NCBI RefSeq assembly: GCF_002804065.1
Contig: NZ_CP024955.1
Span: forward strand, 1,984,001 to 2,048,000
DNA: 64,000 nucleotides
Direction of reading: 5' to 3'
Source of the DNA: Kyrpidia spormannii
GTDB lineage: Bacteria; Bacillota; Bacilli; Kyrpidiales; Kyrpidiaceae
Positions 1 through 64,000 of this stretch are shown one piece after another. Below the pieces are notes generated by a model. That model was not told the DNA's origin. It made no database searches and worked only from the letters and a program-made list of their open reading frames with translations. Within the stretch, counting starts at the first letter, position 1; each line of letters begins with the position of its first letter. A program made the translations under genes and the position numbers.

Positions 1-367
1 CCCAGTCGTAGCTGACCCCGAGGCGTTTCTGCTGCTGCCGCATGTGGTCGATATTCTCGTAGGTCCACAGCCGGGGATGGACACCGTGCTGGATTGCCGC
101 ATTCTCCGCGGGCATGCCAAAAGCATCCCACCCCATGGGATGAAGAACATTGTACCCTTGCATCCGTTTTACCCGGGCCACCACATCGCCGATGGAGTAA
201 ACCCGAACATGGCCCATGTGCAACTTGCCCGAGGGGTAAGGAAACATCTCCAGGCAATAGTAATGCGGGCGGTTTGCATCCTCCCGGGTGCGATACAGCC
301 CGGTCTCCTCCCACAGATTCTGCCACTTGAGTTCGATCTCTGCCGGCACATACTGTTGTTCGGTCAC
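1..367 (-). CDS. leuS: Leucyl-tRNA synthetase, N-terminal part (runs off the window)
   Basis: Charges tRNA-Leu with leucine in the cytoplasm. The first 122 codons are visible and the gene continues past base 1. The class I signature is present as [11 protein letters not shown] followed by [26 protein letters not shown], typical of bacterial LeuRS. I chose the GTG at 365-367 because AAGGAGGGG lies 6-8 bases upstream. An in-frame ATG nine codons earlier lacks a Shine-Dalgarno and would include this one. The gene sits behind its own promoter and a T-box type leader (368-596), downstream of the rsfS operon on the same strand. Confidence 0.95.
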
Positions 368-596
368 GACGTACCCCTCCTTGACGCCACTCATCACAAA
401 AGCCTCTCGCCCCGGCTCGTGCCAGGGACGAGAGGCCCTTGCCGACCGCGGTGAGGCCGTCACCGCGCACACACCCTTGGAGTCGCGTTCCACGGACACC
501 GGAAGGTATCCAAAAGAATCAACCCTCACCCGCCGCTGGTTGCCTGTTTGGGGCGAAATCTACACTGAAATTCCCTGCGATCGACTGCCAATTGTA
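368..596 (-). promoter_or_regulatory. T-box type leader of leuS with terminator
   Basis: This is the roughly 230-base untranslated leader between the leuS promoter and start. Read on the minus strand it contains AGGGTGTGTGCGCGG, an imperfect match to the T-box core AGGGTGGNACCGCGG. Then comes CTCTCGTCCCTGG, the sequence that usually follows a T-box, and the intrinsic terminator arm CCGGGGCGAGAGGC with TTTT ending near 385. T-box riboswitches sense uncharged tRNA, and leuS is a standard target. I could not place the specifier loop (a Leu codon) with certainty, so the class is strongly suggested but not proven. Confidence 0.68.
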
Positions 597-602
597 TGCT
601 AT

Positions 603-631
603 ATTATACATGGATCGACAAAAGGTGTCAA
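603..631 (-). promoter_or_regulatory. Consensus sigma-A promoter of leuS
   Basis: On the minus strand a perfect TTGACA (626-631) and a perfect TATAAT (603-608) are separated by exactly 17 bases. Transcription should begin near 596, at the start of the leuS leader. The promoter lies just after the rsfS stop codon, so leuS is transcribed independently of the upstream yqe cluster. Confidence 0.9.
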
Positions 632-648
632 TTTGTTGTCGGGAGATG

Positions 649-999
649 TCACGAGGACTGGGACAACATTGGGGCATCGCCCCAGAGGCGTTCCAGCTGA
701 TAAAACTCCCGTTCCTCCTCTCGGAACACATGCACCACCACATCCCCAAAGTCGAGCAGAACCCACCTGGCTTCATCACGTCCTTCGAGACCTTGGAGCA
801 CCGCCCCGTGTTCCTCCATTTTTTCGCGCACATGATCTGCGATGGCCTGCACCTGGGTTCTGGACTGACCGCTGCAAATCACGAAGTAATCAGCGATGAT
901 GGAGAGTTCTCCAATATCGAGGATCACCACATTCCCGGCTTTTTTGTCCGCTGCGGCATCCGCCGCCAGGCGCGCTAAACTGGCCATCTGTGCACTCAT
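649..999 (-). CDS. rsfS: Ribosomal silencing factor RsfS
   Basis: Binds ribosomal protein L14 on the 50S subunit and blocks subunit joining when nutrients are scarce (family knowledge). The 116-residue product is normal size. It carries the family core ADYFVICSGQS, then QVQAIADHVREKM, and ends with LLDFGDVVVHVFREEEREFYQLERLWGDAP. The ATG at 997-999 follows GGGGAGGCGTGGGA; a longer in-frame extension has no ribosome binding site. It is the last gene of the yqeG-yqeH-aroE-nadD-yqeK-rsfS run, 38 bases after yqeK. Confidence 0.95.
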   Translation of the reverse strand: MSAQMASLARLAADAAADKKAGNVVILDIGELSIIADYFVICSGQSRTQVQAIADHVREKMEEHGAVLQGLEGRDEARWVLLDFGDVVVHVFREEEREFYQLERLWGDAPMLSQSS

Positions 1000-1037
1000 T
1001 CCCACGCCTCCCCTGTTGGATTGCTGGTATTGCCCCA

Positions 1038-1613
1038 CTAGCGGCTCCGCCCACCGCGGACCCGGGACCAGCATTCGTTTCTCGCCAACACCGTCAGTAC
1101 AGCCACCGGTCTCCCGCGATCAAGAAGATCCCGCAGGCTGGCGTCGAACATCTCCGCCAGAGCCCTGTCCAAATCCTGACTGGCCAATTGGCGAAGCCGA
1201 TCCACTCCGGGATAGGCCCGCCCGGGCTCCACAGCGTCAGCCAAACACACCACCCTTTCCAAAAGCCCCATCCCCGGGCGCCCGGTGGTGTGATAACGGA
1301 CGGCATCTGCAACTTCGTCATCTTCCACCCCGAATTCCTGCCCGAGCTTTGCGGCGGCGATGGGTCCGTGCAATACGGCCACGGGTCCAAAGAGCTCCCG
1401 ATCGACACCCAGTCGCCGGGCTTCCTCTTCCAGACGATCGGCGGGCCATTCCCGGGCCCAATCGTGGATCCAAGCCGCCAGGCGCGCTTTATCCTCGTCT
1501 GCCCCGTAGCGCTTGGCCAGTCGTTCGGCTTCCGCCACCACGCCCTCCACGTGAGCGAATCGCGCCGGGCTCAGGGCCCCTTTGACCTTCTCTTTGATCT
1601 GCTCTTCCGTCAT
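1038..1613 (-). CDS. yqeK: HD-domain YqeK protein, Ap4A hydrolase family
   Basis: Predicted symmetrical bis(5'-nucleosyl)-tetraphosphatase of the HD superfamily (191 residues). Metal-binding residues are visible: the first His in FAHVEGV, the HD pair in AAWIHDWA, HGPIAA, and YHTTGRPGM followed by LADAVEPGRAYPGVD, which matches the YqeK pattern. The ATG overlaps the nadD stop by four bases (ATGA), implying translational coupling. Gene order nadD-yqeK-rsfS is conserved in Bacilli. Confidence 0.93.
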   Translation of the reverse strand: MTEEQIKEKVKGALSPARFAHVEGVVAEAERLAKRYGADEDKARLAAWIHDWAREWPADRLEEEARRLGVDRELFGPVAVLHGPIAAAKLGQEFGVEDDEVADAVRYHTTGRPGMGLLERVVCLADAVEPGRAYPGVDRLRQLASQDLDRALAEMFDASLRDLLDRGRPVAVLTVLARNECWSRVRGGRSR

Positions 1614-2221
1614 CGCACCCGCCCCGCCCTTTTATACAACCCTTTTGCCCGGATCAATTCCTGAACAGCTTGGGGCACCAATACACTGACCGTTCTCCCT
1701 GCCTCCAGACGAGCCCGCAGTTCTGAAGATGAAACCTCCAGCCGGGGCATCTCCACCACCTCGAGAGCAGCTCTGGGAAATTGCTTGCGAACAACGTCCA
1801 TCCCCTTATGCTCGTTATACCCCGGCCGGACCACCGCAATCAAGTCGGCTAAAGAAACAATCTCTTCGGGGGATTTCCACATCGGGAATCCCAGGAGTTG
1901 ATCCGCGCCGATAATCCATGCGAATCGCACATCCGGGTGCCGAGTCCTCAGATAACGAAGGGTATCCACGGTATACGATGGGCCTTCCCGGTCGAGTTCC
2001 ACCCGGCTCACCCCGAGGCCCGGACGGTCAGCCACGGCAACTTCAACCATGTGAAACCGATCTTCGGCCGGAGTATCCGGCGCCTCTTTGTGTGGCGGAA
2101 TTCGGGTTGGAACAAAGAGTACGCGTTCTAAACCACAGGCATCCAACACGTATTCCGCCGCGACGATATGTCCAATATGAACGGGATCAAAGGTGCCTCC
2201 GAAGAGCCCGATCCGTTTCAT
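1610..2221 (-). CDS. nadD: Nicotinate-nucleotide adenylyltransferase
   Basis: Adenylates nicotinate mononucleotide to deamido-NAD, an essential NAD biosynthesis step. The 203-residue product begins MKRIGLFGGTFDPVHIGHI, carrying the nucleotidyltransferase GGTFDPVHxGH motif. It has WIIGADQLLGFPMWK in the middle and the ISSSELR-type motif as VSSSELRARL near the C-terminus. The ATG at 2219-2221 is in the 4-base overlap with the aroE stop. A longer in-frame reading (Gly-rich, unlike the family) was rejected. Confidence 0.95.
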   Translation of the reverse strand: MKRIGLFGGTFDPVHIGHIVAAEYVLDACGLERVLFVPTRIPPHKEAPDTPAEDRFHMVEVAVADRPGLGVSRVELDREGPSYTVDTLRYLRTRHPDVRFAWIIGADQLLGFPMWKSPEEIVSLADLIAVVRPGYNEHKGMDVVRKQFPRAALEVVEMPRLEVSSSELRARLEAGRTVSVLVPQAVQELIRAKGLYKRAGRVR

Positions 2222-3090
2222 ATATCGGAGCCCCCTTTGACCGCCCCATCGTCCAAACCTTCTTCCACCACCGCCCGCATGTCCGCCACTGGCGCCGCCA
2301 GTCCCGTCCAAATCCGGAAGGCCGCGGCACCCTGAAAGACAAACATGCCCACCCCGTCACAGGTGGACCGTCCCAACTCTCGGGCGCGCTTCAGCAACAG
2401 GGTCTCCCTTGGGTTGTAGACGATATCGCTGACCACACAGTCCTCCCGGGTCCACCCCGGATCGAAGGGCATTGCGCCCGTGCCCGGGCTCATCCCGACG
2501 GGTGTCGTGTTGACACAGAGGTCCGCTTCCCGAAGCCACACCTGCAGTTTGTCCCAGCCCCCGGCCTGCATTCGGCCGGGCCCCAGGCGGCTGAACTCGT
2601 CGGCGAGCCTCTCGGCTTGCGCCGGGCGCCGGGCCACCACTCGTACCAGGGCCCCCTCCCGCACCAAAGCGTGGGCAATGCCTCGGGCAGCGCCCCCGGC
2701 GCCAACCACGACACAGACCTTCCCTTCCACCGTCAAACCGGTCTCCGCATGCAGGGCTTCCACATAACCCCAACCATCCGTATTATAACCGGTCAACCGC
2801 CCCTCCTGAACAAGCACGGTGTTCACGGCTCCAATCTCCGCAGCCTCATCGGACAGCTCGTCCACTAGGCGGCATGCCGCCTCTTTATGGGGGACTGTGA
2901 TGTTCCATCCCCGGAACCCCAGCGCTCGAAGACCTCGCATCGCGTCAGGGAGATCTTTGGGTTGAACGTCGAAGGCATTATACCGCCACGCCAACCCGAG
3001 CCGCTCGAAGGCCCGGTTGTGCATCACGGGCGATAAAGAATGCCCCACCGGATGACCGATCAAGGCCACGCGGCCTTCCACCTGTACCAT
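2218..3090 (-). CDS. aroE: Shikimate dehydrogenase
   Basis: NADPH-dependent reduction of 3-dehydroshikimate to shikimate in aromatic amino acid synthesis. The 290-residue product has the substrate motif GHPVGHSLSPVMHN at the N-terminus and NITVPHKEAA with the catalytic Lys. It also has NTDGWGYVEAL, the nucleotide motif VVGAGGAARGIAHAL and NTTPVGMSP. It lies in the conserved yqe cluster between a small unknown gene and nadD, sharing ATGA with nadD. Confidence 0.95.
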   Translation of the reverse strand: MVQVEGRVALIGHPVGHSLSPVMHNRAFERLGLAWRYNAFDVQPKDLPDAMRGLRALGFRGWNITVPHKEAACRLVDELSDEAAEIGAVNTVLVQEGRLTGYNTDGWGYVEALHAETGLTVEGKVCVVVGAGGAARGIAHALVREGALVRVVARRPAQAERLADEFSRLGPGRMQAGGWDKLQVWLREADLCVNTTPVGMSPGTGAMPFDPGWTREDCVVSDIVYNPRETLLLKRARELGRSTCDGVGMFVFQGAAAFRIWTGLAAPVADMRAVVEEGLDDGAVKGGSDI

Positions 3091-3158
3091 TCCCCGCCCC
3101 CACTTTCCCGTACGGCCGCTCTCTTTCTCCCATCATACCATGAGCATCGGGACAACGG

Positions 3159-3380
3159 CTATTTTCGAAAATCCATTCTCAGTTTGACATTCGTGCCCTC
3201 AAAGGCGATGTGGAGATCGTGGAGATGATAATCCTGCAACTCCGGCTCACTCTCCCGGGCCCGCTGGACCTCCCGGCGCAACCAATCGAGCCAACCGTCA
3301 ACATCGAAGATGATCGGCTGGGAAGAAACCGAGGGCAACGACAGGACCCGAACCACCCTGCGTCTCCGTAACGTCTCCAA
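3159..3380 (-). CDS. Small protein of unknown function in the yqe cluster
   Basis: A 73-residue product that I do not recognise. It is basic at the start (LETLRRRRVVRVLSLP) and has DVDGWLDWLRREVQ followed by an acidic segment and HDLHIAFEGTNVKLRMDFRK. I chose the TTG at 3378-3380 because GAGGAGG sits eight bases upstream. An alternative TTG at 3444-3446, overlapping the yqeH stop, lacks a good ribosome binding site. In other Bacilli the RNA-binding protein YhbY (YqeI) sits in this cluster; this sequence lacks YhbY features. No membrane segment or known motif is seen. Confidence 0.65.
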   Translation of the reverse strand: METLRRRRVVRVLSLPSVSSQPIIFDVDGWLDWLRREVQRARESEPELQDYHLHDLHIAFEGTNVKLRMDFRK

Positions 3381-3442
3381 AGGGGCAACCTCCTCACCGG
3401 CGATCTTACTCAAGCCATATGCGGAAGTTTTCACCCCTAGAC

Positions 3443-4534
3443 TCAAACCAAGGCCGGGCGCAACTCCGTTTCAACCCCCTCGGGCACAAAGAGGGCCACC
3501 CGGGCGCCCCGCCCCCGGGCCGAGACCCATCCCAGGCCGGCCACCGCCAGGTCGACTTTCTCTCCGGGTTCGAGTTTCCACTCGGTGCGCGCCACGGGTG
3601 TAACTTCCGCAAGACAGCGCTCACAGGGAGGGACCAGGTCCTTGCCGGCGTGCTTTTCAAAGAAAGGCTGGGCCCGGAGTACATTCGTCCGATGGATGGG
3701 AACCCGATTGGAAAGAAAGCAAACAAAAGGTTGTCGATCCCCCTCCAATACGTCCAACCGGGCCAATCCCCCCAGCCAAATACTTTGCCCGGTCTCCAAC
3801 GAATAGACCCGGGGCCGAATCGGCTGAACAGGCACCACCGCCCGCAGGCACGTCGGACACAACCGATCCACCACTCGGTAGCCCGCCGTAATGCCGGGGG
3901 TGTCCACCCATTTTCGCCCTTCCCCGCGGTCGATGGTCACCGCATTCAAAGTCGTGCCCGGCACCCGGGACGTGGTGAGGGGGCGATCCGACGAGATTTC
4001 GGCGGCTCCCATCAACGCGTTGAGCAAGCTCGATTTTCCCGTGTTGGCGGCGCCCATAAAATACACCGCTCCGTCGACCCGGTTCAGATCGGCGAGCAAC
4101 CCGGGAATCCCGATTCCCTTGTGAGCACTGGCCAAATACACGCGCTCCACCCGGAAGCCCTCACGCCCGAGCTGCCGTTCAAACCACCGCCGAACCCGAT
4201 CGTAATTCGTTTCCCGGGGCAAAAGGTCGATTTTGTGGACCACCAGCCATTGTCGATCCCCGGCCACGTCGTTCAGGTCCGGGATTCGCGTGCCCGTCCA
4301 ATCAAGAATATCCACCACCTGAACCACCAGGGCCCGCTCCTGTTTTGCCCGGGCCAAGACTCCCCGCAGGCGCTCGGGAGGCACCGCAGCAGGGGCGATT
4401 TCCTGATAATGGATGATGCGATAGCAGCGGCGGCACAACACCCCGGGTTCATCCATGCGATGCGCCGGGACGTAGCCGGCTTTTCCCGGGTCTTCGCTTT
4501 GAAGTTCCTCCCCGCAACCACTGCAGACCTTCAT
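3443..4534 (-). CDS. yqeH: Ribosome biogenesis GTPase YqeH
   Basis: Circularly permuted GTPase needed for 30S subunit assembly. The 363-residue product starts with a four-Cys zinc finger (CSGCGEEL with CRRCYRIIHYQE). Then come the permuted GTPase motifs: VVHKIDLLPR (G4), SAHKGIGIPGL, MGAANTGKSSLLNAL (G1/P-loop), TTSRVPGTTLN (G2) and VDTPGI (G3). The ATG overlaps the yqeG stop as ATGA. It follows yqeG as in Bacillus. Confidence 0.95.
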   Translation of the reverse strand: MKVCSGCGEELQSEDPGKAGYVPAHRMDEPGVLCRRCYRIIHYQEIAPAAVPPERLRGVLARAKQERALVVQVVDILDWTGTRIPDLNDVAGDRQWLVVHKIDLLPRETNYDRVRRWFERQLGREGFRVERVYLASAHKGIGIPGLLADLNRVDGAVYFMGAANTGKSSLLNALMGAAEISSDRPLTTSRVPGTTLNAVTIDRGEGRKWVDTPGITAGYRVVDRLCPTCLRAVVPVQPIRPRVYSLETGQSIWLGGLARLDVLEGDRQPFVCFLSNRVPIHRTNVLRAQPFFEKHAGKDLVPPCERCLAEVTPVARTEWKLEPGEKVDLAVAGLGWVSARGRGARVALFVPEGVETELRPALV

Positions 4535-5058
4535 CCTTGATGCTCCCCCTCAGAGATCCGATGCAGGGACGGGGCAATAAAGCGCAACACCCGGCGTTCG
4601 ACGAGCCGCATCACCCGGGTCCCCACCCATTCCTTATCGGAAATCGGCACCACGAGAATCGTGTACATCCCCATCCGGTTTCCTCCTGCAATGTCCGTAA
4701 ATAACTGGTCCCCGATCATCGCCGTTTGCCGGGGGTGGGTGCCCGTGATCTCCAAAGCCTTCATAAACGCCCGCATGCGCGGTTTCCCGGCTTCGTAAAG
4801 GGCCGGGATATTCAACTGTTCCGCAAAAGGCCGCACCCGGACCTCCTTGTTGTTGGATACGATACAGACCTTCAACCCCCGATCCCGCAAATCGTCCAGC
4901 CAATGGACCAACTTGTCCGGTGCTTGGGGCTCGTTCCAGGCCACCAGGGTATTGTCTAAATCCGTGACCACTCCGAGCAAGCCTTTGCGGACCAGGGCCT
5001 CGGCATTCACGGCGTAAATCGACGGCACGTACACATCTGGTACAAAAAGGCGCAGCAC
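4531..5058 (-). CDS. yqeG: YqeG family HAD-type phosphatase
   Basis: HAD superfamily IIIA hydrolase of 175 residues (the Bacillus homologue is close to this length). The nucleophile motif is GVVTDLDNTLVAWN, motif II is CIVSNNKE, and the Lys plus acidic motifs are YEAGKPRM and MIGDQLFTDIAGGNRMGM. I chose the GTG at 5056-5058 because GGGGAG lies eight bases upstream. An upstream in-frame ATG would add 22 unlike residues. It heads the yqe operon; its physiological substrate is unknown. Confidence 0.92.
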   Translation of the reverse strand: MLRLFVPDVYVPSIYAVNAEALVRKGLLGVVTDLDNTLVAWNEPQAPDKLVHWLDDLRDRGLKVCIVSNNKEVRVRPFAEQLNIPALYEAGKPRMRAFMKALEITGTHPRQTAMIGDQLFTDIAGGNRMGMYTILVVPISDKEWVGTRVMRLVERRVLRFIAPSLHRISEGEHQG

Positions 5059-5504
5059 AGCTTCCACTCCCCGCCGCGAATCGCAGTCGTTCCATCGCAT
5101 CCTGTCAACCTGGAATGGTACCACATTCCAACCCGCGATCCAAGCGGAAAAACGCCGTCCTTCTGCTGCGCCGTTAACTCTTCAATTTTGACGGATTTTT
5201 CGAAAGTGAGTTTCCGTGCCGTATCCTCGTTCATCCGGGTTACCGGCTGGCCAGTCTGCCGATTCCAACTCCCGTCCCACGTCCGCCCGGTACGGAGGAC
5301 GCATGCGATTGGCCGGGCCAAGATGTTTGTTCCCGCAAAAGTGTCCGCAGGCGTGCCACGGGGTTGGCTCCAGGTTCCCGCCACCTTTGAAGTAGGGTGC
5401 CAAAAAGTTGCAGACTCACAGGCGGTCGCTAAGGTTTCCCAGTGAAAAACCGGGCGATACTGGAAAGGTCGAAGGATACACAGGTGGTGAAGGAGCGGGG
5501 AGGG
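5059..5504. other. Intergenic region between divergent yqeG and a penicillin-binding protein gene
   Basis: This 446-base stretch holds no convincing gene. On the minus strand a TTGACA (5103-5108) sits close to yqeG, with only a weak -10. Next to it is an inverted repeat TGGAATG-GTACCA-CATTCCA (5111-5130), which could be an operator. On the plus side I see no consensus sigma-A promoter for the penicillin-binding protein. Scattered open frames here lack ribosome binding sites and family features. Confidence 0.5.
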
Positions 5505-7307
5505 ATGGCCGTGAAACGCTGGGGGCACAGCCGTCGCTTGTTCATTTGGACCGGAGCCTGGACGAGCTTGGTGGCACTGCTCGCCGGGCGACTGTTTTTT
5601 ATTCAGGTGGCCGATGCCCGCAACTACGAAGGCCACGACCTCCTGGCCCTGTCGGTGGGACAGCGCCAGGAGCAGTTTGTGGTGGACTCCGGCCGGGGCA
5701 ACATCTTAGATCGAAACGGCCAATCCCTCACCGGCCACACCTTCCTCGGTCTGGTGGTCTTGCCTCCTTGGCACCCAGACCTTCAGGATCCGAACCTGGC
5801 GCGGCTGGCCGCCATCTTGGGGCGCCCGGTCAACCAGATCCAATCCGCCCTGGCCTCGATGAAACAACCGGGTCTGCTCAGCCTGCCCGGCCCAGGGGGA
5901 ACTTCCACGTCCATCGAATTGACCGACGCCCAGGCGGCCGCCGTTCAATCTCTGGGAATAGACGGGATCCTGCCCCGCCAGGTCACGGTGAGATACAACA
6001 ATCAATCTCTGGCCCGCCACGTCGTGGGGTTTATCGGGGAAGACCCGAATCTGGTCACCCAGGTTTACGACGGGCGCTACCCCCTGAACGAACCAGTGGG
6101 CAAAATGGGTCTGGAGAGCGTGTTCCAGGAGGATCTTCGCGGGAACGGCCCCGCTCGAACCCTTCATTTTTATGTGGATGGGGAAGGCCGGCCCTTGCCG
6201 GGGCTGGGGATCCGAGAAGCGACCCGGCCGGATACCGGGCTGAACGTCCAGACGACCCTGGACATGGGGTTGCAAAAGATCGTGGAGTCGGCCATGGACA
6301 AAGTGGCGCTGCCCCGAGGCGCCGCGGTGGTGATGGACGTGCATACCGGCGACATCCTGGCCATGGCCTCCCGGCCGAATTTTGACCAGAATCACATTCC
6401 GTCCGGGGCCGCCAACTACCCGAAAAACCTTGCGGTGGAGGCCGATTTTCCCGGATCCGTATTTAAAATCGTCGATGCCACCGCCGCCTTGGACAAAGGG
6501 CAGCTCACCGCCAACACTCCTTTCGACTGCACGGGCTCGATCCAAATCGGGGACGGGATACTCAAGTGTTGGAAGGTGCACGGGCATGAGACCGCGGAGC
6601 AAGCTTTCGCCCAGTCCTGCAACGTGGCCTTTGCGCAGATTTCTATGAAGCTGGGGCGTCAGAACATTGAGGATTACGCCAAGGCCTTCGGTTTGGGCCA
6701 GAGGCAGGGACAAGTGGTGGATGGCCGGGATGTGTTCGATGAGGAAGACCCGGGCTCAATCTTTGTCGGGCCGGGCAATGCGCTGCGCTTGTTGGCAAAC
6801 ACCGGGATCGGGCAGGAAAATGTTCGCATCAGTCCCCTCCAGGCGGCGGTGATGGCCGCCACCATCGCCGGGGATGGCAAGCGGCCGGTCCCACGGCTGG
6901 TAATGGGACTCACCACCGCCCAGGGAGATCCGTATCGGACATTTCCCACCCAGTCTCCGGTTCAGGCCATCAACCCGGCGGTGGCCAAAGAAGTTGGTCA
7001 GTGGATGCGGGAGGTCATCGCCTCCCCCCAGGGCACCGGGGACCTTCTCGCCCAGGCGGCCTGGCCGGTGGCGGGGAAGACCGGCACGGCCCAGACCGGC
7101 CAAACCCGCCGGGTCAATCAGTGGTTTGTGGGGTATTTTCCCTACGATCACCCCCGTTACGCCATCGCCGTGGACGCCCTTGACATCTCCGACAGCTCGG
7201 GACTGCGCTACCCCGAGCCCATCGTTCTCGACATCGTCAACGCCCTGGCTCACCTAGGCACAACCCCGCAGACGAGCGGCGCCCCCCAATCCGGCGTGGG
7301 GAGGTGA
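5505..7307 (+). CDS. Class B penicillin-binding protein (peptidoglycan D,D-transpeptidase)
   Basis: Cross-links peptidoglycan outside the membrane. The 600-residue product has a short basic N-terminus and one membrane anchor (LFIWTGAWTSLVALLAGRLFFIQ), then a dimerisation domain (GRGNILDRNGQSL). The transpeptidase domain shows all three active-site motifs: SVFK (Ser about 318), SCN (about 371) and KTGT (about 525). The ATG at 5505 follows AAGGAGCGGGGAGGG. There is no glycosyltransferase domain, so it is class B. No PASTA repeats are seen. It may be a vegetative or a sporulation enzyme; the isolated context does not say which. Confidence 0.9.
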   Translation: MAVKRWGHSRRLFIWTGAWTSLVALLAGRLFFIQVADARNYEGHDLLALSVGQRQEQFVVDSGRGNILDRNGQSLTGHTFLGLVVLPPWHPDLQDPNLARLAAILGRPVNQIQSALASMKQPGLLSLPGPGGTSTSIELTDAQAAAVQSLGIDGILPRQVTVRYNNQSLARHVVGFIGEDPNLVTQVYDGRYPLNEPVGKMGLESVFQEDLRGNGPARTLHFYVDGEGRPLPGLGIREATRPDTGLNVQTTLDMGLQKIVESAMDKVALPRGAAVVMDVHTGDILAMASRPNFDQNHIPSGAANYPKNLAVEADFPGSVFKIVDATAALDKGQLTANTPFDCTGSIQIGDGILKCWKVHGHETAEQAFAQSCNVAFAQISMKLGRQNIEDYAKAFGLGQRQGQVVDGRDVFDEEDPGSIFVGPGNALRLLANTGIGQENVRISPLQAAVMAATIAGDGKRPVPRLVMGLTTAQGDPYRTFPTQSPVQAINPAVAKEVGQWMREVIASPQGTGDLLAQAAWPVAGKTGTAQTGQTRRVNQWFVGYFPYDHPRYAIAVDALDISDSSGLRYPEPIVLDIVNALAHLGTTPQTSGAPQSGVGR

Positions 7308-7314
7308 GAAACGT

Positions 7315-8595
7315 TCAGTTCACCGACCGCACCGCAGCCGCGACCGAATCGCGAAACACTTGAACCGCTTGATCAATGTCCTTCTTGTCCACAATGAGAG
7401 GCGGCATGAAGCGAACCACCGTTTTACCCGGTCCGCAAGATAAGAGGATCAGACCCCCCTGTTCGCACCGTGCCAGAATTTCTTTCACCATGTCCGAAAG
7501 CTCAGCCCCGGACCCGGGATCCCGGAATTCCACAGCTACCATCAGCCCGACACCCCGGACGTCGTAAACCTCTTGAAATTCCGCCAAGGATTCCCTCAGT
7601 TGTGCAACCAGATAATTCCCCATCGCCCGGGCATTGTCGATTAATCCGCCCTCCAGCAGGTCCAAGGTCGCCAACCCCGCCGCACAGCTCACGGGATTTC
7701 CCCCAAAGGTCCCGCCGTGCGCCCCGGCCGGCCAACGGTCCATCAAATCTTGCCGAGCGATTACGGCACTGAGGGGAAAGCCCGAGGCGATTGCTTTTCC
7801 AAGAGTGAGAATGTCGGGCTTCACCCCAAAGGTTTGATAAGCAAACAGATGTCCCGTACGCCCGAATCCGGTCTGAACTTCGTCAAAAATTAACAGAATG
7901 CCGTGTTCATCACAGATGCCTCTCAGTTTCTCCAGAAAGCTTCGGGGAGGGATGACATATCCGCCCTCCCCCTGAACCGGCTCGACAATGATTGCCGCCA
8001 CCCGGTCCGGGCTGACCTGCAATTCAAAGAGATCGTTGATACTCTCAAGACTTGCGCGCACGGCTTCCTCCGGATCTTCTCCCGGCGCGGGTTTTGGATA
8101 CCGGGCAAAATACACGCGCCGAAGAGCCGTTTCATACATGCGGCGGTAGGCGGCGTTCGAACCGGTCAAGGCGAGGCTGCCAAGGGTTCGCCCGTGAAAG
8201 GAATGAGCAAAGGCGATCACTTCCGGGCGCCCCGTGACGTACTGGACCAGTTTGACAGCCCCTTCATTCGCCTCGGCCCCACTGTTGCTGAAATAAACCT
8301 TGGTGTCCCCGCCCGTAACCTCGACCAGTCTCTCCGCCAGCTGGACATACGGTTCGTAGTAAAACACATTGTGGCCCACGTGAATCATCTGGCGCATCTG
8401 TTCCGCAGCCCGCTGAACCACCGCTGGATGGTTGTGACCCGTATTGGTCACCGCCACCCCGCTGGCAAAATCCAAGTAAGCCTTCCCGTTCTCGTCATAA
8501 ACCCAGCATCCTTCAGCCCTCACGATACCCAGTTTCGTCGCCCGGGAAGCCACCGGCGGAAACACTCTGAGGGCCCGTTCGTACAGGGTCGTCAA
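7315..8595 (-). CDS. Class III PLP-dependent aminotransferase (GabT/ArgD-like)
   Basis: Transfers an amino group, usually from an omega-amino acid, to a 2-oxoacid. The 426-residue product has NSGAEANEGAVKL, FHGRTLGSLALTGS, EPVQGEGGYVIPP, the PLP aspartate in LLIFDEVQTGFGRTG and the Schiff-base Lys in ILTLGKAIASGFPL. The TTG at 8593-8595 overlaps the upstream stop (TTGA) and follows GGGAGGAAGAAAA; an ATG at 8608-8610 is an alternative. It is the last gene of the ABC-importer operon. Substrate cannot be read from sequence; 4-aminobutyrate, ornithine-like and beta-amino acids are all possible. Confidence 0.88.
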   Translation of the reverse strand: MTTLYERALRVFPPVASRATKLGIVRAEGCWVYDENGKAYLDFASGVAVTNTGHNHPAVVQRAAEQMRQMIHVGHNVFYYEPYVQLAERLVEVTGGDTKVYFSNSGAEANEGAVKLVQYVTGRPEVIAFAHSFHGRTLGSLALTGSNAAYRRMYETALRRVYFARYPKPAPGEDPEEAVRASLESINDLFELQVSPDRVAAIIVEPVQGEGGYVIPPRSFLEKLRGICDEHGILLIFDEVQTGFGRTGHLFAYQTFGVKPDILTLGKAIASGFPLSAVIARQDLMDRWPAGAHGGTFGGNPVSCAAGLATLDLLEGGLIDNARAMGNYLVAQLRESLAEFQEVYDVRGVGLMVAVEFRDPGSGAELSDMVKEILARCEQGGLILLSCGPGKTVVRFMPPLIVDKKDIDQAVQVFRDSVAAAVRSVN

Positions 8596-10262
8596 TTTTC
8601 TTCCTCCCATTGTCGATTCTCCCACAGCATCTCTACCACTCGCTGGATCAACTTCGGCAAAACACCAAAACTGTACGGAATGTACAATCGCTCAGTCCAT
8701 TTGTGGGCATCAAAACCATAAACACCGAGGTTTATAGCCGGAATCGATAACTTTCTGATTTCATCAAGGGGCACAGAATACGTGGTTCCCCAGCCGGGAA
8801 AATTCGCTGTAAACATGTGAACGGCCCGGGGCTCATCGACCATATTTAAATAACTGCTATCGGACAGGTAAGGAAAGAAAGGGCGGATCTTTAAGACCTC
8901 GCCGTATCTCGCCGCCACGGCCCCAGCCGCCGCCTCCACAGCTTTCAGCACCCTTCGGTGATCCGGTCGTTCTTCCTGAAGGCGATTCCGCGGACAAAAG
9001 GGAGAACTATAGTAAAGCAGGATGAGTGGGGAGGTTTGCCCCGCAGCCGCCAAGCACCGCTCCACCAGATCCCGGGTAGCTTCCCTCTGGTCTACTTCAA
9101 CGGAGTACCGGGTGTTTCGGAGAACATCATCAACCCGAGCCCGAACCCCATCTTCGAGGCCCTCCAGCCACTCCGAAAAGGTCAGAACAGGCATATCCTC
9201 CCTTTCATAACGCGGCATCTGCCCCTTGACTTCGGCGAATTCCGTATACTGGTCCATATAGCCATTTCTCAGGGCCAATGCCCGGTCTCGAGCCGCCTCG
9301 ACTTTCCGCTTCACTTGTGCCAGCACTGCCTCAGGAGTCGAATTCAATACAAACCAGTTAAAATACAGCCAGGCTCCCCCGGCCGTCTGCACATTGTAAG
9401 CCGGTTTTAGATCCCGCGCATAAAGAGCGACGGGTGGCTGACCGGTCTCAAGTCCCACCCGGTCGCAAAGCTCCGGGTTGTAGTTCAACTCCCGCAGACA
9501 CTCCGCCATCACGAAAACGGGATCGAGGCCACCAAAGGCCTCTCCAACATGGGTTTCTCGCCCACGTATCAAAACGTTGAGCAGCAGCTTGCCCGTTGCT
9601 CCGGTGTACAGGTAACGCGCCGAATCGCCTTCGTAGCCCGCCGTGACATAATCCGCGTTGACCGCACACATGAGTTGAAGATTCTCTTGTTCCCTAAGCC
9701 GCAACAGTTCCGAGAGAGCCGCCATGATCCCACTATGTTGATTCTCTTCCACAGGGTTAGCCATGAACAGAATACTTCCCGGGGGCTCTTCCGGACGGTT
9801 AGACCAAAACTCAACTAATTTCATGTGTACAGCTACGCCACCCTTCATATCAAGGGCGCCCCGTCCAAACAACCAGTTCCCTGACGCAGCCTGCTCCTTG
9901 ACCCGATCATCAGCACCCGAAAACCTTTCGATCTCCTTCTTTAGCGCATCGGATTGGAAAGCCAGTTCTTGGAGCGGACCGTAATCCTCGATGCCTACCG
10001 TGTCCAAATGGCCATGCAGAAGCACCGTGGCCGGCGTCTGTCCTTTCACCCATGCAAATACATTTTTCCGCCCCAAGGGATCCCCCGGAATCTCCTGTGT
10101 CCATACGCGATGAGGGAAACGGCGGAAGTAGGGTAACTTTTTTAACCAAGTCACCACAAATTCCGCCACATCCACTTCGCCTGGGGTGCCGTTCACAGAC
10201 GGAATGGCCACCAATTGCTTGGTGAGCTCCACGAAACCTTCCACGTCATTGACTGCTTTCAC
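8592..10262 (-). CDS. M20 family peptidase, RocB-like
   Basis: Zinc-dependent amidohydrolase/peptidase family protein of 556 residues, matching the unusual length of Bacillus RocB (about 566) rather than ordinary 400-residue M20 enzymes. Metal ligands are visible in LLHGHLDTVG, GRGALDMKGG and PVEENQHSG. The GTG at 10260-10262 follows GAGAGAGGTG; an earlier in-frame GTG directly after the upstream stop has no ribosome binding site. It is coupled to the downstream aminotransferase by a TTGA overlap. RocB is linked to arginine utilisation, but its exact reaction is unclear, so the role here (deacylation or peptide cleavage of an imported compound) is inference. Confidence 0.82.
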   Translation of the reverse strand: MKAVNDVEGFVELTKQLVAIPSVNGTPGEVDVAEFVVTWLKKLPYFRRFPHRVWTQEIPGDPLGRKNVFAWVKGQTPATVLLHGHLDTVGIEDYGPLQELAFQSDALKKEIERFSGADDRVKEQAASGNWLFGRGALDMKGGVAVHMKLVEFWSNRPEEPPGSILFMANPVEENQHSGIMAALSELLRLREQENLQLMCAVNADYVTAGYEGDSARYLYTGATGKLLLNVLIRGRETHVGEAFGGLDPVFVMAECLRELNYNPELCDRVGLETGQPPVALYARDLKPAYNVQTAGGAWLYFNWFVLNSTPEAVLAQVKRKVEAARDRALALRNGYMDQYTEFAEVKGQMPRYEREDMPVLTFSEWLEGLEDGVRARVDDVLRNTRYSVEVDQREATRDLVERCLAAAGQTSPLILLYYSSPFCPRNRLQEERPDHRRVLKAVEAAAGAVAARYGEVLKIRPFFPYLSDSSYLNMVDEPRAVHMFTANFPGWGTTYSVPLDEIRKLSIPAINLGVYGFDAHKWTERLYIPYSFGVLPKLIQRVVEMLWENRQWEEEN

Positions 10263-10298
10263 TGCTCGCACCTCTCTCAATGGACCCGGCTGCGCCAC

Positions 10299-11261
10299 TC
10301 ATTGGACGGCAATTTCGTGAACCAGGTGTAATCCTCTCCTATAGCGGTCCAGGTTCTCCAAAAAACAACTAACAGCCCTACTCAGATATTCACGGGTTTT
10401 CGCCGCCATGTGCGGGGTAAGAACCACTCCAGGAGTATTCCACAGCGGGTGGAGGGCGGGTAGTGGTTCTTGTTCGAACACATCCAGGGCGACTCCCTTC
10501 AAGCCCCCTCGGCGCACCACCGAAAGCAGACCTTCGGTATCGACGCTCGACCCCCGTCCAACGTTGATGAAAACGGCGTCCCGCTGAAGCTTTTCCAGAC
10601 GCTCTCTGTTCCAAAAGTGTCGAGTTTCCAGTCCCCCGGGCAGTGTGGAAACCACCACGTCCGCCTCGCTCAGAACCCAGTCCAAATTCTGAATGCCCAC
10701 CACCTGTTCAAAACAAGGTGAAGGCCGAGCCGAGCGGTTAATCCCGATGGTCTTCATCCCAAAAGCTGAGGCCCGCCTCGCAATTTCTTTACCGATGGCC
10801 CCAGTTCCGACCACGGCTAACACTTTCCCTGCTAACTCTGTGCCTGTAATGCTCCGGTCCCAGCGCCGGATCACCTGTAGTCTTTGAAAATGTGCCATAT
10901 CACGTAAAAAATACAATGTCATAAACAGCACATATTCGGCCACCGCCCCCGCGTGGACACCATGGGTCGTCGTCATCCGGATCCCTCGCCGGCGGAGCTC
11001 ATCCACAGGAACCCGATCATATCCAGATTGGAGCAACTGGATCCACCGAAGCTGAGGCATGCAGCGCAGGATCCCAGTTGACACATCGTCTCCGTAGGTG
11101 GCCCAGATTTCCACGTCTTGTAGAGGGACGGCATCACCGTCCCCTTCCCCCGTTTGTATCACCCGAAAAGGGCGGGCTTTCTCAGCGATGCGCCCGAGCA
11201 ACGCCGCATCAATTTCTAAAGTAGAAATCCATAACACGGATTCTTCATGCCCCACACCCAT
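10299..11261 (-). CDS. D-2-hydroxyacid dehydrogenase family protein
   Basis: NAD(P)-dependent oxidoreductase that interconverts 2-oxo acids and D-2-hydroxy acids (320 residues). The dinucleotide fold motif is VVGTGAIGKEIARRA. Catalytic Arg lies in VFINVGRGSSVD, Glu in DVFEQEPLPALHPLW and His in VVLTPHMAA. The ATG at 11259-11261 has AGAGGGG eight bases upstream. It lies between livF and the M20 peptidase gene in one transcription unit, suggesting it acts on a 2-oxo acid released from the imported substrate. Confidence 0.87.
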   Translation of the reverse strand: MGVGHEESVLWISTLEIDAALLGRIAEKARPFRVIQTGEGDGDAVPLQDVEIWATYGDDVSTGILRCMPQLRWIQLLQSGYDRVPVDELRRRGIRMTTTHGVHAGAVAEYVLFMTLYFLRDMAHFQRLQVIRRWDRSITGTELAGKVLAVVGTGAIGKEIARRASAFGMKTIGINRSARPSPCFEQVVGIQNLDWVLSEADVVVSTLPGGLETRHFWNRERLEKLQRDAVFINVGRGSSVDTEGLLSVVRRGGLKGVALDVFEQEPLPALHPLWNTPGVVLTPHMAAKTREYLSRAVSCFLENLDRYRRGLHLVHEIAVQ

Positions 11262-11291
11262 CACCGGATCCCCTCTCGTCTTTCCCTCCCA

Positions 11292-12005
11292 TCAGGAGTC
11301 GCTCAAACCCAGGTACACTTCCTTGATCCGTTGAAGTTCCGAATCGTCCAGGCGTTCCGATTGGTGGACAATGGTGCCAGTTTCCATCACGTAAACCCGG
11401 TCCACGACGTGAAGAGCCGCAGTGGCGTTTTGTTCCACCAATAGGATCGTGGTACCGTCCTCGGCGATTTGGCGAATCGTTTTAAACACACTCTCCACGA
11501 TTACCGGCGCCAGTCCCATCGACGGTTCATCCAGCATGAGCAGATCGGGCTTCGGGGCGAGAGCCCTGGCAATGGCCAGCATTTGTTGTTCGCCGCCGCT
11601 CAACGTACCTCCCAACTGGTGGTAACGTTCCCGAAGGCGGGGAAACAGGTTGAGGGCGTATTCCAGACGTTCTCCGGCGTTCACCCGATCCCTCACCCGG
11701 TCTAAAGCCACCAAAAGATTCTCTTTAACCGTCATATCGGAGAAGATGTGCCTGCCTTGAGGAACGTGAGCGATCCCCATGCGCAAGAGCCGCGCCGGGG
11801 AAATCCCGACGAGGTCCTGTCCCTGGTACAAGACCTGGCCGCCGCCTGGGCGAATCAAACCGGAAATCACGCGCAAAAGTGTCGTCTTCCCCACACCGTT
11901 AGCTCCCAGCAGCCCCACCACCTCACCCCGGTGAACCGTCAAATTCACACCGTGAAGGATTTGGATTTCTCCATAGCCGCCGACCACATTCCGAACCTCA
12001 AGCAC
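11292..12005 (-). CDS. livF: Branched-chain amino acid type ABC transporter ATP-binding protein LivF
   Basis: Cytoplasmic ATPase of a HAAT-family importer (237 residues). Walker A is GLLGANGVGKTTLLR, the signature is GTLSGGEQQMLAIARAL, Walker B is LLMLDEPSMGLAPVI, with the VEQNATAAL H-loop region typical of LivF. The GTG start overlaps the livG stop by eight bases. It pairs with LivG as the second ATPase of the complex. Confidence 0.92.
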   Translation of the reverse strand: MLEVRNVVGGYGEIQILHGVNLTVHRGEVVGLLGANGVGKTTLLRVISGLIRPGGGQVLYQGQDLVGISPARLLRMGIAHVPQGRHIFSDMTVKENLLVALDRVRDRVNAGERLEYALNLFPRLRERYHQLGGTLSGGEQQMLAIARALAPKPDLLMLDEPSMGLAPVIVESVFKTIRQIAEDGTTILLVEQNATAALHVVDRVYVMETGTIVHQSERLDDSELQRIKEVYLGLSDS

Positions 12006-12765
12006 CGCCCGCGCCCCCCAGATACGCCTCGACCACCCGCTTGTCCCGGGCTATGGCCTCGGGTAGACCTTCGGCAATTTTTTCCCCGTTATCCATCACC
12101 ATTACCCGTTCGGCAACCCGCATCAAGACTCGCATGTTGTGTTCCACCAGCACCACCGCAATCCCCGCTTCTTTGCAGCGCACGATCAGGTCGGCCATTT
12201 GCAAGGATTCTTGAGGATTAAAACCTGCCGTCGGTTCGTCCAAAAGGAGGATCTTCGGCCGAATCATCAACGCCCTGGCCATTTCTACGCGTCGCCGTTC
12301 CTGAAGGGAAAGGTGATCCGCTATAACTGACTCCTGGCCGGCCATATCCACGAAGTTCAAAACCTCCCGGGCCCGTTCCACCAGTTGCTGTTCGGACCGT
12401 TTCCAAACACGGCGACGAAAAAGAATATCCACCAAATTTCGGTCGGCGTGAACATGACCCCCGACCAGAACGTTTTCCATCACCGTTCCACCCCTCAACA
12501 AACGAACGGTTTGAAAACTCCGTCCAACTCCCAAGGAAGCGAGGACCCATGGTGGTGGATTGACCCGCCCTGCCACGACGAACGACCCCTCGGACGGTCG
12601 CTGTAAACCCGACAGCACATTTAATAACGTGGATTTCCCGGCACCATTGGGCCCGATGATCCCGAGAATCTCATCACTCCTGATCTGCAGGTCAACACGC
12701 CGTACCGCCCACAGTCCTCCGAACCGTACGGAAACCTGTTGGATATCCGCAAGGACCTCCTTCAT
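11998..12765 (-). CDS. livG: Branched-chain amino acid type ABC transporter ATP-binding protein LivG
   Basis: 255-residue ATPase partner of LivF. It shows Walker A GIIGPNGAGKSTLLNVLSGL, signature DHLSLQERRRVEMARAL, Walker B ILLLDEPTAGFNP and VEHNMRVLMRVAERV. The signature has LQERR in place of the common SGGQ form, as in many LivG proteins. The ATG overlaps the livM stop (ATGA) and has GAGGAGG eight bases upstream. Confidence 0.92.
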   Translation of the reverse strand: MKEVLADIQQVSVRFGGLWAVRRVDLQIRSDEILGIIGPNGAGKSTLLNVLSGLQRPSEGSFVVAGRVNPPPWVLASLGVGRSFQTVRLLRGGTVMENVLVGGHVHADRNLVDILFRRRVWKRSEQQLVERAREVLNFVDMAGQESVIADHLSLQERRRVEMARALMIRPKILLLDEPTAGFNPQESLQMADLIVRCKEAGIAVVLVEHNMRVLMRVAERVMVMDNGEKIAEGLPEAIARDKRVVEAYLGGAGGA

Positions 12766-13739
12766 GCCGCCGGCCTCCTCGCCCGGGCCTTACTCACCGG
12801 AAGTCGATTGCGCCGAAAGCCTGTGAAAAGAACCGGATAAACCCCTTCAGGCATAAACACGATCACTGCAACCAGAAGCGCACCAAAAATGACCAGTCGC
12901 AAACCGCCCAAGCTTCGGAGCAGCTCCCCGATGAACGACAACAAGGCCGCACCGACGAGCGGGCCGAATAACGTTCCCACTCCGCCAATAATGGCGGTGA
13001 TCAAAATCATGATGGACTGGTTCAAATCAAAGACATCCGGGCTCACAAAATTGATGGCACCCGCATACAAGGCGCCAGCCAAGCCGGCAATAGCACCGCT
13101 CAGAGAAAACACGAGAAGCTTGTACCGATGCACGTGAATCCCGCTCGTCAGGGCAGAAATTTCGTCCCCCCGGATGCACTTCCAGGCCCGGCCGATGGAC
13201 GAACGCACCAGAATATCCACCAGACCCACGATTAGTGCGAGACAGGCCAGGGCAAAGGCCAGGAAGAAGTTGGGGTACTGAAGGGATACCCCAAACAATT
13301 CCGGAGATGGGATGCCTCGAATGCCAGAGGGCCCGTTGGTGAGGGCCGTCCAGTTGTTGAGCACCACGTTGGCAATCACGCCGAATCCCAGGGTGGCAAT
13401 CGCAAGAAAATGCCCCCGCAGACGGGTGGTGGGCAGTCCCAGCAAAAACCCCGCCACTGCCGGCATCAAACAAGCCATGACAAACGAAGGCCAATATCCC
13501 CATTGGTACGTCGTTGTAAGAACCGCCACCGTGTAAGCGCCGATTCCGTAAAAACCCGCCTGCCCCAGGGACATCTGCCCGGTGTATCCCACCAAAAGGT
13601 TTACACTCACAGCCAAAACCGCGCTAATCACCGCCAGAATCAATACATTCAGGATGTAAAGATTCTGGACGTAGAGACTCGCTCCCACACAGAGGACGGC
13701 CACCGCAACACCAAGCCAGCGTTTCACCCCTTCTTTCAC
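12762..13739 (-). CDS. livM: Branched-chain amino acid type ABC permease LivM
   Basis: 325-residue inner-membrane permease with about eight to nine hydrophobic helices and the LivM hallmark NLLVGYTGQMSLGQAGFYGIGAYT. It ends in a basic tail (RRNRLPVSKARARRP). The GTG start overlaps the livH stop (GTGA). It forms the channel with LivH. Confidence 0.9.
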   Translation of the reverse strand: MKEGVKRWLGVAVAVLCVGASLYVQNLYILNVLILAVISAVLAVSVNLLVGYTGQMSLGQAGFYGIGAYTVAVLTTTYQWGYWPSFVMACLMPAVAGFLLGLPTTRLRGHFLAIATLGFGVIANVVLNNWTALTNGPSGIRGIPSPELFGVSLQYPNFFLAFALACLALIVGLVDILVRSSIGRAWKCIRGDEISALTSGIHVHRYKLLVFSLSGAIAGLAGALYAGAINFVSPDVFDLNQSIMILITAIIGGVGTLFGPLVGAALLSFIGELLRSLGGLRLVIFGALLVAVIVFMPEGVYPVLFTGFRRNRLPVSKARARRPAA

Positions 13740-14608
13740 ACCTTTTCCCCCCGAACCTTCGTTAGAATGCCTTGCGGCCGGAAAATGAGCACCGCAATGA
13801 GCACTCCGAAAACAATGGCATCTTGAAACCCGCTGGAGATATAGCCGGCCGCCAGACTCTGCACCAATCCCACCAGCAGGCCCCCTGCAATAGCCCCGGG
13901 CACGTTTCCCATTCCACCGAGCACAACCACGGCAAACGCATTCAGGGTCAGGGATATCCCCATGGTGGGGTACACGTTGTACAGGGGGGCGAGGAGGGCC
14001 CCCGCCACCCCGGTCAGTGCCACGCCGAGCACAAACGTTAGAATCGAGATCCTTCGAGTCTGAATCCCGTACAACGTCGCAGTATCGGGGTCGAGGGACG
14101 CCGCCCGGACCGATCGCCCAAAGGACGTGTACTGGAGTAGCCCGTAAATCAGCCCACAGAGAACCAGGCTCACCAGGGCCGCCAGAAGTCTTTGTTCGGA
14201 TAGATAGATCCCGAACAGATGAAGCGTTTGCCCAGACAGCGGGCTGTGCACCACCTGGGGATCGGGGGAAAACAGGTATTGGGCGAGATTCACTAAGAAT
14301 AAAGAAACACCCAACGAACTGAGCATCATCGTCATCGGATCATTTTGGCGCAACGGATGAAAAGCCAGAAGGTGAACCACGAATCCGACCGCTCCGGCCA
14401 GGAGGAAAGCGGCCGCCACCGCCAAGGGGTACGGTAACCCCGCTTGGACCAACAGGTAGGTACCGAACCCGCCCACCATGGCAAACTCCCCTTGAGCAAA
14501 GTTCGAAAGGTTCATGACGCCATAGATTAACGTCAACCCCAACGCCACTAAAGCGTACACCGTCCCGTTAATCAGACCGTTGACGACTTGTTGGGCAAAA
14601 ACCGTCAC
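13736..14608 (-). CDS. livH: Branched-chain amino acid type ABC permease LivH
   Basis: 290-residue membrane permease with the LivH start QQVVNGLINGTVYALVALGLTLIYGVMNLSNFAQGEF split over its first two helices, and GGMGNVPGAIAGGLLVG near the end. GTG start at 14606-14608 behind GAGGGGTC. It lies 36 bases after the substrate-binding protein gene. Confidence 0.91.
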   Translation of the reverse strand: MTVFAQQVVNGLINGTVYALVALGLTLIYGVMNLSNFAQGEFAMVGGFGTYLLVQAGLPYPLAVAAAFLLAGAVGFVVHLLAFHPLRQNDPMTMMLSSLGVSLFLVNLAQYLFSPDPQVVHSPLSGQTLHLFGIYLSEQRLLAALVSLVLCGLIYGLLQYTSFGRSVRAASLDPDTATLYGIQTRRISILTFVLGVALTGVAGALLAPLYNVYPTMGISLTLNAFAVVVLGGMGNVPGAIAGGLLVGLVQSLAAGYISSGFQDAIVFGVLIAVLIFRPQGILTKVRGEKV

Positions 14609-14644
14609 GACCCCTCACACCTCTCGTCCGACATGAGATAAAAC

Positions 14645-15808
14645 TTACGATTTGGGGCGGTAGATGACAACTTGTTGGCCGTTCTGAACTTGAGTAATCC
14701 ATACTTTTGCTTGCGCTTGTCCGTGGTCGTCAAAGGTGATGTTGCCCATGACACCCTGGAACTGCTTGATCGCATGCAGAGCCTCCACGACCTTTTTCGG
14801 GTCTGTAGTCCCCGCTTTTTTCACGCCCTCCGCATAAAAGTACACTGCGTCATAAGGGGCGGCCGCATAGTAGCTATCAGGAACCTCGCCGAATTTTTTC
14901 TTATAGTTCGCCACGAAAGTCTCAATCTTTGGGTCGCCCTGAACCGGTGAAAAGTAATCCGTATGAATCAAACCATCCACGGCGCTCCCGGCCAATTTGA
15001 TCGGCTGACTGCCCATGAACCCGCCGAAACTATAGAGGTGAACGTTCATGCCCAGGTCTTTGGCCTGTTTGGCGATTAAGGCACCTTCCGCCACAAGACC
15101 CGCGATGACCAAGCCTTGGGGGTGATTCGCTTTCATTTTGGTTAATTCGTTTGTGAATTCCTTTTGGCCCACATTGTAGAACTCCATGTCGCTCACCGTA
15201 CCGCCGCCAGCTTGGAAATTCTGGTTGAACGTCAAGGCAATTCCCCGGCCATAATCGGTGTTTTCCGCAATGATTGCCACGTTCCGGTCCGAAGTTTTTT
15301 GCAAGATATAGTCCACTAAAGATTTGACCTGCATGGTGTTGTCAGCAACGTTTCGAAACACATGGGGATAACCGGTCGTGACAATGTTGTCAGCTACAGC
15401 CACCGGAACCAGGGTCGGGATGCTGGCTTTCGCGGTCAATCCAGCGTCACTCAACGTATCGGGACTTTTTAGGGTACCCATCCACGCGTCTATGTGTTCT
15501 TGATTGATCAGGCGTTGGGTGGCCGTCACGGACTGTGTCGAATTTTGTTGGTCGTCCAAGGCAACGAGCTGTAATTGCCGTCCAAGAAGCCCACCCGATT
15601 GATTGATTTCATCCACGGCCAGCTGAGCACCGTTTTCCATCTGCTTCCCGTATAACGCACCACTTCCGGATAGAGCCGTGACAAGGCCGATTTTTATCGG
15701 ACCTTGATTGGACGAAGAAGCACTTTGTTGCCCTGCGCCCTGGGGCGACGCACATCCCGCCAGTAAGGCCATCATCGCGACGGCTCCAAGCCATTTCATC
15801 GTTTTCAA
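14645..15808 (-). CDS. ABC transporter substrate-binding lipoprotein (LivK-like)
   Basis: 387-residue periplasmic-binding-type lipoprotein held on the outer face of the membrane. The signal peptide ends in the lipobox LLAGC (Cys about 19), followed by a Ser/Gln-rich spacer. The body is a type I binding fold (PIKIGLVTALSGSGALYGKQ, INQSGGLLGRQLQLV, DNTMQVKSLVDYILQ, YYAAAPYDAVYFYAEGV). I kept the TTG at 15806-15808 because GAGGAGGAG lies eight bases upstream; the ATG three codons later is too far from it. It selects the unidentified substrate of this importer. Confidence 0.9.
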   Translation of the reverse strand: MKTMKWLGAVAMMALLAGCASPQGAGQQSASSSNQGPIKIGLVTALSGSGALYGKQMENGAQLAVDEINQSGGLLGRQLQLVALDDQQNSTQSVTATQRLINQEHIDAWMGTLKSPDTLSDAGLTAKASIPTLVPVAVADNIVTTGYPHVFRNVADNTMQVKSLVDYILQKTSDRNVAIIAENTDYGRGIALTFNQNFQAGGGTVSDMEFYNVGQKEFTNELTKMKANHPQGLVIAGLVAEGALIAKQAKDLGMNVHLYSFGGFMGSQPIKLAGSAVDGLIHTDYFSPVQGDPKIETFVANYKKKFGEVPDSYYAAAPYDAVYFYAEGVKKAGTTDPKKVVEALHAIKQFQGVMGNITFDDHGQAQAKVWITQVQNGQQVVIYRPKS

Positions 15809-15823
15809 ATCCCGGTCTCCTCC

Positions 15824-16483
15824 TCAGTCCAAGATCGTGCCGCGAGATATTCGCGACAGTACCTCACGAATGTGTTGTTCCATGAAACTCGCCGCTGCCT
15901 CCGGTTTCCCCAACTCTACGGCTGCCCGAATAGATTCGTGTTCGGACAAAGCCGCCAGAGAACTTTGATACAGTGTTTGGGAGAGAATCAAAAAACGCTG
16001 TACCTGAACATTCAACCGATCGATCATCTCGACGAGACGAGAATTTCCTGCGAGAGAAGCCAAGGCCACATGAAAATCGTGGTCGAGTTCCACATATCGA
16101 ACGTACTCCCCATCTTGTCTTGCACGATCTTGATCGGCTATGAGTTCACCAAGGCGCGCCATCTGCTCTGGCTGCCTTCGAATGGCTGCCAATTTTGCGG
16201 CAAAGGGTTCAAGTGCCAGCCGGCATTCAAACCATTCTTGAACATCCCGCAGGGAGACGCGGGCCACCTCCACCCCGCGGCCGGAACGAAGGGCCACAAG
16301 GCCATCATGTTCCAACTGTTTTAACGCTGCCCGGATCGGTGTGCGGCTAATGCCGAGTTGTTCTGCCAACATCTCCTCAGTCAATAATTGACCGGGAAGA
16401 AAAGTTGAGTCGATAATACGCTTCTTGAGAATTTGATAGGCTTGCTCCGACAGAGTACCGTTTCGTCCGATGTTAGGAAGCAC
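15824..16483 (-). CDS. GntR family transcriptional regulator with FCD domain
   Basis: First gene of the importer operon and its likely regulator (219 residues). The N-terminal winged helix is seen in LSEQAYQILKKRI, LTEEMLAEQLGISRTPIRAALKQLEHDGLV and LRSGRGVEV. The C-terminal FCD ligand domain has the metal/ligand residues ELDHDFHVALASLAGN and SEHESIRAAVE. The GTG at 16481-16483 has GGGGAGGG six bases upstream; the ATG at 16496-16498 is an alternative with no good site. A tandem GTATAC operator lies just upstream, so autoregulation is likely. Confidence 0.85.
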   Translation of the reverse strand: MLPNIGRNGTLSEQAYQILKKRIIDSTFLPGQLLTEEMLAEQLGISRTPIRAALKQLEHDGLVALRSGRGVEVARVSLRDVQEWFECRLALEPFAAKLAAIRRQPEQMARLGELIADQDRARQDGEYVRYVELDHDFHVALASLAGNSRLVEMIDRLNVQVQRFLILSQTLYQSSLAALSEHESIRAAVELGKPEAAASFMEQHIREVLSRISRGTILD

Positions 16484-16511
16484 AACAGCCCTCCCCATCC
16501 ACGATGCATTG

Positions 16512-16538
16512 TTTTTGTATACGTATTTGTATACAAAA
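16512..16538. promoter_or_regulatory. Probable GntR/FCD operator, tandem TTGTATAC sites
   Basis: Two copies of TTGTATAC (16515-16522 and 16527-16534) lie 12 bases apart; the second forms the perfect palindrome TTGTATACAA. They are 30-55 bases upstream of the regulator start. FCD-type GntR proteins bind short palindromes of the form TNGTNNNACNA, which this fits. Assignment to this regulator is inference from position. Confidence 0.6.
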
Positions 16539-16841
16539 GATGAGCCATCTACCGTTCGACCCCCAGCGCAATCGGCACATTCACCCCCTTGTTTTCAACG
16601 GGATTCTTCACAGATGACCACCACTGGCCGGCTTGGATCATGAAAAATTTTTCTTTTCCATTCCAAGCCATTGCCTGTAAGTAAACTGCACATAAATATT
16701 TCGCCACGTCCCTTCACGATTCCTTCATGTTGAGAAAAAATTTTTCTGGATCTCGCGGTCTCGGTCGGAGTCTTCCTCACACACGGCATTTCCCGCCTCA
16801 TATACTATCCCGTGCCATATTTGCCTACGGGAGGGGTTGCT
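16539..16841. other. Divergent intergenic region with two AT-rich palindromes
   Basis: About 300 bases separate the GntR regulator (minus) and a glycosyltransferase gene (plus). No gene is seen. Two similar AT-rich palindromes occur: GAAAAATTTTTC at 16642-16653 and GAAAAAATTTTTC at 16734-16746, 92 bases apart. They may be intrinsic bends or protein sites. I find no convincing -35/-10 pair for the plus-strand gene. Confidence 0.4.
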
Positions 16842-17801
16842 GTGGACCCCGAGGTCAGCATCATCCTGCCCGCCAGGAATGAACGGGATCATCTGGAACA
16901 AACGGTTCGGTCGATTTGGGGCGCCAGATCCGGCGTGACTTATGAAGTGATTGTGGTGGAGGACGGTTCCACCGACACCACGCCGGAGATCGCCGATAGC
17001 CTCGCCCACGCGGCTCTGCCCCGCGAATTGGCCCAAAGAAGCCCGGAAGGTTCAAAAGTGCCTGTCCCACACGCGCACGAAAGTCCGCCCGCCGCGGGCC
17101 TGAACGTGATCCACACCGGCGGTCTTGGGGCGGCCAGGGCAAGAAATGTCGGTGCCGAAGCGGCCCGGGGGCGAATTCTGGTTTTCTGCGATGCCCATGT
17201 GTTTGTTGAGGATGGCTGGCTGGATGAGTTGGTACAGTTACTGCGCTCCGGAGACTGGGATGCGGTGTGTCCGGGGATTGCTGCCCACGACCGGACGGAC
17301 TTGGCGGGATTCGGGCAGTCGTTGTCCGGGTCCGGAGAGATTCGCTGGCTGCCAAAGCCCGAACAGCCGCAGGCAGTACCGATTCTCCCCGGGGCTTGCA
17401 TCGCCGTTTCCTCAGAGGTTTTTCGACAGGTGGGGGGATTCGACGATGGCTTTCGCACCTGGGGGTTCGAAGACATCGAATGGTCATTGCGCATGTGGCT
17501 CATGGGATGTCGCCTCGGCACGACACCGAACACCGTGGTTCGCCACGTGTTCCGCAAAGTTCATCCCTACGCCGTTCCCTCCTACGATTACTACTACAAC
17601 TTGGCTCGAATGGCACTCAGCCATTTTAGCGGACCCCGATTGGCCCGGCTCCTACGGGGGCTGTCCACACACCCCATGCGCTTCGACCTGCTGGTGGAGG
17701 TCCTTTCACACCAGACCCTGGAACGCCGTCAAGAACTATTTAACGCCCGGGTCCATAGCGACGAGTGGCTTGTCCAAACCTTCGCGCTGCCCTTGGAGTA
17801 A
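16842..17801 (+). CDS. Family 2 glycosyltransferase with GalT-like C-terminal domain
   Basis: 319-residue GT-A enzyme that moves a sugar from a nucleotide donor. It starts with VSIILPARNERDHLEQTV, followed by VIVVEDGSTDTTPEI. The metal motif is VFCDAHVFV, and a second domain motif WGFEDIEWSLRMWLMG resembles the polypeptide GalNAc-transferase/GalT C-terminal domain. The GTG at 16842 follows CGGGAGGGG. It opens the long surface-glycan region; the acceptor is unknown. Confidence 0.82.
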   Translation: MDPEVSIILPARNERDHLEQTVRSIWGARSGVTYEVIVVEDGSTDTTPEIADSLAHAALPRELAQRSPEGSKVPVPHAHESPPAAGLNVIHTGGLGAARARNVGAEAARGRILVFCDAHVFVEDGWLDELVQLLRSGDWDAVCPGIAAHDRTDLAGFGQSLSGSGEIRWLPKPEQPQAVPILPGACIAVSSEVFRQVGGFDDGFRTWGFEDIEWSLRMWLMGCRLGTTPNTVVRHVFRKVHPYAVPSYDYYYNLARMALSHFSGPRLARLLRGLSTHPMRFDLLVEVLSHQTLERRQELFNARVHSDEWLVQTFALPLE

Positions 17802-17880
17802 CGGCGGCACCTCGACACATCCCTTTGTGGCCCGCGTTACCCGCCGATGAAGCCCATCATCCGGATACCGCCCCTCCTGC

Positions 17881-17913
17881 GGGGGCCGCTTCGGTCGCTC
17901 CCGAGCGGCCCCC
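17881..17913. terminator. GC-rich hairpin between convergent genes
   Basis: GGGGGCCGCT and AGCGGCCCCC form a perfect 10-bp stem around a 13-base loop, midway between the stop of the plus-strand glycosyltransferase and the end of the minus-strand coat-like gene. There is no U-tract on either side, so it may be a Rho-dependent or stability structure, not a classical intrinsic terminator. Confidence 0.45.
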
Positions 17914-17930
17914 GATAGCCGGCAAACGTT

Positions 17931-18770
17931 TCAGACCGGCGGCAGAGGCGGCAGTGTCGTCGGCGTCGGCGTCGGGGTCGGGGTCGGGGTCGGCCCAACC
18001 GGAGGAGCCGGATCCAGGACCAGTTGGCGTTGCAACACTTGAATGGTCAGTAACACCATCATCTGCTCCCGAAAGGTGCGGAAACTCCGCTCTCCGATGG
18101 GCGGGTCCCCTGCCTGGGAGTCGCGCTCCCCGAGGGGCGTAGAGCTGCCTTCCCCGTAGAGGCGAGGGACATCCGCCTGGAGCACGGCGGCGCTCACCAA
18201 TTCACAAAAAGGCTTGCTGTCATAGTCAACGATGGTAATGGAGTCCGTTTCCCGAAGCGGCCGGCCAAACCGCCCCACCATTTGGAACTCCTCGTAAATT
18301 TCCGGAGCCGGCTCAATGGGCGGCGCCAGGAAAGTCACCGCGGTGACACTCTCAAATGGAACATCCACGATGGTGTGGCGCACATCTCCGCTCACGGCTC
18401 TCCGGGTCACCCGAGAAGCCGTGCCGTACTGGATATCCTCCCGAACCCGCCCGCGGACAAACAGCCGATTGGTGGGCATCAGCAGGTCGCATTGATCTAG
18501 GAAGACCGTTTTATCGATGCGAAGGATGTCGGTGGCCGGATCCGGCAGGCGAATCGAGGCGTCCAGGTCGATCTGCATAGTGAGTTGCGCCAACAACACC
18601 GGGGTCTTGATCGTCACAGGACCCACGGTGGGCACAGGGGTCACCAGCGTGCTCGGCGCTTCGGGAGGTGTTCTGGCTTCCAACACCTCCGCCTCACGGC
18701 ACTCCGAACGAATCCCGAGCACATCGACGTCGGCAGTCCGGGAGCCGAGACGGCTGCGTGTTCTACTCAT
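17931..18770 (-). CDS. Probable spore coat/exosporium type protein with Pro-Thr tail
   Basis: 279 residues with no signal peptide or membrane helix. The middle part (LTMQIDLDASIRLPDPATDILRI, LMPTNRLFVRGRVREDIQY) recalls DUF3794-type domains of spore coat and exosporium proteins of Firmicutes, with VDVPFESVTAVTFL following. The C-terminus is a low-complexity tail of alternating Pro and Thr (about residues 261-273). ATG at 18768-18770 with GGGGAGGAAATGAGGA upstream. The sequence CATACCATT about 50 bases upstream resembles a sigma-E/K -10. Family assignment is tentative. Confidence 0.6.
   Translation of the reverse strand: MSRTRSRLGSRTADVDVLGIRSECREAEVLEARTPPEAPSTLVTPVPTVGPVTIKTPVLLAQLTMQIDLDASIRLPDPATDILRIDKTVFLDQCDLLMPTNRLFVRGRVREDIQYGTASRVTRRAVSGDVRHTIVDVPFESVTAVTFLAPPIEPAPEIYEEFQMVGRFGRPLRETDSITIVDYDSKPFCELVSAAVLQADVPRLYGEGSSTPLGERDSQAGDPPIGERSFRTFREQMMVLLTIQVLQRQLVLDPAPPVGPTPTPTPTPTPTTLPPLPPV
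17956..17998 (-). repeat. Hexanucleotide-type repeat encoding a Pro-Thr tail
   Basis: On the plus strand GGCGTC/GGGGTC units recur, which on the minus strand give tandem ACC-CC codons for PTPTPTPT. Such in-frame 6-base repeats can gain or lose units by slippage, changing tail length without a frameshift. Confidence 0.7.
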
Positions 18771-18955
18771 TCCTCATTTCCTCCCCTTTCTTTGAGAATC
18801 GGGATTCACCACAATGGTATGGCCGAGGTTCTTAAAACGAATCGGCCCCTGTCCAAGGCCGTCGCCCTGTTTTCTCCCCTTCCGCACACGTCCACACGGC
18901 GGGCTGCCCGTCTCTCATACACTGGCAACACCTCATCCCTTGGAGGTGGTGCCCC

Positions 18956-19999
18956 GTGCACATCTGTGTGATTGGCGCGGGCCATATCGGGCAGCACGTT
19001 CTCACTCACCTTAGGCGCGTTCAACCCGCCGACGTTCTCACGGCGGTGGACATCGATCCCGATAAAGTAACCGCCCTGCGAGAGCAGGGCATTTCTGCAG
19101 ACGGCATTTGTCGGGATCCCGACCAGGTCGACGTGTGGATTGTCTGCGTCTCCACCGGGCCCGGGCTGTCCTGGCTCTTTCAAGCCCTGGACGGTATCCG
19201 CCCGAAACCCGGGGCTCTGGTGAGCATCGAATCTACCCTTCCGGTGGGAACAACGGCGAAGGCGGCGGAGAGGTTTCGCGCCCGGGGATACACCCCCGGC
19301 AAGGATTTTTATCTCACCCATGTCCCTCACCGGGTGTTATTTGGGGTAGACGAAGACCCGACCGGCACCACCCGGGTGATCGCAGGAGTCACGGAGACCT
19401 GCCTTCAGGCGGGGATCCAATTTTATACCGCTTGCCAAATTCCCCTTTTTCCCGTCAGCCGCCCGGAGATCGCCGAACTGGCCAAACTCGTCGAAAACTC
19501 CGCCCGGTACATGGAGATCGCCTTTGCCGAAGCCTTGAAGATGGGCTGTGACGCCGGGGGTCTCGATTTTGACGAATTACGCCTGGCTGTGGGCACCAAA
19601 GACAACGTCCGACTGGCGGATGTCGACTATGGCATCGGCGGGGAGTGTCTGCCCAAGGACCTTGGCTTTCTGCAGCAATGGCTCAACGCCCCTCTCCTTG
19701 AAGCTGCCGCCAACACGGATCAGGCGTACCGGCGCCACTTGTTGGAAATCGCCCGGGGCAGGCGGGCGGCCCTTTTGGCGGGGCTCACGTATAAGCCCGG
19801 GGTCCCGGTGGTGGAGGGAAGCCGGGCGGTGGAATTGGGCCGACAGCTGCAGCAACAGGGCGTGGAAGTGTTCGCTCAGGATCCCCTTCTCACCGAGGAT
19901 CAGCTCAAGAAGCTCGGCTTTCTGCCCTATCGGGACGGCGTGGACGTGGACGTGGTGTATTGGCGGGGCAAATGGGAAGAGAGGAGGAGCACGCCATGA
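18956..19999 (+). CDS. Nucleotide-sugar (UDP-glucose/GDP-mannose type) dehydrogenase
   Basis: NAD-dependent oxidation of a nucleotide sugar to its uronic acid. The 347-residue product starts with the Rossmann motif CVIGAGHIGQHV. It has IESTLPVGTT, ELAKLVENSARYMEIAFAEAL and the catalytic Cys in GIGGECLPKD (Cys about 231), followed by the third domain LLAGLTYKPGVP. It is shorter than typical Ugd/WecC (about 430), mostly in the N- and C-terminal domains. GTG start behind GGAGGTGG. It overlaps the next gene by ATGA and begins a six-gene polysaccharide operon. Confidence 0.85.
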   Translation: MHICVIGAGHIGQHVLTHLRRVQPADVLTAVDIDPDKVTALREQGISADGICRDPDQVDVWIVCVSTGPGLSWLFQALDGIRPKPGALVSIESTLPVGTTAKAAERFRARGYTPGKDFYLTHVPHRVLFGVDEDPTGTTRVIAGVTETCLQAGIQFYTACQIPLFPVSRPEIAELAKLVENSARYMEIAFAEALKMGCDAGGLDFDELRLAVGTKDNVRLADVDYGIGGECLPKDLGFLQQWLNAPLLEAAANTDQAYRRHLLEIARGRRAALLAGLTYKPGVPVVEGSRAVELGRQLQQQGVEVFAQDPLLTEDQLKKLGFLPYRDGVDVDVVYWRGKWEERRSTP

Positions 20000-20985
20000 A
20001 CTGGAATGGAGTTCCTGTCCTCGTCACCGGAGCCGCAGGATTTATCGGAAGTCACGTGACGGAGCTTTTGGTCCGGCGCGGAGCCCGGGTGCGGCCCTTT
20101 GTCCGGTATAACTCCACCCGCAATCTCGGGTGGCTCGCCCACCTCGACCCGGCCATCCAGCAGGAATTGGATGTGGTGGCCGGCGATCTGGGCGATGCCG
20201 AGGCCGTTCTTCAAGCTGCCCGGGGGGTGGAAATGATTTTTCACCTCGGGGCAATGATTTCGATTCCCTACTCCTACGCCCACCCCCGGGAAGTGGTGGA
20301 GACCAACGTGATCGGCACCCTGAACATTCTCACCGCCGCCCGGGACCTAGGCGTCAAGCGGGTCATCCACACGTCCACCAGTGAGGTGTACGGAACCGCA
20401 CGGTTTGTGCCCATCGATGAAAATCATCCCCTTCAGGGCCAATCGCCATATTCGGCGAGCAAAATCGGAGCCGACAAATTGGCCGAGAGCTTTTTTTGCT
20501 CTTATGAGCTTCCGGTGGTCACCGTGCGGCCCTTTAACGCCTACGGGCCTCGCCAATCCCTGCGGGGTGTCATTCCCACCATTCTCGTGCAGGCCCTGAC
20601 CCGGGACCGGATTCAACTGGGCGATTTGTCGACAAAAAGGGATTTTACCTATGTTGAGGACACCGCCGCCGGCTTCGTCCGGGCCGCGGAAGTGGATGAG
20701 GCCGTAGGAGAAGTCTTTAACATCGGGAGCGGCCGGGAAATCACCATCGGCGATCTCGTTGAGGAAGTCTTTTCGATCACCGGGCGAAGGCTGCCTTTGG
20801 AACAGGAGGCCAAGCGGCTGCGGCCCACTCGGAGCGAAGTGCGCCGACTGTGGGCGGACTTCTCGAAAGCCGCGAGAATCCTGGGTTGGCGCCCCCAGGT
20901 CGACCTTCGGGAAGGGCTGGAACGAACGTTAGAATGGGTCAACGACCACCTGGACCGGTTTCCCGCCGACAACTATGTCGTGTGA
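19996..20985 (+). CDS. NAD-dependent 4,6-dehydratase, LegB-like (SDR family)
   Basis: 329-residue extended SDR enzyme acting on a nucleotide sugar. The cofactor motif is VTGAAGFIGSH. The sequence HTSTSEVYGTARFVPIDENHP with the catalytic YSASKIGADK, then VTVRPFNAYGPRQS, closely follows LegB-type GlcNAc 4,6-dehydratases as I remember them. ATG at 19996 behind GAGGAGGAGC, overlapping the previous stop. Other legionaminic acid genes are not nearby, so the product may be a different 6-deoxy sugar. Confidence 0.82.
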   Translation: MNWNGVPVLVTGAAGFIGSHVTELLVRRGARVRPFVRYNSTRNLGWLAHLDPAIQQELDVVAGDLGDAEAVLQAARGVEMIFHLGAMISIPYSYAHPREVVETNVIGTLNILTAARDLGVKRVIHTSTSEVYGTARFVPIDENHPLQGQSPYSASKIGADKLAESFFCSYELPVVTVRPFNAYGPRQSLRGVIPTILVQALTRDRIQLGDLSTKRDFTYVEDTAAGFVRAAEVDEAVGEVFNIGSGREITIGDLVEEVFSITGRRLPLEQEAKRLRPTRSEVRRLWADFSKAARILGWRPQVDLREGLERTLEWVNDHLDRFPADNYVV

Positions 20986-20997
20986 GGGGGGAGTCCT

Positions 20998-21720
20998 GTG
21001 AAAGCGGTCATTATGGCGGGGGGGCGGGGTCAGCGGCTGCGCCCGCTCACCGACGTCATTCCCAAGCCCCTCCTCCCCTTGGACGGAGTTCCCATGGTGG
21101 AAATCCTGATCCGGCAACTTAAGTCCCAGGGTTTTGACGACCTGGTGTTGACCGTCGGCTATCGGGCTGATCTTCTTCGCACCTACCTGGGCGGCGGCGA
21201 AGCCTTAGGCGCCCGCATCACCTATATCGAAGAAACGGAACCCCGGGGTACAGCCGGAAGTCTCAGCCAGTTGTCTGCCGATCAGCCGCTGCTCGTCGTC
21301 AACGGCGACATCCTGACCACGGCGGGATTTTGTGACATCGTCGCCAAACACGAGGAATACGGTGCTGCGTTGACCCTGGTTTCCTACCCATCGGAGATTC
21401 CCGTGGATTTTGGCGTCCTCCACACCGAGGGAGAGCGCGTGCTCCGGGTGGAGGAAAAGCCGCGTCTTCCGGCTCTGGTCAGCACCGGGATCTACGTACT
21501 CTCCCCGGACGCCTTGGCCATGGTTCCGGATGGGCGTTACGATATGACCGACCTTATCGAGCGGCTGATCGCCGAAGGCCGCCGGGTATGCCACTACCCG
21601 CTATCCGGCGTATGGATCGATGTCGGGCGAATGGAAGACTTCAGGCGGGCGCAAAAACTGTTCGCGGCCGACAAGGGCCGTTTTTTGCCGTCCCCATCCA
21701 AGGTGAAACGAAAGGAGTGA
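20998..21720 (+). CDS. Sugar-1-phosphate nucleotidyltransferase
   Basis: Makes an NDP-sugar from NTP and a sugar 1-phosphate (240 residues). The signature MAGGRGQRLRPLTDVIPKPLLPL is complete, followed by VNGDILTTAGF with the metal Asp, RVEEKPRLPALVSTGIYVL and WIDVGRMEDFRRAQ. The GTG start has GGGGGGAG four to eight bases upstream. It lies between the dehydratase and an epimerase gene. Whether the base is GDP, UDP, CDP or dTDP cannot be told. Confidence 0.88.
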   Translation: MKAVIMAGGRGQRLRPLTDVIPKPLLPLDGVPMVEILIRQLKSQGFDDLVLTVGYRADLLRTYLGGGEALGARITYIEETEPRGTAGSLSQLSADQPLLVVNGDILTTAGFCDIVAKHEEYGAALTLVSYPSEIPVDFGVLHTEGERVLRVEEKPRLPALVSTGIYVLSPDALAMVPDGRYDMTDLIERLIAEGRRVCHYPLSGVWIDVGRMEDFRRAQKLFAADKGRFLPSPSKVKRKE

Positions 21721-21726
21721 ACCGTC

Positions 21727-22641
21727 GTGAGCACCGTGTTGGTGACGGGAAGCCGGGGAACCCTCGGCAAACGCCTCGTCTCGGCCTTGCGGCAAACTGG
21801 TCACGATGTGTGGCAGTGCGACCTGCACCACACCGCTGAGCCTCAATATTTTCGCGCTGACGTGGGCAATTATCGCCAACTGGAGCGGGTGTTCGAGCAG
21901 GATTACGACTTCGTTTACCACTTGGCTGCAGAATTCGGGCGAATCAATGGCGAGGAGTATTACGACACCCTGTGGCAGACCAATGTCGTGGGCACTCGGA
22001 ATATCTTGGAATTTCAGCGGAAAAAGGGATTTAAGCTCATCTTTGCCAGTTCCTCGGAGATCTACGGGCAAAGCCGGGAGCCAGTCCTTGATGAAGATCT
22101 GCCGACTCGCCAGCCGGTCATTCCCCATAACGACTACGCCATGACCAAATGGGTGAATGAAGTGCAGATCATGAATTTTGAACAGCGTTACGAGGTGCCC
22201 GTCATGCGGTTGCGCCTGTTCAACGCCTACGGCCCAGGAGAATTTTATCACCCCTACCGCAGTGTGGTGTGCCTGTTCCTGTACCGGGCCCTCCACCGGC
22301 TCCCGTATACCGTGTATAAAGGCTACCACCGGGTCTTCATGTATGTGGACGACCTGATCGCGACGTTGGTCCGGTGCATCGATCGATTCCGCCCCGGAGA
22401 GGTGTACAACATCGGCGGACGGGAATACCGAAGCGTGCATGAATTGAGCGACAAAATTCTCGCCCTCACCGGGGCGTCGGAAGATCTTGTGACCTATCTC
22501 CCCGAAGATGCGCACAACACGGTCAACAAGCGCCCGAACATCGCCAGGGCCGAGCGGGATCTCGGCCACGATCCGAAGATCACCCTGGACGAAGGCCTCC
22601 CTTTGACTTTGGAGTGGATGCGGCAGGTGTATCACGTGTGA
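21727..22641 (+). CDS. NAD-dependent epimerase/dehydratase (SDR family)
   Basis: 304-residue extended SDR with VTGSRGTLGKRL, VYHLAAEFGRINGEEYY, ASSSEIYGQSREPV, the catalytic Tyr/Lys in DYAMTKWVNE and RLRLFNAYGPGEFYHPYR. It resembles the WcaG/GalE group of nucleotide-sugar epimerases. The GTG start follows AAAGGAGTGAACCGTC, six bases after the nucleotidyltransferase stop. It shares GTGA with the next glycosyltransferase. Confidence 0.85.
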   Translation: MSTVLVTGSRGTLGKRLVSALRQTGHDVWQCDLHHTAEPQYFRADVGNYRQLERVFEQDYDFVYHLAAEFGRINGEEYYDTLWQTNVVGTRNILEFQRKKGFKLIFASSSEIYGQSREPVLDEDLPTRQPVIPHNDYAMTKWVNEVQIMNFEQRYEVPVMRLRLFNAYGPGEFYHPYRSVVCLFLYRALHRLPYTVYKGYHRVFMYVDDLIATLVRCIDRFRPGEVYNIGGREYRSVHELSDKILALTGASEDLVTYLPEDAHNTVNKRPNIARAERDLGHDPKITLDEGLPLTLEWMRQVYHV

Positions 22642-23381
22642 GTGCGGTGGGAGCCGGAACGGGGAGTCCGCTCATCAGCGTGGTGGTGCCGGTGTACAAC
22701 CACGAGCGCTATATCTTTGAGTGCGTGGACAGCGCTCTGATGCAAGAGGGGGCTCCCCCCTTTGAAGTCGTGGTGGTGGACGACGGCTCCACCGACCGGA
22801 CGCCGCGCATTCTGCAAACCTTTGGGCCCCGTATCCAGGTGATTCGCCAGCCCAGATCCGGCGCCGCCACCGCGCTGAATCGGGGGTTCGCCGCCGCCCG
22901 GGCGCCCTACGTATGCTGGTTATCCTCAGACGACCGGTTTGAGCCGGGAAAACTCGCCGCTCAGTGGCAATACGTCACCCGTCGCCCCTGTACGGCCCTG
23001 TGCTATACGTCGTTTCATGTGATCGACGGCCACGGCGTCCGCCAGTATACGGTGGACTCACCCTGGGATTCGGACCGAAACCGCCTCTACGCCACCTTAT
23101 TGGAAGGTTGTTTTATTAACGGCTCCACCACGATCGTGCGGAAAGATGCCTTTTTCCAAGTCGGGGGATTCGATCCGGCACTGGTTCAAGGCCACGATTA
23201 CGACCTGTGGCTGCGGCTGTTTGAGCGATACGAGGTGGGATGTATCCCGGAACCGCTCTTGTCCTACCGGTGGCACGGGTCGAACATGAGCGCCAACCCC
23301 GCCGCCGACCGCTACTACAGTAATCTCGTGCGACAACGGGCTGCCCGTCGAAGACAACAGTTTGGAGGTGGTACGTCGTGA
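22638..23381 (+). CDS. Family 2 glycosyltransferase
   Basis: 247-residue GT-A enzyme: ISVVVPVYNHERYIFECVDS, FEVVVVDDGSTDRTPRIL, WLSSDDRFEPGK, GGFDPALVQGHDYDLWLRL and a basic C-terminus. The GTG at 22638 overlaps the upstream stop as GTGA. It probably adds a sugar to the polymer built by this operon. Confidence 0.85.
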   Translation: MSAVGAGTGSPLISVVVPVYNHERYIFECVDSALMQEGAPPFEVVVVDDGSTDRTPRILQTFGPRIQVIRQPRSGAATALNRGFAAARAPYVCWLSSDDRFEPGKLAAQWQYVTRRPCTALCYTSFHVIDGHGVRQYTVDSPWDSDRNRLYATLLEGCFINGSTTIVRKDAFFQVGGFDPALVQGHDYDLWLRLFERYEVGCIPEPLLSYRWHGSNMSANPAADRYYSNLVRQRAARRRQQFGGGTS

Positions 23382-24373
23382 ATATCGTCATCCCGGTGAT
23401 GAGCCTTCACCGGGGCGGGGGATGCCGGGTGATCGCCGAAATGGCCAATGGCTTGCAGGCCTATGGCCACCGGGTGTCCATCGTACTGTTGGAGAATGCA
23501 GAGCTGGCTTACGACGTCCGGGTGCCGATCATCCGCGTGCCGGCCCTGATCCCGGAAGTCCTGCCGGAAGCGGACGTTTACATTCCAAATTTTTACCCGA
23601 CCGTCATGCCCGCTTATCAAGCGGGAAAAGCTCGGGTCGTGCGCCTGTCCAACGGCTACGAACCCCTGTGGGTTCCGGATAAAGGAGCCGCCCTGGAAAC
23701 GTACCGGCTCCCCGTTCCCGTCCTGGCCATCTCCCGGGTGCTCCAGCAGCAAATCCGCCAGGCGGTAGGTCGCTCCAGTTATCTCGTCCAGCCCGGGGTC
23801 GACCCATCGGTATTTCGGCCCTACCCCGAGATTCCCCGGCGCAGGCACCGGGTCTTTTTCATCTATCGGGCCGAGAGTTACGGCTATTTCTATAAAGGAT
23901 CGGCAGATTTCTTTCAAGCGATGGATATCGTGCGCCGGGTGATCCCGGACGTGGAGATCGTGATGGTATCCACGGACGGGGTCGAGATTCAGACCGATTT
24001 ACCCTTCACCCTGGCCCGGGCGGACACCGACCGGGATATGGCCGAGCTCTACACAGGGAGCGACCTGTTCGTCTCGGCGTCCTGGTTTGAGGCTTTGTGC
24101 CTGCCCGCCCTTGAGGCCATGGCCTGCGGGACCCCCGTCGTCACCACCGATTCCGGAGGGGTGAGGGATTTTGCCGTGCCGGGCGAGAACTGCCTCATGG
24201 TCCCGCCCCGGTCCCCGGAACTTTTGGCCCGGGCGATCCTACGGGTACTCACTAACAATTTTCTCCGGGAGCGGTTGCGCCGGGCGGGGCTTCGCACTGC
24301 CGCCCAGTGGACTTGGCAGCGTTTTTATCGCCAAGTGGACGCCGCCCTCACCACCGCTTTGACCGCCTCTTGA
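23378..24373 (+). CDS. Family 4-type (GT-B) glycosyltransferase
   Basis: 331-residue GT-B enzyme. The N-terminal half has MSLHRGGGCRVIAEMANGL. The C-terminal half has VQPGVDPSVFRP and the donor-site motif SWFEALCLPALEAMACGTPVVTTDSGG. GTG start behind TTGGAGGTGG, overlapping the previous stop. It closes the six-gene operon. Its 3' end overlaps the convergent minus-strand glycosyltransferase by 49 bases. Confidence 0.86.
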   Translation: MNIVIPVMSLHRGGGCRVIAEMANGLQAYGHRVSIVLLENAELAYDVRVPIIRVPALIPEVLPEADVYIPNFYPTVMPAYQAGKARVVRLSNGYEPLWVPDKGAALETYRLPVPVLAISRVLQQQIRQAVGRSSYLVQPGVDPSVFRPYPEIPRRRHRVFFIYRAESYGYFYKGSADFFQAMDIVRRVIPDVEIVMVSTDGVEIQTDLPFTLARADTDRDMAELYTGSDLFVSASWFEALCLPALEAMACGTPVVTTDSGGVRDFAVPGENCLMVPPRSPELLARAILRVLTNNFLRERLRRAGLRTAAQWTWQRFYRQVDAALTTALTAS

Positions 24374-25323
24374 TACAGTCGGGTCCAGTGGGCCTCTCGG
24401 GCGGTCTCCAACCCTCCGGCGATCAAGTGGGTTCGCAGTGTGAGGTCTGTGAGGGCAAGTTGGATCATCCGGGCCAGCCTCTCAACATCACCAGGTGGGG
24501 CGAGCACGGCGTTGTACCCGGACACGGCGATTTCGTTCATACCGTCTCCATACACGCCGGCCACCGGGGTGCCGCAGGCCATCGCTTCCAGGACGGAAAT
24601 CGGGGCCCTTTCGCCACCCGCCGGATGAATGAACAGGTCCACGGAGTTGTACAGGAGGGCCAGCTGGTGATCGGGCAGCCGGCCGTGCAAGACCCAGCCT
24701 TCTCCGGGGGGCCGGACGCCCCCCCGGCAGAGAGCGTGACACTCCACCCCGGGCAGTGCCGATCTCACCCGATCCAGGGCGGCATACGCGACGCCGAGGC
24801 CCCGGGGCGGCAAGCCCGGGCCTTCGGGAGCGACAAGAAGCAACACCTTCTGGCCGACACCCGCGGGGCGGCGTTCCGGCCGCACTCGAAACACCGAAGG
24901 ATCGACCCCCGGATGCAACACCGTTGCGACCTTCCCGAATCGGGACCGTACAAGAGCTCCGATTGATTCCGAGGTCACCCACACCGCCGCCTCCCGGATA
25001 CTTCGTTCCGCAGCCGCAGTGTCAGGTACGTAGAAAGGGTCAAACCGCCCGAGAAAGCGAATCACCCGACCTCCGGCACAACGGGCGGCGACATCGAAGG
25101 ATTCAGTGTCCGCGGCCACCGCCACCTCCGACCCCTGAAGGTTATTCGGTCCGTCCGGAGCGATCCGGACCAGTGGACACTGCACCGGCCAGTCCACCGC
25201 CGCCGACTCCGGCACCGCCAGAGTCACCCGATGACCGGCGCTTTGAAGTCCATGTGCCAGCTCGATCACCGTACGGGCATGGCCGCCATATCCAAGATCC
25301 TTCGCCACCACCGTAACCCGCAT
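24325..25323 (-). CDS. GT-B glycosyltransferase
   Basis: 332-residue enzyme beginning MRVTVVAKDLGYGGHARTV, with VLHPGVDPSVFRV and the donor motif ERAPISVLEAMACGTPVAGV. It is related to the plus-strand neighbour (both have HPGVDPSVF / QPGVDPSVF). The ATG at 25321-25323 lies behind GGGGGGGTGAAC; an upstream in-frame extension has no such signal. Tail-to-tail overlap of 49 bases with the neighbour. Confidence 0.85.
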   Translation of the reverse strand: MRVTVVAKDLGYGGHARTVIELAHGLQSAGHRVTLAVPESAAVDWPVQCPLVRIAPDGPNNLQGSEVAVAADTESFDVAARCAGGRVIRFLGRFDPFYVPDTAAAERSIREAAVWVTSESIGALVRSRFGKVATVLHPGVDPSVFRVRPERRPAGVGQKVLLLVAPEGPGLPPRGLGVAYAALDRVRSALPGVECHALCRGGVRPPGEGWVLHGRLPDHQLALLYNSVDLFIHPAGGERAPISVLEAMACGTPVAGVYGDGMNEIAVSGYNAVLAPPGDVERLARMIQLALTDLTLRTHLIAGGLETAREAHWTRLYQEAVKAVVRAASTWR

Positions 25324-25340
25324 GTTCACCCCCCCCGTCG

Positions 25341-26090
25341 CTACCCTGGCATCGGACTGACCACCCGAATCCATAACGCTGCCCGCCCCGTCACCCGAAC
25401 CCAAGCTGTCGGCGATCCTCCGGCATGCCGCCCAGGAAGTGAATATATCAGGACGTGCGCCTTCCAGTCGGAGGTGGTGACGTGCCTGGGCTCATCGAAC
25501 TCAAGAAGCCCCTCGGGATCACCCCACTCACCCGAAGAAGCCTGCCCCACCTTCGGCAGATCGGCCATGAGAGGTGCACGTGTCTGAGGTCCCGGGAACA
25601 CCTCTTCCCCCAGGATCAGCGTAAAGGGGATCTCCCGGCGTTCGTAGTGGAGGGGTGTGGATTCAAGTGAGAATTCCCCCGGGGCGGGGCCCACCGCCGT
25701 CACTCGAAGGGTCCCTTCCACACGCACTCCGCTGCCGAAACGAGGTATGGCCCTTTGGACCTCGACCTCCGCCTCCCACTGTGCCCTTTCACCGATCTCC
25801 CCCATGACACCGGGCACCGGGGCCAGCCAGTCGACTTGCCAGACCTGTTCCAACATGTCGGCCGCCATCCACCGCGTGGTACCCTCCTCCCACCGATACA
25901 GAACCACAGGCCTCACCCGGTCCATGAGGCCGTCCTTTCCCGCATCGGCAGCCTCTCCTTCCCCCACTTCCACCACCTGGGGGTCCCTAGGGGCCCGACG
26001 AAACCCATCGTCGCCCGCGGCCCCCCCGTCGCCGCGGATCTGCACAAATCGCTGCAGCCAGGGACCTGCGGCCTTTTTCCGGCGTTTCAC
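25341..26090 (-). CDS. Hypothetical protein of the glycan locus
   Basis: 249 residues, not recognised. A basic start (KRRKKAAGPWLQRF) is followed by VRPVVLYRWEEGTTRWMAADMLEQVWQVDW and WEAEVEVQRAIPRFGSGVRVEGTLRV. It ends with VLIYSLPGRHAGGSPTAWVRVTGRAALWIRVV. Many short beta-strand-like segments and no signal peptide suggest a surface or coat beta-sandwich. The GTG at 26088-26090 has AGGGGGGACCAGG upstream; a GTG at 26148-26150 would add 20 residues. It sits 17 bases upstream of the glycosyltransferase gene on the same strand. Confidence 0.55.
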   Translation of the reverse strand: MKRRKKAAGPWLQRFVQIRGDGGAAGDDGFRRAPRDPQVVEVGEGEAADAGKDGLMDRVRPVVLYRWEEGTTRWMAADMLEQVWQVDWLAPVPGVMGEIGERAQWEAEVEVQRAIPRFGSGVRVEGTLRVTAVGPAPGEFSLESTPLHYERREIPFTLILGEEVFPGPQTRAPLMADLPKVGQASSGEWGDPEGLLEFDEPRHVTTSDWKAHVLIYSLPGRHAGGSPTAWVRVTGRAALWIRVVSPMPG

Positions 26091-26275
26091 CCTGGTCCCC
26101 CCTGTCCGCCCGCCCCGGACTCCCCAAATCCTGCGCGCAAGATCAAACACCCCCGACGCTGCCTGCCAGCCGCCATTTTCCCACCGTCGGCCGTGTCACT
26201 TTTATCTGTACGCCAGATTCTAGGCGGCTGTGCAGGTTTTAACCGGAATCGAGCTTGGCCAGACTAGACCCAGAA

Positions 26276-26293
26276 CCTTTGTCTAAACAAAGG
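26276..26293. promoter_or_regulatory. Inverted repeat upstream of the ferritin-like gene
   Basis: CCTTTGT-CTAA-ACAAAGG, a perfect 7-bp inverted repeat with a 4-base spacer, ends 20 bases before the ATG of the ferritin-like gene. Its position and symmetry suit a dimeric regulator; it has no U-tract. The regulator is unknown. Confidence 0.45.
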
Positions 26294-26313
26294 AAACCGG
26301 GCGGTGACCGACC

Positions 26314-26901
26314 ATGCCTCTTGTTTGGTGGATCGGAGGGACACTCCTCGCCCTGCTTCTCATCGCGGTTCTCGCCATGGGCGTGTTTATACTATGGCGG
26401 TGGTGGCGGGGGTACATGTCGAGCTATAAATTCAAATTTCACGAACCGAACGTGCCCCTGAAGAAAAAGGAAATCAACCATAATTTCAAATTCATGATCG
26501 GCCTGGAGGTGGAGCAGGTGAAAATGTTCCACTACCAAGCCAGCAAACTGCATCGGGCCGGGAGCTCCGACTACCTGGTGGCGTTTCTCGACGCGGCCGC
26601 CCGTATCGAACACGTGCATGTGCGCCGTTTGAGATCTCTCTACCATCACCTTTACGGTCGTTCCGCCCCAAACCGCCTGGGCCACGTGGCCGGATGGGTG
26701 ACTATCGCCATGAGCATGGTTTTCCCCGAACGATGGATGGCCAAATGGGACGCCTGGACAGAACAACTGGCCATCGCCCATTATGAACGAGTGGTTCGCC
26801 AAACCACCGAACCGGCGGTGCGGAAAATGTTTCTGGAACACGCCGCAGACGAGCGCTCTCACCGGCAGTTGTTCAAAAAATGGGAGTTGAATGCCCGGTG
26901 A
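26314..26901 (+). CDS. Membrane-anchored ferritin-like di-iron protein
   Basis: 195 residues. One N-terminal membrane helix (about residues 6-27, followed by RWWRGY) is joined to a four-helix domain. Likely metal ligands are E67 (GLEVEQVKMFHYQ), E99xxH102 (RIEHVHVRRL), E158 (AHYERVV) and E180xxH183 (ADERSHRQLF). This is the E, ExxH, E, ExxH pattern of COQ7/ferritin-like di-iron proteins. Substrate or redox role is unknown. Its stop overlaps the next gene's GTG, so it is coupled to an FMN protein, suggesting a joint redox function. Confidence 0.72.
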   Translation: MPLVWWIGGTLLALLLIAVLAMGVFILWRWWRGYMSSYKFKFHEPNVPLKKKEINHNFKFMIGLEVEQVKMFHYQASKLHRAGSSDYLVAFLDAAARIEHVHVRRLRSLYHHLYGRSAPNRLGHVAGWVTIAMSMVFPERWMAKWDAWTEQLAIAHYERVVRQTTEPAVRKMFLEHAADERSHRQLFKKWELNAR

Positions 26902-28370
26902 ATGCGTGGCTGGTTTTTTTGAGCGCTTCCCTGGTCGGCACCCTCCTGACCGTACTCCTCGCCGTTCTCGTTCTGTGGCGAACGGGACGCCGCTGGATCG
27001 ATCTTGTGGCGGACCGGACTCTGGACATCCTTGTGACGGATCCCTACCGTCATAATCTCTGGGAGTTCATCAGCGCCAGCCGGCGCAGCGGCGTTCAACT
27101 CCTTATCGAGAACAGCATGCGGGCCGCCACCGGTGAAGTGATCAAACGCCCGATGGGTTCACCCAAACCCTCCCCCCAATTCGACGCCATCGGCTTCACC
27201 CCGGCCCAGGTCACCCGGGCGGCCTCTGCGGGGGTCATCGACCTGTCCGTGGCCATCGGGCCCGGCGCCCAGCGCCCTCTTCACCTCGCCATCCCCATCC
27301 TGATCGGTGGCATGGGGTACGGCGTCGGCATCACCCGGCAAGCGTGGAGCGCCTTGCTCGGCGGGGCCACAGCGATGGGAACGGTGGTCAACACCGGAGA
27401 AGGAGTCGTTTACCTCGAGGATGTCGATGCAGCAGGCGGACGTTTTATTCTTCAATGGAGTCGGGCGCACTGGGCAAAGGAACCGCAGTTGGTCCGGGCC
27501 TGCTCCGCAGTGGAGATTCATTTCGGCCAAGGGGCCTCCACGGGGCTTGGGATCCACATCCCCCCGGAGGAACTGAAAGAAGCCCGATCTGCCATGAAGC
27601 TTGGACCTCGGGAATGGGCGCGGATCGGAGAGCAATTTCCAGGGGTACACGGGGTGCGGGATGTTTCGCGCATGGTCACGTTTCTGCGGGAAATGTCTAA
27701 CGGGGTTCCCATTGGAGCCAAAATCGCTCCGGGCGACGACATCGAAGCCTGCCTCGAGGCGTTGCTCGAGTGTGGCGTGGATTTTATCACCATAGACGGG
27801 GCTCAAGCGGGCACCAAAGGCAGCGAGCCCATCGCCGAGGATGATTTTGGCCTGCCCACCTTTTTCGCCTTGAGCCGAGCCCGGCGATATTTTGACGCGC
27901 ATCGGGTCAAGGACGTCAGCCTCATTATATCCGGCGGACTCGCCACCCCGGGACATTTTTTAAAAGCGATCGCCCTTGGCGCCACGGCCGTCGCCATCGG
28001 ATCCCCCGCCCTCTACGCGGCCAGCCATGGCCAACTCCAGAAAGCCCTGCCTTTCGAACCTCCGACCGAACTGGTGCTCATGGTGGGAAAACGCACAGAC
28101 CGGTTCGATCCCCTGGAGGGGGCCCGTTCTCTCGCGCTGTTCCTCAAATCCTGTGCCGATGAGATGGCCATGGGCATTCGGGCCATGGGGAAAATGTCCA
28201 TCCGGGAAGTCAGCGCCTCGGACCTGTTTGCCCTGGATCCGGAAGTGGCCCGAACGGCGGGCATCCGCTACGCCGGGGAGGCCCGCTGGGATCTGTACCG
28301 AAAAGATCGAACCCGAAGGCGCGACAACGTATGGTCGCAGAAAAGTTCCGGTTGGAGGGAGCGGTCATGA
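26898..28370 (+). CDS. FMN-binding glutamate synthase-domain protein with membrane anchor
   Basis: 490 residues: an N-terminal membrane helix (WLVFLSASLVGTLLTVLLAVLVLW) and then a TIM-barrel related to the FMN/synthase domain of glutamate synthase. Visible motifs are IPILIGGMGYGVGITRQAW, STGLGIHIPPEEL, DFITIDGAQAGTKGSEP and IISGGLATPGHFLKAIALGATAVAIGSPALYA. I see no Cys cluster for a [3Fe-4S] centre and no glutaminase domain, so it is unlikely to be a standard glutamate synthase. GTG overlaps the ferritin-like stop (GTGA); the next gene overlaps its stop (ATGA). Confidence 0.8.
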   Translation: MNAWLVFLSASLVGTLLTVLLAVLVLWRTGRRWIDLVADRTLDILVTDPYRHNLWEFISASRRSGVQLLIENSMRAATGEVIKRPMGSPKPSPQFDAIGFTPAQVTRAASAGVIDLSVAIGPGAQRPLHLAIPILIGGMGYGVGITRQAWSALLGGATAMGTVVNTGEGVVYLEDVDAAGGRFILQWSRAHWAKEPQLVRACSAVEIHFGQGASTGLGIHIPPEELKEARSAMKLGPREWARIGEQFPGVHGVRDVSRMVTFLREMSNGVPIGAKIAPGDDIEACLEALLECGVDFITIDGAQAGTKGSEPIAEDDFGLPTFFALSRARRYFDAHRVKDVSLIISGGLATPGHFLKAIALGATAVAIGSPALYAASHGQLQKALPFEPPTELVLMVGKRTDRFDPLEGARSLALFLKSCADEMAMGIRAMGKMSIREVSASDLFALDPEVARTAGIRYAGEARWDLYRKDRTRRRDNVWSQKSSGWRERS

Positions 28371-28891
28371 TTCGAAAAAAGGGGATTCGGCAGGATCCGG
28401 TTGATGCTCGCTCCTCGGCGGCCCCCCGCCCGGCCTCGCCGCCCCTCATCACCCGGGATCACATCGCGGACATCCGCCGCCGGCTTCCCCTCACCCCGGA
28501 GGAAACGATCCACGCCTTGGCTCTAGCCGCCGAGATGCTGGAGCGCTTAATCCGGCGATTGGACCGTCCAATGAGTCGGGCGCCCCATGACGAGACGCGG
28601 CTCGGTTGGTACCGAATGAAACAGCGGCTGGAGGCACACGTGCGGCGCCTGCGCCGGCAGATGCGCCGGATGGGCGAGCCCGAGGTCCAGGTGCGACCCA
28701 CTCGATCGGAAATCTCTGATGTGACCTGGGCCCACCTGTTCGCCTTGTACGAGCGGATCATCGACGGCACGAAGGATATCCGCCTGCGGTCCGTTTTGTT
28801 CGAGATCTGGGGTGAAACCGCCATTGAGCACGGGTGGCTGGCCTCCTGGGTGGTGGATGTGGGAGACATCGACCCGGAGCTTGTCCGCTGA
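28367..28891 (+). CDS. Hypothetical helical protein coupled to the FMN protein
   Basis: 174 residues, not recognised. A Pro/Ala-rich N-terminus (residues about 10-35) is followed by charged helices (ALALAAEMLERLIRRLDR, RMKQRLEAHVRRLRRQMRRMG). It ends in SDVTWAHLFALYERIIDGTKDIRLRSVLFEIWGE and an acidic end. ATG start with GTTGGAGGGAGCGG upstream, sharing ATGA with the FMN gene. No membrane helix. Probably a partner of the two upstream products. Confidence 0.6.
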   Translation: MIRKKGIRQDPVDARSSAAPRPASPPLITRDHIADIRRRLPLTPEETIHALALAAEMLERLIRRLDRPMSRAPHDETRLGWYRMKQRLEAHVRRLRRQMRRMGEPEVQVRPTRSEISDVTWAHLFALYERIIDGTKDIRLRSVLFEIWGETAIEHGWLASWVVDVGDIDPELVR

Positions 28892-28905
28892 CTGTGGACT
28901 TGGCA

Positions 28906-29214
28906 TCACTGGCCGTTAAAAACGATGATCACGTCAGTGGGCCGCCCGGGTTCGGCGGATTGAAACACCACCCGGGCATAGCGGAGAAAAAGTCTGGGAA
29001 CTAAGGCCACCGCCCCTTGAGGAATGACATTCTCCAACAGGCCATCCGCAATCAGCGTCCCTTGATCGGGACTCACCTGGACGCCCACAGTGGCGGGGGC
29101 CGTACCCGCATTTATCACCACAAAGGTGTAGATATTGAGGCCTGCCAGCTCAATAAAACGAGATCCCGTGAGTTGATCGGAAGTTGTGTACGTTTCAACC
29201 GACTGGCGGAACAT
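28906..29214 (-). CDS. DUF6385-like small surface protein
   Basis: 102 residues that match the C-terminal domain of the divergent neighbour at 29431-30207: SRFIELAGLNIYTFVVINAGTAPATVGVQVSPD and ALVPRLFLRYARVVFQSA here correspond to NLGTYSFFVYNAGPNPANLNVEIS and VLVPSRFLKYTRLSYASA there. This beta-rich domain (DUF6385 as I recall) occurs in spore-surface associated Firmicute proteins. ATG at 29212-29214 with GAGGGGATTTAC upstream, and a sigma-K like promoter 40 bases further. Confidence 0.68.
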   Translation of the reverse strand: MFRQSVETYTTSDQLTGSRFIELAGLNIYTFVVINAGTAPATVGVQVSPDQGTLIADGLLENVIPQGAVALVPRLFLRYARVVFQSAEPGRPTDVIIVFNGQ

Positions 29215-29251
29215 GTAAATCCCCTCGTTTATCGATAATCAGACTTCCATT

Positions 29252-29277
29252 TATGCTATGTCCCCTTCCACCCCCGT
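29252..29277 (-). promoter_or_regulatory. Sigma-K-like promoter of the small DUF6385 gene
   Basis: On the minus strand CATAGCATA (29252-29260) matches the sigma-K -10 pattern CATANNNTA exactly, and an AC (29276-29277) lies 15 bases upstream (16-17 is usual). Transcription would start about 30 bases before the ATG. It supports late mother-cell expression but remains a short-motif prediction. Confidence 0.42.
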
Positions 29278-29430
29278 GACCCTTACATTTCACCGGTTTA
29301 TTTCCTCCCAGACCATGTGCACATTTTCCGATCTGGCGGTGTTCGTCCACACCTTTATGAACATGCTTCCGTATCCTGTCTCCCAGCGATGGCTCCCCAC
29401 CATCGACTTTCAGGGAAAGGATCGATTGTT

Positions 29431-30207
29431 TTGCCAAACTTCGCTGTTTTTAACCCAAATCCCGACGACCTGCGGGCACTGATTTTCGGGCGAGATACCA
29501 CCAATACCAGCCGAATCCTCGCGACTGACCCCTCGGGCAACCTCACCACCGTGGCCTTGGACGGCACCATCACCAGCGTCCTCGGCACAACGGTCACCGC
29601 AGGAACGATCAACAATCTCTTGAACGGCACCATTTCCTCTGTCCTGGGAGCAACCGTCACGGCAGGAACGCTCTCCAACCTCTTGGACGGGACCCTTTCG
29701 AACATTTTAGGGGCCACCATCACCGCCGGTACCCTGAGCAACCTGCTCAGCGGGACCATCTCCAGCGTTCTTGGGGCCACGTTGACCGCCGGAACATTGT
29801 CGAACCTCCTGGACGGAACCATCTCTAACCTACTGGGGGCGACGATCACCGCGGGGACCCTGAGCAGCGTCACCTCGATATCGCAAAAGAGTTTCACCGA
29901 GATCGATTATCCTCCTACACCCACGGCAGATGCCCTTACGCCCCTTCCTCCCGTGACCACAGCAAATCTAGGAACCTATTCCTTCTTTGTCTATAACGCG
30001 GGCCCCAACCCCGCCAATCTAAACGTTGAGATCAGCGCGAATGGGACCAACTGGTATATCGATGTGTCTTCACCCGGCTTGGCTGCTGGGTCTGTAGACG
30101 TGCTCGTTCCCAGCCGTTTCTTAAAATACACGCGGCTGTCGTACGCTTCGGCGACGACGGGGGCCTCCACCACCATTGACGTATTTTTCAACGCCCAGGG
30201 AACCTGA
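29431..30207 (+). CDS. DUF6385-like protein with five 21-residue repeats
   Basis: 258 residues. The start PNFAVFNPNPDDLRALIFG and DPSGNLTTV resemble DUF6385 proteins. The middle holds five 21-residue Thr/Ser/Gly-rich repeats of the form GTISxVLGATxTAGTLSNLLD. The C-terminal domain has YSFFVYNAGPNPANLNVEIS and RFLKYTRLSYASATTG. No signal peptide. I chose the TTG at 29431 behind GGGAAAGGATCGATTGTT; upstream in-frame sequence is unlike the family. It lies directly before the SunS-like glycosyltransferase genes, so its Ser/Thr-rich repeats are possible glycosylation targets. Confidence 0.68.
   Translation: MPNFAVFNPNPDDLRALIFGRDTTNTSRILATDPSGNLTTVALDGTITSVLGTTVTAGTINNLLNGTISSVLGATVTAGTLSNLLDGTLSNILGATITAGTLSNLLSGTISSVLGATLTAGTLSNLLDGTISNLLGATITAGTLSSVTSISQKSFTEIDYPPTPTADALTPLPPVTTANLGTYSFFVYNAGPNPANLNVEISANGTNWYIDVSSPGLAAGSVDVLVPSRFLKYTRLSYASATTGASTTIDVFFNAQGT
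29563..29877 (+). repeat. Five tandem 63-bp repeats
   Basis: Five in-frame units of 63 bases (29563-29625, then every 63 bases to 29877) each encode a 21-residue unit with GT-I/L-S-x-V/I/L-LG-A-T-x-T-AGT-L/I-x-N-LL. Units differ by synonymous and a few conservative changes. An array of this kind may vary in copy number between strains. Confidence 0.88.
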
Positions 30208-30237
30208 TCCCCGGGCGTTCCATAGGAGGGATGCCCG

Positions 30238-32253
30238 GTGAGCAAACCCTTGCTCGGCGTGATGATGTTGGCAAAAGATGAGGAGAAAACGATTTTGCGA
30301 AGCCTGGAAAGCACCCGCAGTGTGGCTGACGAATGGATCGTGGTAGACACCGGATCCCGGGACCGAACGGCGGAGGTGGCCAGGAGCTTCGGAGCCCGGG
30401 TGATTCACGTCCCTTGGGAGGACGATTTTTCGAAAGCGCGCAATGCGGGCCTCGCCCATGTTCAGGCCGAGTGGGTCCTGTGGCTAGACGCCGACGAGGA
30501 GCTGAGGGACGCGGATTCGAGCTGGCTGGAGGTGCTTCGTCATACAGAGGCGAAAAGCTTTTGGCTCGATATTGAAAATCTCCTCGGCCCATCGATGGAC
30601 GACCGGTTGATCCACCGAGTCCCCAGGTTGTTTCGGCGAGAACCCGGAGTGTATTTTCAAGGGCGCATTCATGAACAAATCGTTTGGGACCAAGAAGGCA
30701 TTTCAGAAACGCAGATAGCCCCTTGGCGGATTGTCCACCATGGGTATCGCCCCGAGGTCATCGCCCGGCGGGATAAGGTCCGGCGCAATCTCCGGCTTTT
30801 AAGGCTTGCGCTTCGGGATCTCCCCCGGCACCCGTTTTACACGTATCAAGTCGGGGTCACCTGGTGCCAGGCCGGCCGCCTGGACCGGGCTGCCCTGTGG
30901 CTCAGCCGAGCGGCCTCTTTGACGCCACTTCAGGCGCCGTACCGCCCCACCCTCTTTCGAGACCTGGGGATGGTCTGGCTCGCCCTGGGGAAATTTCGCG
31001 ACGTCGAGTTGACACTGCGGCCGGAGCTCGAGCGCTACCCGAAGTACGCCGATCTTTTTGTGATATTCGCCGACGCCCTGCGGGCTCAAGGGTTGCGGGA
31101 GGAGGCGCTGAAGGCGTATCTGCAGGCAGCGGCCTGTCCTCCCCCCGGTGCCCACGTCGGCAGCGCGGGGATCAACAGCTTCCGCCCACTCCACGCGGCG
31201 GCCCAGCTGTGCCTGGACCTCGGGCAGTTGCAAGAGGCAGAGCAGTGGGTACGCCAGGCCTTGGCGGCCCGGCCGGGGTGGGAGCCGGCCTTGGAAACGC
31301 TGGCCGAAATTCTCGCGGCCCGGGATGTACCAGAGGGCGATCTCGTCAAAGCATTGGCCTCCTGTGCCGGAACACCGCCGGACCAGCGGAGCCTGGTGCG
31401 GGCGCTACTGCATATTGGGGCCTACGGCGAGGTCATCGGGCTCCTAGATTCTGAAGATACCTCTCTCGGCAGTGAAAACCGGCCGCTGCGAGTTCAATGT
31501 CTCGTGGCTTTGGGTCAATGGCGGGAGGCGTGCCAGATAGTGGAACTCAGTATCCATTCGGGAGACCGGCAAGTCCCTCTGGGCGAGGAGGAGATCATGG
31601 ACTACGCCTTGGCCCGGTGGGCTCAGGATCAATCCCTCGACCGCAGACTGGAACTTCCCCCGGTCTATCAAAGCATCGACGCCAGGCTCATGGGGAGCCC
31701 CGCATCCCCGGACACTCAAAGCCACGCGGCAATTGGACCGGACATCCTTCGGCCCCTGATCCAACGGGCGGTTCAACACCGCTTGATTCCCTTGGCGGAA
31801 GATCTGGCCGCCCTCCACAGCAACGGGATGGATCTGTTTCTCGCCAAGACCCTGTACCGTGAAGGATGGGTCTATCTCGCCGCAGACCGCTTGCTCCGTC
31901 TTCTTACCCGGCGCGAGTTGGACGCCGAGGGGCTGTTTCTCTTGGGAGAGATGCTCTACGACAAGGGACATTGGGATCAGGCGGCGGAATTGTTCGAGCA
32001 AAGTGCAGGTCTCGGGTTTTCCCGGGCCCGGCCGGCCGCTGCCGCGGCCGCCCTTCAGTCCGCCAAGAGGATGCTGGAAGAAGCCGAGGCTCTCCGACCG
32101 AAAAGGGGTGGGTTCGCGGAGGAGCGCAGGGCTGTCGGGCGGGCATTGGAACTTCTCGATGGAATCGGGTGGCACACCCACTGGCGGGGCCGGACAAGGA
32201 GGAATCGACATGAGTCGGCCGCAGATCTCCCTCTGCATGATCGTCAAGAATGA
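30238..32253 (+). CDS. SunS-like family 2 glycosyltransferase with helical-repeat tail (1)
   Basis: 671 residues. The GT2 domain (about 1-220) has GVMMLAKDEEKTILRSLES, WIVVDTGSRDRTAEVARSFGARV, WEDDFSKARNAGL and WLDADEELRD. The SunS-type block LFRREPGVYFQGRIHEQIV follows, then HHGYRPEVI. The rest is TPR-like helical repeats (for example RPTLFRDLGMVWLALGKFRDVELTL, LFLLGEMLYDKGHWDQAAELFEQSAG). GTG behind GGAGGGATGCCCG, 30 bases after the repeat protein. SunS-type enzymes glycosylate peptides, so a protein acceptor is plausible. Its end overlaps the next start by 44 bases. Confidence 0.83.
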   Translation: MSKPLLGVMMLAKDEEKTILRSLESTRSVADEWIVVDTGSRDRTAEVARSFGARVIHVPWEDDFSKARNAGLAHVQAEWVLWLDADEELRDADSSWLEVLRHTEAKSFWLDIENLLGPSMDDRLIHRVPRLFRREPGVYFQGRIHEQIVWDQEGISETQIAPWRIVHHGYRPEVIARRDKVRRNLRLLRLALRDLPRHPFYTYQVGVTWCQAGRLDRAALWLSRAASLTPLQAPYRPTLFRDLGMVWLALGKFRDVELTLRPELERYPKYADLFVIFADALRAQGLREEALKAYLQAAACPPPGAHVGSAGINSFRPLHAAAQLCLDLGQLQEAEQWVRQALAARPGWEPALETLAEILAARDVPEGDLVKALASCAGTPPDQRSLVRALLHIGAYGEVIGLLDSEDTSLGSENRPLRVQCLVALGQWREACQIVELSIHSGDRQVPLGEEEIMDYALARWAQDQSLDRRLELPPVYQSIDARLMGSPASPDTQSHAAIGPDILRPLIQRAVQHRLIPLAEDLAALHSNGMDLFLAKTLYREGWVYLAADRLLRLLTRRELDAEGLFLLGEMLYDKGHWDQAAELFEQSAGLGFSRARPAAAAAALQSAKRMLEEAEALRPKRGGFAEERRAVGRALELLDGIGWHTHWRGRTRRNRHESAADLPLHDRQE

Positions 32254-33553
32254 GACAGAGTACCTGGACGCCTGTCTCACCAGCGTTCGGGGCGCCGTAG
32301 ACGAAATCATCGTGGTGGATACCGGTTCGGATGACGGCAGCGCTGAGTTGGCCATGCGCCACGGGGCGCGGGTGATCCGTAAACCCTGGCGGGACGACTT
32401 TGCCCGGGCCCGAAATGCCGGTCTCGACCGGGCCCGGGGCGACTGGATTCTCGTGCTCGATGCGGATGAGCGCCTGGAGCCTGGCGGTGCGGCCGGGCTG
32501 CGTACCGTGGCACAAGAGCCGGAGGCCGAGGCTGTGCTGATCCAAATCTGTCATGAGCCCGGCCCCGGTCAAGAGCCCACCGTCATCAACCCGGTGGTTC
32601 GTTTGTTCCGGAACCGGCCGGAATACCGATTCGAAGGCAGGGTTCACGAACAGATCACTCCTTCCATCTGCCGGGCCCGGCCGGAAGCCCGCTTTATCGT
32701 CAGTGAAGTCCGAGTTCGCCACCTGGGCTACCACCCGGAAACGGTGAACAGCCGCAACAAGGTCGCCCGGAACTTGAGGCTTCTTCGCCTGGAGATCCGC
32801 GACCACCCGGACCGCCCCTTTCATTGGTACAATCTCGGGGTCGAATACGTGCGATCCGGAAGACTGCCGCGGGCTCTGGCCTGTTTCCGCCGGGCGAGGC
32901 GGGGGATCGAACCGGAGCGGACCCCCTGGGCGCACCTTCTGTATAAAACCGAAGCCCGGTGTCTCTACGCCGCCGGCCAGCCCGGGGATGCCCTCGCCCT
33001 CATTCAGGAAGGTCTGCGGCTATTTCCGAAGTATACAGATTTATACTGCCTGGCCGGCCTCATTGCTCTGGACCTGGGCCGGTGGGGGGCGGGCACAGAA
33101 TTTCTGCGCAAGGCTGTGGAGCTCGGCCCTGCTCCTTCGATGTTCCATCGAGAAGAAAGAATGGGAACGTATCTTCCCTGTTTCGCCCTCGGTGCCGCCG
33201 CGGAACAACTCCGGGTATACGACGCCGCCCTGATGTGGTTTAAAGCCGCGCTGACCTTTCAGCCGGCCCTGCGGCCGGCCGCCCTTCGAATCGCGGCTAT
33301 TCTCCGTGTCATCCGGGGGGAAAAGGCGGCTTCGGATTTTTGGGCCACCTGGGCCGCAGGCGATCCGAAGGGCCGGCAAACAAGGAGGATCGGTTCCACG
33401 ACTTTATCACCTGGGGTAAGCCGGCGTCTGGCGGATGCGGAGCGGCACCTGTGCAGGATAACAGACTCTACACCCTTTCAATCCTTGATTCTCGCCGTTC
33501 GCCTGGAGATCGCTCAGATACAACTCGGGGAGGTGGCAAGTCATGCCCTTTGA
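32210..33553 (+). CDS. SunS-like family 2 glycosyltransferase with helical-repeat tail (2)
   Basis: 447 residues, paralogous to the previous gene: ISLCMIVKNETEYLDACLTSV, EIIVVDTGSDDGSAELA, WRDDFARARNAGLDRARGDW, VLDADERLEP and RLFRNRPEYRFEGRVHEQI. Then come TPR-like repeats ending near AALRIAAILRVIRGEK. ATG at 32210 behind AAGGAGGAATCGAC; an in-frame reading far upstream is only the shadow of the previous gene. It overlaps the third paralogue by 11 bases. Confidence 0.83.
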   Translation: MSRPQISLCMIVKNETEYLDACLTSVRGAVDEIIVVDTGSDDGSAELAMRHGARVIRKPWRDDFARARNAGLDRARGDWILVLDADERLEPGGAAGLRTVAQEPEAEAVLIQICHEPGPGQEPTVINPVVRLFRNRPEYRFEGRVHEQITPSICRARPEARFIVSEVRVRHLGYHPETVNSRNKVARNLRLLRLEIRDHPDRPFHWYNLGVEYVRSGRLPRALACFRRARRGIEPERTPWAHLLYKTEARCLYAAGQPGDALALIQEGLRLFPKYTDLYCLAGLIALDLGRWGAGTEFLRKAVELGPAPSMFHREERMGTYLPCFALGAAAEQLRVYDAALMWFKAALTFQPALRPAALRIAAILRVIRGEKAASDFWATWAAGDPKGRQTRRIGSTTLSPGVSRRLADAERHLCRITDSTPFQSLILAVRLEIAQIQLGEVASHAL

Positions 33554-35096
33554 CATCTCGCTCTGCATGATTGTGCGCAATGAAGAAGACTTTTTGCCAC
33601 GCTGCCTGACTTCCGTCGCCCCCTACGTGTCAGAGATCATCATGGTGGACACCGGATCTACAGACCGGACCCGGGAGATCGCCGCTTCCTTCGGAGCGAA
33701 GATTCTCGACATCCCCTGGGCGGACGATTTTTCCCAAGCTCGCAACGCGGGGCTGGAAGCCGCTCGGATGCCGTGGATTCTGGTAATGGACGCCGATGAA
33801 ACCCTCGTGCCTCCGGATTCGGGGTACCTGGGCCGCCTCCTGGCGGACCGAGATGTAAAAGGATATTTTTTGCAGATCCTCCATCGGATCGGGGACGGTT
33901 CTTCAGGCGAATATGTGACGGATGCGGCCTGCCGCCTGTTCCGGAATGACCCGCAGATTCGATTTCAAGGGGTCATCCACGAGGAAACCGCCTCTGCCAT
34001 CCGGGCGGCCTATGGCGATGGGATTCGGTTCTCCGACCTGGTCCTTTGGCACGAGGGGTATGTCGATGAGGTGATCCGCAGGAGAAAGAAAAATGAGCGC
34101 AACGAGCGCCTGTTGAAAAGAGCCCTAGCTCAGCGTCCCGAGGATCCCGTGCTCCTTTACGCCTGGGGAACGGAGCAGTTCCAACAAGCCCGTTATAAGG
34201 AAGCACTGACAGCCTTTGAGCGGGCCCTGGAGTCAGCCCCCGTCTTTACGGGATACACGTCAGACTTGGTGATGAAAACGGCTTACTGCCTCCGTGAACT
34301 GGGCCGCCGGCGGGAGGCCGCACAACTGCTCCGGGAAGCGGCCGCTTTTTACCGCGATTTTGTCGATCTTTTCGAGTGGAGGGCCATCCTGCACCTGGAC
34401 GACGATCGGGCGGACCTGGCTCTGCCCCTCCTGGACCATTGCCTGGAGTTGGGCCCTTGTGACGGCCGCTACAGTTCGGCGTCCGGGGCGGGAACGTATC
34501 GAAGTCATTTTCTAGCCGGTATCGCCTGTGAACGGTTGTGGTTATGGGAGGAGGCGATGGACCATTATCAACGGGCTCTCCAGACTCACCCCGGCTATGA
34601 ACCGGCGGGGCGCCGGCTGGCCGAATTGAAATGTTTGTTCGATATGAACAGCGCTCAAGGTGGAAATCAGTCGGTGCCTATGAACACTGAAAACCCGGGG
34701 GCTCCGGTGCCCCCTCCCGACCGGGGACCGGCGGATCCTTCGATAGACCTTCTCCCTCCCAGGCCGTTACATCTGCTGGGCGTTTCCCGCGAACAAATCG
34801 CCACGTGGGCCCGGCAGTATTTGAGCCTCTCCTCCGAGCCGACGTACCAAGAAGCCCTGTTGGCCGGATGGTTGGCCCTGGAAAGCGACCTCGACACCCT
34901 GGCTGCCAAATGGTTCGCCCTCGCCGCCGGGATGTACCCCCATCGGGCTGCACCCCGGGTTGGGCGATTCCTGGCAGCGGTGCGCACCTTCCAGCGCCTT
35001 GTCCCCGACGTGGCAGCCAGAGTTCTCCCGGGACCCCTGCCATGGGCCCTCCACAGCCGACAGCTCCTGGCCGCCCTCTCCGAACCCCCGTTCTAG
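33543..35096 (+). CDS. SunS-like family 2 glycosyltransferase with helical-repeat tail (3)
   Basis: 517 residues, third paralogue: ISLCMIVRNEEDFLPRCLTSV, EIIMVDTGSTDRTREIAASFGAKI, WADDFSQARNAGLEAAR, MDADETLVPP and RLFRNDPQIRFQGVIHEE. TPR-like repeats follow to about residue 370. A Pro/Asn-rich linker (about 385-410) then leads to a C-terminal helical domain. ATG behind GGGGAGGTGGCAAGTC. It ends eight bases before the convergent minus-strand glycosyltransferase. Confidence 0.83.
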   Translation: MPFDISLCMIVRNEEDFLPRCLTSVAPYVSEIIMVDTGSTDRTREIAASFGAKILDIPWADDFSQARNAGLEAARMPWILVMDADETLVPPDSGYLGRLLADRDVKGYFLQILHRIGDGSSGEYVTDAACRLFRNDPQIRFQGVIHEETASAIRAAYGDGIRFSDLVLWHEGYVDEVIRRRKKNERNERLLKRALAQRPEDPVLLYAWGTEQFQQARYKEALTAFERALESAPVFTGYTSDLVMKTAYCLRELGRRREAAQLLREAAAFYRDFVDLFEWRAILHLDDDRADLALPLLDHCLELGPCDGRYSSASGAGTYRSHFLAGIACERLWLWEEAMDHYQRALQTHPGYEPAGRRLAELKCLFDMNSAQGGNQSVPMNTENPGAPVPPPDRGPADPSIDLLPPRPLHLLGVSREQIATWARQYLSLSSEPTYQEALLAGWLALESDLDTLAAKWFALAAGMYPHRAAPRVGRFLAAVRTFQRLVPDVAARVLPGPLPWALHSRQLLAALSEPPF

Positions 35097-35104
35097 AAGA
35101 CATT

Positions 35105-36244
35105 TCAATCCACGGCCCTGGGAGACCGGGCAGCCCAACCGGCCAACCAAGGTCTGAGCACCCGGCTCCACCGGAGCCGCCAGCGAGACCGGTCAAAAGC
35201 CCGGGCCGTCTCCCGGGCTTTGCGCCCCAGGGCTCTACGCAGACCTCGATTCTCGATGCAGCGCCCCACCGCCGCTTCCAACGCTTCAAAATCTGGCGGC
35301 ACCAACAGGCCGTTATACCCGTCGATCACCAGATCGTTCAACCCCCCGACATCGGTAGCCACCACCGCCGCCCCGCAACTGAGAGCTTCTAAACAAGAAA
35401 ACGAAGTTCCCTCGGAAAAAATGCTGGGGATCACCACGATGTCGGCCCTTTGATAGGCGCGGACCATCTCCGAAAAGGACAGCACATGGTGAAGGAGGCG
35501 ATGGCGGTGGGGGTGTTCTTTCATCCAGAATCGAAACACCCGGGTTATAGGATTACCTTCCACCACATCCCCCGCAAACTCCACCACCACATCCGGATGC
35601 CGGGCCAGAATCCGGTCTGTTGTGATCATCATGGGAATCACGCCCCGCTCCCAACTGATGCGCCGGGGAAAGAGTACCCGCACTTGATCAGCCCGCCGCA
35701 TCCCGGGGTCAGGGCGAAACCTGCGAGTATCCACATGATTCGGGATAAACACCAATTTTCGCGGATCGTTAAAGGTGCACACCGACCGGCAGTAGGTCAC
35801 AAAATGTGAATCCACGGACACGATGCGCTGCAGATGGTCTAACGCCCCTTGGATGGCACCGGCCACCTGGGCTTTCTCCTGGGCGGAGCCGTCGCCCCGA
35901 TCCCAGTTGATTCCATGACAAATTCCAATACTGTGGGGGCGGAAGCGAAGGGGATGCCAGAGGAAACTGGCATAAATCACAGGCCCATCCACGGCATCCG
36001 CCATCTGTTCAAACACCTTCACGGCATCGTCGGGGCCACATGCGTGTCCATACACATCGATCCCGTCGACCTGACTGGAAAATGCACCTTGAAAGGACAG
36101 TTGGTGGATTTCCGGCCGCATTCCCAAGTCCTGAAGCAAAAGGGCCAGATCAAACATGTAGCGTTCCAACCCGCCCGCAAAAACCCTTTCAAATCGGCCA
36201 TTGTACCCGTCGACAAAGCTGTGCGTCAGAATCCCCACTTTCAT
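35105..36244 (-). CDS. GT-B glycosyltransferase
   Basis: 379-residue GT-B enzyme. The N-terminal part has GGLERYMFDLALLLQDLGMRPEIHQ and SIGICHGINWD. The C-terminal part has VRVLFPRRISWERGV, IPSIFSEGTSFSCLEALSCGAAVVATDVGG and DGYNGLLVPPDFEALE. The ATG at 36242-36244 shares ATGA with the upstream gene's stop. It is the last of a three-gene minus-strand unit with a GT2 and a TPR-type protein. Confidence 0.86.
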   Translation of the reverse strand: MKVGILTHSFVDGYNGRFERVFAGGLERYMFDLALLLQDLGMRPEIHQLSFQGAFSSQVDGIDVYGHACGPDDAVKVFEQMADAVDGPVIYASFLWHPLRFRPHSIGICHGINWDRGDGSAQEKAQVAGAIQGALDHLQRIVSVDSHFVTYCRSVCTFNDPRKLVFIPNHVDTRRFRPDPGMRRADQVRVLFPRRISWERGVIPMMITTDRILARHPDVVVEFAGDVVEGNPITRVFRFWMKEHPHRHRLLHHVLSFSEMVRAYQRADIVVIPSIFSEGTSFSCLEALSCGAAVVATDVGGLNDLVIDGYNGLLVPPDFEALEAAVGRCIENRGLRRALGRKARETARAFDRSRWRLRWSRVLRPWLAGWAARSPRAVD

Positions 36245-36972
36245 TCTCCGTCTTCCCTCCACTCCACCAAACGGGGATTCGGTTCGAGGATCGAGCGGTA
36301 CTGGGCAAGGCTTCCCCAGCGGCCGTCGGGATCCAGGGCCATATAGCGCTCATATTTTTGCTGAAGATACTCCCTGGGGCCCACCCACCCGAGATGTTTG
36401 ATCCGAATCGGCGAACACAGGCCGGGAAGGGGGCCATAGGATAGGGGAACGCGGGGGACGTGGAGATCCATCGGCGGAAAAAAGTAATGATACCCCGGGA
36501 GGAAGCGGACCAAGGTAACGGTGTAACGTTTGTGAAGGTTCCAATGCTCGTCCTCTCGGTAATGGGTCAGGCCTCCCCACATGTCGAACATCCGGAAGGC
36601 CACCCAATCGTACTGGTCCTGATCGATAAGGGCCCGGATCTCTTCCTTCGCGCGGTCCTCATATAATTCGTCCGCATCCACGGCGAGTAGCCAATCGGGG
36701 TGGGTGGAGACCGCCACATCCCAGAGCAGGGACCGCAAGTTCCACTCCCGCCGGAATTGAGATTCGGGCAGAACGACTAATTTAACGACTTTCTTAAAAT
36801 CGCGACAAAGGTCGGGGGTCCCGTCGGTACTGGCGTCATCCACGATCACCACGTCATCGACAAATTCCGACAGGCACCGAAGCACGGTGTCCAAATAGCG
36901 GTCCGCTTCATTGCGAACCTGCATCATGGCCGTCAAGCGATTACCGGAGGATTTGCGCACAGGACGAGTCAT
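36241..36972 (-). CDS. Family 2 glycosyltransferase
   Basis: 243-residue GT-A enzyme: LTAMMQVRNEADRYLDTVLRCL, VIVDDASTDGTPDLC, EWNLRSLLWDVA, LAVDADELYEDRAKEEI, and a C-terminal part rich in aromatic residues (PGYHYFFPPMDLHVPRV, IKHLGWVGPREYLQQKYERY). The ATG shares ATGA with the upstream TPR-type gene. Acceptor unknown. Confidence 0.84.
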   Translation of the reverse strand: MTRPVRKSSGNRLTAMMQVRNEADRYLDTVLRCLSEFVDDVVIVDDASTDGTPDLCRDFKKVVKLVVLPESQFRREWNLRSLLWDVAVSTHPDWLLAVDADELYEDRAKEEIRALIDQDQYDWVAFRMFDMWGGLTHYREDEHWNLHKRYTVTLVRFLPGYHYFFPPMDLHVPRVPLSYGPLPGLCSPIRIKHLGWVGPREYLQQKYERYMALDPDGRWGSLAQYRSILEPNPRLVEWREDGE

Positions 36973-38159
36973 GACGCTCTTTCCCCACGGCGGATTTGCT
37001 CAAGAAGACTTTCCGCCTCGTCCATTTCAAGAATGTAACCAAGGGCGTTAGGGTCTTCGGCGGCGGCCCGGAGAAAATGGTGAATCGCCCCGGGGCGGTC
37101 TCCTTGAAGCCAGTAGAAAAAACCCTCAAGAATCTCGACCGATCGGTGCACCGAATGGGTTTTGCAATCCGCCAGTGCGACCTCGCGAAAAGCCTGGTCC
37201 GGATAACCTGTCCGCAAAGCGATTTCCAACCGGAGTCGTCCCGCTTCCTCCCCATCTGTTTCACTCAGCACTTCCCGGGCCGAACGCAGATCATCATTGA
37301 GCAGAAAGAGCCGGGCCCGGACCAGCGCCTGCCGTCCATCCTCCAGCCACGTCAGCAAACGTTCATACTCCCATTTGGCAGCTTGGTCCAGCGCAGTCAC
37401 CCCGTAGGCCTGAACCGCCTCCTCCAAACGCCCCTGCTTCACCAGAATAGCGGACAAAAACCGGTAATGCGTGACGAGACAATCGGCACGCCCCGACGCC
37501 ACGGCCCGTTCAAAAGAAGCAAGAAGGTCCTCCCGGGCCGCTGGATCCTCCAAGAGGTACCGGTAGGCCGCCGAGAAATAGAGGGCCTTTTCGGCGATTT
37601 CTTCCCGCCCCACAAAGCCTTGATATTCCTTCAGTCGCGAGTGCCACTGTTCCCTTTCCAGCCCTCCGAGTTCCTCAGGATTTTCCAATGCCCCTATAAC
37701 CCGCGACACCCAGTGCACCGCTTCTTGCCGGCAGCGGTATGGATCCCAAAAAAATACCGTTGGCCGCTGAAAGCACCATTGAAGATACTGAGTTTCCGAT
37801 CGAACAAATACAGCGTCTGCAGCAGCCGCAACGAGGTTCGCCAAGCGGCGCTGGGCGGCGGTGCTGAAAGAAATATGAGCCATCACGGCAACCGTGCGCT
37901 CCGGGCGCCACCCCCCGAAGGCAGACACCCACAGCGGTTCGGTCACGATGGCCGTGGTTTCATCGGCTGGCAGTCGCCGGCACTCTTCAATAGAGATGTC
38001 ACGAACGACATCCTCAACATCGGCATTCTCTTCTAGACCCGAACCGCCAGAGTCAGACCCTGCGCCTACATAATACCGGCACTCGGCCGGGAGCACCTCC
38101 AACAGGTCGCGATAGGGAAAATGGGACAGTGTCTCCGATCCAAAAGCCACCACCTTCAT
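36969..38159 (-). CDS. Hypothetical protein with helical repeats, linked to glycosyltransferases
   Basis: 396 residues. The N-terminal 150 residues (MKVVAFGSETLSHFPYRDLLEVLP, AIVTEPLWVSAFGGWRP, VFVRSETQYLQWCFQRP) have a Rossmann-like look of a degenerate GT-B or CgeB-like domain. From about residue 190 the sequence is TPR-like (EKALYFSAAYRYLLED, RFLSAILVKQGRLEEAVQAYG, VEILEGFFYWLQGDRPGAIHHFLRAA). ATG behind AAGGAGGGGCGAAGA. First gene of the three-gene minus-strand unit. CgeB-like proteins act in spore outer-layer glycosylation in Bacillus; that link is inference. Confidence 0.6.
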   Translation of the reverse strand: MKVVAFGSETLSHFPYRDLLEVLPAECRYYVGAGSDSGGSGLEENADVEDVVRDISIEECRRLPADETTAIVTEPLWVSAFGGWRPERTVAVMAHISFSTAAQRRLANLVAAAADAVFVRSETQYLQWCFQRPTVFFWDPYRCRQEAVHWVSRVIGALENPEELGGLEREQWHSRLKEYQGFVGREEIAEKALYFSAAYRYLLEDPAAREDLLASFERAVASGRADCLVTHYRFLSAILVKQGRLEEAVQAYGVTALDQAAKWEYERLLTWLEDGRQALVRARLFLLNDDLRSAREVLSETDGEEAGRLRLEIALRTGYPDQAFREVALADCKTHSVHRSVEILEGFFYWLQGDRPGAIHHFLRAAAEDPNALGYILEMDEAESLLEQIRRGERAS

Positions 38160-38329
38160 TCTTCGCCCCTCCTTCCACCTTCCCTCCAAGGTATGAGTGT
38201 GGCAGAACTAAGGAATGTTCGACTGCCTAGCCCCACGCCACATCAACCGTCTTTCCGCTCCCTTGCGAAACCCCTGCGGATCGCTCACAATACAGGAGAA
38301 GCCTGTTCGAGCAAGAGAGGTGATCCCCC

Positions 38330-39241
38330 GTGAACGAACGCGCTGTTCGGCGTGCCTTGCTCATCGTCCCCGCCGTGGTCGTCGCCCTTTTCGAACTGAT
38401 TCGACACACGCCCTGGGTGCTCAGCCTTCTTCCGATGGAAGCCTCCAACTGGCTTACCGCCATCCTCGCTGGTTTGGTTACGGCCCTCATTTCCAGGCGG
38501 CTTTTTGCCAGGCTGGACGCCTTGCATGACGAGATCGCCCAGGCGCGGGAACGGGAGCTCGTCGCGTCCGAACATAAAAGAATGGCTGAAAAACTGCACG
38601 ACGACATCGGGCAAACCCTCTTTTTTATCGGAGTGCAACTGAATCATGCCCGAAAAAAGCTGCCGGCCCGGCATCCCGCCGGCGTACACCTGGAGGAAAT
38701 TCAGGAAGCCCTTCGGGAAGTCGATGACGAACTGCGGAAAACCATCCTCGATCTGCGGCCCGGGATTGGGGATTCGGTGGATGAGCAGACGTGGAAAACG
38801 CACCTCGAGCAGTTCGCCACCGGTTTCGGCGCACAGGTCGTGATCGCCGGAGAGGCGCCGGAACTGGCTCCCGTCGCGTGGCCGGTCCTCGCAGCCATCT
38901 GCCGGGAAGCAGTGGTGAACGCCGTCAAACACGGAGCGGCGAGCCGAGTGTTTCTCACCTGGACGCAGGCGGGGAGGCGCTGGGAGTTGACCATCACTGA
39001 CGACGGGCAGCGGGAAGAAAGTTGGGATCGCGCACAGAAGGAGGGACATTACGGGGTGGCGCTCATCCGGCAGCGGGCCGCTTCCATTGGGGCGGAAGTT
39101 CGCTTTGAACGGACTCTCACCGGGCTTCGCATTCGCCTCACGGCGGTCCGCTCCACCGGCGACTCCGTCTCCAGGCGAAGGAGAGTCCTGTCCCGCCGTA
39201 TAATCGCGGGTTTTCTGGACGAACCTAAAGTGGAACCATGA
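38330..39241 (+). CDS. Sensor histidine kinase of the NarL/DegS type (orphan)
   Basis: 303 residues. Two short hydrophobic segments at the N-terminus (about 9-22 and 39-56) lead to a coiled coil, then the HisKA_3 motif with phospho-acceptor H90 in KRMAEKLHDDIGQTL. The HATPase domain follows: AICREAVVNAVKHGAASRVFL (N box) and ELTITDDGQREESW (D box). No sensor domain outside the membrane is apparent. GTG behind AGAGAGGTGATCCCCC. No response regulator gene lies next to it. Confidence 0.85.
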   Translation: MNERAVRRALLIVPAVVVALFELIRHTPWVLSLLPMEASNWLTAILAGLVTALISRRLFARLDALHDEIAQARERELVASEHKRMAEKLHDDIGQTLFFIGVQLNHARKKLPARHPAGVHLEEIQEALREVDDELRKTILDLRPGIGDSVDEQTWKTHLEQFATGFGAQVVIAGEAPELAPVAWPVLAAICREAVVNAVKHGAASRVFLTWTQAGRRWELTITDDGQREESWDRAQKEGHYGVALIRQRAASIGAEVRFERTLTGLRIRLTAVRSTGDSVSRRRRVLSRRIIAGFLDEPKVEP

Positions 39242-39262
39242 GGAAAATCGGAGGAAACGAAG

Positions 39263-39487
39263 ATGTTGTGGCTGGCCATCCTGTTCGTCGCCGCTGCGTT
39301 GCTGGAATGGCCCGCCATGTGGCGGGCCGGCCAGCGCAGAGAGTTGACGGTTCACGGAACGTTACTCGCGCTGGCCCTCGTTATGGCAGCCATGGTCCAG
39401 TGGCAGGTCTACCTGCAGTTTAACCCTCTGGCTCCTTTGGAAGCTGTTTTCGGCCCCATCACCCAGTGGTTTTACCGCATCCTCTAA
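39263..39487 (+). CDS. Small membrane protein of unknown function
   Basis: 74 residues with two predicted membrane helices (MLWLAILFVAAALLEWPAMW and GTLLALALVMAAMVQWQVYL) joined by a short basic loop. A C-terminal FNPLAPLEAVFGPITQWFYRIL recalls small proteins of spore-forming Bacilli. ATG behind CGGAGGAAACGAAG, 21 bases after the kinase stop, so probably cotranscribed with it. Confidence 0.7.
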   Translation: MLWLAILFVAAALLEWPAMWRAGQRRELTVHGTLLALALVMAAMVQWQVYLQFNPLAPLEAVFGPITQWFYRIL

Positions 39488-39510
39488 CCGATCGCTGTGC
39501 AGGGTTCACC

Positions 39511-40596
39511 TCACGCCCGGCCTGGAATACACCCGTCAGCGTGCTCCAACAGTCGCCTCACCCGCAGCCCAAACCCGGCAAACCTCGGATCCTGGGTCTG
39601 TCCCCGTTTCCACCGCACATAGATCTGCTGAAGAATAACCGCCAGCTTAAAGTAGGCAAACACCATATAAAAATCCAGGAACGATACATCCCGTCCGCTC
39701 CGGCGCGAATAGCGCTCCACGAACTCGTCTCGACTGAGAAATCCGCCGTATTTGGTCACCGTCGGCAATACCTCTTTGAGCAGCTCCGGGTCCGTCTCCT
39801 CGGCCCAGTAGCTGAGAGACACCGCCAAATCGAACAGCGGGTCGCCGATGGTGGCCATCTCCCAATCCACCACGGCCACCACCCGGGACAGGTCTTCCGG
39901 GTCCAACAGGAGGTTATTTAACTTATAATCATTGTGAATGATGGTCGCCGCCGGCGAAGACGGAAGATGGTCTTCCAGCCAGCGGGTAATGCGGTCCACT
40001 TGGGGAATCTCATCGGTTTTTGCCCGGTGATACCGGTCGATCCATCCCCTCACCTGCCGTTGTAAAAAACCTTCGGGCCGGCCAAACTCCCCGAGTCCCG
40101 CCTCACGCCAGTCCACAGCATGCAATTCCACGAGGGTATCCACCACAGCATCGGAGATACGGCGGCAAAGCTCCGGCGTCACCTCGACGCCTGGAGGAAA
40201 CTGGTCATCCAACACCACACCCCGCCGATACTCCATCACATAAAAAGGCACTCCCAAGACTCCGGAGTCCTCACAAAATGCGTAAGGTCTCGGCGCCAGG
40301 GGAAACACCCGGTTGAGCCGGCTTAAAAAAGAGGATTCCCGCTTCATATCGTGGGCCTTGGGCGGCAGCGGCCCAAAGGGCGGGCGCCGGAGCACCCCCT
40401 CCCATTGCCCGCAGCGGATCCAGTAAGTCAGATTCGACGCCCCGGAAGGAAATTGTTCGATGTGGACGGCGCAATCCCCCAACCCCTCAATATGCTCAGA
40501 TAAAAATTTCTGTACGGCCTTCGCGTCCAGTTCCTCCCCGGGGCGAACGGGGATGGTCCCCCGGGCGCTCTTCGGGTGATTCATTCCCCCGCTCAT
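39511..40596 (-). CDS. APH-like phosphotransferase family protein (ACAD10-type)
   Basis: 361-residue kinase-fold protein of the aminoglycoside phosphotransferase superfamily. N-lobe: QFPSGASNLTYWIRCG and the adenine-site region VPFYVMEYRRGVVL. Catalytic loop: IIHNDYKLNNLLLDP. Metal Asp: AVVDWEMATIGDPLFDLA. Such proteins often stand next to acyl-CoA metabolism genes (as here, near an acyl-CoA ligase) and resemble the kinase part of ACAD10. The ATG at 40594-40596 lies behind AAAGGCGATCGTC; substrate unknown. Confidence 0.85.
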   Translation of the reverse strand: MSGGMNHPKSARGTIPVRPGEELDAKAVQKFLSEHIEGLGDCAVHIEQFPSGASNLTYWIRCGQWEGVLRRPPFGPLPPKAHDMKRESSFLSRLNRVFPLAPRPYAFCEDSGVLGVPFYVMEYRRGVVLDDQFPPGVEVTPELCRRISDAVVDTLVELHAVDWREAGLGEFGRPEGFLQRQVRGWIDRYHRAKTDEIPQVDRITRWLEDHLPSSPAATIIHNDYKLNNLLLDPEDLSRVVAVVDWEMATIGDPLFDLAVSLSYWAEETDPELLKEVLPTVTKYGGFLSRDEFVERYSRRSGRDVSFLDFYMVFAYFKLAVILQQIYVRWKRGQTQDPRFAGFGLRVRRLLEHADGCIPGRA

Positions 40597-40678
40597 GACG
40601 ATCGCCTTTCTTGGGATTTTTTCAACATCTCTGTCTCGGTCACATCGCCGACCTCCTTGAACGAAGCTCCCCATTGGA

Positions 40679-41404
40679 TCAGTCATCAATGAATCGCAGC
40701 CGTCCCTCCACGAGTCCGACTAGCGCATCACTCGCTCCCACGGCCCCGGCGAAAGCCAAGGTCTGTTCCCGGCCCACCCGGGTGAACCACCGGCCCACCC
40801 GCCCCCGACTGAGAGCCTCCACCACCCTCCCACGATTGGCCCGGGCCGCATCCCTTACCACGATGGCGCCATCATCCAGCTCCCACCCCGCCGCCTCCAG
40901 GCCACCTGCGATCACGCCTGCGCAAAGGGCATCTTCCAGGGACATTCTGCCCTTCGACCCGGCGCACACGAGATAAACTTCGGAGAACGCGTGCCTTTGA
41001 AGATACTCTGTCACCGCCGGGGCATTCCGAAGGGAAGCCAGGAGGACTCGGTCGGCCTCTTCCGACCGGCGCAAGGCCGGGGTGCCGTTGGTCGTCAAAA
41101 ACACCACATCCCGCCCGGCCACCACATCTTCGGAGTACTCCTCCGGGAAGGGCCCCAGGTCAAACCCCGGGACCTCCCGGCCTTCTTCCTCACCGCCGGT
41201 CAATAGCCGCGGTGACAGCCACCGTTTTTTCAACTCCAGGGCATCGGCCAGATCCCGGGCGGGAAATACTCGCCCCACTCCCCGCTCCATTATGGTGATC
41301 ATCGTCGTGGTCGCCAGCAGGACATCCATCACCACAGCCACGCCACCCCGGAGTCGATAAGGGTCGATCTGCTCCTTAGCCGTCCACAGGTAGACTTTAC
41401 TCAT
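40679..41404 (-). CDS. comB: 2-phosphosulfolactate phosphatase family protein (ComB)
   Basis: Mg-dependent phosphatase family (241 residues) that dephosphorylates 2-phosphosulfolactate. Conserved blocks: VVMDVLLATTTMITIMERG, DVVFLTTNGTPALRR, YLVCAGSKGRMSLEDALCAGVIAGGL, and DAARANRGRVVEALSRGRVG. The ATG at 41402-41404 fits the family start; an in-frame GTG at 41429-41431 overlapping the ligase stop is an alternative. No other coenzyme M or sulfolactate genes are visible here. Confidence 0.82.
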   Translation of the reverse strand: MSKVYLWTAKEQIDPYRLRGGVAVVMDVLLATTTMITIMERGVGRVFPARDLADALELKKRWLSPRLLTGGEEEGREVPGFDLGPFPEEYSEDVVAGRDVVFLTTNGTPALRRSEEADRVLLASLRNAPAVTEYLQRHAFSEVYLVCAGSKGRMSLEDALCAGVIAGGLEAAGWELDDGAIVVRDAARANRGRVVEALSRGRVGRWFTRVGREQTLAFAGAVGASDALVGLVEGRLRFIDD

Positions 41405-41427
41405 CAGATGCTTCGACCTTTCGTTCT

Positions 41428-43116
41428 TCACGACCCTGAAGAGCGCTCCCTAAGCTCCCGGCGCAGGAATTTCCCCGTCGCGGTTTTTGGAATCTCCGGG
41501 AGAAACTCCACCAGTCGCGGATATTTATACGCCGCCATCCGCTCTTGACAAAACTGGATGATATCGTCTTCGGTCACCTTGCCGGCGTATTCGCCTCGAA
41601 GGGCCACAAAAGCTTTCACCGTTTCGCCTCGATACGGATCCGGCACCCCCACCACCGCCGCCTCTTTGACCGCCGGGTGCTGATACAAGGTGTCCTCCAC
41701 CTCCCGGGGCCACACTTTATATCCGGAGGCATTGATCATATCTTTCTTGCGGTCCACCACATAAAACCAGCCCTGTTCGTCCATGACCACAACGTCTCCG
41801 GTGAGAAAATACCCATCTTGAAACGCACTTTTCGTCGCTTCGGGTTTGTCCCAATAGCCGGAAAAAATCATCGGACCCTTGACCGCGAACTCCCCAGGCT
41901 CCCCGACACCGACTTCCCGACTGGGGTCCTCCAGATCCACCACCCTGGCCAGGCAACCCGGCACCGGAATCCCCACCGACAGGGCCCCGCTCCCCGGATC
42001 CACCGGCGCCCGGACCCCAAGCGGAACTGCGTGGGTCGGAGAATTGGTCTCCGTGAGACCGTAGATGTTATGGATGTATCCACCGAAGGCCCGTTCAAAT
42101 TGCTCCACCAAGCTCGGGGCAATGGGGGCACCTCCACTGTAGTACTTCGACATCGAGGCCACGTTCGCCTCCTTGGCCTCGGGGGCGTTCATCAGGGCAA
42201 TAAACGCCGTGATAGAGGCCACGGTCATGGTCGGCCGCCACCGCTGGATCATCTCCAGGGCCAAAGCGGCATCAAAACGATGAAACAAGACCAACGGAAT
42301 CCCGGCCATGGCGGCCAGAGCGGCGTGGCCGACAATGCCTGTGATGTGGAACAAGGGAGCCAGCCCCAGCACCCCGTCTTCATCCGCCATCTTCATCCAA
42401 ATCCTGTAGACATTTGCGTTATAGGCGACATTGCGGTGCAGGTTCATGGCGCCCTTCGGCCGTCCGGTTGTCCCGGATGTGTACACGAGATACGCAATAT
42501 CTTCGGGACCCACCGCCACCCGGACTCCCGGGTCCGGGACCGTTTGGTTGAGGGCCGCAACCAAATCCACCGTCCCTGACGGGGGGGATTTGTCCGTCTG
42601 GTTCAAAAGCGGCGTCTTTTTTGCGACATCCTCGGAGACAAAATCTCTCTCGTGGGTGGTCACCACCTGCTGGATGTCCGTTCCCCCGATCACTTTCTCC
42701 GCATGGGCCGCGTAGAGCGAATCCAAAGCCACGAGAACTTTGGCCCCGGAGTCCTGGAGATGATATTCCACCTCTTTTGCTTTGAACATGGGGTTGAGAG
42801 GAACCACCGCTGCCCCGCGTTTCCAAGCTCCGTATTGGGCAATCAAGAATTGCGGGTTATTCTGTACATACACCGCCACCCGGTCCCCCTTGCCTACGCC
42901 CCAACCCGCCAGGAGCGTCGCGAAACGGGTCGCCAGATCATCCAGCTGTCCGTACGTGAGTGTCTGGTCAAAATAATGAACTGCCGGACGGCCCCCTGCC
43001 CTTTTGGCGCTCTTCTCAAAGGCGTCGATCATGCTGATTTCCGGCAGCGGAAGTTCTCGAGGCACAAAATCCGGGTACAACTTGAGCCAAGGCTTCTCCT
43101 CATAGACAGAACCCAC
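41428..43116 (-). CDS. Long-chain fatty acid/acyl-CoA ligase (AMP-forming)
   Basis: 562-residue ANL-superfamily ligase that activates a carboxylic acid through an acyl-AMP to its CoA ester. Motifs: YLVYTSGTTGRPKGAM (P-loop), YIHNIYGLTETNSPT, YFLTGDVVVMDEQGWFYVVDRKKDMINASGYKVWPREVE, and the catalytic Lys in PKTATGKFLRRELRE. GTG behind GAGAGGGGGGTGCGCC. It is cotranscribed with comB and may work with the thioesterase and kinase-like neighbours in acyl-CoA metabolism. Confidence 0.9.
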   Translation of the reverse strand: MGSVYEEKPWLKLYPDFVPRELPLPEISMIDAFEKSAKRAGGRPAVHYFDQTLTYGQLDDLATRFATLLAGWGVGKGDRVAVYVQNNPQFLIAQYGAWKRGAAVVPLNPMFKAKEVEYHLQDSGAKVLVALDSLYAAHAEKVIGGTDIQQVVTTHERDFVSEDVAKKTPLLNQTDKSPPSGTVDLVAALNQTVPDPGVRVAVGPEDIAYLVYTSGTTGRPKGAMNLHRNVAYNANVYRIWMKMADEDGVLGLAPLFHITGIVGHAALAAMAGIPLVLFHRFDAALALEMIQRWRPTMTVASITAFIALMNAPEAKEANVASMSKYYSGGAPIAPSLVEQFERAFGGYIHNIYGLTETNSPTHAVPLGVRAPVDPGSGALSVGIPVPGCLARVVDLEDPSREVGVGEPGEFAVKGPMIFSGYWDKPEATKSAFQDGYFLTGDVVVMDEQGWFYVVDRKKDMINASGYKVWPREVEDTLYQHPAVKEAAVVGVPDPYRGETVKAFVALRGEYAGKVTEDDIIQFCQERMAAYKYPRLVEFLPEIPKTATGKFLRRELRERSSGS

Positions 43117-43148
43117 GGCGCACCCCCCTCTCAGTTATCACGGATCCT

Positions 43149-43640
43149 TCACTTCACCGCCACGGGATTCACCGGCGCTCCGGTGCCGCGGTAGACTTTT
43201 AAGGGCGACCCGGCGTAAAGGAAGGCGTATTGGCCATCATCGGCGCAGTCCGCCGCCAAATCCTCCAGCCACAGGATTTCGTTAAAGAGCACTCCAAGAT
43301 TTCGCATCAGGGCATTGTGCAGCACGAGCAGCGCTCCGGTCTTCGGGTCCACCGTCGTCTCGTTCGCGATGGTGTCCGTCGCAAGCACCGGGATTTCCAT
43401 GGCATGAAACCATTTTACAAGCTCCGGGGAAAAAGCGAGACCCGGCTCATTGAACGAATCCCCATAAAAAGCCCCGGGCCCCTGTTCATAAAAGATTTTC
43501 AGCCAGCCGGTGCGTAGAACGAGAATGTCGTGCTTCTCGATGGTCACGCCCTGTCGCTCCGCACAGGCCAAAAGATCATCCAGCCCAAAGGTTTCGCCTC
43601 GATCCAGATAGGGCTTGCCCCGGTGTCGGGCGATGTCCAC
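43149..43640 (-). pseudogene. N-terminally truncated cyclase (kynurenine formamidase-like) remnant
   Basis: 163 codons matching only the C-terminal half of the metal-dependent cyclase family (Pfam Cyclase): DIARHRGKPYLDRGETF, HDILVLRTGWLKIFYEQG, GLAFSPELVKWFHAMEIPVLATDTIANE and LHNALMRNLGVLFNEILWLEDLAADC. Complete members are about 280-320 residues and carry the metal motif HxGTHxD in the missing N-terminal half. Nothing resembling it is found upstream, where the thioesterase promoter begins. A GTG with CTGGAG could still allow translation, but a working enzyme is unlikely. Confidence 0.75.
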
Positions 43641-43705
43641 CTCCAGGTTCCGACTAGTCCCATTGTACCATAAAATTGTGATCTGTCTTGCCGCACTCCG
43701 TCCCC

Positions 43706-43736
43706 TTGCCCCACCCCGCCGGCAGATTGTTATAAT
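43706..43736 (+). promoter_or_regulatory. Probable sigma-A promoter of the thioesterase gene
   Basis: TATAAT at 43731-43736 is perfect. A TTGCCC at 43706-43711 gives a spacer of 19 bases, longer than ideal. Transcription would start about 75 bases before the GTG. Confidence 0.55.
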
Positions 43737-43815
43737 AGAACTGATTTTCGAACGTCCGTCTGGTGTTCACCGACCGGCGGAATGCCAACCGAAACACGTA
43801 AGGAGATGTAAAGCA

Positions 43816-44265
43816 GTGGGATACGAACGGTGTTACGTGTGCGGCGCCGAAAACCCCAAGGGCCTTCATCTGCATTTTGAAAAATATGGCGAGGAAGGGG
43901 TCACCGCAGAATTCAACTCCGAAGAATGGCACGGCGGCTGGCCGGGGATTCAACACGGGGGCATCACCTGTGCGCTCTTGGACGAAGCGGCCGCTTATGT
44001 CGCCAATAATCTGGGGCTGATTACGGTCACTGCTAAACTCGATGTGGAGTTCCAAAACCCCATCCACTCTGGGGAGACGGTGCGCGTCGTGGCGTTTCCC
44101 GTGCGAAAAACCCGCCGGCTGATTGAAGCGGAGGCCCAGATCACCAGCTTGGACGGGGTCCCGAAGGCCCGGGCGCACGCCAAGATGATGGTGCTCAATC
44201 ACACCCAGCTCCAGTCGATGGGACTAGAGGGACTGACGCCGGTCAACCTCGACCCCGACCGCTGA
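43816..44265 (+). CDS. PaaI-like hotdog-fold thioesterase
   Basis: 149 residues. It starts YERCYVCGAENPKGLHLHF, the Cys-containing N-terminal motif of this thioesterase group, followed by WHGGWPGIQHGGITCALLDEAAAYVA (hotdog active site with HGG and the acidic residue) and KLDVEFQNPIHSGETVRV. Hydrolyses an acyl-CoA. The GTG at 43816 follows AAGGAGATGTAAAGCA; the reading frame is open far upstream but without family sequence. Confidence 0.88.
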   Translation: MGYERCYVCGAENPKGLHLHFEKYGEEGVTAEFNSEEWHGGWPGIQHGGITCALLDEAAAYVANNLGLITVTAKLDVEFQNPIHSGETVRVVAFPVRKTRRLIEAEAQITSLDGVPKARAHAKMMVLNHTQLQSMGLEGLTPVNLDPDR

Positions 44266-44308
44266 CGTGCAGCCTGGAAACTGGCCCAGGACCGGTGTTT
44301 CGGGTCGC

Positions 44309-44353
44309 GAAAAAACCGGGCAGGGCCCGTAGATCTTACGGGTCCTCCCCGGC
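44309..44353 (-). terminator. Intrinsic terminator of the aco operon
   Basis: On the minus strand a long GC-rich hairpin (outer arms CCGGGG and GCCCGG, inner arms ACCCGTA and TACGGG around AGATC) is followed by TTTTTT. It lies about 30 bases after the E2 stop codon and may also block read-through from the convergent thioesterase gene. Confidence 0.8.
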
Positions 44354-44380
44354 TCCGAGCGCTCGATCAATGGTCAGCCG

Positions 44381-45742
44381 TCACCCGACGAGGAGATCCA
44401 ACGGGTGCTCCAATCCGCGTTTCACCATGGCCAAGAACTGGGCGGCTGGCGCACCGTCCACCACCCGATGATCGAAGGTGAGGCTAAGGGGGAGGAGGGT
44501 TCTTCGTTCCAAAACATCCCCGCAGTACACCGGAGCATCTTCCGCCCGCCCGACCCCGAGAATCCCCGTTTCCGGCGGATTCAGAATCGGGGTGAACCAC
44601 TCGACCCCATACTGGCCGAGATTTGTCACCGTGAAGGTGGAGCCCGCCATCTCTGCGGAGTCCAGCTCATGATCCCGGGCCCGCCGGCTGAGCATGCGAA
44701 TGGCAGCGGATAACTGGGCGAAGGACATTCCGCCGGCGTCTCGGATCACGGGAACCACCAGCCCTTTGTCCAGCGCCACGGCAATCCCGAGATGAATCAA
44801 AGAATGGATCTCCACCTGCCCCTCCACAAACCGACTATTCATCTCCGGATGCTCGCGAAGGGCTGCGATCGCCGCCCGAGCCACCAGGTCGGTCATCGTG
44901 GGTTTTTTTTCCTCACCCCACTCCTGGGCCAATTCTCGGAGTAGCCGCAACGCCTGGGTCACGTCCGCCCGGGCGGTAAGAGTAAGTTGCGCCGTCTCCA
45001 GCAAGCTGTTCTGCATCCGCTGGGCGATGACCTTTCTCATGCCGCGGAGCGGCACCCGGGAGACGTTCCCGGCATCCTCCGGTAACCACTGCGGCCCATG
45101 GGAGGACGCCTTCTCGGCGCCGGAGAAGGCCCCCATCCCACCTGTCGCCTCCGCCGTTGTGGTTTCGCCCGTGGCCATGGTGCCCTCCGTGGACGTGCCG
45201 GTGCCCCCCGCCTTACCAGTGCCCCGGGCCGCGTCGGGCCCGGCGACGTCCAGAGCCCGCATTTCACCGGCAATCCCCGACGGCGACGAGGCGTCGGCCA
45301 CCGCCCGCTGGACGTCCTCTACGGTGATGCGGCCTCCGGGTCCGGTTCCGACGAGGGAAGAGGTGTCGATTCCGGCGGACCGGGCCATTTTCCGGGCCGC
45401 CGGAGAAATCTTGATTCGCTCCTCCCTCCTCAGTTCACTCGCCGGAGCCGCCGAGGCCGAAGCCGCCTCCAGTTTTCCTTCCATAGCCGTATTTGCCCGC
45501 TCGCCCGGTTGTCCCACGTAACCGATCACCGTGCCGTAGGGTACCACCCCTTCCTCCGGCACGAGAATTTCTAGGAGTACCCCGCTCGCCGGGGCTTCTA
45601 TCTCGTATTCGATTTTTTCCGAGCTGACCGCGACAAGAGGCTCGCCTTTCTCCACAGGATCGCCCGGATGTTTATGCCACTGCATCACCGTTCCATTTTC
45701 CATACTCATGCCGAGTTTTGGCATGACGATTTCGACTGCCAA
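44381..45742 (-). CDS. acoC: Dihydrolipoamide acyltransferase E2 (acetoin dehydrogenase type)
   Basis: 453-residue E2 core of a 2-oxoacid-type dehydrogenase complex. One lipoyl domain (residues 1-80, lipoyl Lys in VSSEKIEYEIEAP). A peripheral subunit-binding domain (ISPAARKMARSAGIDTSSLVGTGPGGRITVEDV). A long Gly/Thr/Ala linker (about 165-215). The catalytic domain has LSLTFDHRVVDGAPAAQFL at its end. TTG start behind GGAGGAGGATTCACC. Third gene of the operon; no E3 gene follows, so lipoamide dehydrogenase must come from elsewhere. Confidence 0.9.
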   Translation of the reverse strand: MAVEIVMPKLGMSMENGTVMQWHKHPGDPVEKGEPLVAVSSEKIEYEIEAPASGVLLEILVPEEGVVPYGTVIGYVGQPGERANTAMEGKLEAASASAAPASELRREERIKISPAARKMARSAGIDTSSLVGTGPGGRITVEDVQRAVADASSPSGIAGEMRALDVAGPDAARGTGKAGGTGTSTEGTMATGETTTAEATGGMGAFSGAEKASSHGPQWLPEDAGNVSRVPLRGMRKVIAQRMQNSLLETAQLTLTARADVTQALRLLRELAQEWGEEKKPTMTDLVARAAIAALREHPEMNSRFVEGQVEIHSLIHLGIAVALDKGLVVPVIRDAGGMSFAQLSAAIRMLSRRARDHELDSAEMAGSTFTVTNLGQYGVEWFTPILNPPETGILGVGRAEDAPVYCGDVLERRTLLPLSLTFDHRVVDGAPAAQFLAMVKRGLEHPLDLLVG

Positions 45743-45795
45743 GGTGAATCCTCCTCCTCAAACCTCCGGGTCACGAGTGGGTCCCGAGCCCGCTA

Positions 45796-46833
45796 TCACG
45801 AAGCCGTCACGATGGACTCATCCCCGAGAAGCTCCGATACGGCCTGGATGACCTTTTCCGGTGTCGGGAGGTAGAGATCCTCCAGAGTCGGGGAAAAGGG
45901 CACCGGCGTGTGCGGCGCCGTGATGCGTTTGATCGGGGCATCCAAACTATCAAATCCCTTCTCCGCCACTAGAGCAGCAAGATCGGACGCCACACTGCAC
46001 CGGGGATTGGCCTCATCGATGACAATGAGCCGGTTGGTTTTCGCCACCGACGCCAGGATCGTCTCCTCGTCTAGGGGCGACAGACTCCGAGGATCCACCA
46101 CTTCCACGTCCACCCCGGTTTTCGCCAGCCGTTCCGCCGCTGTCAGAGCCGTATGCACCTGTTTGCCGATGGCCACGATGGTCACGTCCTCGCCGGGACG
46201 CTTGATCTCCGCCTTGCCAAGAGGCACCACATGCCGCCCCTCCGGAACCTCGCCCTTGACGTTATACAGTGTTTTATCTTCAAAGTAGATCACGGGATCG
46301 TCGTCCTCAATGGCCGCCAGCAAAAGCCCCTTGGCGTCCGCCGGTGTGGAGGGCACCACCACCTTCAACCCCGGAATATGTGTAAAAATCGCATACAGAC
46401 TTTGGGAATGCTGGGCCGCCGCCCGAAATCCCGCCCCGTGCATCGTCCGGATCGTCAGGGGCACCCGGGCTTTGCCGCCGAACATGTAGCGCAGCTTTGC
46501 TGCCTGATTGAGCAATTGGTCCAGGCACACGCCGAGAAAATCGTTGAACATTAACTCCGCCACCGGGCGCAGTCCCGTGGCGGCCGCCCCCACTGCCGCA
46601 CCGATGAATCCGGCCTCGCTGATCGGCGTATCCAAAACCCGCTCCCGGCCAAACCGCTTTGCAAGGCCCTTCGTGACCCCAAGGACACCTCCCCAAGCCT
46701 CCTCATCCTGGAGATGATCCACCTGGGCACCGCCAGCCACATCTTCCCCCATTAGCACCACCGTTTCGTCAGCTTCCATCGCCGTCGCCAAGCCTTCGTT
46801 GATCGCCTCGGCAAAGGTGATCTGTCGACCCAT
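45796..46833 (-). CDS. acoB: E1 beta subunit, acetoin/pyruvate dehydrogenase complex
   Basis: 345-residue transketolase-like beta subunit: ITFAEAINEGLATAMEADETVVLMGEDVAGG, DTPISEAGFIGAAVGAAATGLRPVAELMFNDF, HSQSLYAIFTHIPGLKVVVPSTPADAKGLLLAAI, and VVDPRSLSPLDEETILASV. Forms the TPP site with E1 alpha. ATG behind GAGGAGGGATACCG. The acetoin assignment rests on the linked AcoR-type activator and sigma-54 promoter; pyruvate or branched 2-oxoacids are alternatives. Confidence 0.9.
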   Translation of the reverse strand: MGRQITFAEAINEGLATAMEADETVVLMGEDVAGGAQVDHLQDEEAWGGVLGVTKGLAKRFGRERVLDTPISEAGFIGAAVGAAATGLRPVAELMFNDFLGVCLDQLLNQAAKLRYMFGGKARVPLTIRTMHGAGFRAAAQHSQSLYAIFTHIPGLKVVVPSTPADAKGLLLAAIEDDDPVIYFEDKTLYNVKGEVPEGRHVVPLGKAEIKRPGEDVTIVAIGKQVHTALTAAERLAKTGVDVEVVDPRSLSPLDEETILASVAKTNRLIVIDEANPRCSVASDLAALVAEKGFDSLDAPIKRITAPHTPVPFSPTLEDLYLPTPEKVIQAVSELLGDESIVTAS

Positions 46834-46877
46834 CGGTATCCCTCCTCACAGAACTCGACCCGTTTTGCGCTGCCGAG

Positions 46878-47867
46878 TCAATAGGTCACATACACATCCG
46901 TAGTCAACTGGTCCGGATCCGGAAACGGACTTTCCTCGGCGAACTGCACAGCCCGCTCCACCCTGTCGCGCACTTGAGAGTCAATGGCCTCAAGCTCCTG
47001 TTCCGATATAAGCCCCTGCAATAGAAACTCCCGGAATCGCCGAATCGCGTCCCATTCCTGCAGATGCCGATTCCTCTCCTCGGCCGATTTATAGGTCTGG
47101 GCGTCCCCTTCAAAATGACCATAATTCCGATACGTTTTGCATTCGATTAAAGAAGGCCCTTCCCCCTCCCGGGCCCGGCGCACCGCTTCTCCGGCCGCCC
47201 GCCACACCGCCAGCACGTCTTTTCCGTCCACCTGTACGGAAGGTATGCGGTACCCCGCCCCCCGGTCCGCGATATGTTCGCAGCTTGAGGCATACGTAAA
47301 AGGCGTGGCTTCGGCATATCCGTTGTTCTCAGCCACAAACACAACGGGCAGTTTCCAGATCGCTGCCAGATTCAACCCTTCATGAAAGGTCCCCTGGTTG
47401 TTCGCCCCGTCGCCGAAAAAGCAAACCGCCACTCCCCCCGTCTTCTTTCTCTTGGCGGTCAAGGCCGCACCGCAGGCCAGGGGAAATCCGCCGCCCACGA
47501 TCCCATTGGCACCGAGCATGCCCTTTTCTAGATCCGCGATGTGCATCGACCCGCCCTTGCCTTTACACAGGCCGGTGGATTTGCCGTACAATTCCGCCAT
47601 CATCCCCTGCTCATCGCATCCTTTGGCGATACAGTGACCATGCCCCCGGTGAGTGCTGGTGATAAAATCCTTGTCACCCAAATGAGCACAGACTCCCACG
47701 GCGATCGCCTCTTCCCCGGCGTACAGATGGACGAAGCCCGGAATCTTGCCTTTGGCGAACAGCCCGTGCACCGTGTCTTCAAAAGTCCGGATCATCTGCA
47801 TTCGTTCGTACATCCAGAGCGCCTGTTCTTTGGTCGGCGCCGCGTCCGCGGTCATCATCATCCCCAT
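46878..47867 (-). CDS. acoA: E1 alpha subunit, acetoin/pyruvate dehydrogenase complex
   Basis: 329 residues with the TPP-binding motif GDGANNQGTFHEGLNLAAIW ending in KLPVVFVAENN. It also has FVHLYAGEEAIAVGVCAHL, TSTHRGHGHCIAKG and GSMHIADLEKGMLGANGIVGGGFPLACGAAL. The strong match to the 320-330 residue AcoA form, together with the regulator, supports acetoin cleavage to acetaldehyde and acetyl-CoA. ATG behind CGGGAGGGATCGACGG. First gene after the sigma-54 promoter. Confidence 0.9.
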   Translation of the reverse strand: MGMMMTADAAPTKEQALWMYERMQMIRTFEDTVHGLFAKGKIPGFVHLYAGEEAIAVGVCAHLGDKDFITSTHRGHGHCIAKGCDEQGMMAELYGKSTGLCKGKGGSMHIADLEKGMLGANGIVGGGFPLACGAALTAKRKKTGGVAVCFFGDGANNQGTFHEGLNLAAIWKLPVVFVAENNGYAEATPFTYASSCEHIADRGAGYRIPSVQVDGKDVLAVWRAAGEAVRRAREGEGPSLIECKTYRNYGHFEGDAQTYKSAEERNRHLQEWDAIRRFREFLLQGLISEQELEAIDSQVRDRVERAVQFAEESPFPDPDQLTTDVYVTY

Positions 47868-47934
47868 CCGTCGATCCCTCCCGACGTTCTTTATCCGGGA
47901 TCGCCTCTCGTCGGCCTCCCCGGCGCATCCGATC

Positions 47935-47949
47935 GCAAAGGTCGTGCCA
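47935..47949 (-). promoter_or_regulatory. Sigma-54 promoter of the aco operon
   Basis: On the minus strand TGGCAC-GACCT-TTGC matches the -24/-12 consensus TGGCAC-N5-TTGC perfectly. It is about 70 bases upstream of acoA and downstream of the gene for a sigma-54 activator. Expression should need RpoN and that activator. Confidence 0.9.
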
Positions 47950-47953
47950 AATA

Positions 47954-47977
47954 GAAAAATACCGGATTTCTCCGGTA
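47954..47977 (-). terminator. Intrinsic terminator of acoR
   Basis: On the minus strand ACCGGA-GAAA-TCCGGT followed by ATTTTT. It ends acoR transcription just before the sigma-54 promoter, isolating the inducible operon from regulator read-through. Confidence 0.82.
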
Positions 47978-48027
47978 CTTTCAGAACATCTCCAATCCGC
48001 GCCCCGGGGCGCCTCCGGCCCGCGTCT

Positions 48028-48065
48028 CACGCCGTCTCAAATTGTCCCATTCTGTCCCAACACGT
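48028..48065 (-). promoter_or_regulatory. Candidate activator-binding repeats (enhancer) for the aco promoter
   Basis: On the minus strand TGGGACAGAA-TGGGACAATT-TGAGACGGCG-TGAGACG, four near-direct repeats of TGRGAC spaced by 10 bases, about one helical turn. They lie about 80-120 bases upstream of the -24 element, a normal distance for an enhancer. Binding by AcoR is inference. Confidence 0.45.
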
Positions 48066-48105
48066 TTCGCCAAGTGCCGCCTGATCTTCCCGAGTCAAAC
48101 TGGTC

Positions 48106-49977
48106 TCACAATCCGAATTTCTGAATCCGGCGATACAGGGTACTGCGGGGCATGTGGAGCCTTTCCGCCGCCAACCGCACGTTTCCTTTTGTTTCTTGCA
48201 AGGCCCGCATAATCTCTTCTTTTTGAATTTGTTCCCGATAATTCAGCCTTCCCGATGAAGGGGCTCCGGGGTCACCGGTGGCAGCTGCACCTTCAGGTCC
48301 GGGGGCACCTGAATCCGGCAACCACGCCTCCCATTCCCCGGGACCGGCCACTTGAGCGCGTTCCAACAGGTTGAAAAGTTCCCGAACATTTCCCGGCCAA
48401 TCGTACTGCATCCATTTTTCCATAATCCAGTGGGGAATCGACACTTCGTTATTGTGCTCGCGAAAAAAATACCGAACCAGGTGCGGAATGTCTTCTTTTC
48501 TCTCCCGCAATGGCGGTACCCGAATTGGGTACACGTACAGCCGGTAAAAGAGGTCCTCGCGCAGCCGTCCCCGCTTCACCTGTTCCCGGAGATTGTGATG
48601 CGTGGCCGCAATCACTCGCACATCCACAGGAACCTCCTTGGAGGATCCCAGGGGTGTCACCCGACGTTCCTGAAGCACCCGGAGAAGGGCCACCTGCATG
48701 GCCGGAGTGATGTCCCCGATCTCATCCAAGAAAAGGGTTCCCCCGTGGGCCTGTTCAAACTTGCCTTTGTAACCCTGCTTCCTGGCCCCGGTGAACGCCC
48801 CCTCCACATATCCGAACAATTCACTTTCGAGCAGTTCTTCAGGAATCGCTCCACAGTTCACGGCCACAAAAGGGCCACCCCTCCGAGCGCTGTTGGCGTG
48901 AATGGCCCGGGCGACCAATTCTTTCCCCGTTCCCGTCTCTCCTTCGATACACACCGTGACATCCGTTTTGGCCACCCTCTCCACCTGACGAAGAACCGCC
49001 CGGAACGCCGCACTCTCTCCGATTTGACCCGGGAACTCGATCTCCGGAGCTCGGGGACGGGGCGATTGCACCACCCTGTATACCCCAGAATCGGGGTTTC
49101 CCAGGCAGATGATCGATCCCAGCGTCCGGTCGAACCCCGAATCCCTGACAGTTACCGGGCGTTTCACATGGATCCGGGCGCCTGTTTCCTGCAGCTGTTC
49201 CAATGTCCGTACCGACTCTCCGCCGACATGCCGCCGCAGGGCCGGGCTCAACCACACCAGCGAACCATCCGCATCACAGACGGCGGTCAGTCCATCCCTT
49301 AGAGAAAGAGAGGGGTCCTCCAGGGTCATATGAAGGAGAGTCATCCGATCCCTGTGTTGATCCAAATGAAGCTGCCGTTCAATGGCGTAGGCCGCAGCGG
49401 TGACTGTCGCCAGGGCCAAGGGGTGCGCCTGCTCCACGGGGCCGGAGACATCGAGAATCCCGAGCAGATTGCCCCGGTCATCCCGAATCGGTGCGGCGGC
49501 GCACACCCATGGGTGGGAAGCAACAGCATAATGCTCAGCGCCGACGACCATGATCGGTTCGCCCGTCGCCAAGGCGGTGCCGATGGCGTTCGTCCCCACC
49601 TCCGACTCCGTCCAACGGGCTCCTTCAACGAATTGAATGCCGTCCGCCCGACGCGCCATTTCTCGATAACCTTTTCGAAATAACACGAATCCTTCGGCAT
49701 CAATGAGTAAGATCAGGTGCTTGGTGTCCTCAATGTAATGATACAAATCCTCCAGATACGGTGCCGCAGCCCGCAAAAGCCGATCCCGGGCCATCCTCCG
49801 ATCCTCCAACTCCCCTCGGCTGAGAATGGTCCGGCCGGATCCACCGAAAGGGTCCACTCCTTCCCGGCGGCAGCGCCGCCAAGACTCAGCAATCCGACCT
49901 CCAATGCGGGCTTCATCCAACACTCCCTCCCGAACAAACCTCTGCCACATGCCCATTGAACCGCCCCTGTGGAGCAT
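48106..49977 (-). CDS. acoR: Sigma-54-dependent transcriptional activator, AcoR-like
   Basis: 623 residues. An N-terminal GAF-containing sensor part (IAESWRRCRREGVDP, WTESEVGTNAIGTALATGEPIMVVGAEHY) is followed by the AAA+ domain. That domain has Walker A GETGTGKELVARAIH, the sigma-54 contact loop GAFTGA, Walker B GGTLFLDEIGD and the arginine-finger region LREDLFYRLYVYPIRVPPLRERKEDI. A Fis-type HTH ends it (GNVRLAAERLHMPRSTLYRRIQK). The ATG at 49975-49977 lies eight bases after AAGGAG. It probably senses acetoin or a related metabolite and activates the downstream operon. Confidence 0.9.
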   Translation of the reverse strand: MLHRGGSMGMWQRFVREGVLDEARIGGRIAESWRRCRREGVDPFGGSGRTILSRGELEDRRMARDRLLRAAAPYLEDLYHYIEDTKHLILLIDAEGFVLFRKGYREMARRADGIQFVEGARWTESEVGTNAIGTALATGEPIMVVGAEHYAVASHPWVCAAAPIRDDRGNLLGILDVSGPVEQAHPLALATVTAAAYAIERQLHLDQHRDRMTLLHMTLEDPSLSLRDGLTAVCDADGSLVWLSPALRRHVGGESVRTLEQLQETGARIHVKRPVTVRDSGFDRTLGSIICLGNPDSGVYRVVQSPRPRAPEIEFPGQIGESAAFRAVLRQVERVAKTDVTVCIEGETGTGKELVARAIHANSARRGGPFVAVNCGAIPEELLESELFGYVEGAFTGARKQGYKGKFEQAHGGTLFLDEIGDITPAMQVALLRVLQERRVTPLGSSKEVPVDVRVIAATHHNLREQVKRGRLREDLFYRLYVYPIRVPPLRERKEDIPHLVRYFFREHNNEVSIPHWIMEKWMQYDWPGNVRELFNLLERAQVAGPGEWEAWLPDSGAPGPEGAAATGDPGAPSSGRLNYREQIQKEEIMRALQETKGNVRLAAERLHMPRSTLYRRIQKFGL

Positions 49978-50141
49978 CACGACCACTCCTTCCTGTCGTG
50001 ATTGCAAGGCGATTTTATTATATCAGATGGCATTGAAGATTGGGCGGGTTGGTCCTTTCAATAAAATTGGCCCGGTGCCGGGTTCGGCCGGCCGGGCCAG
50101 GTCGATGAGGATGGGCTTTCTCGAACTTCTTTTCTTCGTTC

Positions 50142-50534
50142 CTACCAGAAAAATCCTATCGGTACAACCACCCCGATAGTGAAGGCGGGAACAAAGAAAA
50201 ATCCGCCAAAAAACTGTGCGGGGACTGTGTCCATTCGAAACACGGAGTCGGTCCCCACGCTCCCTTCGCGGGCCGCCCCTGTCGGCGGGGTGCTCCCGGA
50301 TACGCTTTGACTGGGATTGGTCTGTTCCGGGCGCAGGGATCCATCGGCGTAAACCAGATTCGTGCGGTTCTGACCCGGCGCAGAGGCCCAGACACCGCCC
50401 GGCTGGTAAAGCACCAACCCGTCCGGCCGGGCTTCGTGCAACACCCCGCGATACACCCGGCCGCTGTAACAACGCACAGCAACCCAACGCCCCAAATAAC
50501 GGCTGTACGCCGCTGCTCCGGCGAAAGCCATCAT
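50142..50534 (-). CDS. Small protein with Sm-like N-terminus and hydrophobic C-terminus
   Basis: 130 residues. YLGRWVAVRCYSGRVYRGVLHEARPDGLVLYQPG looks like a short SH3/Sm-like beta barrel. A low-complexity middle follows, and a C-terminal hydrophobic, aromatic segment (AQFFGGFFFVPAFTIGVVVPIGFFW) could insert in a membrane. Similar layouts occur in small spore-associated proteins of Bacilli (recollection, not tested). ATG at 50532-50534 behind GGGAGGTGATGG; the next codon is also ATG. It lies between acoR and sigK, all on the minus strand. Confidence 0.6.
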   Translation of the reverse strand: MMAFAGAAAYSRYLGRWVAVRCYSGRVYRGVLHEARPDGLVLYQPGGVWASAPGQNRTNLVYADGSLRPEQTNPSQSVSGSTPPTGAAREGSVGTDSVFRMDTVPAQFFGGFFFVPAFTIGVVVPIGFFW

Positions 50535-50653
50535 CCATCACCTCCCGCGGTCCTGCTGCTCTATCCTATGTCCTTTCCGCGGGACGGGGCCTCAACTTCA
50601 GCGGAAAAATAAAGGAAGCCCCGTCAAGTCCCGGCCGCCTCGACTTCTTTGCG

Positions 50654-51370
50654 TCAGCGGTCGTCCCCGGTGGTTTTTCTTCTCGGGCGCAGATCGTGCA
50701 GCAGCTTCATAAGCGCGCGCTTCTCGATCCGCGACACGTAGGAACGGGAAATCCCCAGTTCTTCGGCGATCTCCCGTTGGGTTTTTTCTTCGCCGTTTTG
50801 AAGGCCGAACCGGCCGCGGATCACTTCCTGCTCCCTCTCATCCAACTCCCGGAGTTTTTCGTAAATCTGATGTTTCTCCAGCTTCATCTCGACAATGTCC
50901 ACAACATCATCGGCATCACTGCTCAGAATATCCAACAGCGTCACTTCATTGCCCTCTTTATCCGTTCCAATGGGGTCGTGGAGGGACACATCCTTGCGCG
51001 TTTTCTTCAGGGCTCGGAGATGCATGAGGATCTCGTTTTCGATGCAGCGGGCAGCATAAGTGGCCAATTTGGTCCCCTTGTGGGGTTGAAAACTTTCAAT
51101 GGCTTTGATCAGCCCGATTGTGCCGATGGAAATCAAATCCTCGGTGTCCTCGCCGGTGTTTTCGAATTTCTTGACTATATGGGCCACAAGCCGTAAATTG
51201 TGCTCGATCAGCAGGTTGCGCGCCCGTTCGTCTCCCTCGGCCATCTGTTTTAGGTATTGTTCTTCTTCTTCTTCAGACAGTGGATGGGGAAACGCACTAT
51301 TTTTGATATAGGAGACAAACAGGGCAATCTCCCGCACCACCAGGGCCAACAGCGCCGTCAATCCGGCCAC
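50654..51370 (-). CDS. sigK: RNA polymerase sporulation sigma factor SigK (intact copy)
   Basis: Late mother-cell sigma factor, 238 residues. The N-terminal pro-sequence ([31 protein letters not shown]) is removed by SpoIVFB in Bacillus. Region 2 follows ([47 protein letters not shown]) and then region 4 with HTH ([31 protein letters not shown]). GTG behind GGGAGGTGGTCCA. The gene is not interrupted here, but its first 86 codons and leader recur at 53242-53574. Confidence 0.95.
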
Positions 51371-51450
51371 TGGACCACCTCCCGTCCCCTGGGAACCCGG
51401 CGCGAAAAGGCTCCGGTTTATGTATATGCGGGGCGGGCAGGGGGGTGACC
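51112..51450 (-). repeat. Direct repeat copy A: sigK leader and first 86 codons
   Basis: 339 bases that recur at 53242-53574 in the same orientation. I count seven substitutions plus one 6-base deletion (two Glu codons in the EEEEE run) in copy B, so about 98% identity. The repeat includes the promoter region: on the minus strand AC-N16-CATATACAT, close to the sigma-K/sigma-E pattern. It ends inside the conserved IGTIG of sigma region 2. Confidence 0.93.
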
Positions 51451-51632
51451 TGGCGGACAGGCGCCCTCATCACCAGGAACCAACGGCCGGAGGACTACCA
51501 TCTGTTAGCCGCAGCCCCGGTGCCACAGAATCGTCACAGGAGCCTTTTTCGATGTCCCGTTTTCCCCGAACCTTCAGCACGAATCCCATCGGCGTGGTGA
51601 GTTCGGCATGGCTATCTACGATCGCGTGCCGT

Positions 51633-51893
51633 TTAGGACACGCTTCGAACCAAGCTCCTCATGCGTTCTTGCCGTTTCTCCCGCCCCCTCCCCAATGCCA
51701 TCGCCAGCATCACGCACAAAGCCAAGCCGCAGCGTAACCGCATCTTCCCCAGCCCTCGAACGGTGTGCCGTTCAAACCCAAACGAGACGTCCAATCGGCT
51801 GTTCACCCGTTCCACCGCGGCCCTGTGCCTGCATTCCTTGGCCCATTTGTAGCTCTCCCGTGCAATCGGGGTGAATATCCGCCGGTCCACCGC
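51633..51893 (-). pseudogene. Transposase C-terminal fragment (DDE, IS1182/IS5-like)
   Basis: About 85 codons matching the end of a DDE transposase: RIFTPIARESYKWAKECRHRAAVERVNSRLDVSFGFE, followed by HTVRGLGKMRLRCGLALCVMLAMALGR. The N-terminal part and start are missing: near 51894 the frame leaves the family, where an oppositely oriented IS fragment begins. Confidence 0.78.
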
Positions 51894-52065
51894 GAGCGCC
51901 ACCCAGGTGGACGATGTGGTTCGGGCGCTTGGGCTGGACGGCATCAGCAAAAGTGAAGTCTCTCGTTTGTGTAAGCAACTGGATGAGGACATCCAACAGT
52001 TCAAAGGGCGGCCGCTGGAACGGGAATATCCGTATGTCTGGCTGGACGCCACCTTCCCCAAGGAC
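51894..52065 (+). pseudogene. IS256-family transposase internal fragment
   Basis: About 57 codons matching the centre of Mutator/IS256 transposases: QVDDVVRALGLDGISKSEVSRLCKQLDE, then FKGRPLEREYPYVWLDATF, which carries the second catalytic-region Asp. It is cut at both ends. Upstream it abuts the minus-strand IS fragment; downstream the frame runs into unrelated sequence. Confidence 0.78.
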
Positions 52066-52304
52066 AAAGACAATGCCGCCACACTCTTGACACAAACGGT
52101 GATTTTACGCCACTTGACGAGACTTGACCAAACAGGACGTCGTCTGGTTCACTCTAGCCGCGCACCGGAGTCCGACGGCGGCACGATCCAGGACCGCGCC
52201 CGGAAGTACCAGGAAAATTTGGCGATGTAACTAGACTGTCCGCCTTGTCCCCCGTAGACCGATTTTCATAAGGTGTAGCAGGCTGATACGAAAGGAGGTC
52301 GACC

Positions 52305-52436
52305 GTGGTGTTCAGTCCCTTTACCCGCTGGGCGATTGTGTTCCTTATCATCTTCGTGCTGTTCTTCCTCCTTGTACCGTGGTACGATGGTGGATCATAT
52401 GCTTCGGCCAGCGCTTACTCCGGCGGCGGATACTGA
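52305..52436 (+). CDS. 43-residue membrane miniprotein, possibly spore-associated
   Basis: A short gene with an excellent ribosome binding site: AAAGGAGG, six bases before GTG at 52305 (a second GTG follows directly). The product has one hydrophobic helix (WAIVFLIIFVLFFLLVPWY) and a Gly/Ser/Ala/Tyr tail (DGGSYASASAYSGGGY). This recalls the tiny one-helix YjcZ/SscA-type sporulation proteins, although there the Gly/Tyr-rich part usually precedes the helix. An intrinsic terminator lies about 105 bases downstream. It is intact amid decayed mobile DNA. Confidence 0.68.
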   Translation: MVFSPFTRWAIVFLIIFVLFFLLVPWYDGGSYASASAYSGGGY

Positions 52437-52540
52437 TACTGATTCGCAGTAGCTTTTGTTTGGCAGCCCAATGAGTCGTAGTACTAGCACCTCCTCGTTC
52501 ACCTCCTGGAACGGAATTTCTCCGGCGGACCGCCGAGAAG

Positions 52541-52573
52541 AGGCGATCTCCTTCAAGGGGCCGCCTTTTCTTT
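52541..52573 (+). terminator. Probable intrinsic terminator after the miniprotein gene
   Basis: AGGCG-AT-CTCCT-TCA-AGGGG-C-CGCCT forms a two-part stem followed by TTTCTTT on the plus strand. It fits the end of a short transcript from the gene at 52305-52436. Confidence 0.5.
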
Positions 52574-52653
52574 GCGATCTTGGGCGGGCCAGTCAGAATC
52601 CTGTCTTACAAGATTGACAAACTACTCATCTTTTTTCGGGCGCGAGAGAAACA

Positions 52654-53241
52654 TCAACCTGCCTTCTTTGCCGCCAGCGCCCGGTCGATGATGATGGACG
52701 CATCGCCGGCCGTCAGATCTCCGGGCGGCAGGGGCACCTTCAAACGTTTCAGCAAAGCCAGCTGTTTGGGCGTCGCCGGCTTGAACTGCCACGGCTGGCG
52801 AAAATACTTGCTTACAACTTCTTCTTCCGATTCGCCCATGACCACGCTCCGCACCTTGGCCTTTTCCGCCGTCCACGCCTTCATCACCCGCAGGTGGGCT
52901 TCGATGCACCAACTCGCCTCAAATCGGTTCAGGCCGGAAATTTCATCCATCGGCCACCCGAACCCGACCAACGCCGAGGCTTGCCCCGGCGTTGACCGCC
53001 CATTGGGATCGTCCCGCCACCGAAGCAGGTACTCCGAGACCTAGTAGTCATACCGGTCGGCATCCTGCGGCAACTCTTCCAGCTCGTCCAGAACCGACCG
53101 CCAGTCATAATCCGGAAGCCGCTGCATCTCCACAAAGTCCATGAACAGGTCCTCGACCGCCTCCACCTGGATGCCCGGGAACACGTCTGTGATGAATTTC
53201 CGGGTCTCCGAAATCCCGTGTTCCTCTTCCAGCATCGCCTC
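52654..53241 (-). pseudogene. Phage/mobile-element gene fragment with an in-frame amber codon
   Basis: One reading frame runs from the sigK junction to a TGA at 52654-52656, interrupted only by TAG at 53041-53043. Before the [24 protein letters not shown] and an acidic helix. After it: YLLRWRDDPNGRSTPGQASALVGFGW, EEVVSKYFRQPWQFKPATPKQLALLKRLKV and LTAGDASIIIDRALAAKK. The ATPKQLALLKRL/ASxxIDxAL ending is common in C-termini of phage replication or helicase proteins (recollection). The N-terminal part is lost at the junction. Confidence 0.7.
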
Positions 53242-53494
53242 GCCCGATTGTGCCGATAGAAATCAAATCTTCGGTGTCCTCGCCGGTGTTTTCGAATTTC
53301 TTGACTATATGGGCCACAAGCCGTAAATTGTGCTCAATCAGCAGGTTGCGCGCCCGTTCGTCTCCCTCGGCCATCTGTTTTAGGTATTGTTCTTCTTCAG
53401 ACAGTGGATGGGGAAACGCACTATTCTTGATATAGGAGACAAACAGGGCAATCTCCCGCACCAACAGGGCCAACAGCGCCGTCAAGCCGGCCAC
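53242..53494 (-). pseudogene. Truncated sigK (5' fragment)
   Basis: Starts with the same GTG and ribosome binding site as intact sigK and encodes the pro-sequence and part of region 2 up to IGTIG. It then reads into unrelated DNA in a different frame and stops at 53105. It lacks the rest of region 2 and all of region 4, so it cannot be a working sigma factor. If expressed it would make the pro-domain and first helix only. Confidence 0.88.
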
Positions 53495-53574
53495 TGGACC
53501 ACCTCCCGTCCCCTGGGAACCTGGCGCGAAAAGGCTCCGGTTTATGTATATGCGGGGCGGGCAGGGGGGTGACC
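53242..53574 (-). repeat. Direct repeat copy B: sigK leader and 5' fragment
   Basis: 333-base near-copy of 51112-51450, same orientation, about 98% identical, with a 6-base in-frame deletion in the Glu run. The sequence diverges abruptly at both ends: at 53242 into the phage-like gene and at 53574 into unrelated upstream DNA. Confidence 0.93.
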
Positions 53575-53777
53575 CTGTCCGGCCCCGTACCTGAAAGAGG
53601 CAACTGAGATGACTTCGAAAAATGATCCCGACCAAAGAAACGTCGAGGTGATCCAAAGGCGCATGACCTTCATGGTGGAACCAGATGCTCAGGCCTCGGA
53701 CGCATCGAGCTCAAGATACCGCGTTTGCCCGTGGAATACCACGAGAGGTTCTCGTTTGCGGATGTAGCGTGGGCATG
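53575..53777. other. Non-coding stretch between the sigK fragment and the catabolic operon
   Basis: About 200 bases; I see no gene with a ribosome binding site or family features. It separates the sigK-related DNA from the terminator of the meta-cleavage operon. Confidence 0.4.
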
Positions 53778-53800
53778 AAAAAAGGGGGATTCCCCCCTTG
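53778..53800 (-). terminator. Intrinsic terminator of the meta-cleavage operon
   Basis: On the minus strand AAGGGGG-GAAT-CCCCCTT followed by TTTT. It lies about 55 bases after the tautomerase stop and ends the long catabolic transcript. Confidence 0.8.
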
Positions 53801-53852
53801 TGCACCTAAATACCAAGATACACAGTCCCGTTGCGGTATTTTCCCAGCAGAT

Positions 53853-54053
53853 TCAAGAATTGGACAAGCGCCGTTCTTTCATCGTAACTCCACCCACGGC
53901 CCAGTGCTCTTCCGCAATTTCATAAATGGCGATTCGAATCGCCTCCCGGGATCCCCCCAAACTTCGATGGACGGCTTCAGTGACCTCCTCGATCAGCCGC
54001 TTTTTAATGGCCGGCGACCGACCTTCCAGTATGTGTATTTGAATCAACGGCAC
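53853..54053 (-). CDS. 4-oxalocrotonate tautomerase
   Basis: Converts the enol to the keto form of 4-oxalocrotonate. The 66-residue product has Pro as residue 2 (PLIQIHILEGRS), which becomes the catalytic N-terminal proline after Met removal. Arg residues follow in KKRLIEEVTEAVHRSLGGSREAIRIAIYEI, and the end is EHWAVGGVTMKERR. The GTG at 54051-54053 gives the correct Pro start and has AAAGGGG eight bases upstream. Last gene of the operon. Confidence 0.9.
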   Translation of the reverse strand: MPLIQIHILEGRSPAIKKRLIEEVTEAVHRSLGGSREAIRIAIYEIAEEHWAVGGVTMKERRLSNS

Positions 54054-54130
54054 ATTCTCAACCCCTTTCGCAGTCCCGACCCTTGCCTCCCCCTTCCGGC
54101 CATCGACCGGGAAGGGCAAGATGCGGCATT

Positions 54131-54901
54131 TCAGTCTACGGCAAGTTCAATGATTCCCATCCCGTCAAAGATGACTTGTATCCAATCTCCCGCCTTCACC
54201 GGCACGGCCTCGGTGATACCCCCGGTCAACACCACCGCTCCGGCTTCAATGATTTTCCCGACGCGGGACAGCATCTGCGCCAACAGAATCACCGACCGCA
54301 CCGGGTGGCCCAGTACCGCCGCCCCCGCTCCGGTCACCACGGCCTCTCCATTCTTGCGCACCGTGACCCCCACCTCGTCGAGGCGAATCCCGTACGGGAG
54401 GTACACTTGCTCACCCACGTAGAATTTTGCCGAGGACGCATTGTCGGCCACTCCGTCCTCCAAAGTAAACGAAAAATTTTCGTATCGGCTGTCGATCACT
54501 TCCAAAGCCGGCATGACGCACTCTGTAGCGGCCCACACATCCCGGGCCGTCACATGCGGTCCTCCCAAGTCGTGCTTGAGAATAAAGGCAAATTCAGGTT
54601 CTACCCGTGGATGAATCAGGCCGGCAAGGGACAGACGCGGCTTTCTCAATTCCATGGACGCCATCAGCCGTCCGTAAACCGGTTCATCGACTCCCACCGA
54701 AATCTGTTTCGCCCGGCTGGTCAACCCCATCTTCCACCCGGTCGGACGATCTCCCCGGGCCTCCGCCGCTTCCACACAGAGCGCCTGAATGCGATACGCA
54801 TCCTCCACCGTTAGGTCAGGATATTCCGCGGTCAGCTTTTTCATCGGACGTCCCGACAACTGATGTTCCATCACCCGCCTGGCCAATTGCGATAAATCCA
54901 C
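54131..54901 (-). CDS. 4-oxalocrotonate decarboxylase
   Basis: Decarboxylates 2-oxo-3-hexenedioate to 2-hydroxypenta-2,4-dienoate. 256 residues of the hydratase/decarboxylase fold: GWKMGLTSRAKQISVGVDEPVYGRLMAS, the metal-binding acidic residues in HPRVEPEFAFIL and PALEVIDSRYENF, and VADNASSAKFYVG. Paralogous to the hydratase at 56865-57662. I call it the decarboxylase by closeness to DmpH/XylI and by exclusion. GTG behind AGGGGGGACGAAGTGG. Confidence 0.83.
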   Translation of the reverse strand: MDLSQLARRVMEHQLSGRPMKKLTAEYPDLTVEDAYRIQALCVEAAEARGDRPTGWKMGLTSRAKQISVGVDEPVYGRLMASMELRKPRLSLAGLIHPRVEPEFAFILKHDLGGPHVTARDVWAATECVMPALEVIDSRYENFSFTLEDGVADNASSAKFYVGEQVYLPYGIRLDEVGVTVRKNGEAVVTGAGAAVLGHPVRSVILLAQMLSRVGKIIEAGAVVLTGGITEAVPVKAGDWIQVIFDGMGIIELAVD

Positions 54902-54915
54902 CCACTTCGTCCCCC

Positions 54916-55971
54916 CTACATCCGACTTTCTTGCAATCCTCCGGCTCCCACCGTTGGGGTCGCACGTTTTGCCAATTCCGCCGCCACATCCACAATCATA
55001 TCTTCCTGACCGCCCACAACCTTCCGTTTCCCCAGTTCCACCAGAATATCCCTAGCATCCACATTGAACTCTTCCGCAGCCTTAAACGCGTGCAACAAGA
55101 AGCTGGAATACACACCCGCGTAGCCCATGGTGATGCTGGCCCGATCCGTTTGCACGGGACGGATCATCCGCGGACGGACAATATCTTCCGCCGCATCCAT
55201 GGCCACATAAAGATTGATTCCGGTCTCGATTCCGGCTTTCTCCGCGACGGCCGCCAGCAACTCCAACGGCGTATTCCCCGCCCCGGCTCCCAGCCCGGCC
55301 AGGCTGGCGTCGATCCTCGTCGCGCCCGCCTCCACCGCGGCCAGGGAGTTGGCCACCGATACTCCCAAATTATTGTGGGCATGGAATCCGACTTCCACAT
55401 CCGCATCCAGAGCTTCCCGCAAGGCCGACACTTTTTCGCGCACCTCATCCATGAGCATGGCCCCGGCCGAGTCGACCACATAGACCGTTTGAGCGCCGTA
55501 CGAAGCCATTTTTTTGGCTTCCTCGACCAAAACGGACGCGGCGACGCTGTGGGCCATCATCAAGAAACCGACCGTTTCCAATCCCAGTTTTCGCGCCTCG
55601 CCAATGTGCTGCTCCGACACATCCGCCTCGGTGCAGTGGGTCGCCACCCGGATGACCCGGATCCCCCAATCCACCGCCCGCTTCATATCTTCGACGGTGC
55701 CGATCCCCGGCACGAGCAATGCCGCGACCTTGCTCCGCCGGACCGCCCCGCACACCGCCCGCAGGTAGTCCTCTTCGGTTTCCTTCGAAAATCCATACTG
55801 GATCGAACTGCCTCCCAAACCATCACCATGGCTCGCTTCAATGATCGTCACCCCCGTGTGATCCAAAGCTTCGGCAATGACCCGCGCGTCCTCCACACTG
55901 AACTGGTGGCGCACCGCATGCATACCGTCCCGGAGCGACACATCGGTGACCCGGATCTTTTGTTTCTCCAC
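54916..55971 (-). CDS. 4-hydroxy-2-oxovalerate aldolase
   Basis: Splits 4-hydroxy-2-oxovalerate into pyruvate and acetaldehyde. 351 residues of the HMGL-like TIM barrel: VTDVSLRDGMHAVRHQF (catalytic Arg, metal Asp), EASHGDGLGGSSIQYGF, VYVVDSAGAM, VGFHAHNNLGVSVANSLAAVEAGATRIDASLAGLG with the metal His pair, and the C-terminal communication domain. GTG behind AAGGGGGACGAAAG. It forms a channelling complex with the acetaldehyde dehydrogenase encoded next to it (family knowledge). Confidence 0.93.
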   Translation of the reverse strand: MEKQKIRVTDVSLRDGMHAVRHQFSVEDARVIAEALDHTGVTIIEASHGDGLGGSSIQYGFSKETEEDYLRAVCGAVRRSKVAALLVPGIGTVEDMKRAVDWGIRVIRVATHCTEADVSEQHIGEARKLGLETVGFLMMAHSVAASVLVEEAKKMASYGAQTVYVVDSAGAMLMDEVREKVSALREALDADVEVGFHAHNNLGVSVANSLAAVEAGATRIDASLAGLGAGAGNTPLELLAAVAEKAGIETGINLYVAMDAAEDIVRPRMIRPVQTDRASITMGYAGVYSSFLLHAFKAAEEFNVDARDILVELGKRKVVGGQEDMIVDVAAELAKRATPTVGAGGLQESRM

Positions 55972-55983
55972 CTTTCGTCCCCC

Positions 55984-56868
55984 TTACCGTTGCACCATTG
56001 ATCGGTTTTTTGCAAACTCTTCGCCCACCTTGGTGGCGGCCGCCGTCATGATGTCGAGGTTTCCGGCATACACCGGCAGAAAATCACCCAATCCTTCCAC
56101 CTCGATCGAGATGCTGACCACACGGTCGCGGTAAATCGGCTCCCGGTTCAACCGATACCCAGGAACAAAGGTCTGGACATGTGCCACCATTTCCCGGATG
56201 GACCGGTCGATGGCTTCGTGGATGTGGCTTCCCGTCTCATCAATCAGGCAAGAGACCGTGTCGCGCATCAGAATCGGCGGCTCCGCCGGGTTCAGAATGA
56301 CAATGGCTTTCCCTTTACGGGCTTGCCCGATCACCTCTAACGCTCTCGCCGTCGTCTGGGTAAACTCGTCAATGTTCTGCCGCGTTCCCGGACCGGCGCT
56401 CTTGCTGGCCACCGTGGCCACGATTTCCGCATAAGACACCCCGACCACACGACTCACGGCTCGGACCATCGGAACCGTGGCCTGACCGCCGCAGGTGACC
56501 ATGTTCACGTTCGGGGCATCCAGGTGTTCCCCCAGGTTCACAGCCGCGATCACATACGGTCCCACGGCGGCCGGAGTCAGATCAATCGTCTGGATTTGTG
56601 CTTCCCGCAACCACTTCGAATGTCTGACATGAGCTTTTGCGCTGGTGGCATCAAACACGAGATCCGGCCGCACCCCGCGCTCCAGCGCCGCTTTCAATCC
56701 GTCCGCCGACGTCTCCAGACCCAATTGATGGGCCCGCCTCAGCCCTTCCGATTCCGGGTCGATTCCGATCATCCATCGTGGTTCGATCCATTTGCTGCGC
56801 ATGAGTTTGAACATCAGGTCTGTGCCGATATTTCCCGACCCGACAATTGCAGCCGTTGCCTTTTTCAT
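55984..56868 (-). CDS. Acetaldehyde dehydrogenase (acetylating)
   Basis: Oxidises acetaldehyde with CoA to acetyl-CoA. 294 residues: NAD site [28 protein letters not shown], catalytic Cys in [14 protein letters not shown], and [17 protein letters not shown]. The ATG shares ATGA with the hydratase stop. DmpF-type partner of the aldolase. Confidence 0.93.
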
Positions 56869-57662
56869 TCAGCAGCCTCCCGTGTCAAAACTTGTGTGTC
56901 CACGAAACCCAGTCGCCCAAAGGACGCGGTGTACCACGCTCCCGCCTTCACGGTGACCGCCGCACTGATCGCACCTGACAACACCACGTGTCCGGGCTGA
57001 AGAATCGTTCCGAATTCCGCCAATTTGTTGGCCAGCCAGGCAACCCCAATCGCCGGGTGTCCCAGCACCGCCGCACCGGTACCCGTCTGCACCATTTCGC
57101 CGTTTTCATACAGAACCATCCCCACCCGTTCCAACCCCGCGTCGGTCACCCGGGTGGGCCGGTTTCCCAAGACAAAACAGCCGGACGAAGCGTTGTCCGC
57201 CACCGTATCAGGAAGCCGAATCCGCCAGTTCTCGATGCGGCTGTCGACAATTTCGATAGCGGGCACCACATACTCTGTCGCCTGCAGCACGTCATGGAGG
57301 CCAAGACCGGGCCCCTTTAGTTCTTTTTTCAAGACAAAGGCAATCTCGGCCTCAACCCGCGGCTGCAGGAGCGGGTGCTTCACCGGCACTCCCGAGGGAT
57401 ATTGCATCGACTTCAGCAGGTGACCGTAATCCGGCTCCCTGACCCCCATCATTTCCTGCATGGGACGGCTGGTGAGGCCGATTTTGTGCCCGACGATCCC
57501 ATCTCCCGCGGCAAGCTTACGATGAATAAGCGCCAGTTGAATCTGATACGCTTCTTCAACGGTGACTCCGGGTTCCTGTTCGGTCAGCGGTGGGATCGGG
57601 GAGCGATCCTGTTCTGCCAACAGCAGCCTTTTTGCCCATTTTTCTACTCTCTCCGGGTGCAC
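56865..57662 (-). CDS. 2-hydroxypenta-2,4-dienoate hydratase (2-keto-4-pentenoate hydratase)
   Basis: Adds water to 2-hydroxypentadienoate to give 4-hydroxy-2-oxovalerate. 265 residues: [69 protein letters not shown] and [22 protein letters not shown] behind GAGGAGGACAAAAGG. It is the paralogue of the decarboxylase; the two normally form a complex. Confidence 0.88.
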
Positions 57663-57675
57663 CCTTTTGTCCTCC

Positions 57676-59112
57676 TCACAGCTTTACACACACATTGGTC
57701 AATTCCGTAAAGAATTCAAAACTGTGTACTCCGCCCTCCCTGCCGATCCCGCTTTGCTTCATTCCACCGAAAGGTGTTCGGAGATCCCGCAAAAACCAAG
57801 TATTGATCCAGATGACTCCCGCCTCGATCTGGGCGGCCACCCGATGGGCCCGCTTGAGATTCGTTGTCCAAATCGTCGCGGACAGCCCATAATCGGTGTC
57901 GTTCGTTTGTTCGATCACTTCTTCCTCGGAATCGAAGGGTTGAACCGTGATGACCGGCCCAAAAACTTCGTGGCGGACAATCTCACAATAGCGATCCACG
58001 TCCACGATCACAGTGGGCTCCAGGTAATACCCGCGTTTCAGATGAGCCGGCCGGCCGCCGCCAATGAGAATTCGCCCCCCGTCCGCGACGGCCCGCTCGA
58101 TAAACCCTTCCACGCGCAGGAGGTGTTCTTGGCTGATCAATGCCCCCACATCCGTCCCCGTATCCATGGGATCTCCCACGGTCAGGGAGGCGATTCGATC
58201 CGTCATGCGCCGCAGGAACTCATCATAGAGAGGACGCTCCACGTATACCCGCGACCCGCACAAACACAGTTCCCCCTGATTGGCAAAACTTGAGCGGATC
58301 GTCGTTTCCACCACATCCTCCAGGTCCGCGTCGGCGAAGATGATGTTGGGGTTTTTCCCCCCCAGTTCAAAGGACAATTTTTTGAGATTGGAAGCGGCCG
58401 CACGCATCACCGCCTTTCCCGTAGCGGTTTCCCCTGTCAGAGAAACCAAGTCCACATTCGGGTGTTCGGTCAGTGCCGATCCAGCCGCATCGGGCCCAAA
58501 TCCGTGCACCACATTGAGCACTCCGTCGGGCAATCCCGCCTCCTGACAGATCTCCGCCAATCTGGTCGCGGTCGTGGGCGTCAACTCCGCCGGCTTGATC
58601 ACACACGTGTTGCCCGCCGCCAAACATGGTGCCACTTTCCATGTCAACAAAAACAAAGGAGCATTCCAGGGAGAAATTAAGCCGGCCACCCCGACCGGCC
58701 TGCGCAACGCATAGTTGAGCGCCACATCGTCCATCTGAAACGCTTCGGTGCCGAGGCCTTTGACAAAATCCGCGAAAAACCGGAAGTTATACGCCGCTCG
58801 GGGTATATCCAGAGTCCTGGAAAGTTGAAGGGGCTTACCGGTATCCAGGGTCTCGAGCCTCGCGAGCTCCTCCGCCCTTTCCTCGATCAGATCGGCAATC
58901 CGATGCAGGATCTCCGAACGTCGGGCCACCGGCGTGCGCCCCCATTCTTTAAAAGCTCTCCGCGCGGCGGACACCGCACGGTCGATCTCATCTCTCCCTC
59001 CTTCCGCCACCTCGGCAATGACTTCCTCCGTGGCTGGATTGATGTTTTGAAATCGCCTGCCGTCTTTGGACTCGACAAACTCTCCGTCAATAAAGTGGCG
59101 TAACACTTCCAT
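57676..59112 (-). CDS. 2-hydroxymuconic semialdehyde dehydrogenase
   Basis: NAD-dependent oxidation of the ring-cleavage product to 4-oxalocrotonate. 478-residue aldehyde dehydrogenase: SPWNAPLFLLTWKVAPCLAAGN, GETATGKAVM, the Glu motif in SFELGGKNPNI, the nucleophile in FANQGELCLCGSRVYVE and EVFGPVITVQPFD. I took the ATG at 59110-59112 (GAGGG nine bases upstream); a GTG at 59104-59106 and an ATG at 59119-59121 are close alternatives. Separated from the ferredoxin gene by a strong hairpin. Confidence 0.9.
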   Translation of the reverse strand: MEVLRHFIDGEFVESKDGRRFQNINPATEEVIAEVAEGGRDEIDRAVSAARRAFKEWGRTPVARRSEILHRIADLIEERAEELARLETLDTGKPLQLSRTLDIPRAAYNFRFFADFVKGLGTEAFQMDDVALNYALRRPVGVAGLISPWNAPLFLLTWKVAPCLAAGNTCVIKPAELTPTTATRLAEICQEAGLPDGVLNVVHGFGPDAAGSALTEHPNVDLVSLTGETATGKAVMRAAASNLKKLSFELGGKNPNIIFADADLEDVVETTIRSSFANQGELCLCGSRVYVERPLYDEFLRRMTDRIASLTVGDPMDTGTDVGALISQEHLLRVEGFIERAVADGGRILIGGGRPAHLKRGYYLEPTVIVDVDRYCEIVRHEVFGPVITVQPFDSEEEVIEQTNDTDYGLSATIWTTNLKRAHRVAAQIEAGVIWINTWFLRDLRTPFGGMKQSGIGREGGVHSFEFFTELTNVCVKL

Positions 59113-59135
59113 TCCTCTCATCCCTCGTTCTTTTT

Positions 59136-59170
59136 TTCCGTCTTCCGGGACTTTGTCCCGGAAGACGGAA
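59136..59170 (-). other. Perfect 16-bp hairpin inside the operon
   Basis: The arms TTCCGTCTTCCGGGAC (59136-59151) and its exact complement (59155-59170) flank a 3-base loop, in the 60-base gap between the ferredoxin and dehydrogenase genes. On the operon strand it is followed by an A-run, not a U-run, so it is not an intrinsic terminator. It may stabilise or process the mRNA and set different protein amounts on its two sides. Confidence 0.75.
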
Positions 59171-59172
59171 AT

Positions 59173-59457
59173 CTATTTCTCGATACGTATCATCAAATCC
59201 GACAACGGCTTGGTTCGGCACGCCAGGACATATCCGCGCTCTTTCTCTTCGGGGGTGAGCACCTTCACAGAACATTTTCCAAGTTCATATCGGCCGCTTT
59301 CGACACGCACCTTGCAGAAACCGCATCCGCCTCCGAGGCAACCGCGCTTGATCGCACGGATGCCCTGATTCAAAGCCTCGGACAATAGGTTCTCATCCTG
59401 TCGGCACGTGTACTCCGTTTGCTGATCGGACACCATCACACGATACCTGGGTTTCAT
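59173..59457 (-). CDS. [2Fe-2S] ferredoxin, XylT-like
   Basis: 94 residues. Cluster ligands appear as GCLGGGCGFCKV (C-x4-C-x2-C) with the fourth Cys in GYVLACRTKP, the plant-type ferredoxin pattern. Genes of this type beside a catechol 2,3-dioxygenase encode XylT/DmpQ proteins that re-reduce the oxidised active-site iron of the dioxygenase. ATG at 59455-59457 behind GGTTGGGGTGCGGG, 23 bases after the dioxygenase stop. Confidence 0.85.
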   Translation of the reverse strand: MKPRYRVMVSDQQTEYTCRQDENLLSEALNQGIRAIKRGCLGGGCGFCKVRVESGRYELGKCSVKVLTPEEKERGYVLACRTKPLSDLMIRIEK

Positions 59458-59480
59458 CCCGCACCCCAACCCTGTCAGGA

Positions 59481-60386
59481 TCAAGTGAACACCGTGCTGA
59501 ACCGCTCGTTGCTTTCCCCTCGGTGATAAAAAATTCCTCTGGTGAAAAACCGTTCTTCCGTCCACGTGACCGGAATAAAGTCGGGCCCGGGTGCATACCC
59601 GCCGGAGAACACCTCATTGCGGTTCCCGGACGGATCGAAGAAATAGATCGTCAAGCCCCGGGTTACCCCGTGGCGGGTTGGGCCTTCATCATGGGCGATA
59701 TTATTTCGGGCCAGCCAGTCACCGGCTCTCAAAACATCATCCCAACTGTTCAAGGCAAAGGCGAAATGGTGCAGCTTGGCGTCCGGCCCCTTGATCACCG
59801 CGATATCGTGGGTGGTGTTGGTGCGAAACAGAAATGTGGCCGTTAATTCTTCTTGCAGGATGACTTGCTCGCTCATATGAAAATCCAACACATTCATCAA
59901 AAGATCGGTGGTTCCTTTGACATCGTCGCCGGAAATCAACAGATGATCCAGATGCGGCGGGGCAATGCCCTTTAAATTCGCGGGATAAGGATCCGGGTTC
60001 AGTTTTAAACCGTTGCCAGGACGTTCAATTTCATGGTATAATTCCATGACTTGACCGGTCGGAAGGGTGAATCGAATCGCCTGCCCTTCCGCCAGTCGTT
60101 CTCCTTTCGACACCCGGCCCACGCGCACTCCGTACTCTTCCAACGCTTTCTCGAAGCGATCCAATTCTTCTTCCCTACGCACCTTGAAGCCCACGTGCAC
60201 CAGTCCGGGATGATCCGCCTCCACAAGAATCAGGCTGTGATGATCGTCCTCGTCCCAAGCTTTGAAATAAGCCCTTCCGTTCTCTTGAGCCATCAATTGC
60301 AATCCCATGACATTGCTATAATAGTCGATGCTTTGTTTGAAATCGGTGACCCGTACCTCGACTCTTCCGAGGCGCATGACACCCAT
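59481..60386 (-). CDS. Catechol 2,3-dioxygenase (extradiol, VOC superfamily)
   Basis: Opens the catechol ring next to the hydroxyls to give 2-hydroxymuconic semialdehyde. 301 residues in two VOC modules. Iron ligands: His in PPHLDHLLISGDD, His in KLHHFAFALNSW and Glu in FFDPSGNRNEVFSGG. The N-terminal module starts RLGRVEVRVTDFKQSIDYY. ATG at 60384-60386 behind AAAGGAGAGATCATT. Followed by its ferredoxin gene. Confidence 0.93.
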   Translation of the reverse strand: MGVMRLGRVEVRVTDFKQSIDYYSNVMGLQLMAQENGRAYFKAWDEDDHHSLILVEADHPGLVHVGFKVRREEELDRFEKALEEYGVRVGRVSKGERLAEGQAIRFTLPTGQVMELYHEIERPGNGLKLNPDPYPANLKGIAPPHLDHLLISGDDVKGTTDLLMNVLDFHMSEQVILQEELTATFLFRTNTTHDIAVIKGPDAKLHHFAFALNSWDDVLRAGDWLARNNIAHDEGPTRHGVTRGLTIYFFDPSGNRNEVFSGGYAPGPDFIPVTWTEERFFTRGIFYHRGESNERFSTVFT

Positions 60387-60429
60387 AATGATCTCTCCTT
60401 TCGATATGTCCACAGATTTGTTAATATCC

Positions 60430-61983
60430 CTATTTCTTCAATTTCTGAAGATGAATGTTGACATCGTCCGGATTGATGAGGTCCTCCACCGTCCAGCCAT
60501 CCAAATCGTACTCACCCATCATCGTCTCGGCGAGTCCGACATATTTGTCCACATCCTGCATGGATTGGGCAAACAGCAAGGTTTCCAAGCGAATGTTCTC
60601 GTAATTTCCGGCATAGTTTCGCTCATAAAGCTCATGACGGCTGCCGAATTCGCTTCCCACGGCATCCCAGAGCGCTTTCATCACCTTCATCTTGGAAACG
60701 GCGTCATGCCCGTTTGATCCCCGCAGATACTTGTCCAGATAAGGACGAATCTCGGGGGTTTTGAAATCCACCGCATTGGAATTCATGTATACCAAGGCAC
60801 TGGCCACATCCGTTTCGACAATCTCTTTGATACGGGGATAGGCCATGGGGGCAAAGACGCGATAGGCTTGTCCATGGCGAACGTCCGGATTGACATATTC
60901 TCCAATCCACGGAACGGGAGCGTGGGCCATGGCCTCGGTAATCGAGTAAAACAGGTGTCTCCAGGCGATCACCTCGCCCAGCCGGGCCTGCACACCGCGA
61001 AAATCTTTTGCTCCGGTTGACTCAAGCGCCTTCATGAGCAACCCGGCAATGAGTTCGAGTTTTACGACAAGTCGAGTGCAGCCGTGGAACGTAAAGCGCG
61101 GGACAAACCCCGACATCGGAACAAACTGGTTCGCTTTCTCCACGTCGCGATAAATGAACACGTTTTCCCATGGGACGAAAACATTGTCGAAAACCAGCAC
61201 GGCATCATTCTCGTCCAAACGGCTCGACAACGGATAATCGAAGGGACTGCCCATCACGGCGGCTGTGTACTCGTACGAGGGACGGCACAACAACTTCACT
61301 CCCGGGGTGTCCATGGGAACGATAACCGTCAGGGCAAACTCTTCTTTCTGAACCGGCAGTGTTCCATAAGGTGCCATAAAGTTTGCGTGGGTCAGAGCGG
61401 ATCCGGTTGCCACCACTTTGGCGCCGCTGACGTATATACCGCCATCCGTTTCTTTTGTCACGTGCATAAACACGTCGCCCACTTCATGTGGAGGCTTGTT
61501 TCGGTCCACCGGAGGATTCACGATCGCATGGTTCAGAAACAGTACCTGTTCCTGGGCGCGCTTGTACCACGCTTTCGCATTCTCGTCAAATGGTTTGTAG
61601 AATTCGGAATTGGCACCCAAAGTCCCCAGAAAACTCGCTTTATAGTCCGGACTGCGTCCCATCCATCCATAGCTGATTCGTTGCCAAGCCATAATGGCAT
61701 CCCGGGCCGCAACCAGATCCTGGGCACTTTTGGGAGCTTTGAAAAACGGGTGCGTCTTTCCTCCGTTGCCCGTGTCGGTGTCGGTCAGAAGGACATCCTG
61801 ATACTTGGGATCATGAAGGACATCATACATCCGCGCGAGCATTCTTGCCGAGTTGCGAAACGCGGGATGGGTGGTTACATCCTTGACGCGTTCTCCATAA
61901 ATCCAAACTTCCCGGCCGTCGCGCAGACTCTCCAGATACTCCTGTCCGGTCATGGGGCGACTCAAAGTTGCATGAACTGCCAT
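60430..61983 (-). CDS. Flavin-dependent phenol/4-hydroxyphenylacetate monooxygenase, oxygenase component
   Basis: FADH2-using HpaB/PheA-type hydroxylase, 517 residues: [107 protein letters not shown]. In thermophilic bacilli such enzymes turn phenol into catechol with a separate flavin reductase. The downstream catechol pathway supports phenol (or an alkylphenol) as substrate over 4-hydroxyphenylacetate. ATG behind GGAAGGGGAAATGATCC. Confidence 0.88.
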
Positions 61984-62151
61984 TGGATCATTTCCCCTTC
62001 CATATCTGAGTGTCTTTCTTCCCCTATCCCATCAGTTTTTTGGTTTTGTGCCTTTCTGCCATCACCTCCACCCGGAATTCCGGACATCGCGACGAGCTCC
62101 CCCTCCACAACGTCTCCGTTTTTGCTGCGGCGGCGCCCCTGGCTGCACACC

Positions 62152-62625
62152 TTACCCCCTCTCTCCGGCGGCAGCTGGAATCCCAAAATTCCCGGTGAAA
62201 AAGATTAACGGTGAATCCTCGCAATAATCGAACCCCACGATCTCCCCGACGTACAGAACGTGGTCTCCCCCATCGTACCTGCGCCATGGAACACACTCCA
62301 TCCATGCAAGAACCGGGGACAACCTCGGAGCCCGCTCCCCCCTCTCCCAGGCAAACGAAGCGTCTTGTTGGGGTCTGCCCGCAAAATTCATCGCCACCGC
62401 ACGTTGGTGGGAGGCAAGAACATTGACCACAAAAGGGGCACCGTCCAGCCGACTGCAAGCTTTGGCCTGTCGAGCGATGGACACCAACAGCAACGGCGGC
62501 TCCAAAGACACCGACGTGAAGGAGTTGACCGTAATTCCGTGAGGTTCCCCGCCGAACTCATATGTAACCACCGTCACACCCGTGGCAAATCGTCCAAAAC
62601 AGTACCGCAATTCCCTTGTATCCAT
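62152..62625 (-). CDS. Flavin reductase component (HpaC/PheA2-like)
   Basis: Supplies reduced flavin to the monooxygenase. 157 residues of the flavin reductase-like FMN-binding split barrel: LRYCFGRFATGVTVVTYEF, GITVNSFTSVSLEPPLLLVSIARQAKACSRL, FVVNVLASHQRAVAMNFAG and the terminal DHVLYVGEIVGFDYCEDSPLIFFTGNFG. ATG at 62623-62625 behind GGGGGGAGACG. First structural gene after the promoter and palindrome. Confidence 0.9.
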   Translation of the reverse strand: MDTRELRYCFGRFATGVTVVTYEFGGEPHGITVNSFTSVSLEPPLLLVSIARQAKACSRLDGAPFVVNVLASHQRAVAMNFAGRPQQDASFAWERGERAPRLSPVLAWMECVPWRRYDGGDHVLYVGEIVGFDYCEDSPLIFFTGNFGIPAAAGERG

Positions 62626-62650
62626 CGTCTCCCCCCATATTCTCAGGCCC

Positions 62651-62688
62651 TGTTCAATCATATATCATATATGATATATGATTGAACA
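62651..62688. promoter_or_regulatory. Perfect 38-bp palindrome, probable operator of the catabolic operon
   Basis: The half-site TGTTCAATCATATATCATA (62651-62669) is followed directly by its exact reverse complement (62670-62688), with no spacer or mismatch. It covers about +1 to +38 of the transcript expected from the promoter at 62695-62723. A repressor bound here would block initiation or early elongation. The GntR/FCD protein encoded upstream is the obvious candidate (inference). Confidence 0.85.
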
Positions 62689-62694
62689 ACCCTT

Positions 62695-62723
62695 ATTATT
62701 CTGTTTCTATCGCTTACTTTCAA
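62695..62723 (-). promoter_or_regulatory. Sigma-A type promoter of the meta-cleavage operon
   Basis: On the minus strand TTGAAA (62718-62723), 17 bases, AATAAT (62695-62700): one mismatch in each hexamer and ideal spacing. The predicted start at about 62688 is the first base of the 38-bp palindrome. Confidence 0.82.
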
Positions 62724-63035
62724 CCGGCTTAACAGATCATATTTTTTCAATATCTCTTGATCGCTTTTCATTTCTACGGTTTACCGCTCTTTTCTTCATT
62801 TTTCGTAACGCATACCTGAAGAGAAACCGACGCAGAGGTTCATCTATGAGGGCGGACCGTGGCGGAAACTGTCGGGGAGGGCAGCCGAAATCCCGCGCTC
62901 ATCAAAAAAAGCCCGACACCGGTCATCTGGATGATAACCGGCGCCGGGCTAGGCGGATCCAAACCGAAGCAAGGGACGGGAACGAACGGGACAAACATTC
63001 GAACAGCGGTCCATCACGGGAACGGGGAGCGACAC
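62724..63035. other. Intergenic region between the regulator and the operon promoter
   Basis: No gene recognised. Besides the regulator's terminator (62903-62950) it is AT-rich near the promoter side, which may help promoter opening. An open frame on the plus strand here has no ribosome binding site or family features. Confidence 0.5.
62903..62950 (-). terminator. Intrinsic terminator of the GntR/FCD regulator gene
   Basis: On the minus strand AGCCCGGCGCCGGT and ACCGGTGTCGGGCT form a long stem, with one G-T pair region and a 12-base loop, followed by TTTTTT. It ends the regulator transcript about 90 bases after its stop, separating it from the operon promoter. Confidence 0.85.
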
Positions 63036-63710
63036 CTAGGTTTTGATGGCATCCGACTGGTGAGCCATCTCCTGTACAAACGACATATAGCCGCTCATGG
63101 ACCTTTCTTTTTGCAACCTCGTCAACCGTTCGAGTGCATCTTCGTCGCGATTCCGCAGCGCTTGGATCATGGCCCGGTGTTCTTGCTGAGACGTGTGCAT
63201 AGACGCCGGGTTATGAATAAACACCCATCGGGAGCGTGCACAGCGTTCCCATACGCCCATTACGATACGAAACAGTTCTTTCCACGGAGAGAGTTCATAA
63301 AGGGAACGATGAAACTCATAGTTCAGACGGCTGAACTCGGCCGCATCGTTCTGTTCAATCGCTTCATCCATGCCGTCGACCAATTGCTCCAATCGGCCAA
63401 TATCTTCATCGGTCACCCCGCGAACGGCGGTGCGGGCAAGAATGGGCTCCAGAGCTAGACGAATCGTAAAAAGCTCGGAAAATTCCTCAACCCGTACAGG
63501 AGCCACCCTTGCACCGACAAAGGGGGTATTCTCCACCCAGCCCTCCGCCTCCAGTCGACGAATGGCTTCCCGGACCGGGATCGAACTGGTTCCAAGATCT
63601 TTCGCCAATTGATCCACCACTAGGCGTTCCCCCGGGGGGAGTTTCCCCGCCATCATCGCCTCTTTCAGTTGTTCATATACCCATTCCGTACGCGTTGTCG
63701 GCATTCTCAC
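63036..63710 (-). CDS. GntR family transcriptional regulator with FCD domain
   Basis: 224 residues. Winged-helix N-terminus: TEWVYEQLKEAMMAGKLPPGERLVVDQLAKDLGTSSIPVREAIRRLEAEGWV. FCD ligand-binding domain: FTIRLALEPILARTAV, SRLNYEFHRSLYELS and TSQQEHRAMIQALRNRDEDALE, with the His/Asp/Asn metal-site residues of the family. I prefer the GTG at 63708-63710 (GAGGG eight bases upstream); the ATG at 63702-63704 is an alternative. Likely repressor of the catabolic operon, released by an aromatic or ring-cleavage compound (inference). Confidence 0.86.
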   Translation of the reverse strand: MRMPTTRTEWVYEQLKEAMMAGKLPPGERLVVDQLAKDLGTSSIPVREAIRRLEAEGWVENTPFVGARVAPVRVEEFSELFTIRLALEPILARTAVRGVTDEDIGRLEQLVDGMDEAIEQNDAAEFSRLNYEFHRSLYELSPWKELFRIVMGVWERCARSRWVFIHNPASMHTSQQEHRAMIQALRNRDEDALERLTRLQKERSMSGYMSFVQEMAHQSDAIKT

Positions 63711-64000
63711 TTCGTTTACCCTCACTTTAGAAAATCGCCCGTTCCCGATGTCGGTCAAACCCATGCCGGGCAGAAAGCTCTCGCGAGATACTTTGACAAA
63801 AACCGATCTCCGGCAAGCACTCCGTGGAGAACATCGGAATCCTTCCCGCTTCGTCGCTGAGTTACTTTTATAATACTATCGAAGAACGCACAGCCCTACA
63901 ATATGATCGTCATAAACCTTTGTATGGAGGAAGGGGCGGTATCCGGCATACGAGTGCCTCATCGAACGGCCCCGCGGCCAGGAATTCGGAATGGCTCGGA
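63711..64000. other. Region upstream of the regulator gene, to the window end
   Basis: No gene recognised in the last 290 bases. It contains an AT-rich TTATAATACTATCG near 63867-63880 that could supply a -10 in either direction. It also has the small palindrome TATGA-TCG-TCATA (63902-63914), which shares the TATGAT/ATCATA half-sites with the 38-bp palindrome and may be a weaker site for the same regulator. Confidence 0.35.

Follow-up and report, generated by a model that had tools for sequence, protein, structure and literature searches.

What would a heat-loving, spore-forming bacterium do with three overlapping glycosyltransferase genes placed directly behind the gene for a Ser/Thr-rich repeat protein? 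This arrangement is found in the window analysed here, a 64,000-nucleotide stretch of the Kyrpidia spormannii EA-1 genome, where a short DUF6385 gene is divergent from a DUF6385 repeat gene, and the latter is followed by three genes for GT2 enzymes with TPR tails (GTa, GTb, and GTc). With moderate confidence, we consider the locus to be a dedicated late-sporulation module for protein O-glycosylation, with the Ser/Thr repeat stalk as the acceptor and the product on the spore surface. We favor this reading because of the co-localisation of the genes, the dedication of the enzymes to DUF6385 loci, their orthology, the kind of enzyme, the link to sporulation, the lack of export signals, the precedent of SgtA-BclA3, and the jelly-roll head. 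The partnership of a repeat protein with such enzymes recurs in many spore-formers, under promoters of a late-sporulation kind, and probably represents a means of coating the spore surface with sugars that has not been described before.

If true, many spore-forming Bacillota, among them Paenibacillus, Cohnella, Kyrpidia, and Bacillus methanolicus, would have a spore-surface glycoprotein system that is defined and does not follow the collagen-BclA model, and DUF6385, an unstudied domain family, would gain a probable role. The three orthologous GT-A+TPR enzymes, with a simple repeat as substrate whose units can be counted, would also make a clean natural system in which to study the choice of protein acceptors by TPR tails and the sharing of one substrate among several enzymes.

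The DUF6385 repeat protein and its divergent sister

The short DUF6385 protein (28906–29214, minus strand) has 102 aa and lacks repeats, and the repeat protein (29431–30207, plus strand), the presumed acceptor, has 258 aa. Both pass the Pfam gathering score of DUF6385 (PF19912, 26.8 bits), with 75.8 and 103.3 bits, respectively. Neither carries a signal peptide or other export signal, no membrane segments were found in them or in the enzymes of the window, and cysteine is absent from both, as it is from the related repeat proteins listed for comparison. A TTG at 29431 is the most likely start of the repeat gene, because a conserved N-terminal motif, [M/L/V]PN[FY]..FNxNPDxLRxxIFG, begins at this point in all relatives; the conserved N-terminus MPNF..FNxNPDNLRTLIFG supports this start as well.

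As the initial annotation described, the protein contains five Ser/Thr-rich repeats of 21 residues (GTISSVLGATVTAGTLSNLLD type; 29563–29877, plus strand), with 7–9 Ser/Thr in each unit. Their consensus is GTxxxVLGATxTAGTLxNLLx, which does not follow the collagen-like GXY pattern, and they are modelled, with low confidence (pLDDT 50–60), as a beta-solenoid-like structure. Units 2 and 4 are identical at 20 of 21 residues, yet use different codons at 14 of these 20 positions. The repeats are therefore no recent duplication, and selection acts on them at the protein level. An apparent difference in repeat number from the nearest relative of the window (G398) was rejected: the longer frame in that genome is an upstream open stretch, and each protein has five units.

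The DUF6385 domain (29887–30204, plus strand) is predicted, with pLDDT mostly above 90, to be a jelly-roll resembling spore appendage and BclA-tip proteins. In fold comparison (VIA), it aligns with Ena1B (7a02; Z 11.3, rmsd 2.4 Å over 96 residues) and the F-BclA tip (9h38; Z 8.5), although the unrelated proteins XepA and PirA tie with these, the fold being a common one. By sequence, the domain has no convincing relatives in the PDB, and we found no mention of DUF6385 in the literature searched, including work on Paenibacillus spore glycoproteins.

The GT2-TPR enzymes and their likely reaction

GTa (30238–32253, plus strand, 671 aa, with a long TPR tail) begins after a gap of 30 nt from the stop of the repeat gene at 30207. 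GTb (32210–33553, plus strand, 447 aa) overlaps it by 44 nt, and GTc (33543–35096, plus strand, 517 aa) overlaps GTb by 11 nt, which agrees with the spacing and overlaps first described for this operon. All three enzymes combine a GT-A (GT2) domain (PF00535; 69.7 bits in GTa) with TPRs, and they keep the catalytic motifs DTGSxD, DxDE, and IHE, which are invariant. Convergent to them, and likewise as originally described, are genes for a GT4 (GT-B) glycosyltransferase (35105–36262, minus strand, 385 aa; PF00534, 74.2 bits), a small GT2 (36241–36972, minus strand, 243 aa; PF00535, 40 bits), and a 396-aa protein (36969–38159, minus strand). The GT4 and small GT2 genes have equivalents in this position in 45 and 51 of 56 related loci, and the third protein is present in 45 of the 56; its model (pLDDT 87) pairs a Rossmann-like half at the N-terminus with a helical, TPR-like half at the C-terminus, and found no good match in a fold comparison with the PDB. 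A sugar-nucleotide and glycosyltransferase cluster also lies upstream in the window (16812–25404).

The closest solved relatives of all three GT domains are GmaR, SunS, and ThuS, with GmaR (22ao) matching GTa, GTb, and GTc at 101, 119, and 117 bits. These relatives are protein glycosyltransferases, and the GT2-TPR enzymes are best read as glycosylating proteins directly. The name SunS-type, given to them in the initial annotation, is a loose one: the SunS family model TIGR04195 requires 350 bits across its full length as an equivalog cut-off, and the three enzymes score 87.4, 74.5, and 81.5 bits against it, over the N-terminal 200–230 residues only; by sequence, they are nearer GmaR than SunS. 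A GT2 (GT-A) domain with DxD followed by TPRs, as in SgtA/GmaR-like protein O-glycosyltransferases, is present in the window enzymes, and O-linkage on Ser/Thr, as for SgtA or GmaR, is by analogy our model for the window substrate.

Across loci, the position of an enzyme in the operon follows its ancestry, with 10 label changes compared with 60.8 for shuffles, which places every operon position in an ancient orthologous class of its own. Fused pairs of GT domains also exist, for example in a 1207-aa frame. It had been proposed that the TPR tails read the 21-residue spacing of the repeats, and this idea found no support because repeat periods beside the same enzyme family range from 9 to 50 residues. 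Nor is repeat length correlated with how long GTa or GTb is (rho of repeat length against GT length = 0.16, −0.04, and 0.34, the last with p=0.008, uncorrected for related sequences).

In the mechanism that we propose, the DUF6385 proteins would be made in the mother cell, in the sigma-K window, as soluble cytoplasmic proteins, and the tandem-repeat Ser/Thr-rich stalk of the longer one would be the acceptor for the three co-encoded GT2-TPR enzymes. These may use nucleotide sugars directly, with the acceptor held by the TPR tails during modification of its Ser/Thr by the GT-A domain. Rather than being redundant, the enzymes could start and extend a glycan, or take different sites, and the proteins encoded convergently (GT4, GT2, and Rossmann-TPR) would probably add outer sugars. 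On the spore surface, where the product would end up, the conserved N-terminal motif would be the likely anchor and the jelly-roll of DUF6385 would form the outer head, which may parallel the architecture of BclA without collagen.

Co-occurrence across genomes and the link to sporulation

The initial annotation had suggested surveying genomes for DUF6385 with tandem enzymes, and the co-occurrence holds. Strong GT2-TPR genes adjoin 40 of 54 DUF6385 loci in a wide Bacillota sample (37 with an enzyme within 500 bp, 22 with at least three enzymes), and 17/20 loci in an independent sample. In Paenibacillus, Kyrpidia, Cohnella, and related genera, the enzyme pairing is present in 52 of 52 full-length loci. 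The association also runs the other way: in closed genomes with DUF6385, 28 of 31 strong enzymes sit in the DUF6385 locus, and strong enzymes occur in 13/14 closed genomes with DUF6385 vs. 2/12 without (p=1.7e-4). The remaining 14 of the 54 loci have no such enzyme nearby, which indicates that DUF6385 proteins can do without these enzymes.

The sister gene carries a putative sigma-K promoter (AC-N15-CATAGCATA; 29252–29277, minus strand) that ends 37 nt ahead of its ATG, is kept in the nearest relative, and has the form CATANNNTG in two others. This feature, already noted in the initial annotation, belongs to a class-wide enrichment upstream of DUF6385 genes: the sigma-K −10 element precedes 30/99 of them vs. 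39/675 neighbours (~5x, p=1.5e-11), and the full motif (AC-N15-17-CATANNNTA) 19/99 vs. 20/675. In a replication set, sigma-K-like sites were found for 8 of 35 DUF6385 genes and 9 of 134 neighbours. No clear enrichment was seen upstream of DUF6385 genes for sigma-E, sigma-G, or sigma-A consensus patterns, and the sigma-K-like site in the window belongs to the divergent sister, the repeat gene itself having none. DUF6385 genes are found almost only in genomes bearing SpoIVA, which is present in 47/47 DUF6385-containing genomes compared with 258/309 well-assembled genomes (p=0.0006). Together with the promoter statistics, this backs the link to late sporulation that the initial annotation had drawn.

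Alternative readings and known systems

On one hand, the glycosyltransferase cluster might make a spore-coat polysaccharide that the DUF6385 jelly-roll binds, DUF6385 itself being unglycosylated. Lectins and carbohydrate-binding modules (BC2L-C, PLTL, CBM86) are among the fold neighbours of the domain, other glycosyltransferases are frequently near DUF6385 loci, and the sugar-nucleotide cluster upstream would suit such a role. However, we consider this reading unlikely, as the closest solved relatives of the enzymes modify proteins or peptides, neither the enzymes nor the DUF6385 proteins have membrane segments, and the TPR tails and strict adjacency to the repeat gene favor a protein acceptor. 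On the other hand, the enzymes might glycosylate another protein, such as flagellin, the sister DUF6385 protein, or another coat protein, with the repeats serving purely as a structural beta-solenoid stalk. GmaR, the closest solved relative, glycosylates flagellin and acts as a regulator; the repeats contain TxT ladders, which are typical of structural solenoids, the threonines of a TxT-rich beta-solenoid could be required purely for structure, and the low-confidence model does show the repeats as beta strands. In addition, certain enzyme-adjacent stalks have only about 14% Ser/Thr. Against this, the enzymes adjoin DUF6385 genes in nearly all genomes having them, no flagellar genes appeared among their neighbours, and enzyme-free loci tend weakly toward stalks poorer in Ser/Thr (18.8%, vs. 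28.1% beside enzymes; p=0.0095, or p=0.044 after pooling new loci), and we judge this reading to be improbable as well.

True SunS/glycocin-type S-glycosylation of cysteine seems to us highly improbable. TIGR04195 is the best NCBIfam match of the enzymes, but its scores of 75–87 bits fall far under the cut-off, and no precursor of a glycocin was found next to the enzyme genes. For the window substrate, an S-linked reaction is excluded because the repeat protein has no cysteine. SunS and ThuS (7msn, 7msk) share with the window enzymes a GT-A fold, a helical-repeat C-terminus, and, on our reading, a protein or peptide acceptor, whereas their acceptor is a cysteine in small bacteriocins. Listeria GmaR likewise shares the GT-A+TPR layout and, on that reading, direct protein modification, and differs in its flagellin substrate and antirepressor role.

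O-glycosylation of the repeat stalk, the reading that we prefer, has a precedent. The statement in the initial annotation that no system of this composition had been described overlooked SgtA-BclA3 of Clostridioides difficile, in which the gene of a cytoplasmic GT-A+TPR enzyme adjoins that of a spore-surface repeat protein and the exosporium receives O-GlcNAc (PMC7157674). The likeness lies in such an enzyme next to a protein with a long Ser/Thr-bearing repeat region, an adjacency seen here at the level of the genes, with the placement of the product on the spore as a prediction. In contrast, SgtA is a single 358-aa enzyme that carries four TPRs, and here there are three orthologous enzymes of about 450–700 aa; the substrate BclA3 has collagen GPT repeats, and here there is a non-collagen stalk, a DUF6385 jelly-roll head, and extra convergent glycosyltransferases.

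The BclA and F-BclA glycoproteins of the exosporium and appendage tips in the Bacillus cereus group (PMC11952670) likewise have an N-terminal anchor motif, a repeat stalk of variable length, a C-terminal jelly-roll, and glycosyltransferase genes nearby, but their stalk is collagen GXY and their domain family is not PF19912. The spore-linked endospore appendage subunits Ena1/2/3 (PF13157) and F-ENA (DUF4183) share the predicted jelly-roll fold (Z 8.8–11.3 to Ena1B, 1C, 2A, and 3A). A Pfam search gave no PF13157 or DUF4183 match in the window DUF6385 proteins; PF13157 matched in 0/18 genomes, where the control was likewise silent, and the F-ENA partner DUF4183 in 0/20 genomes searched, nearly all of them with DUF6385. 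A bolder extension, which we regard as doubtful, is that glycosylated fibres or fibrils made of DUF6385 proteins constitute a new, widespread class on the spore surface, with jelly-roll heads on non-collagen stalks; they would polymerise or anchor via the MPNF..FNxNPD N-terminus, replace BclA and F-ENA where DUF4183 is absent, and carry a glycan built in order by three or four dedicated glycosyltransferases. A distant DUF6385 protein (L093) has GPPGPP repeats.

Gene layout of the DUF6385 locus

Two genes for DUF6385 (PF19912) proteins lie divergently in the window: a short sister of 102 aa (28906-29214, minus strand) and a gene with tandem repeats (29431-30207, plus strand), and both products score well above the Pfam cut-off. 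The TTG start of the repeat gene is backed by an N-terminus common to all relatives. After a gap of 30 nt follow three GT2-TPR genes on the plus strand, GTa (30238-32253), GTb (32210-33553) and GTc (33543-35096), each overlapping the next. Convergent to these, on the minus strand, are genes for a GT4 (35105-36262), a small GT2 of 243 aa (36241-36972) and a protein that is Rossmann-like in one half and TPR-like in the other (36969-38159), corresponding to the GT-B, GT2 and helical-repeat protein described in the initial annotation.

Upstream, at 16812-25404, is a sugar cluster (a GT2, a UDP-glucose/GDP-mannose dehydrogenase, two NAD-dependent epimerases, a nucleotidyltransferase, and further glycosyltransferases) that could be a source of nucleotide sugars for the module. 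Inside it, a 279-aa protein (17931-18770, minus strand) with a Pro/Thr-rich tail and a marginal DUF7852 match (21.8 bits, cut-off 22) is possibly another coat protein. The genes next to the DUF6385 pair in the window (26314-28370) encode a rubrerythrin-like protein and then a membrane-anchored glutamate-synthase-like FMN protein, an arrangement shared with the related loci L097 and L099.

Enzymes that accompany DUF6385 genes

DUF6385 was present in 56 of 398 genomes spread across the phylum. For 54 genomes, taken from this sample and from nearer relatives, we compared about 20 kb of sequence surrounding the gene, with taxonomic breadth expressed as family codes. Strong GT2-TPR genes numbered at least one in 40 of these loci, at least two in 30 and at least three in 22, and in 37 no more than 500 bp separated an enzyme gene from the DUF6385 gene; six unrelated stretches of these genomes, a small control, had none. 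Across 80 named loci from Paenibacillus, Cohnella, Kyrpidia, Bacillus methanolicus and Hydrogenibacillus, the gene order of the window is kept, with enzymes in all 52 full-length loci (at least three in 44). In 56 loci with enough downstream sequence, the small GT2 is present in 51 and the GT4 and the TPR protein in 45 each, in constant order wherever both GT4 and GT2 were found. Co-occurrence across genomes, the main test set by the initial annotation, was thus borne out, and it recurred in 17 of 20 fresh loci, mostly of another class and picked once the model was fixed; the other three lie at contig ends or have a degenerate or partial DUF6385 gene.

Since training of the first enzyme profile had been iterative and had used these very loci, the fresh set and a search of 26 genomes served as safeguards against circularity. 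That search used a profile made from ten enzymes encoded at four loci. Of its 31 strong matches (225 bits or more) in the 14 DUF6385-bearing genomes, 28 fell inside the DUF6385 locus (19 of 22 without the three profile-source genomes), and strong matches occurred in 13 of these 14 genomes versus 2 of 12 lacking DUF6385 (Fisher p=1.7e-4). The GT2-TPR enzymes are dedicated to the DUF6385 locus. In addition, 118 catalytic domains taken from three- and four-gene GT2-TPR operons sort by operon position when placed in a tree (10 label changes versus 60.8 for shuffled labels). Each enzyme is thus an old lineage, separately kept, which makes redundancy among the three unlikely. Some genomes encode two GT domains in one fused frame (1207 aa in G100, for example), which fits action on one substrate.

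Enzyme class and putative substrate

Among solved structures, the three enzymes are closest to the Listeria GmaR GT domain (101, 119 and 117 bits), followed by ThuS and SunS (60-83 bits). The SunS-type assignment made initially is loose: GmaR is nearer, and the NCBIfam SunS model matches just the N-terminal part, far under its cut-off. The motifs DTGSxD, DxDE and IHE are kept in all ten aligned enzymes, including the window's three, with DTGSxD, both acidic residues of DxDE, and HE invariant. A better comparison than SunS is the GT-A plus TPR class acting on protein Ser/Thr in the cytoplasm. Clostridioides difficile SgtA shares this architecture with the window enzymes; its gene lies immediately upstream of bclA3, and in vitro it modifies BclA3 repeat peptides with beta-O-GlcNAc on Thr (and Ser) (PMC7157674). 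SgtA-BclA3 is thus a described precedent for a kind of system of which the initial annotation knew no example. DUF6385 itself was not mentioned in the literature searched, which mostly excluded subscription journals and preprints.

The repeat protein carries five units of 21 residues (29563-29877), each with 7-9 Ser/Thr. Units 2 and 4 are identical at 20 of 21 residues, yet their codons differ at 14 of those 20, so selection has kept the protein sequence, which is no recent copy, and the repeats are real and old. Tandem repeats precede the DUF6385 domain in 37 of 54 loci. Their sequences are unrelated from lineage to lineage, and their period varies from 9 to 50 residues between loci, which leaves the proposal that TPR tails measure a 21-residue spacing unsupported. 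The architecture is constant: the conserved N-terminus is short, the repeat stalk after it varies, and the head is a jelly-roll. BclA has the same plan, but DUF6385 repeat proteins are without its collagen. At L093 (13761-15128, minus strand), collagen-like GPPGPPGPP repeats precede the DUF6385 domain, a direct architectural link to BclA, in an upstream frame that is probably not all coding. AlphaFold predicts the domain (residues about 153-258) as a confident beta-sandwich and the repeats, weakly, as short strands. The domain matches the spore appendage proteins Ena1B (Z 11.3, rmsd 2.4, 96 residues) and Ena1C, Ena2A and Ena3A (Z 8.8-9.8), and the F-BclA tip domain (Z 8.5); since XepA (Z 12.0) and PirA (Z 11.3) score as highly as Ena1B, the Ena likeness reflects a shared jelly-roll and does not prove kinship.

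Stalks beside enzymes are richer in Ser/Thr (28.1% versus 18.8% without, p=0.0095, with only six proteins in the latter group; p=0.044 once new loci were added), which hints at glycosylation. Neither window DUF6385 protein contains cysteine, nor do the related repeat proteins listed. A DUF6385 protein of genome G214 (L073:2512-3453) has Cys-bearing 16-residue repeats (VCQTEAVPISQV) with one GT2-TPR gene close by, the one lineage where S-linked glycosylation would be conceivable.

Sporulation and proposed working of the module

Spore formation in stationary phase has been described for K. spormannii strain FAVT5 (PMC7248562). Among well-assembled genomes, SpoIVA was found in 47/47 with DUF6385 versus 258/309 without. 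A sigma-K-like -10 (CATANNNTA) is present in the 120 nt upstream of 30/99 DUF6385 genes versus 39/675 of the remaining genes in these loci (p=1.5e-11), together with a -35 AC in 19/99 versus 20/675, and in 27/76 versus 35/352 when only genes with intergenic upstream DNA are counted; fresh loci gave 8/35 versus 9/134 (p=0.009). These p-values are optimistic because the sequences are related, although the loci span many families. The promoter initially noted on the sister gene was recovered as a motif match at 29252-29277, kept in the closest relative, with the CATA core kept in two others. By hydropathy, none of the eight locus proteins has a signal peptide or membrane segment, as expected for coat or exosporium proteins made in the mother cell.

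Most likely, the enzymes bind the repeat protein and glycosylate its stalk, and the product is displayed on the spore. The mother cell would produce DUF6385 proteins and enzymes together at a late stage of sporulation; the TPR tails would bind the repeat protein, and the GT2-TPR enzymes would place sugars from nucleotide sugars onto stalk Ser/Thr, with one lineage initiating and the others extending, or with each of the three taking its own sites. Finishing the glycan before display would probably fall to the GT4, the small GT2 and the Rossmann-TPR protein. The first half of this chain draws on genomic evidence and enzyme family; the reaction, sugar, order and place we infer.

In sister DUF6385 proteins at L068 (8766-9593), L060 (9959-10951) and 13 other loci, a long repeat-free N-terminal region, which we take to resemble a DNRLRE-type domain, replaces the repeats. 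Short sisters at L124 (8492-9019) and many Paenibacillus loci carry a Lys/Arg/Cys-rich N-terminal extension of a kind known from cross-linked spore coat proteins.
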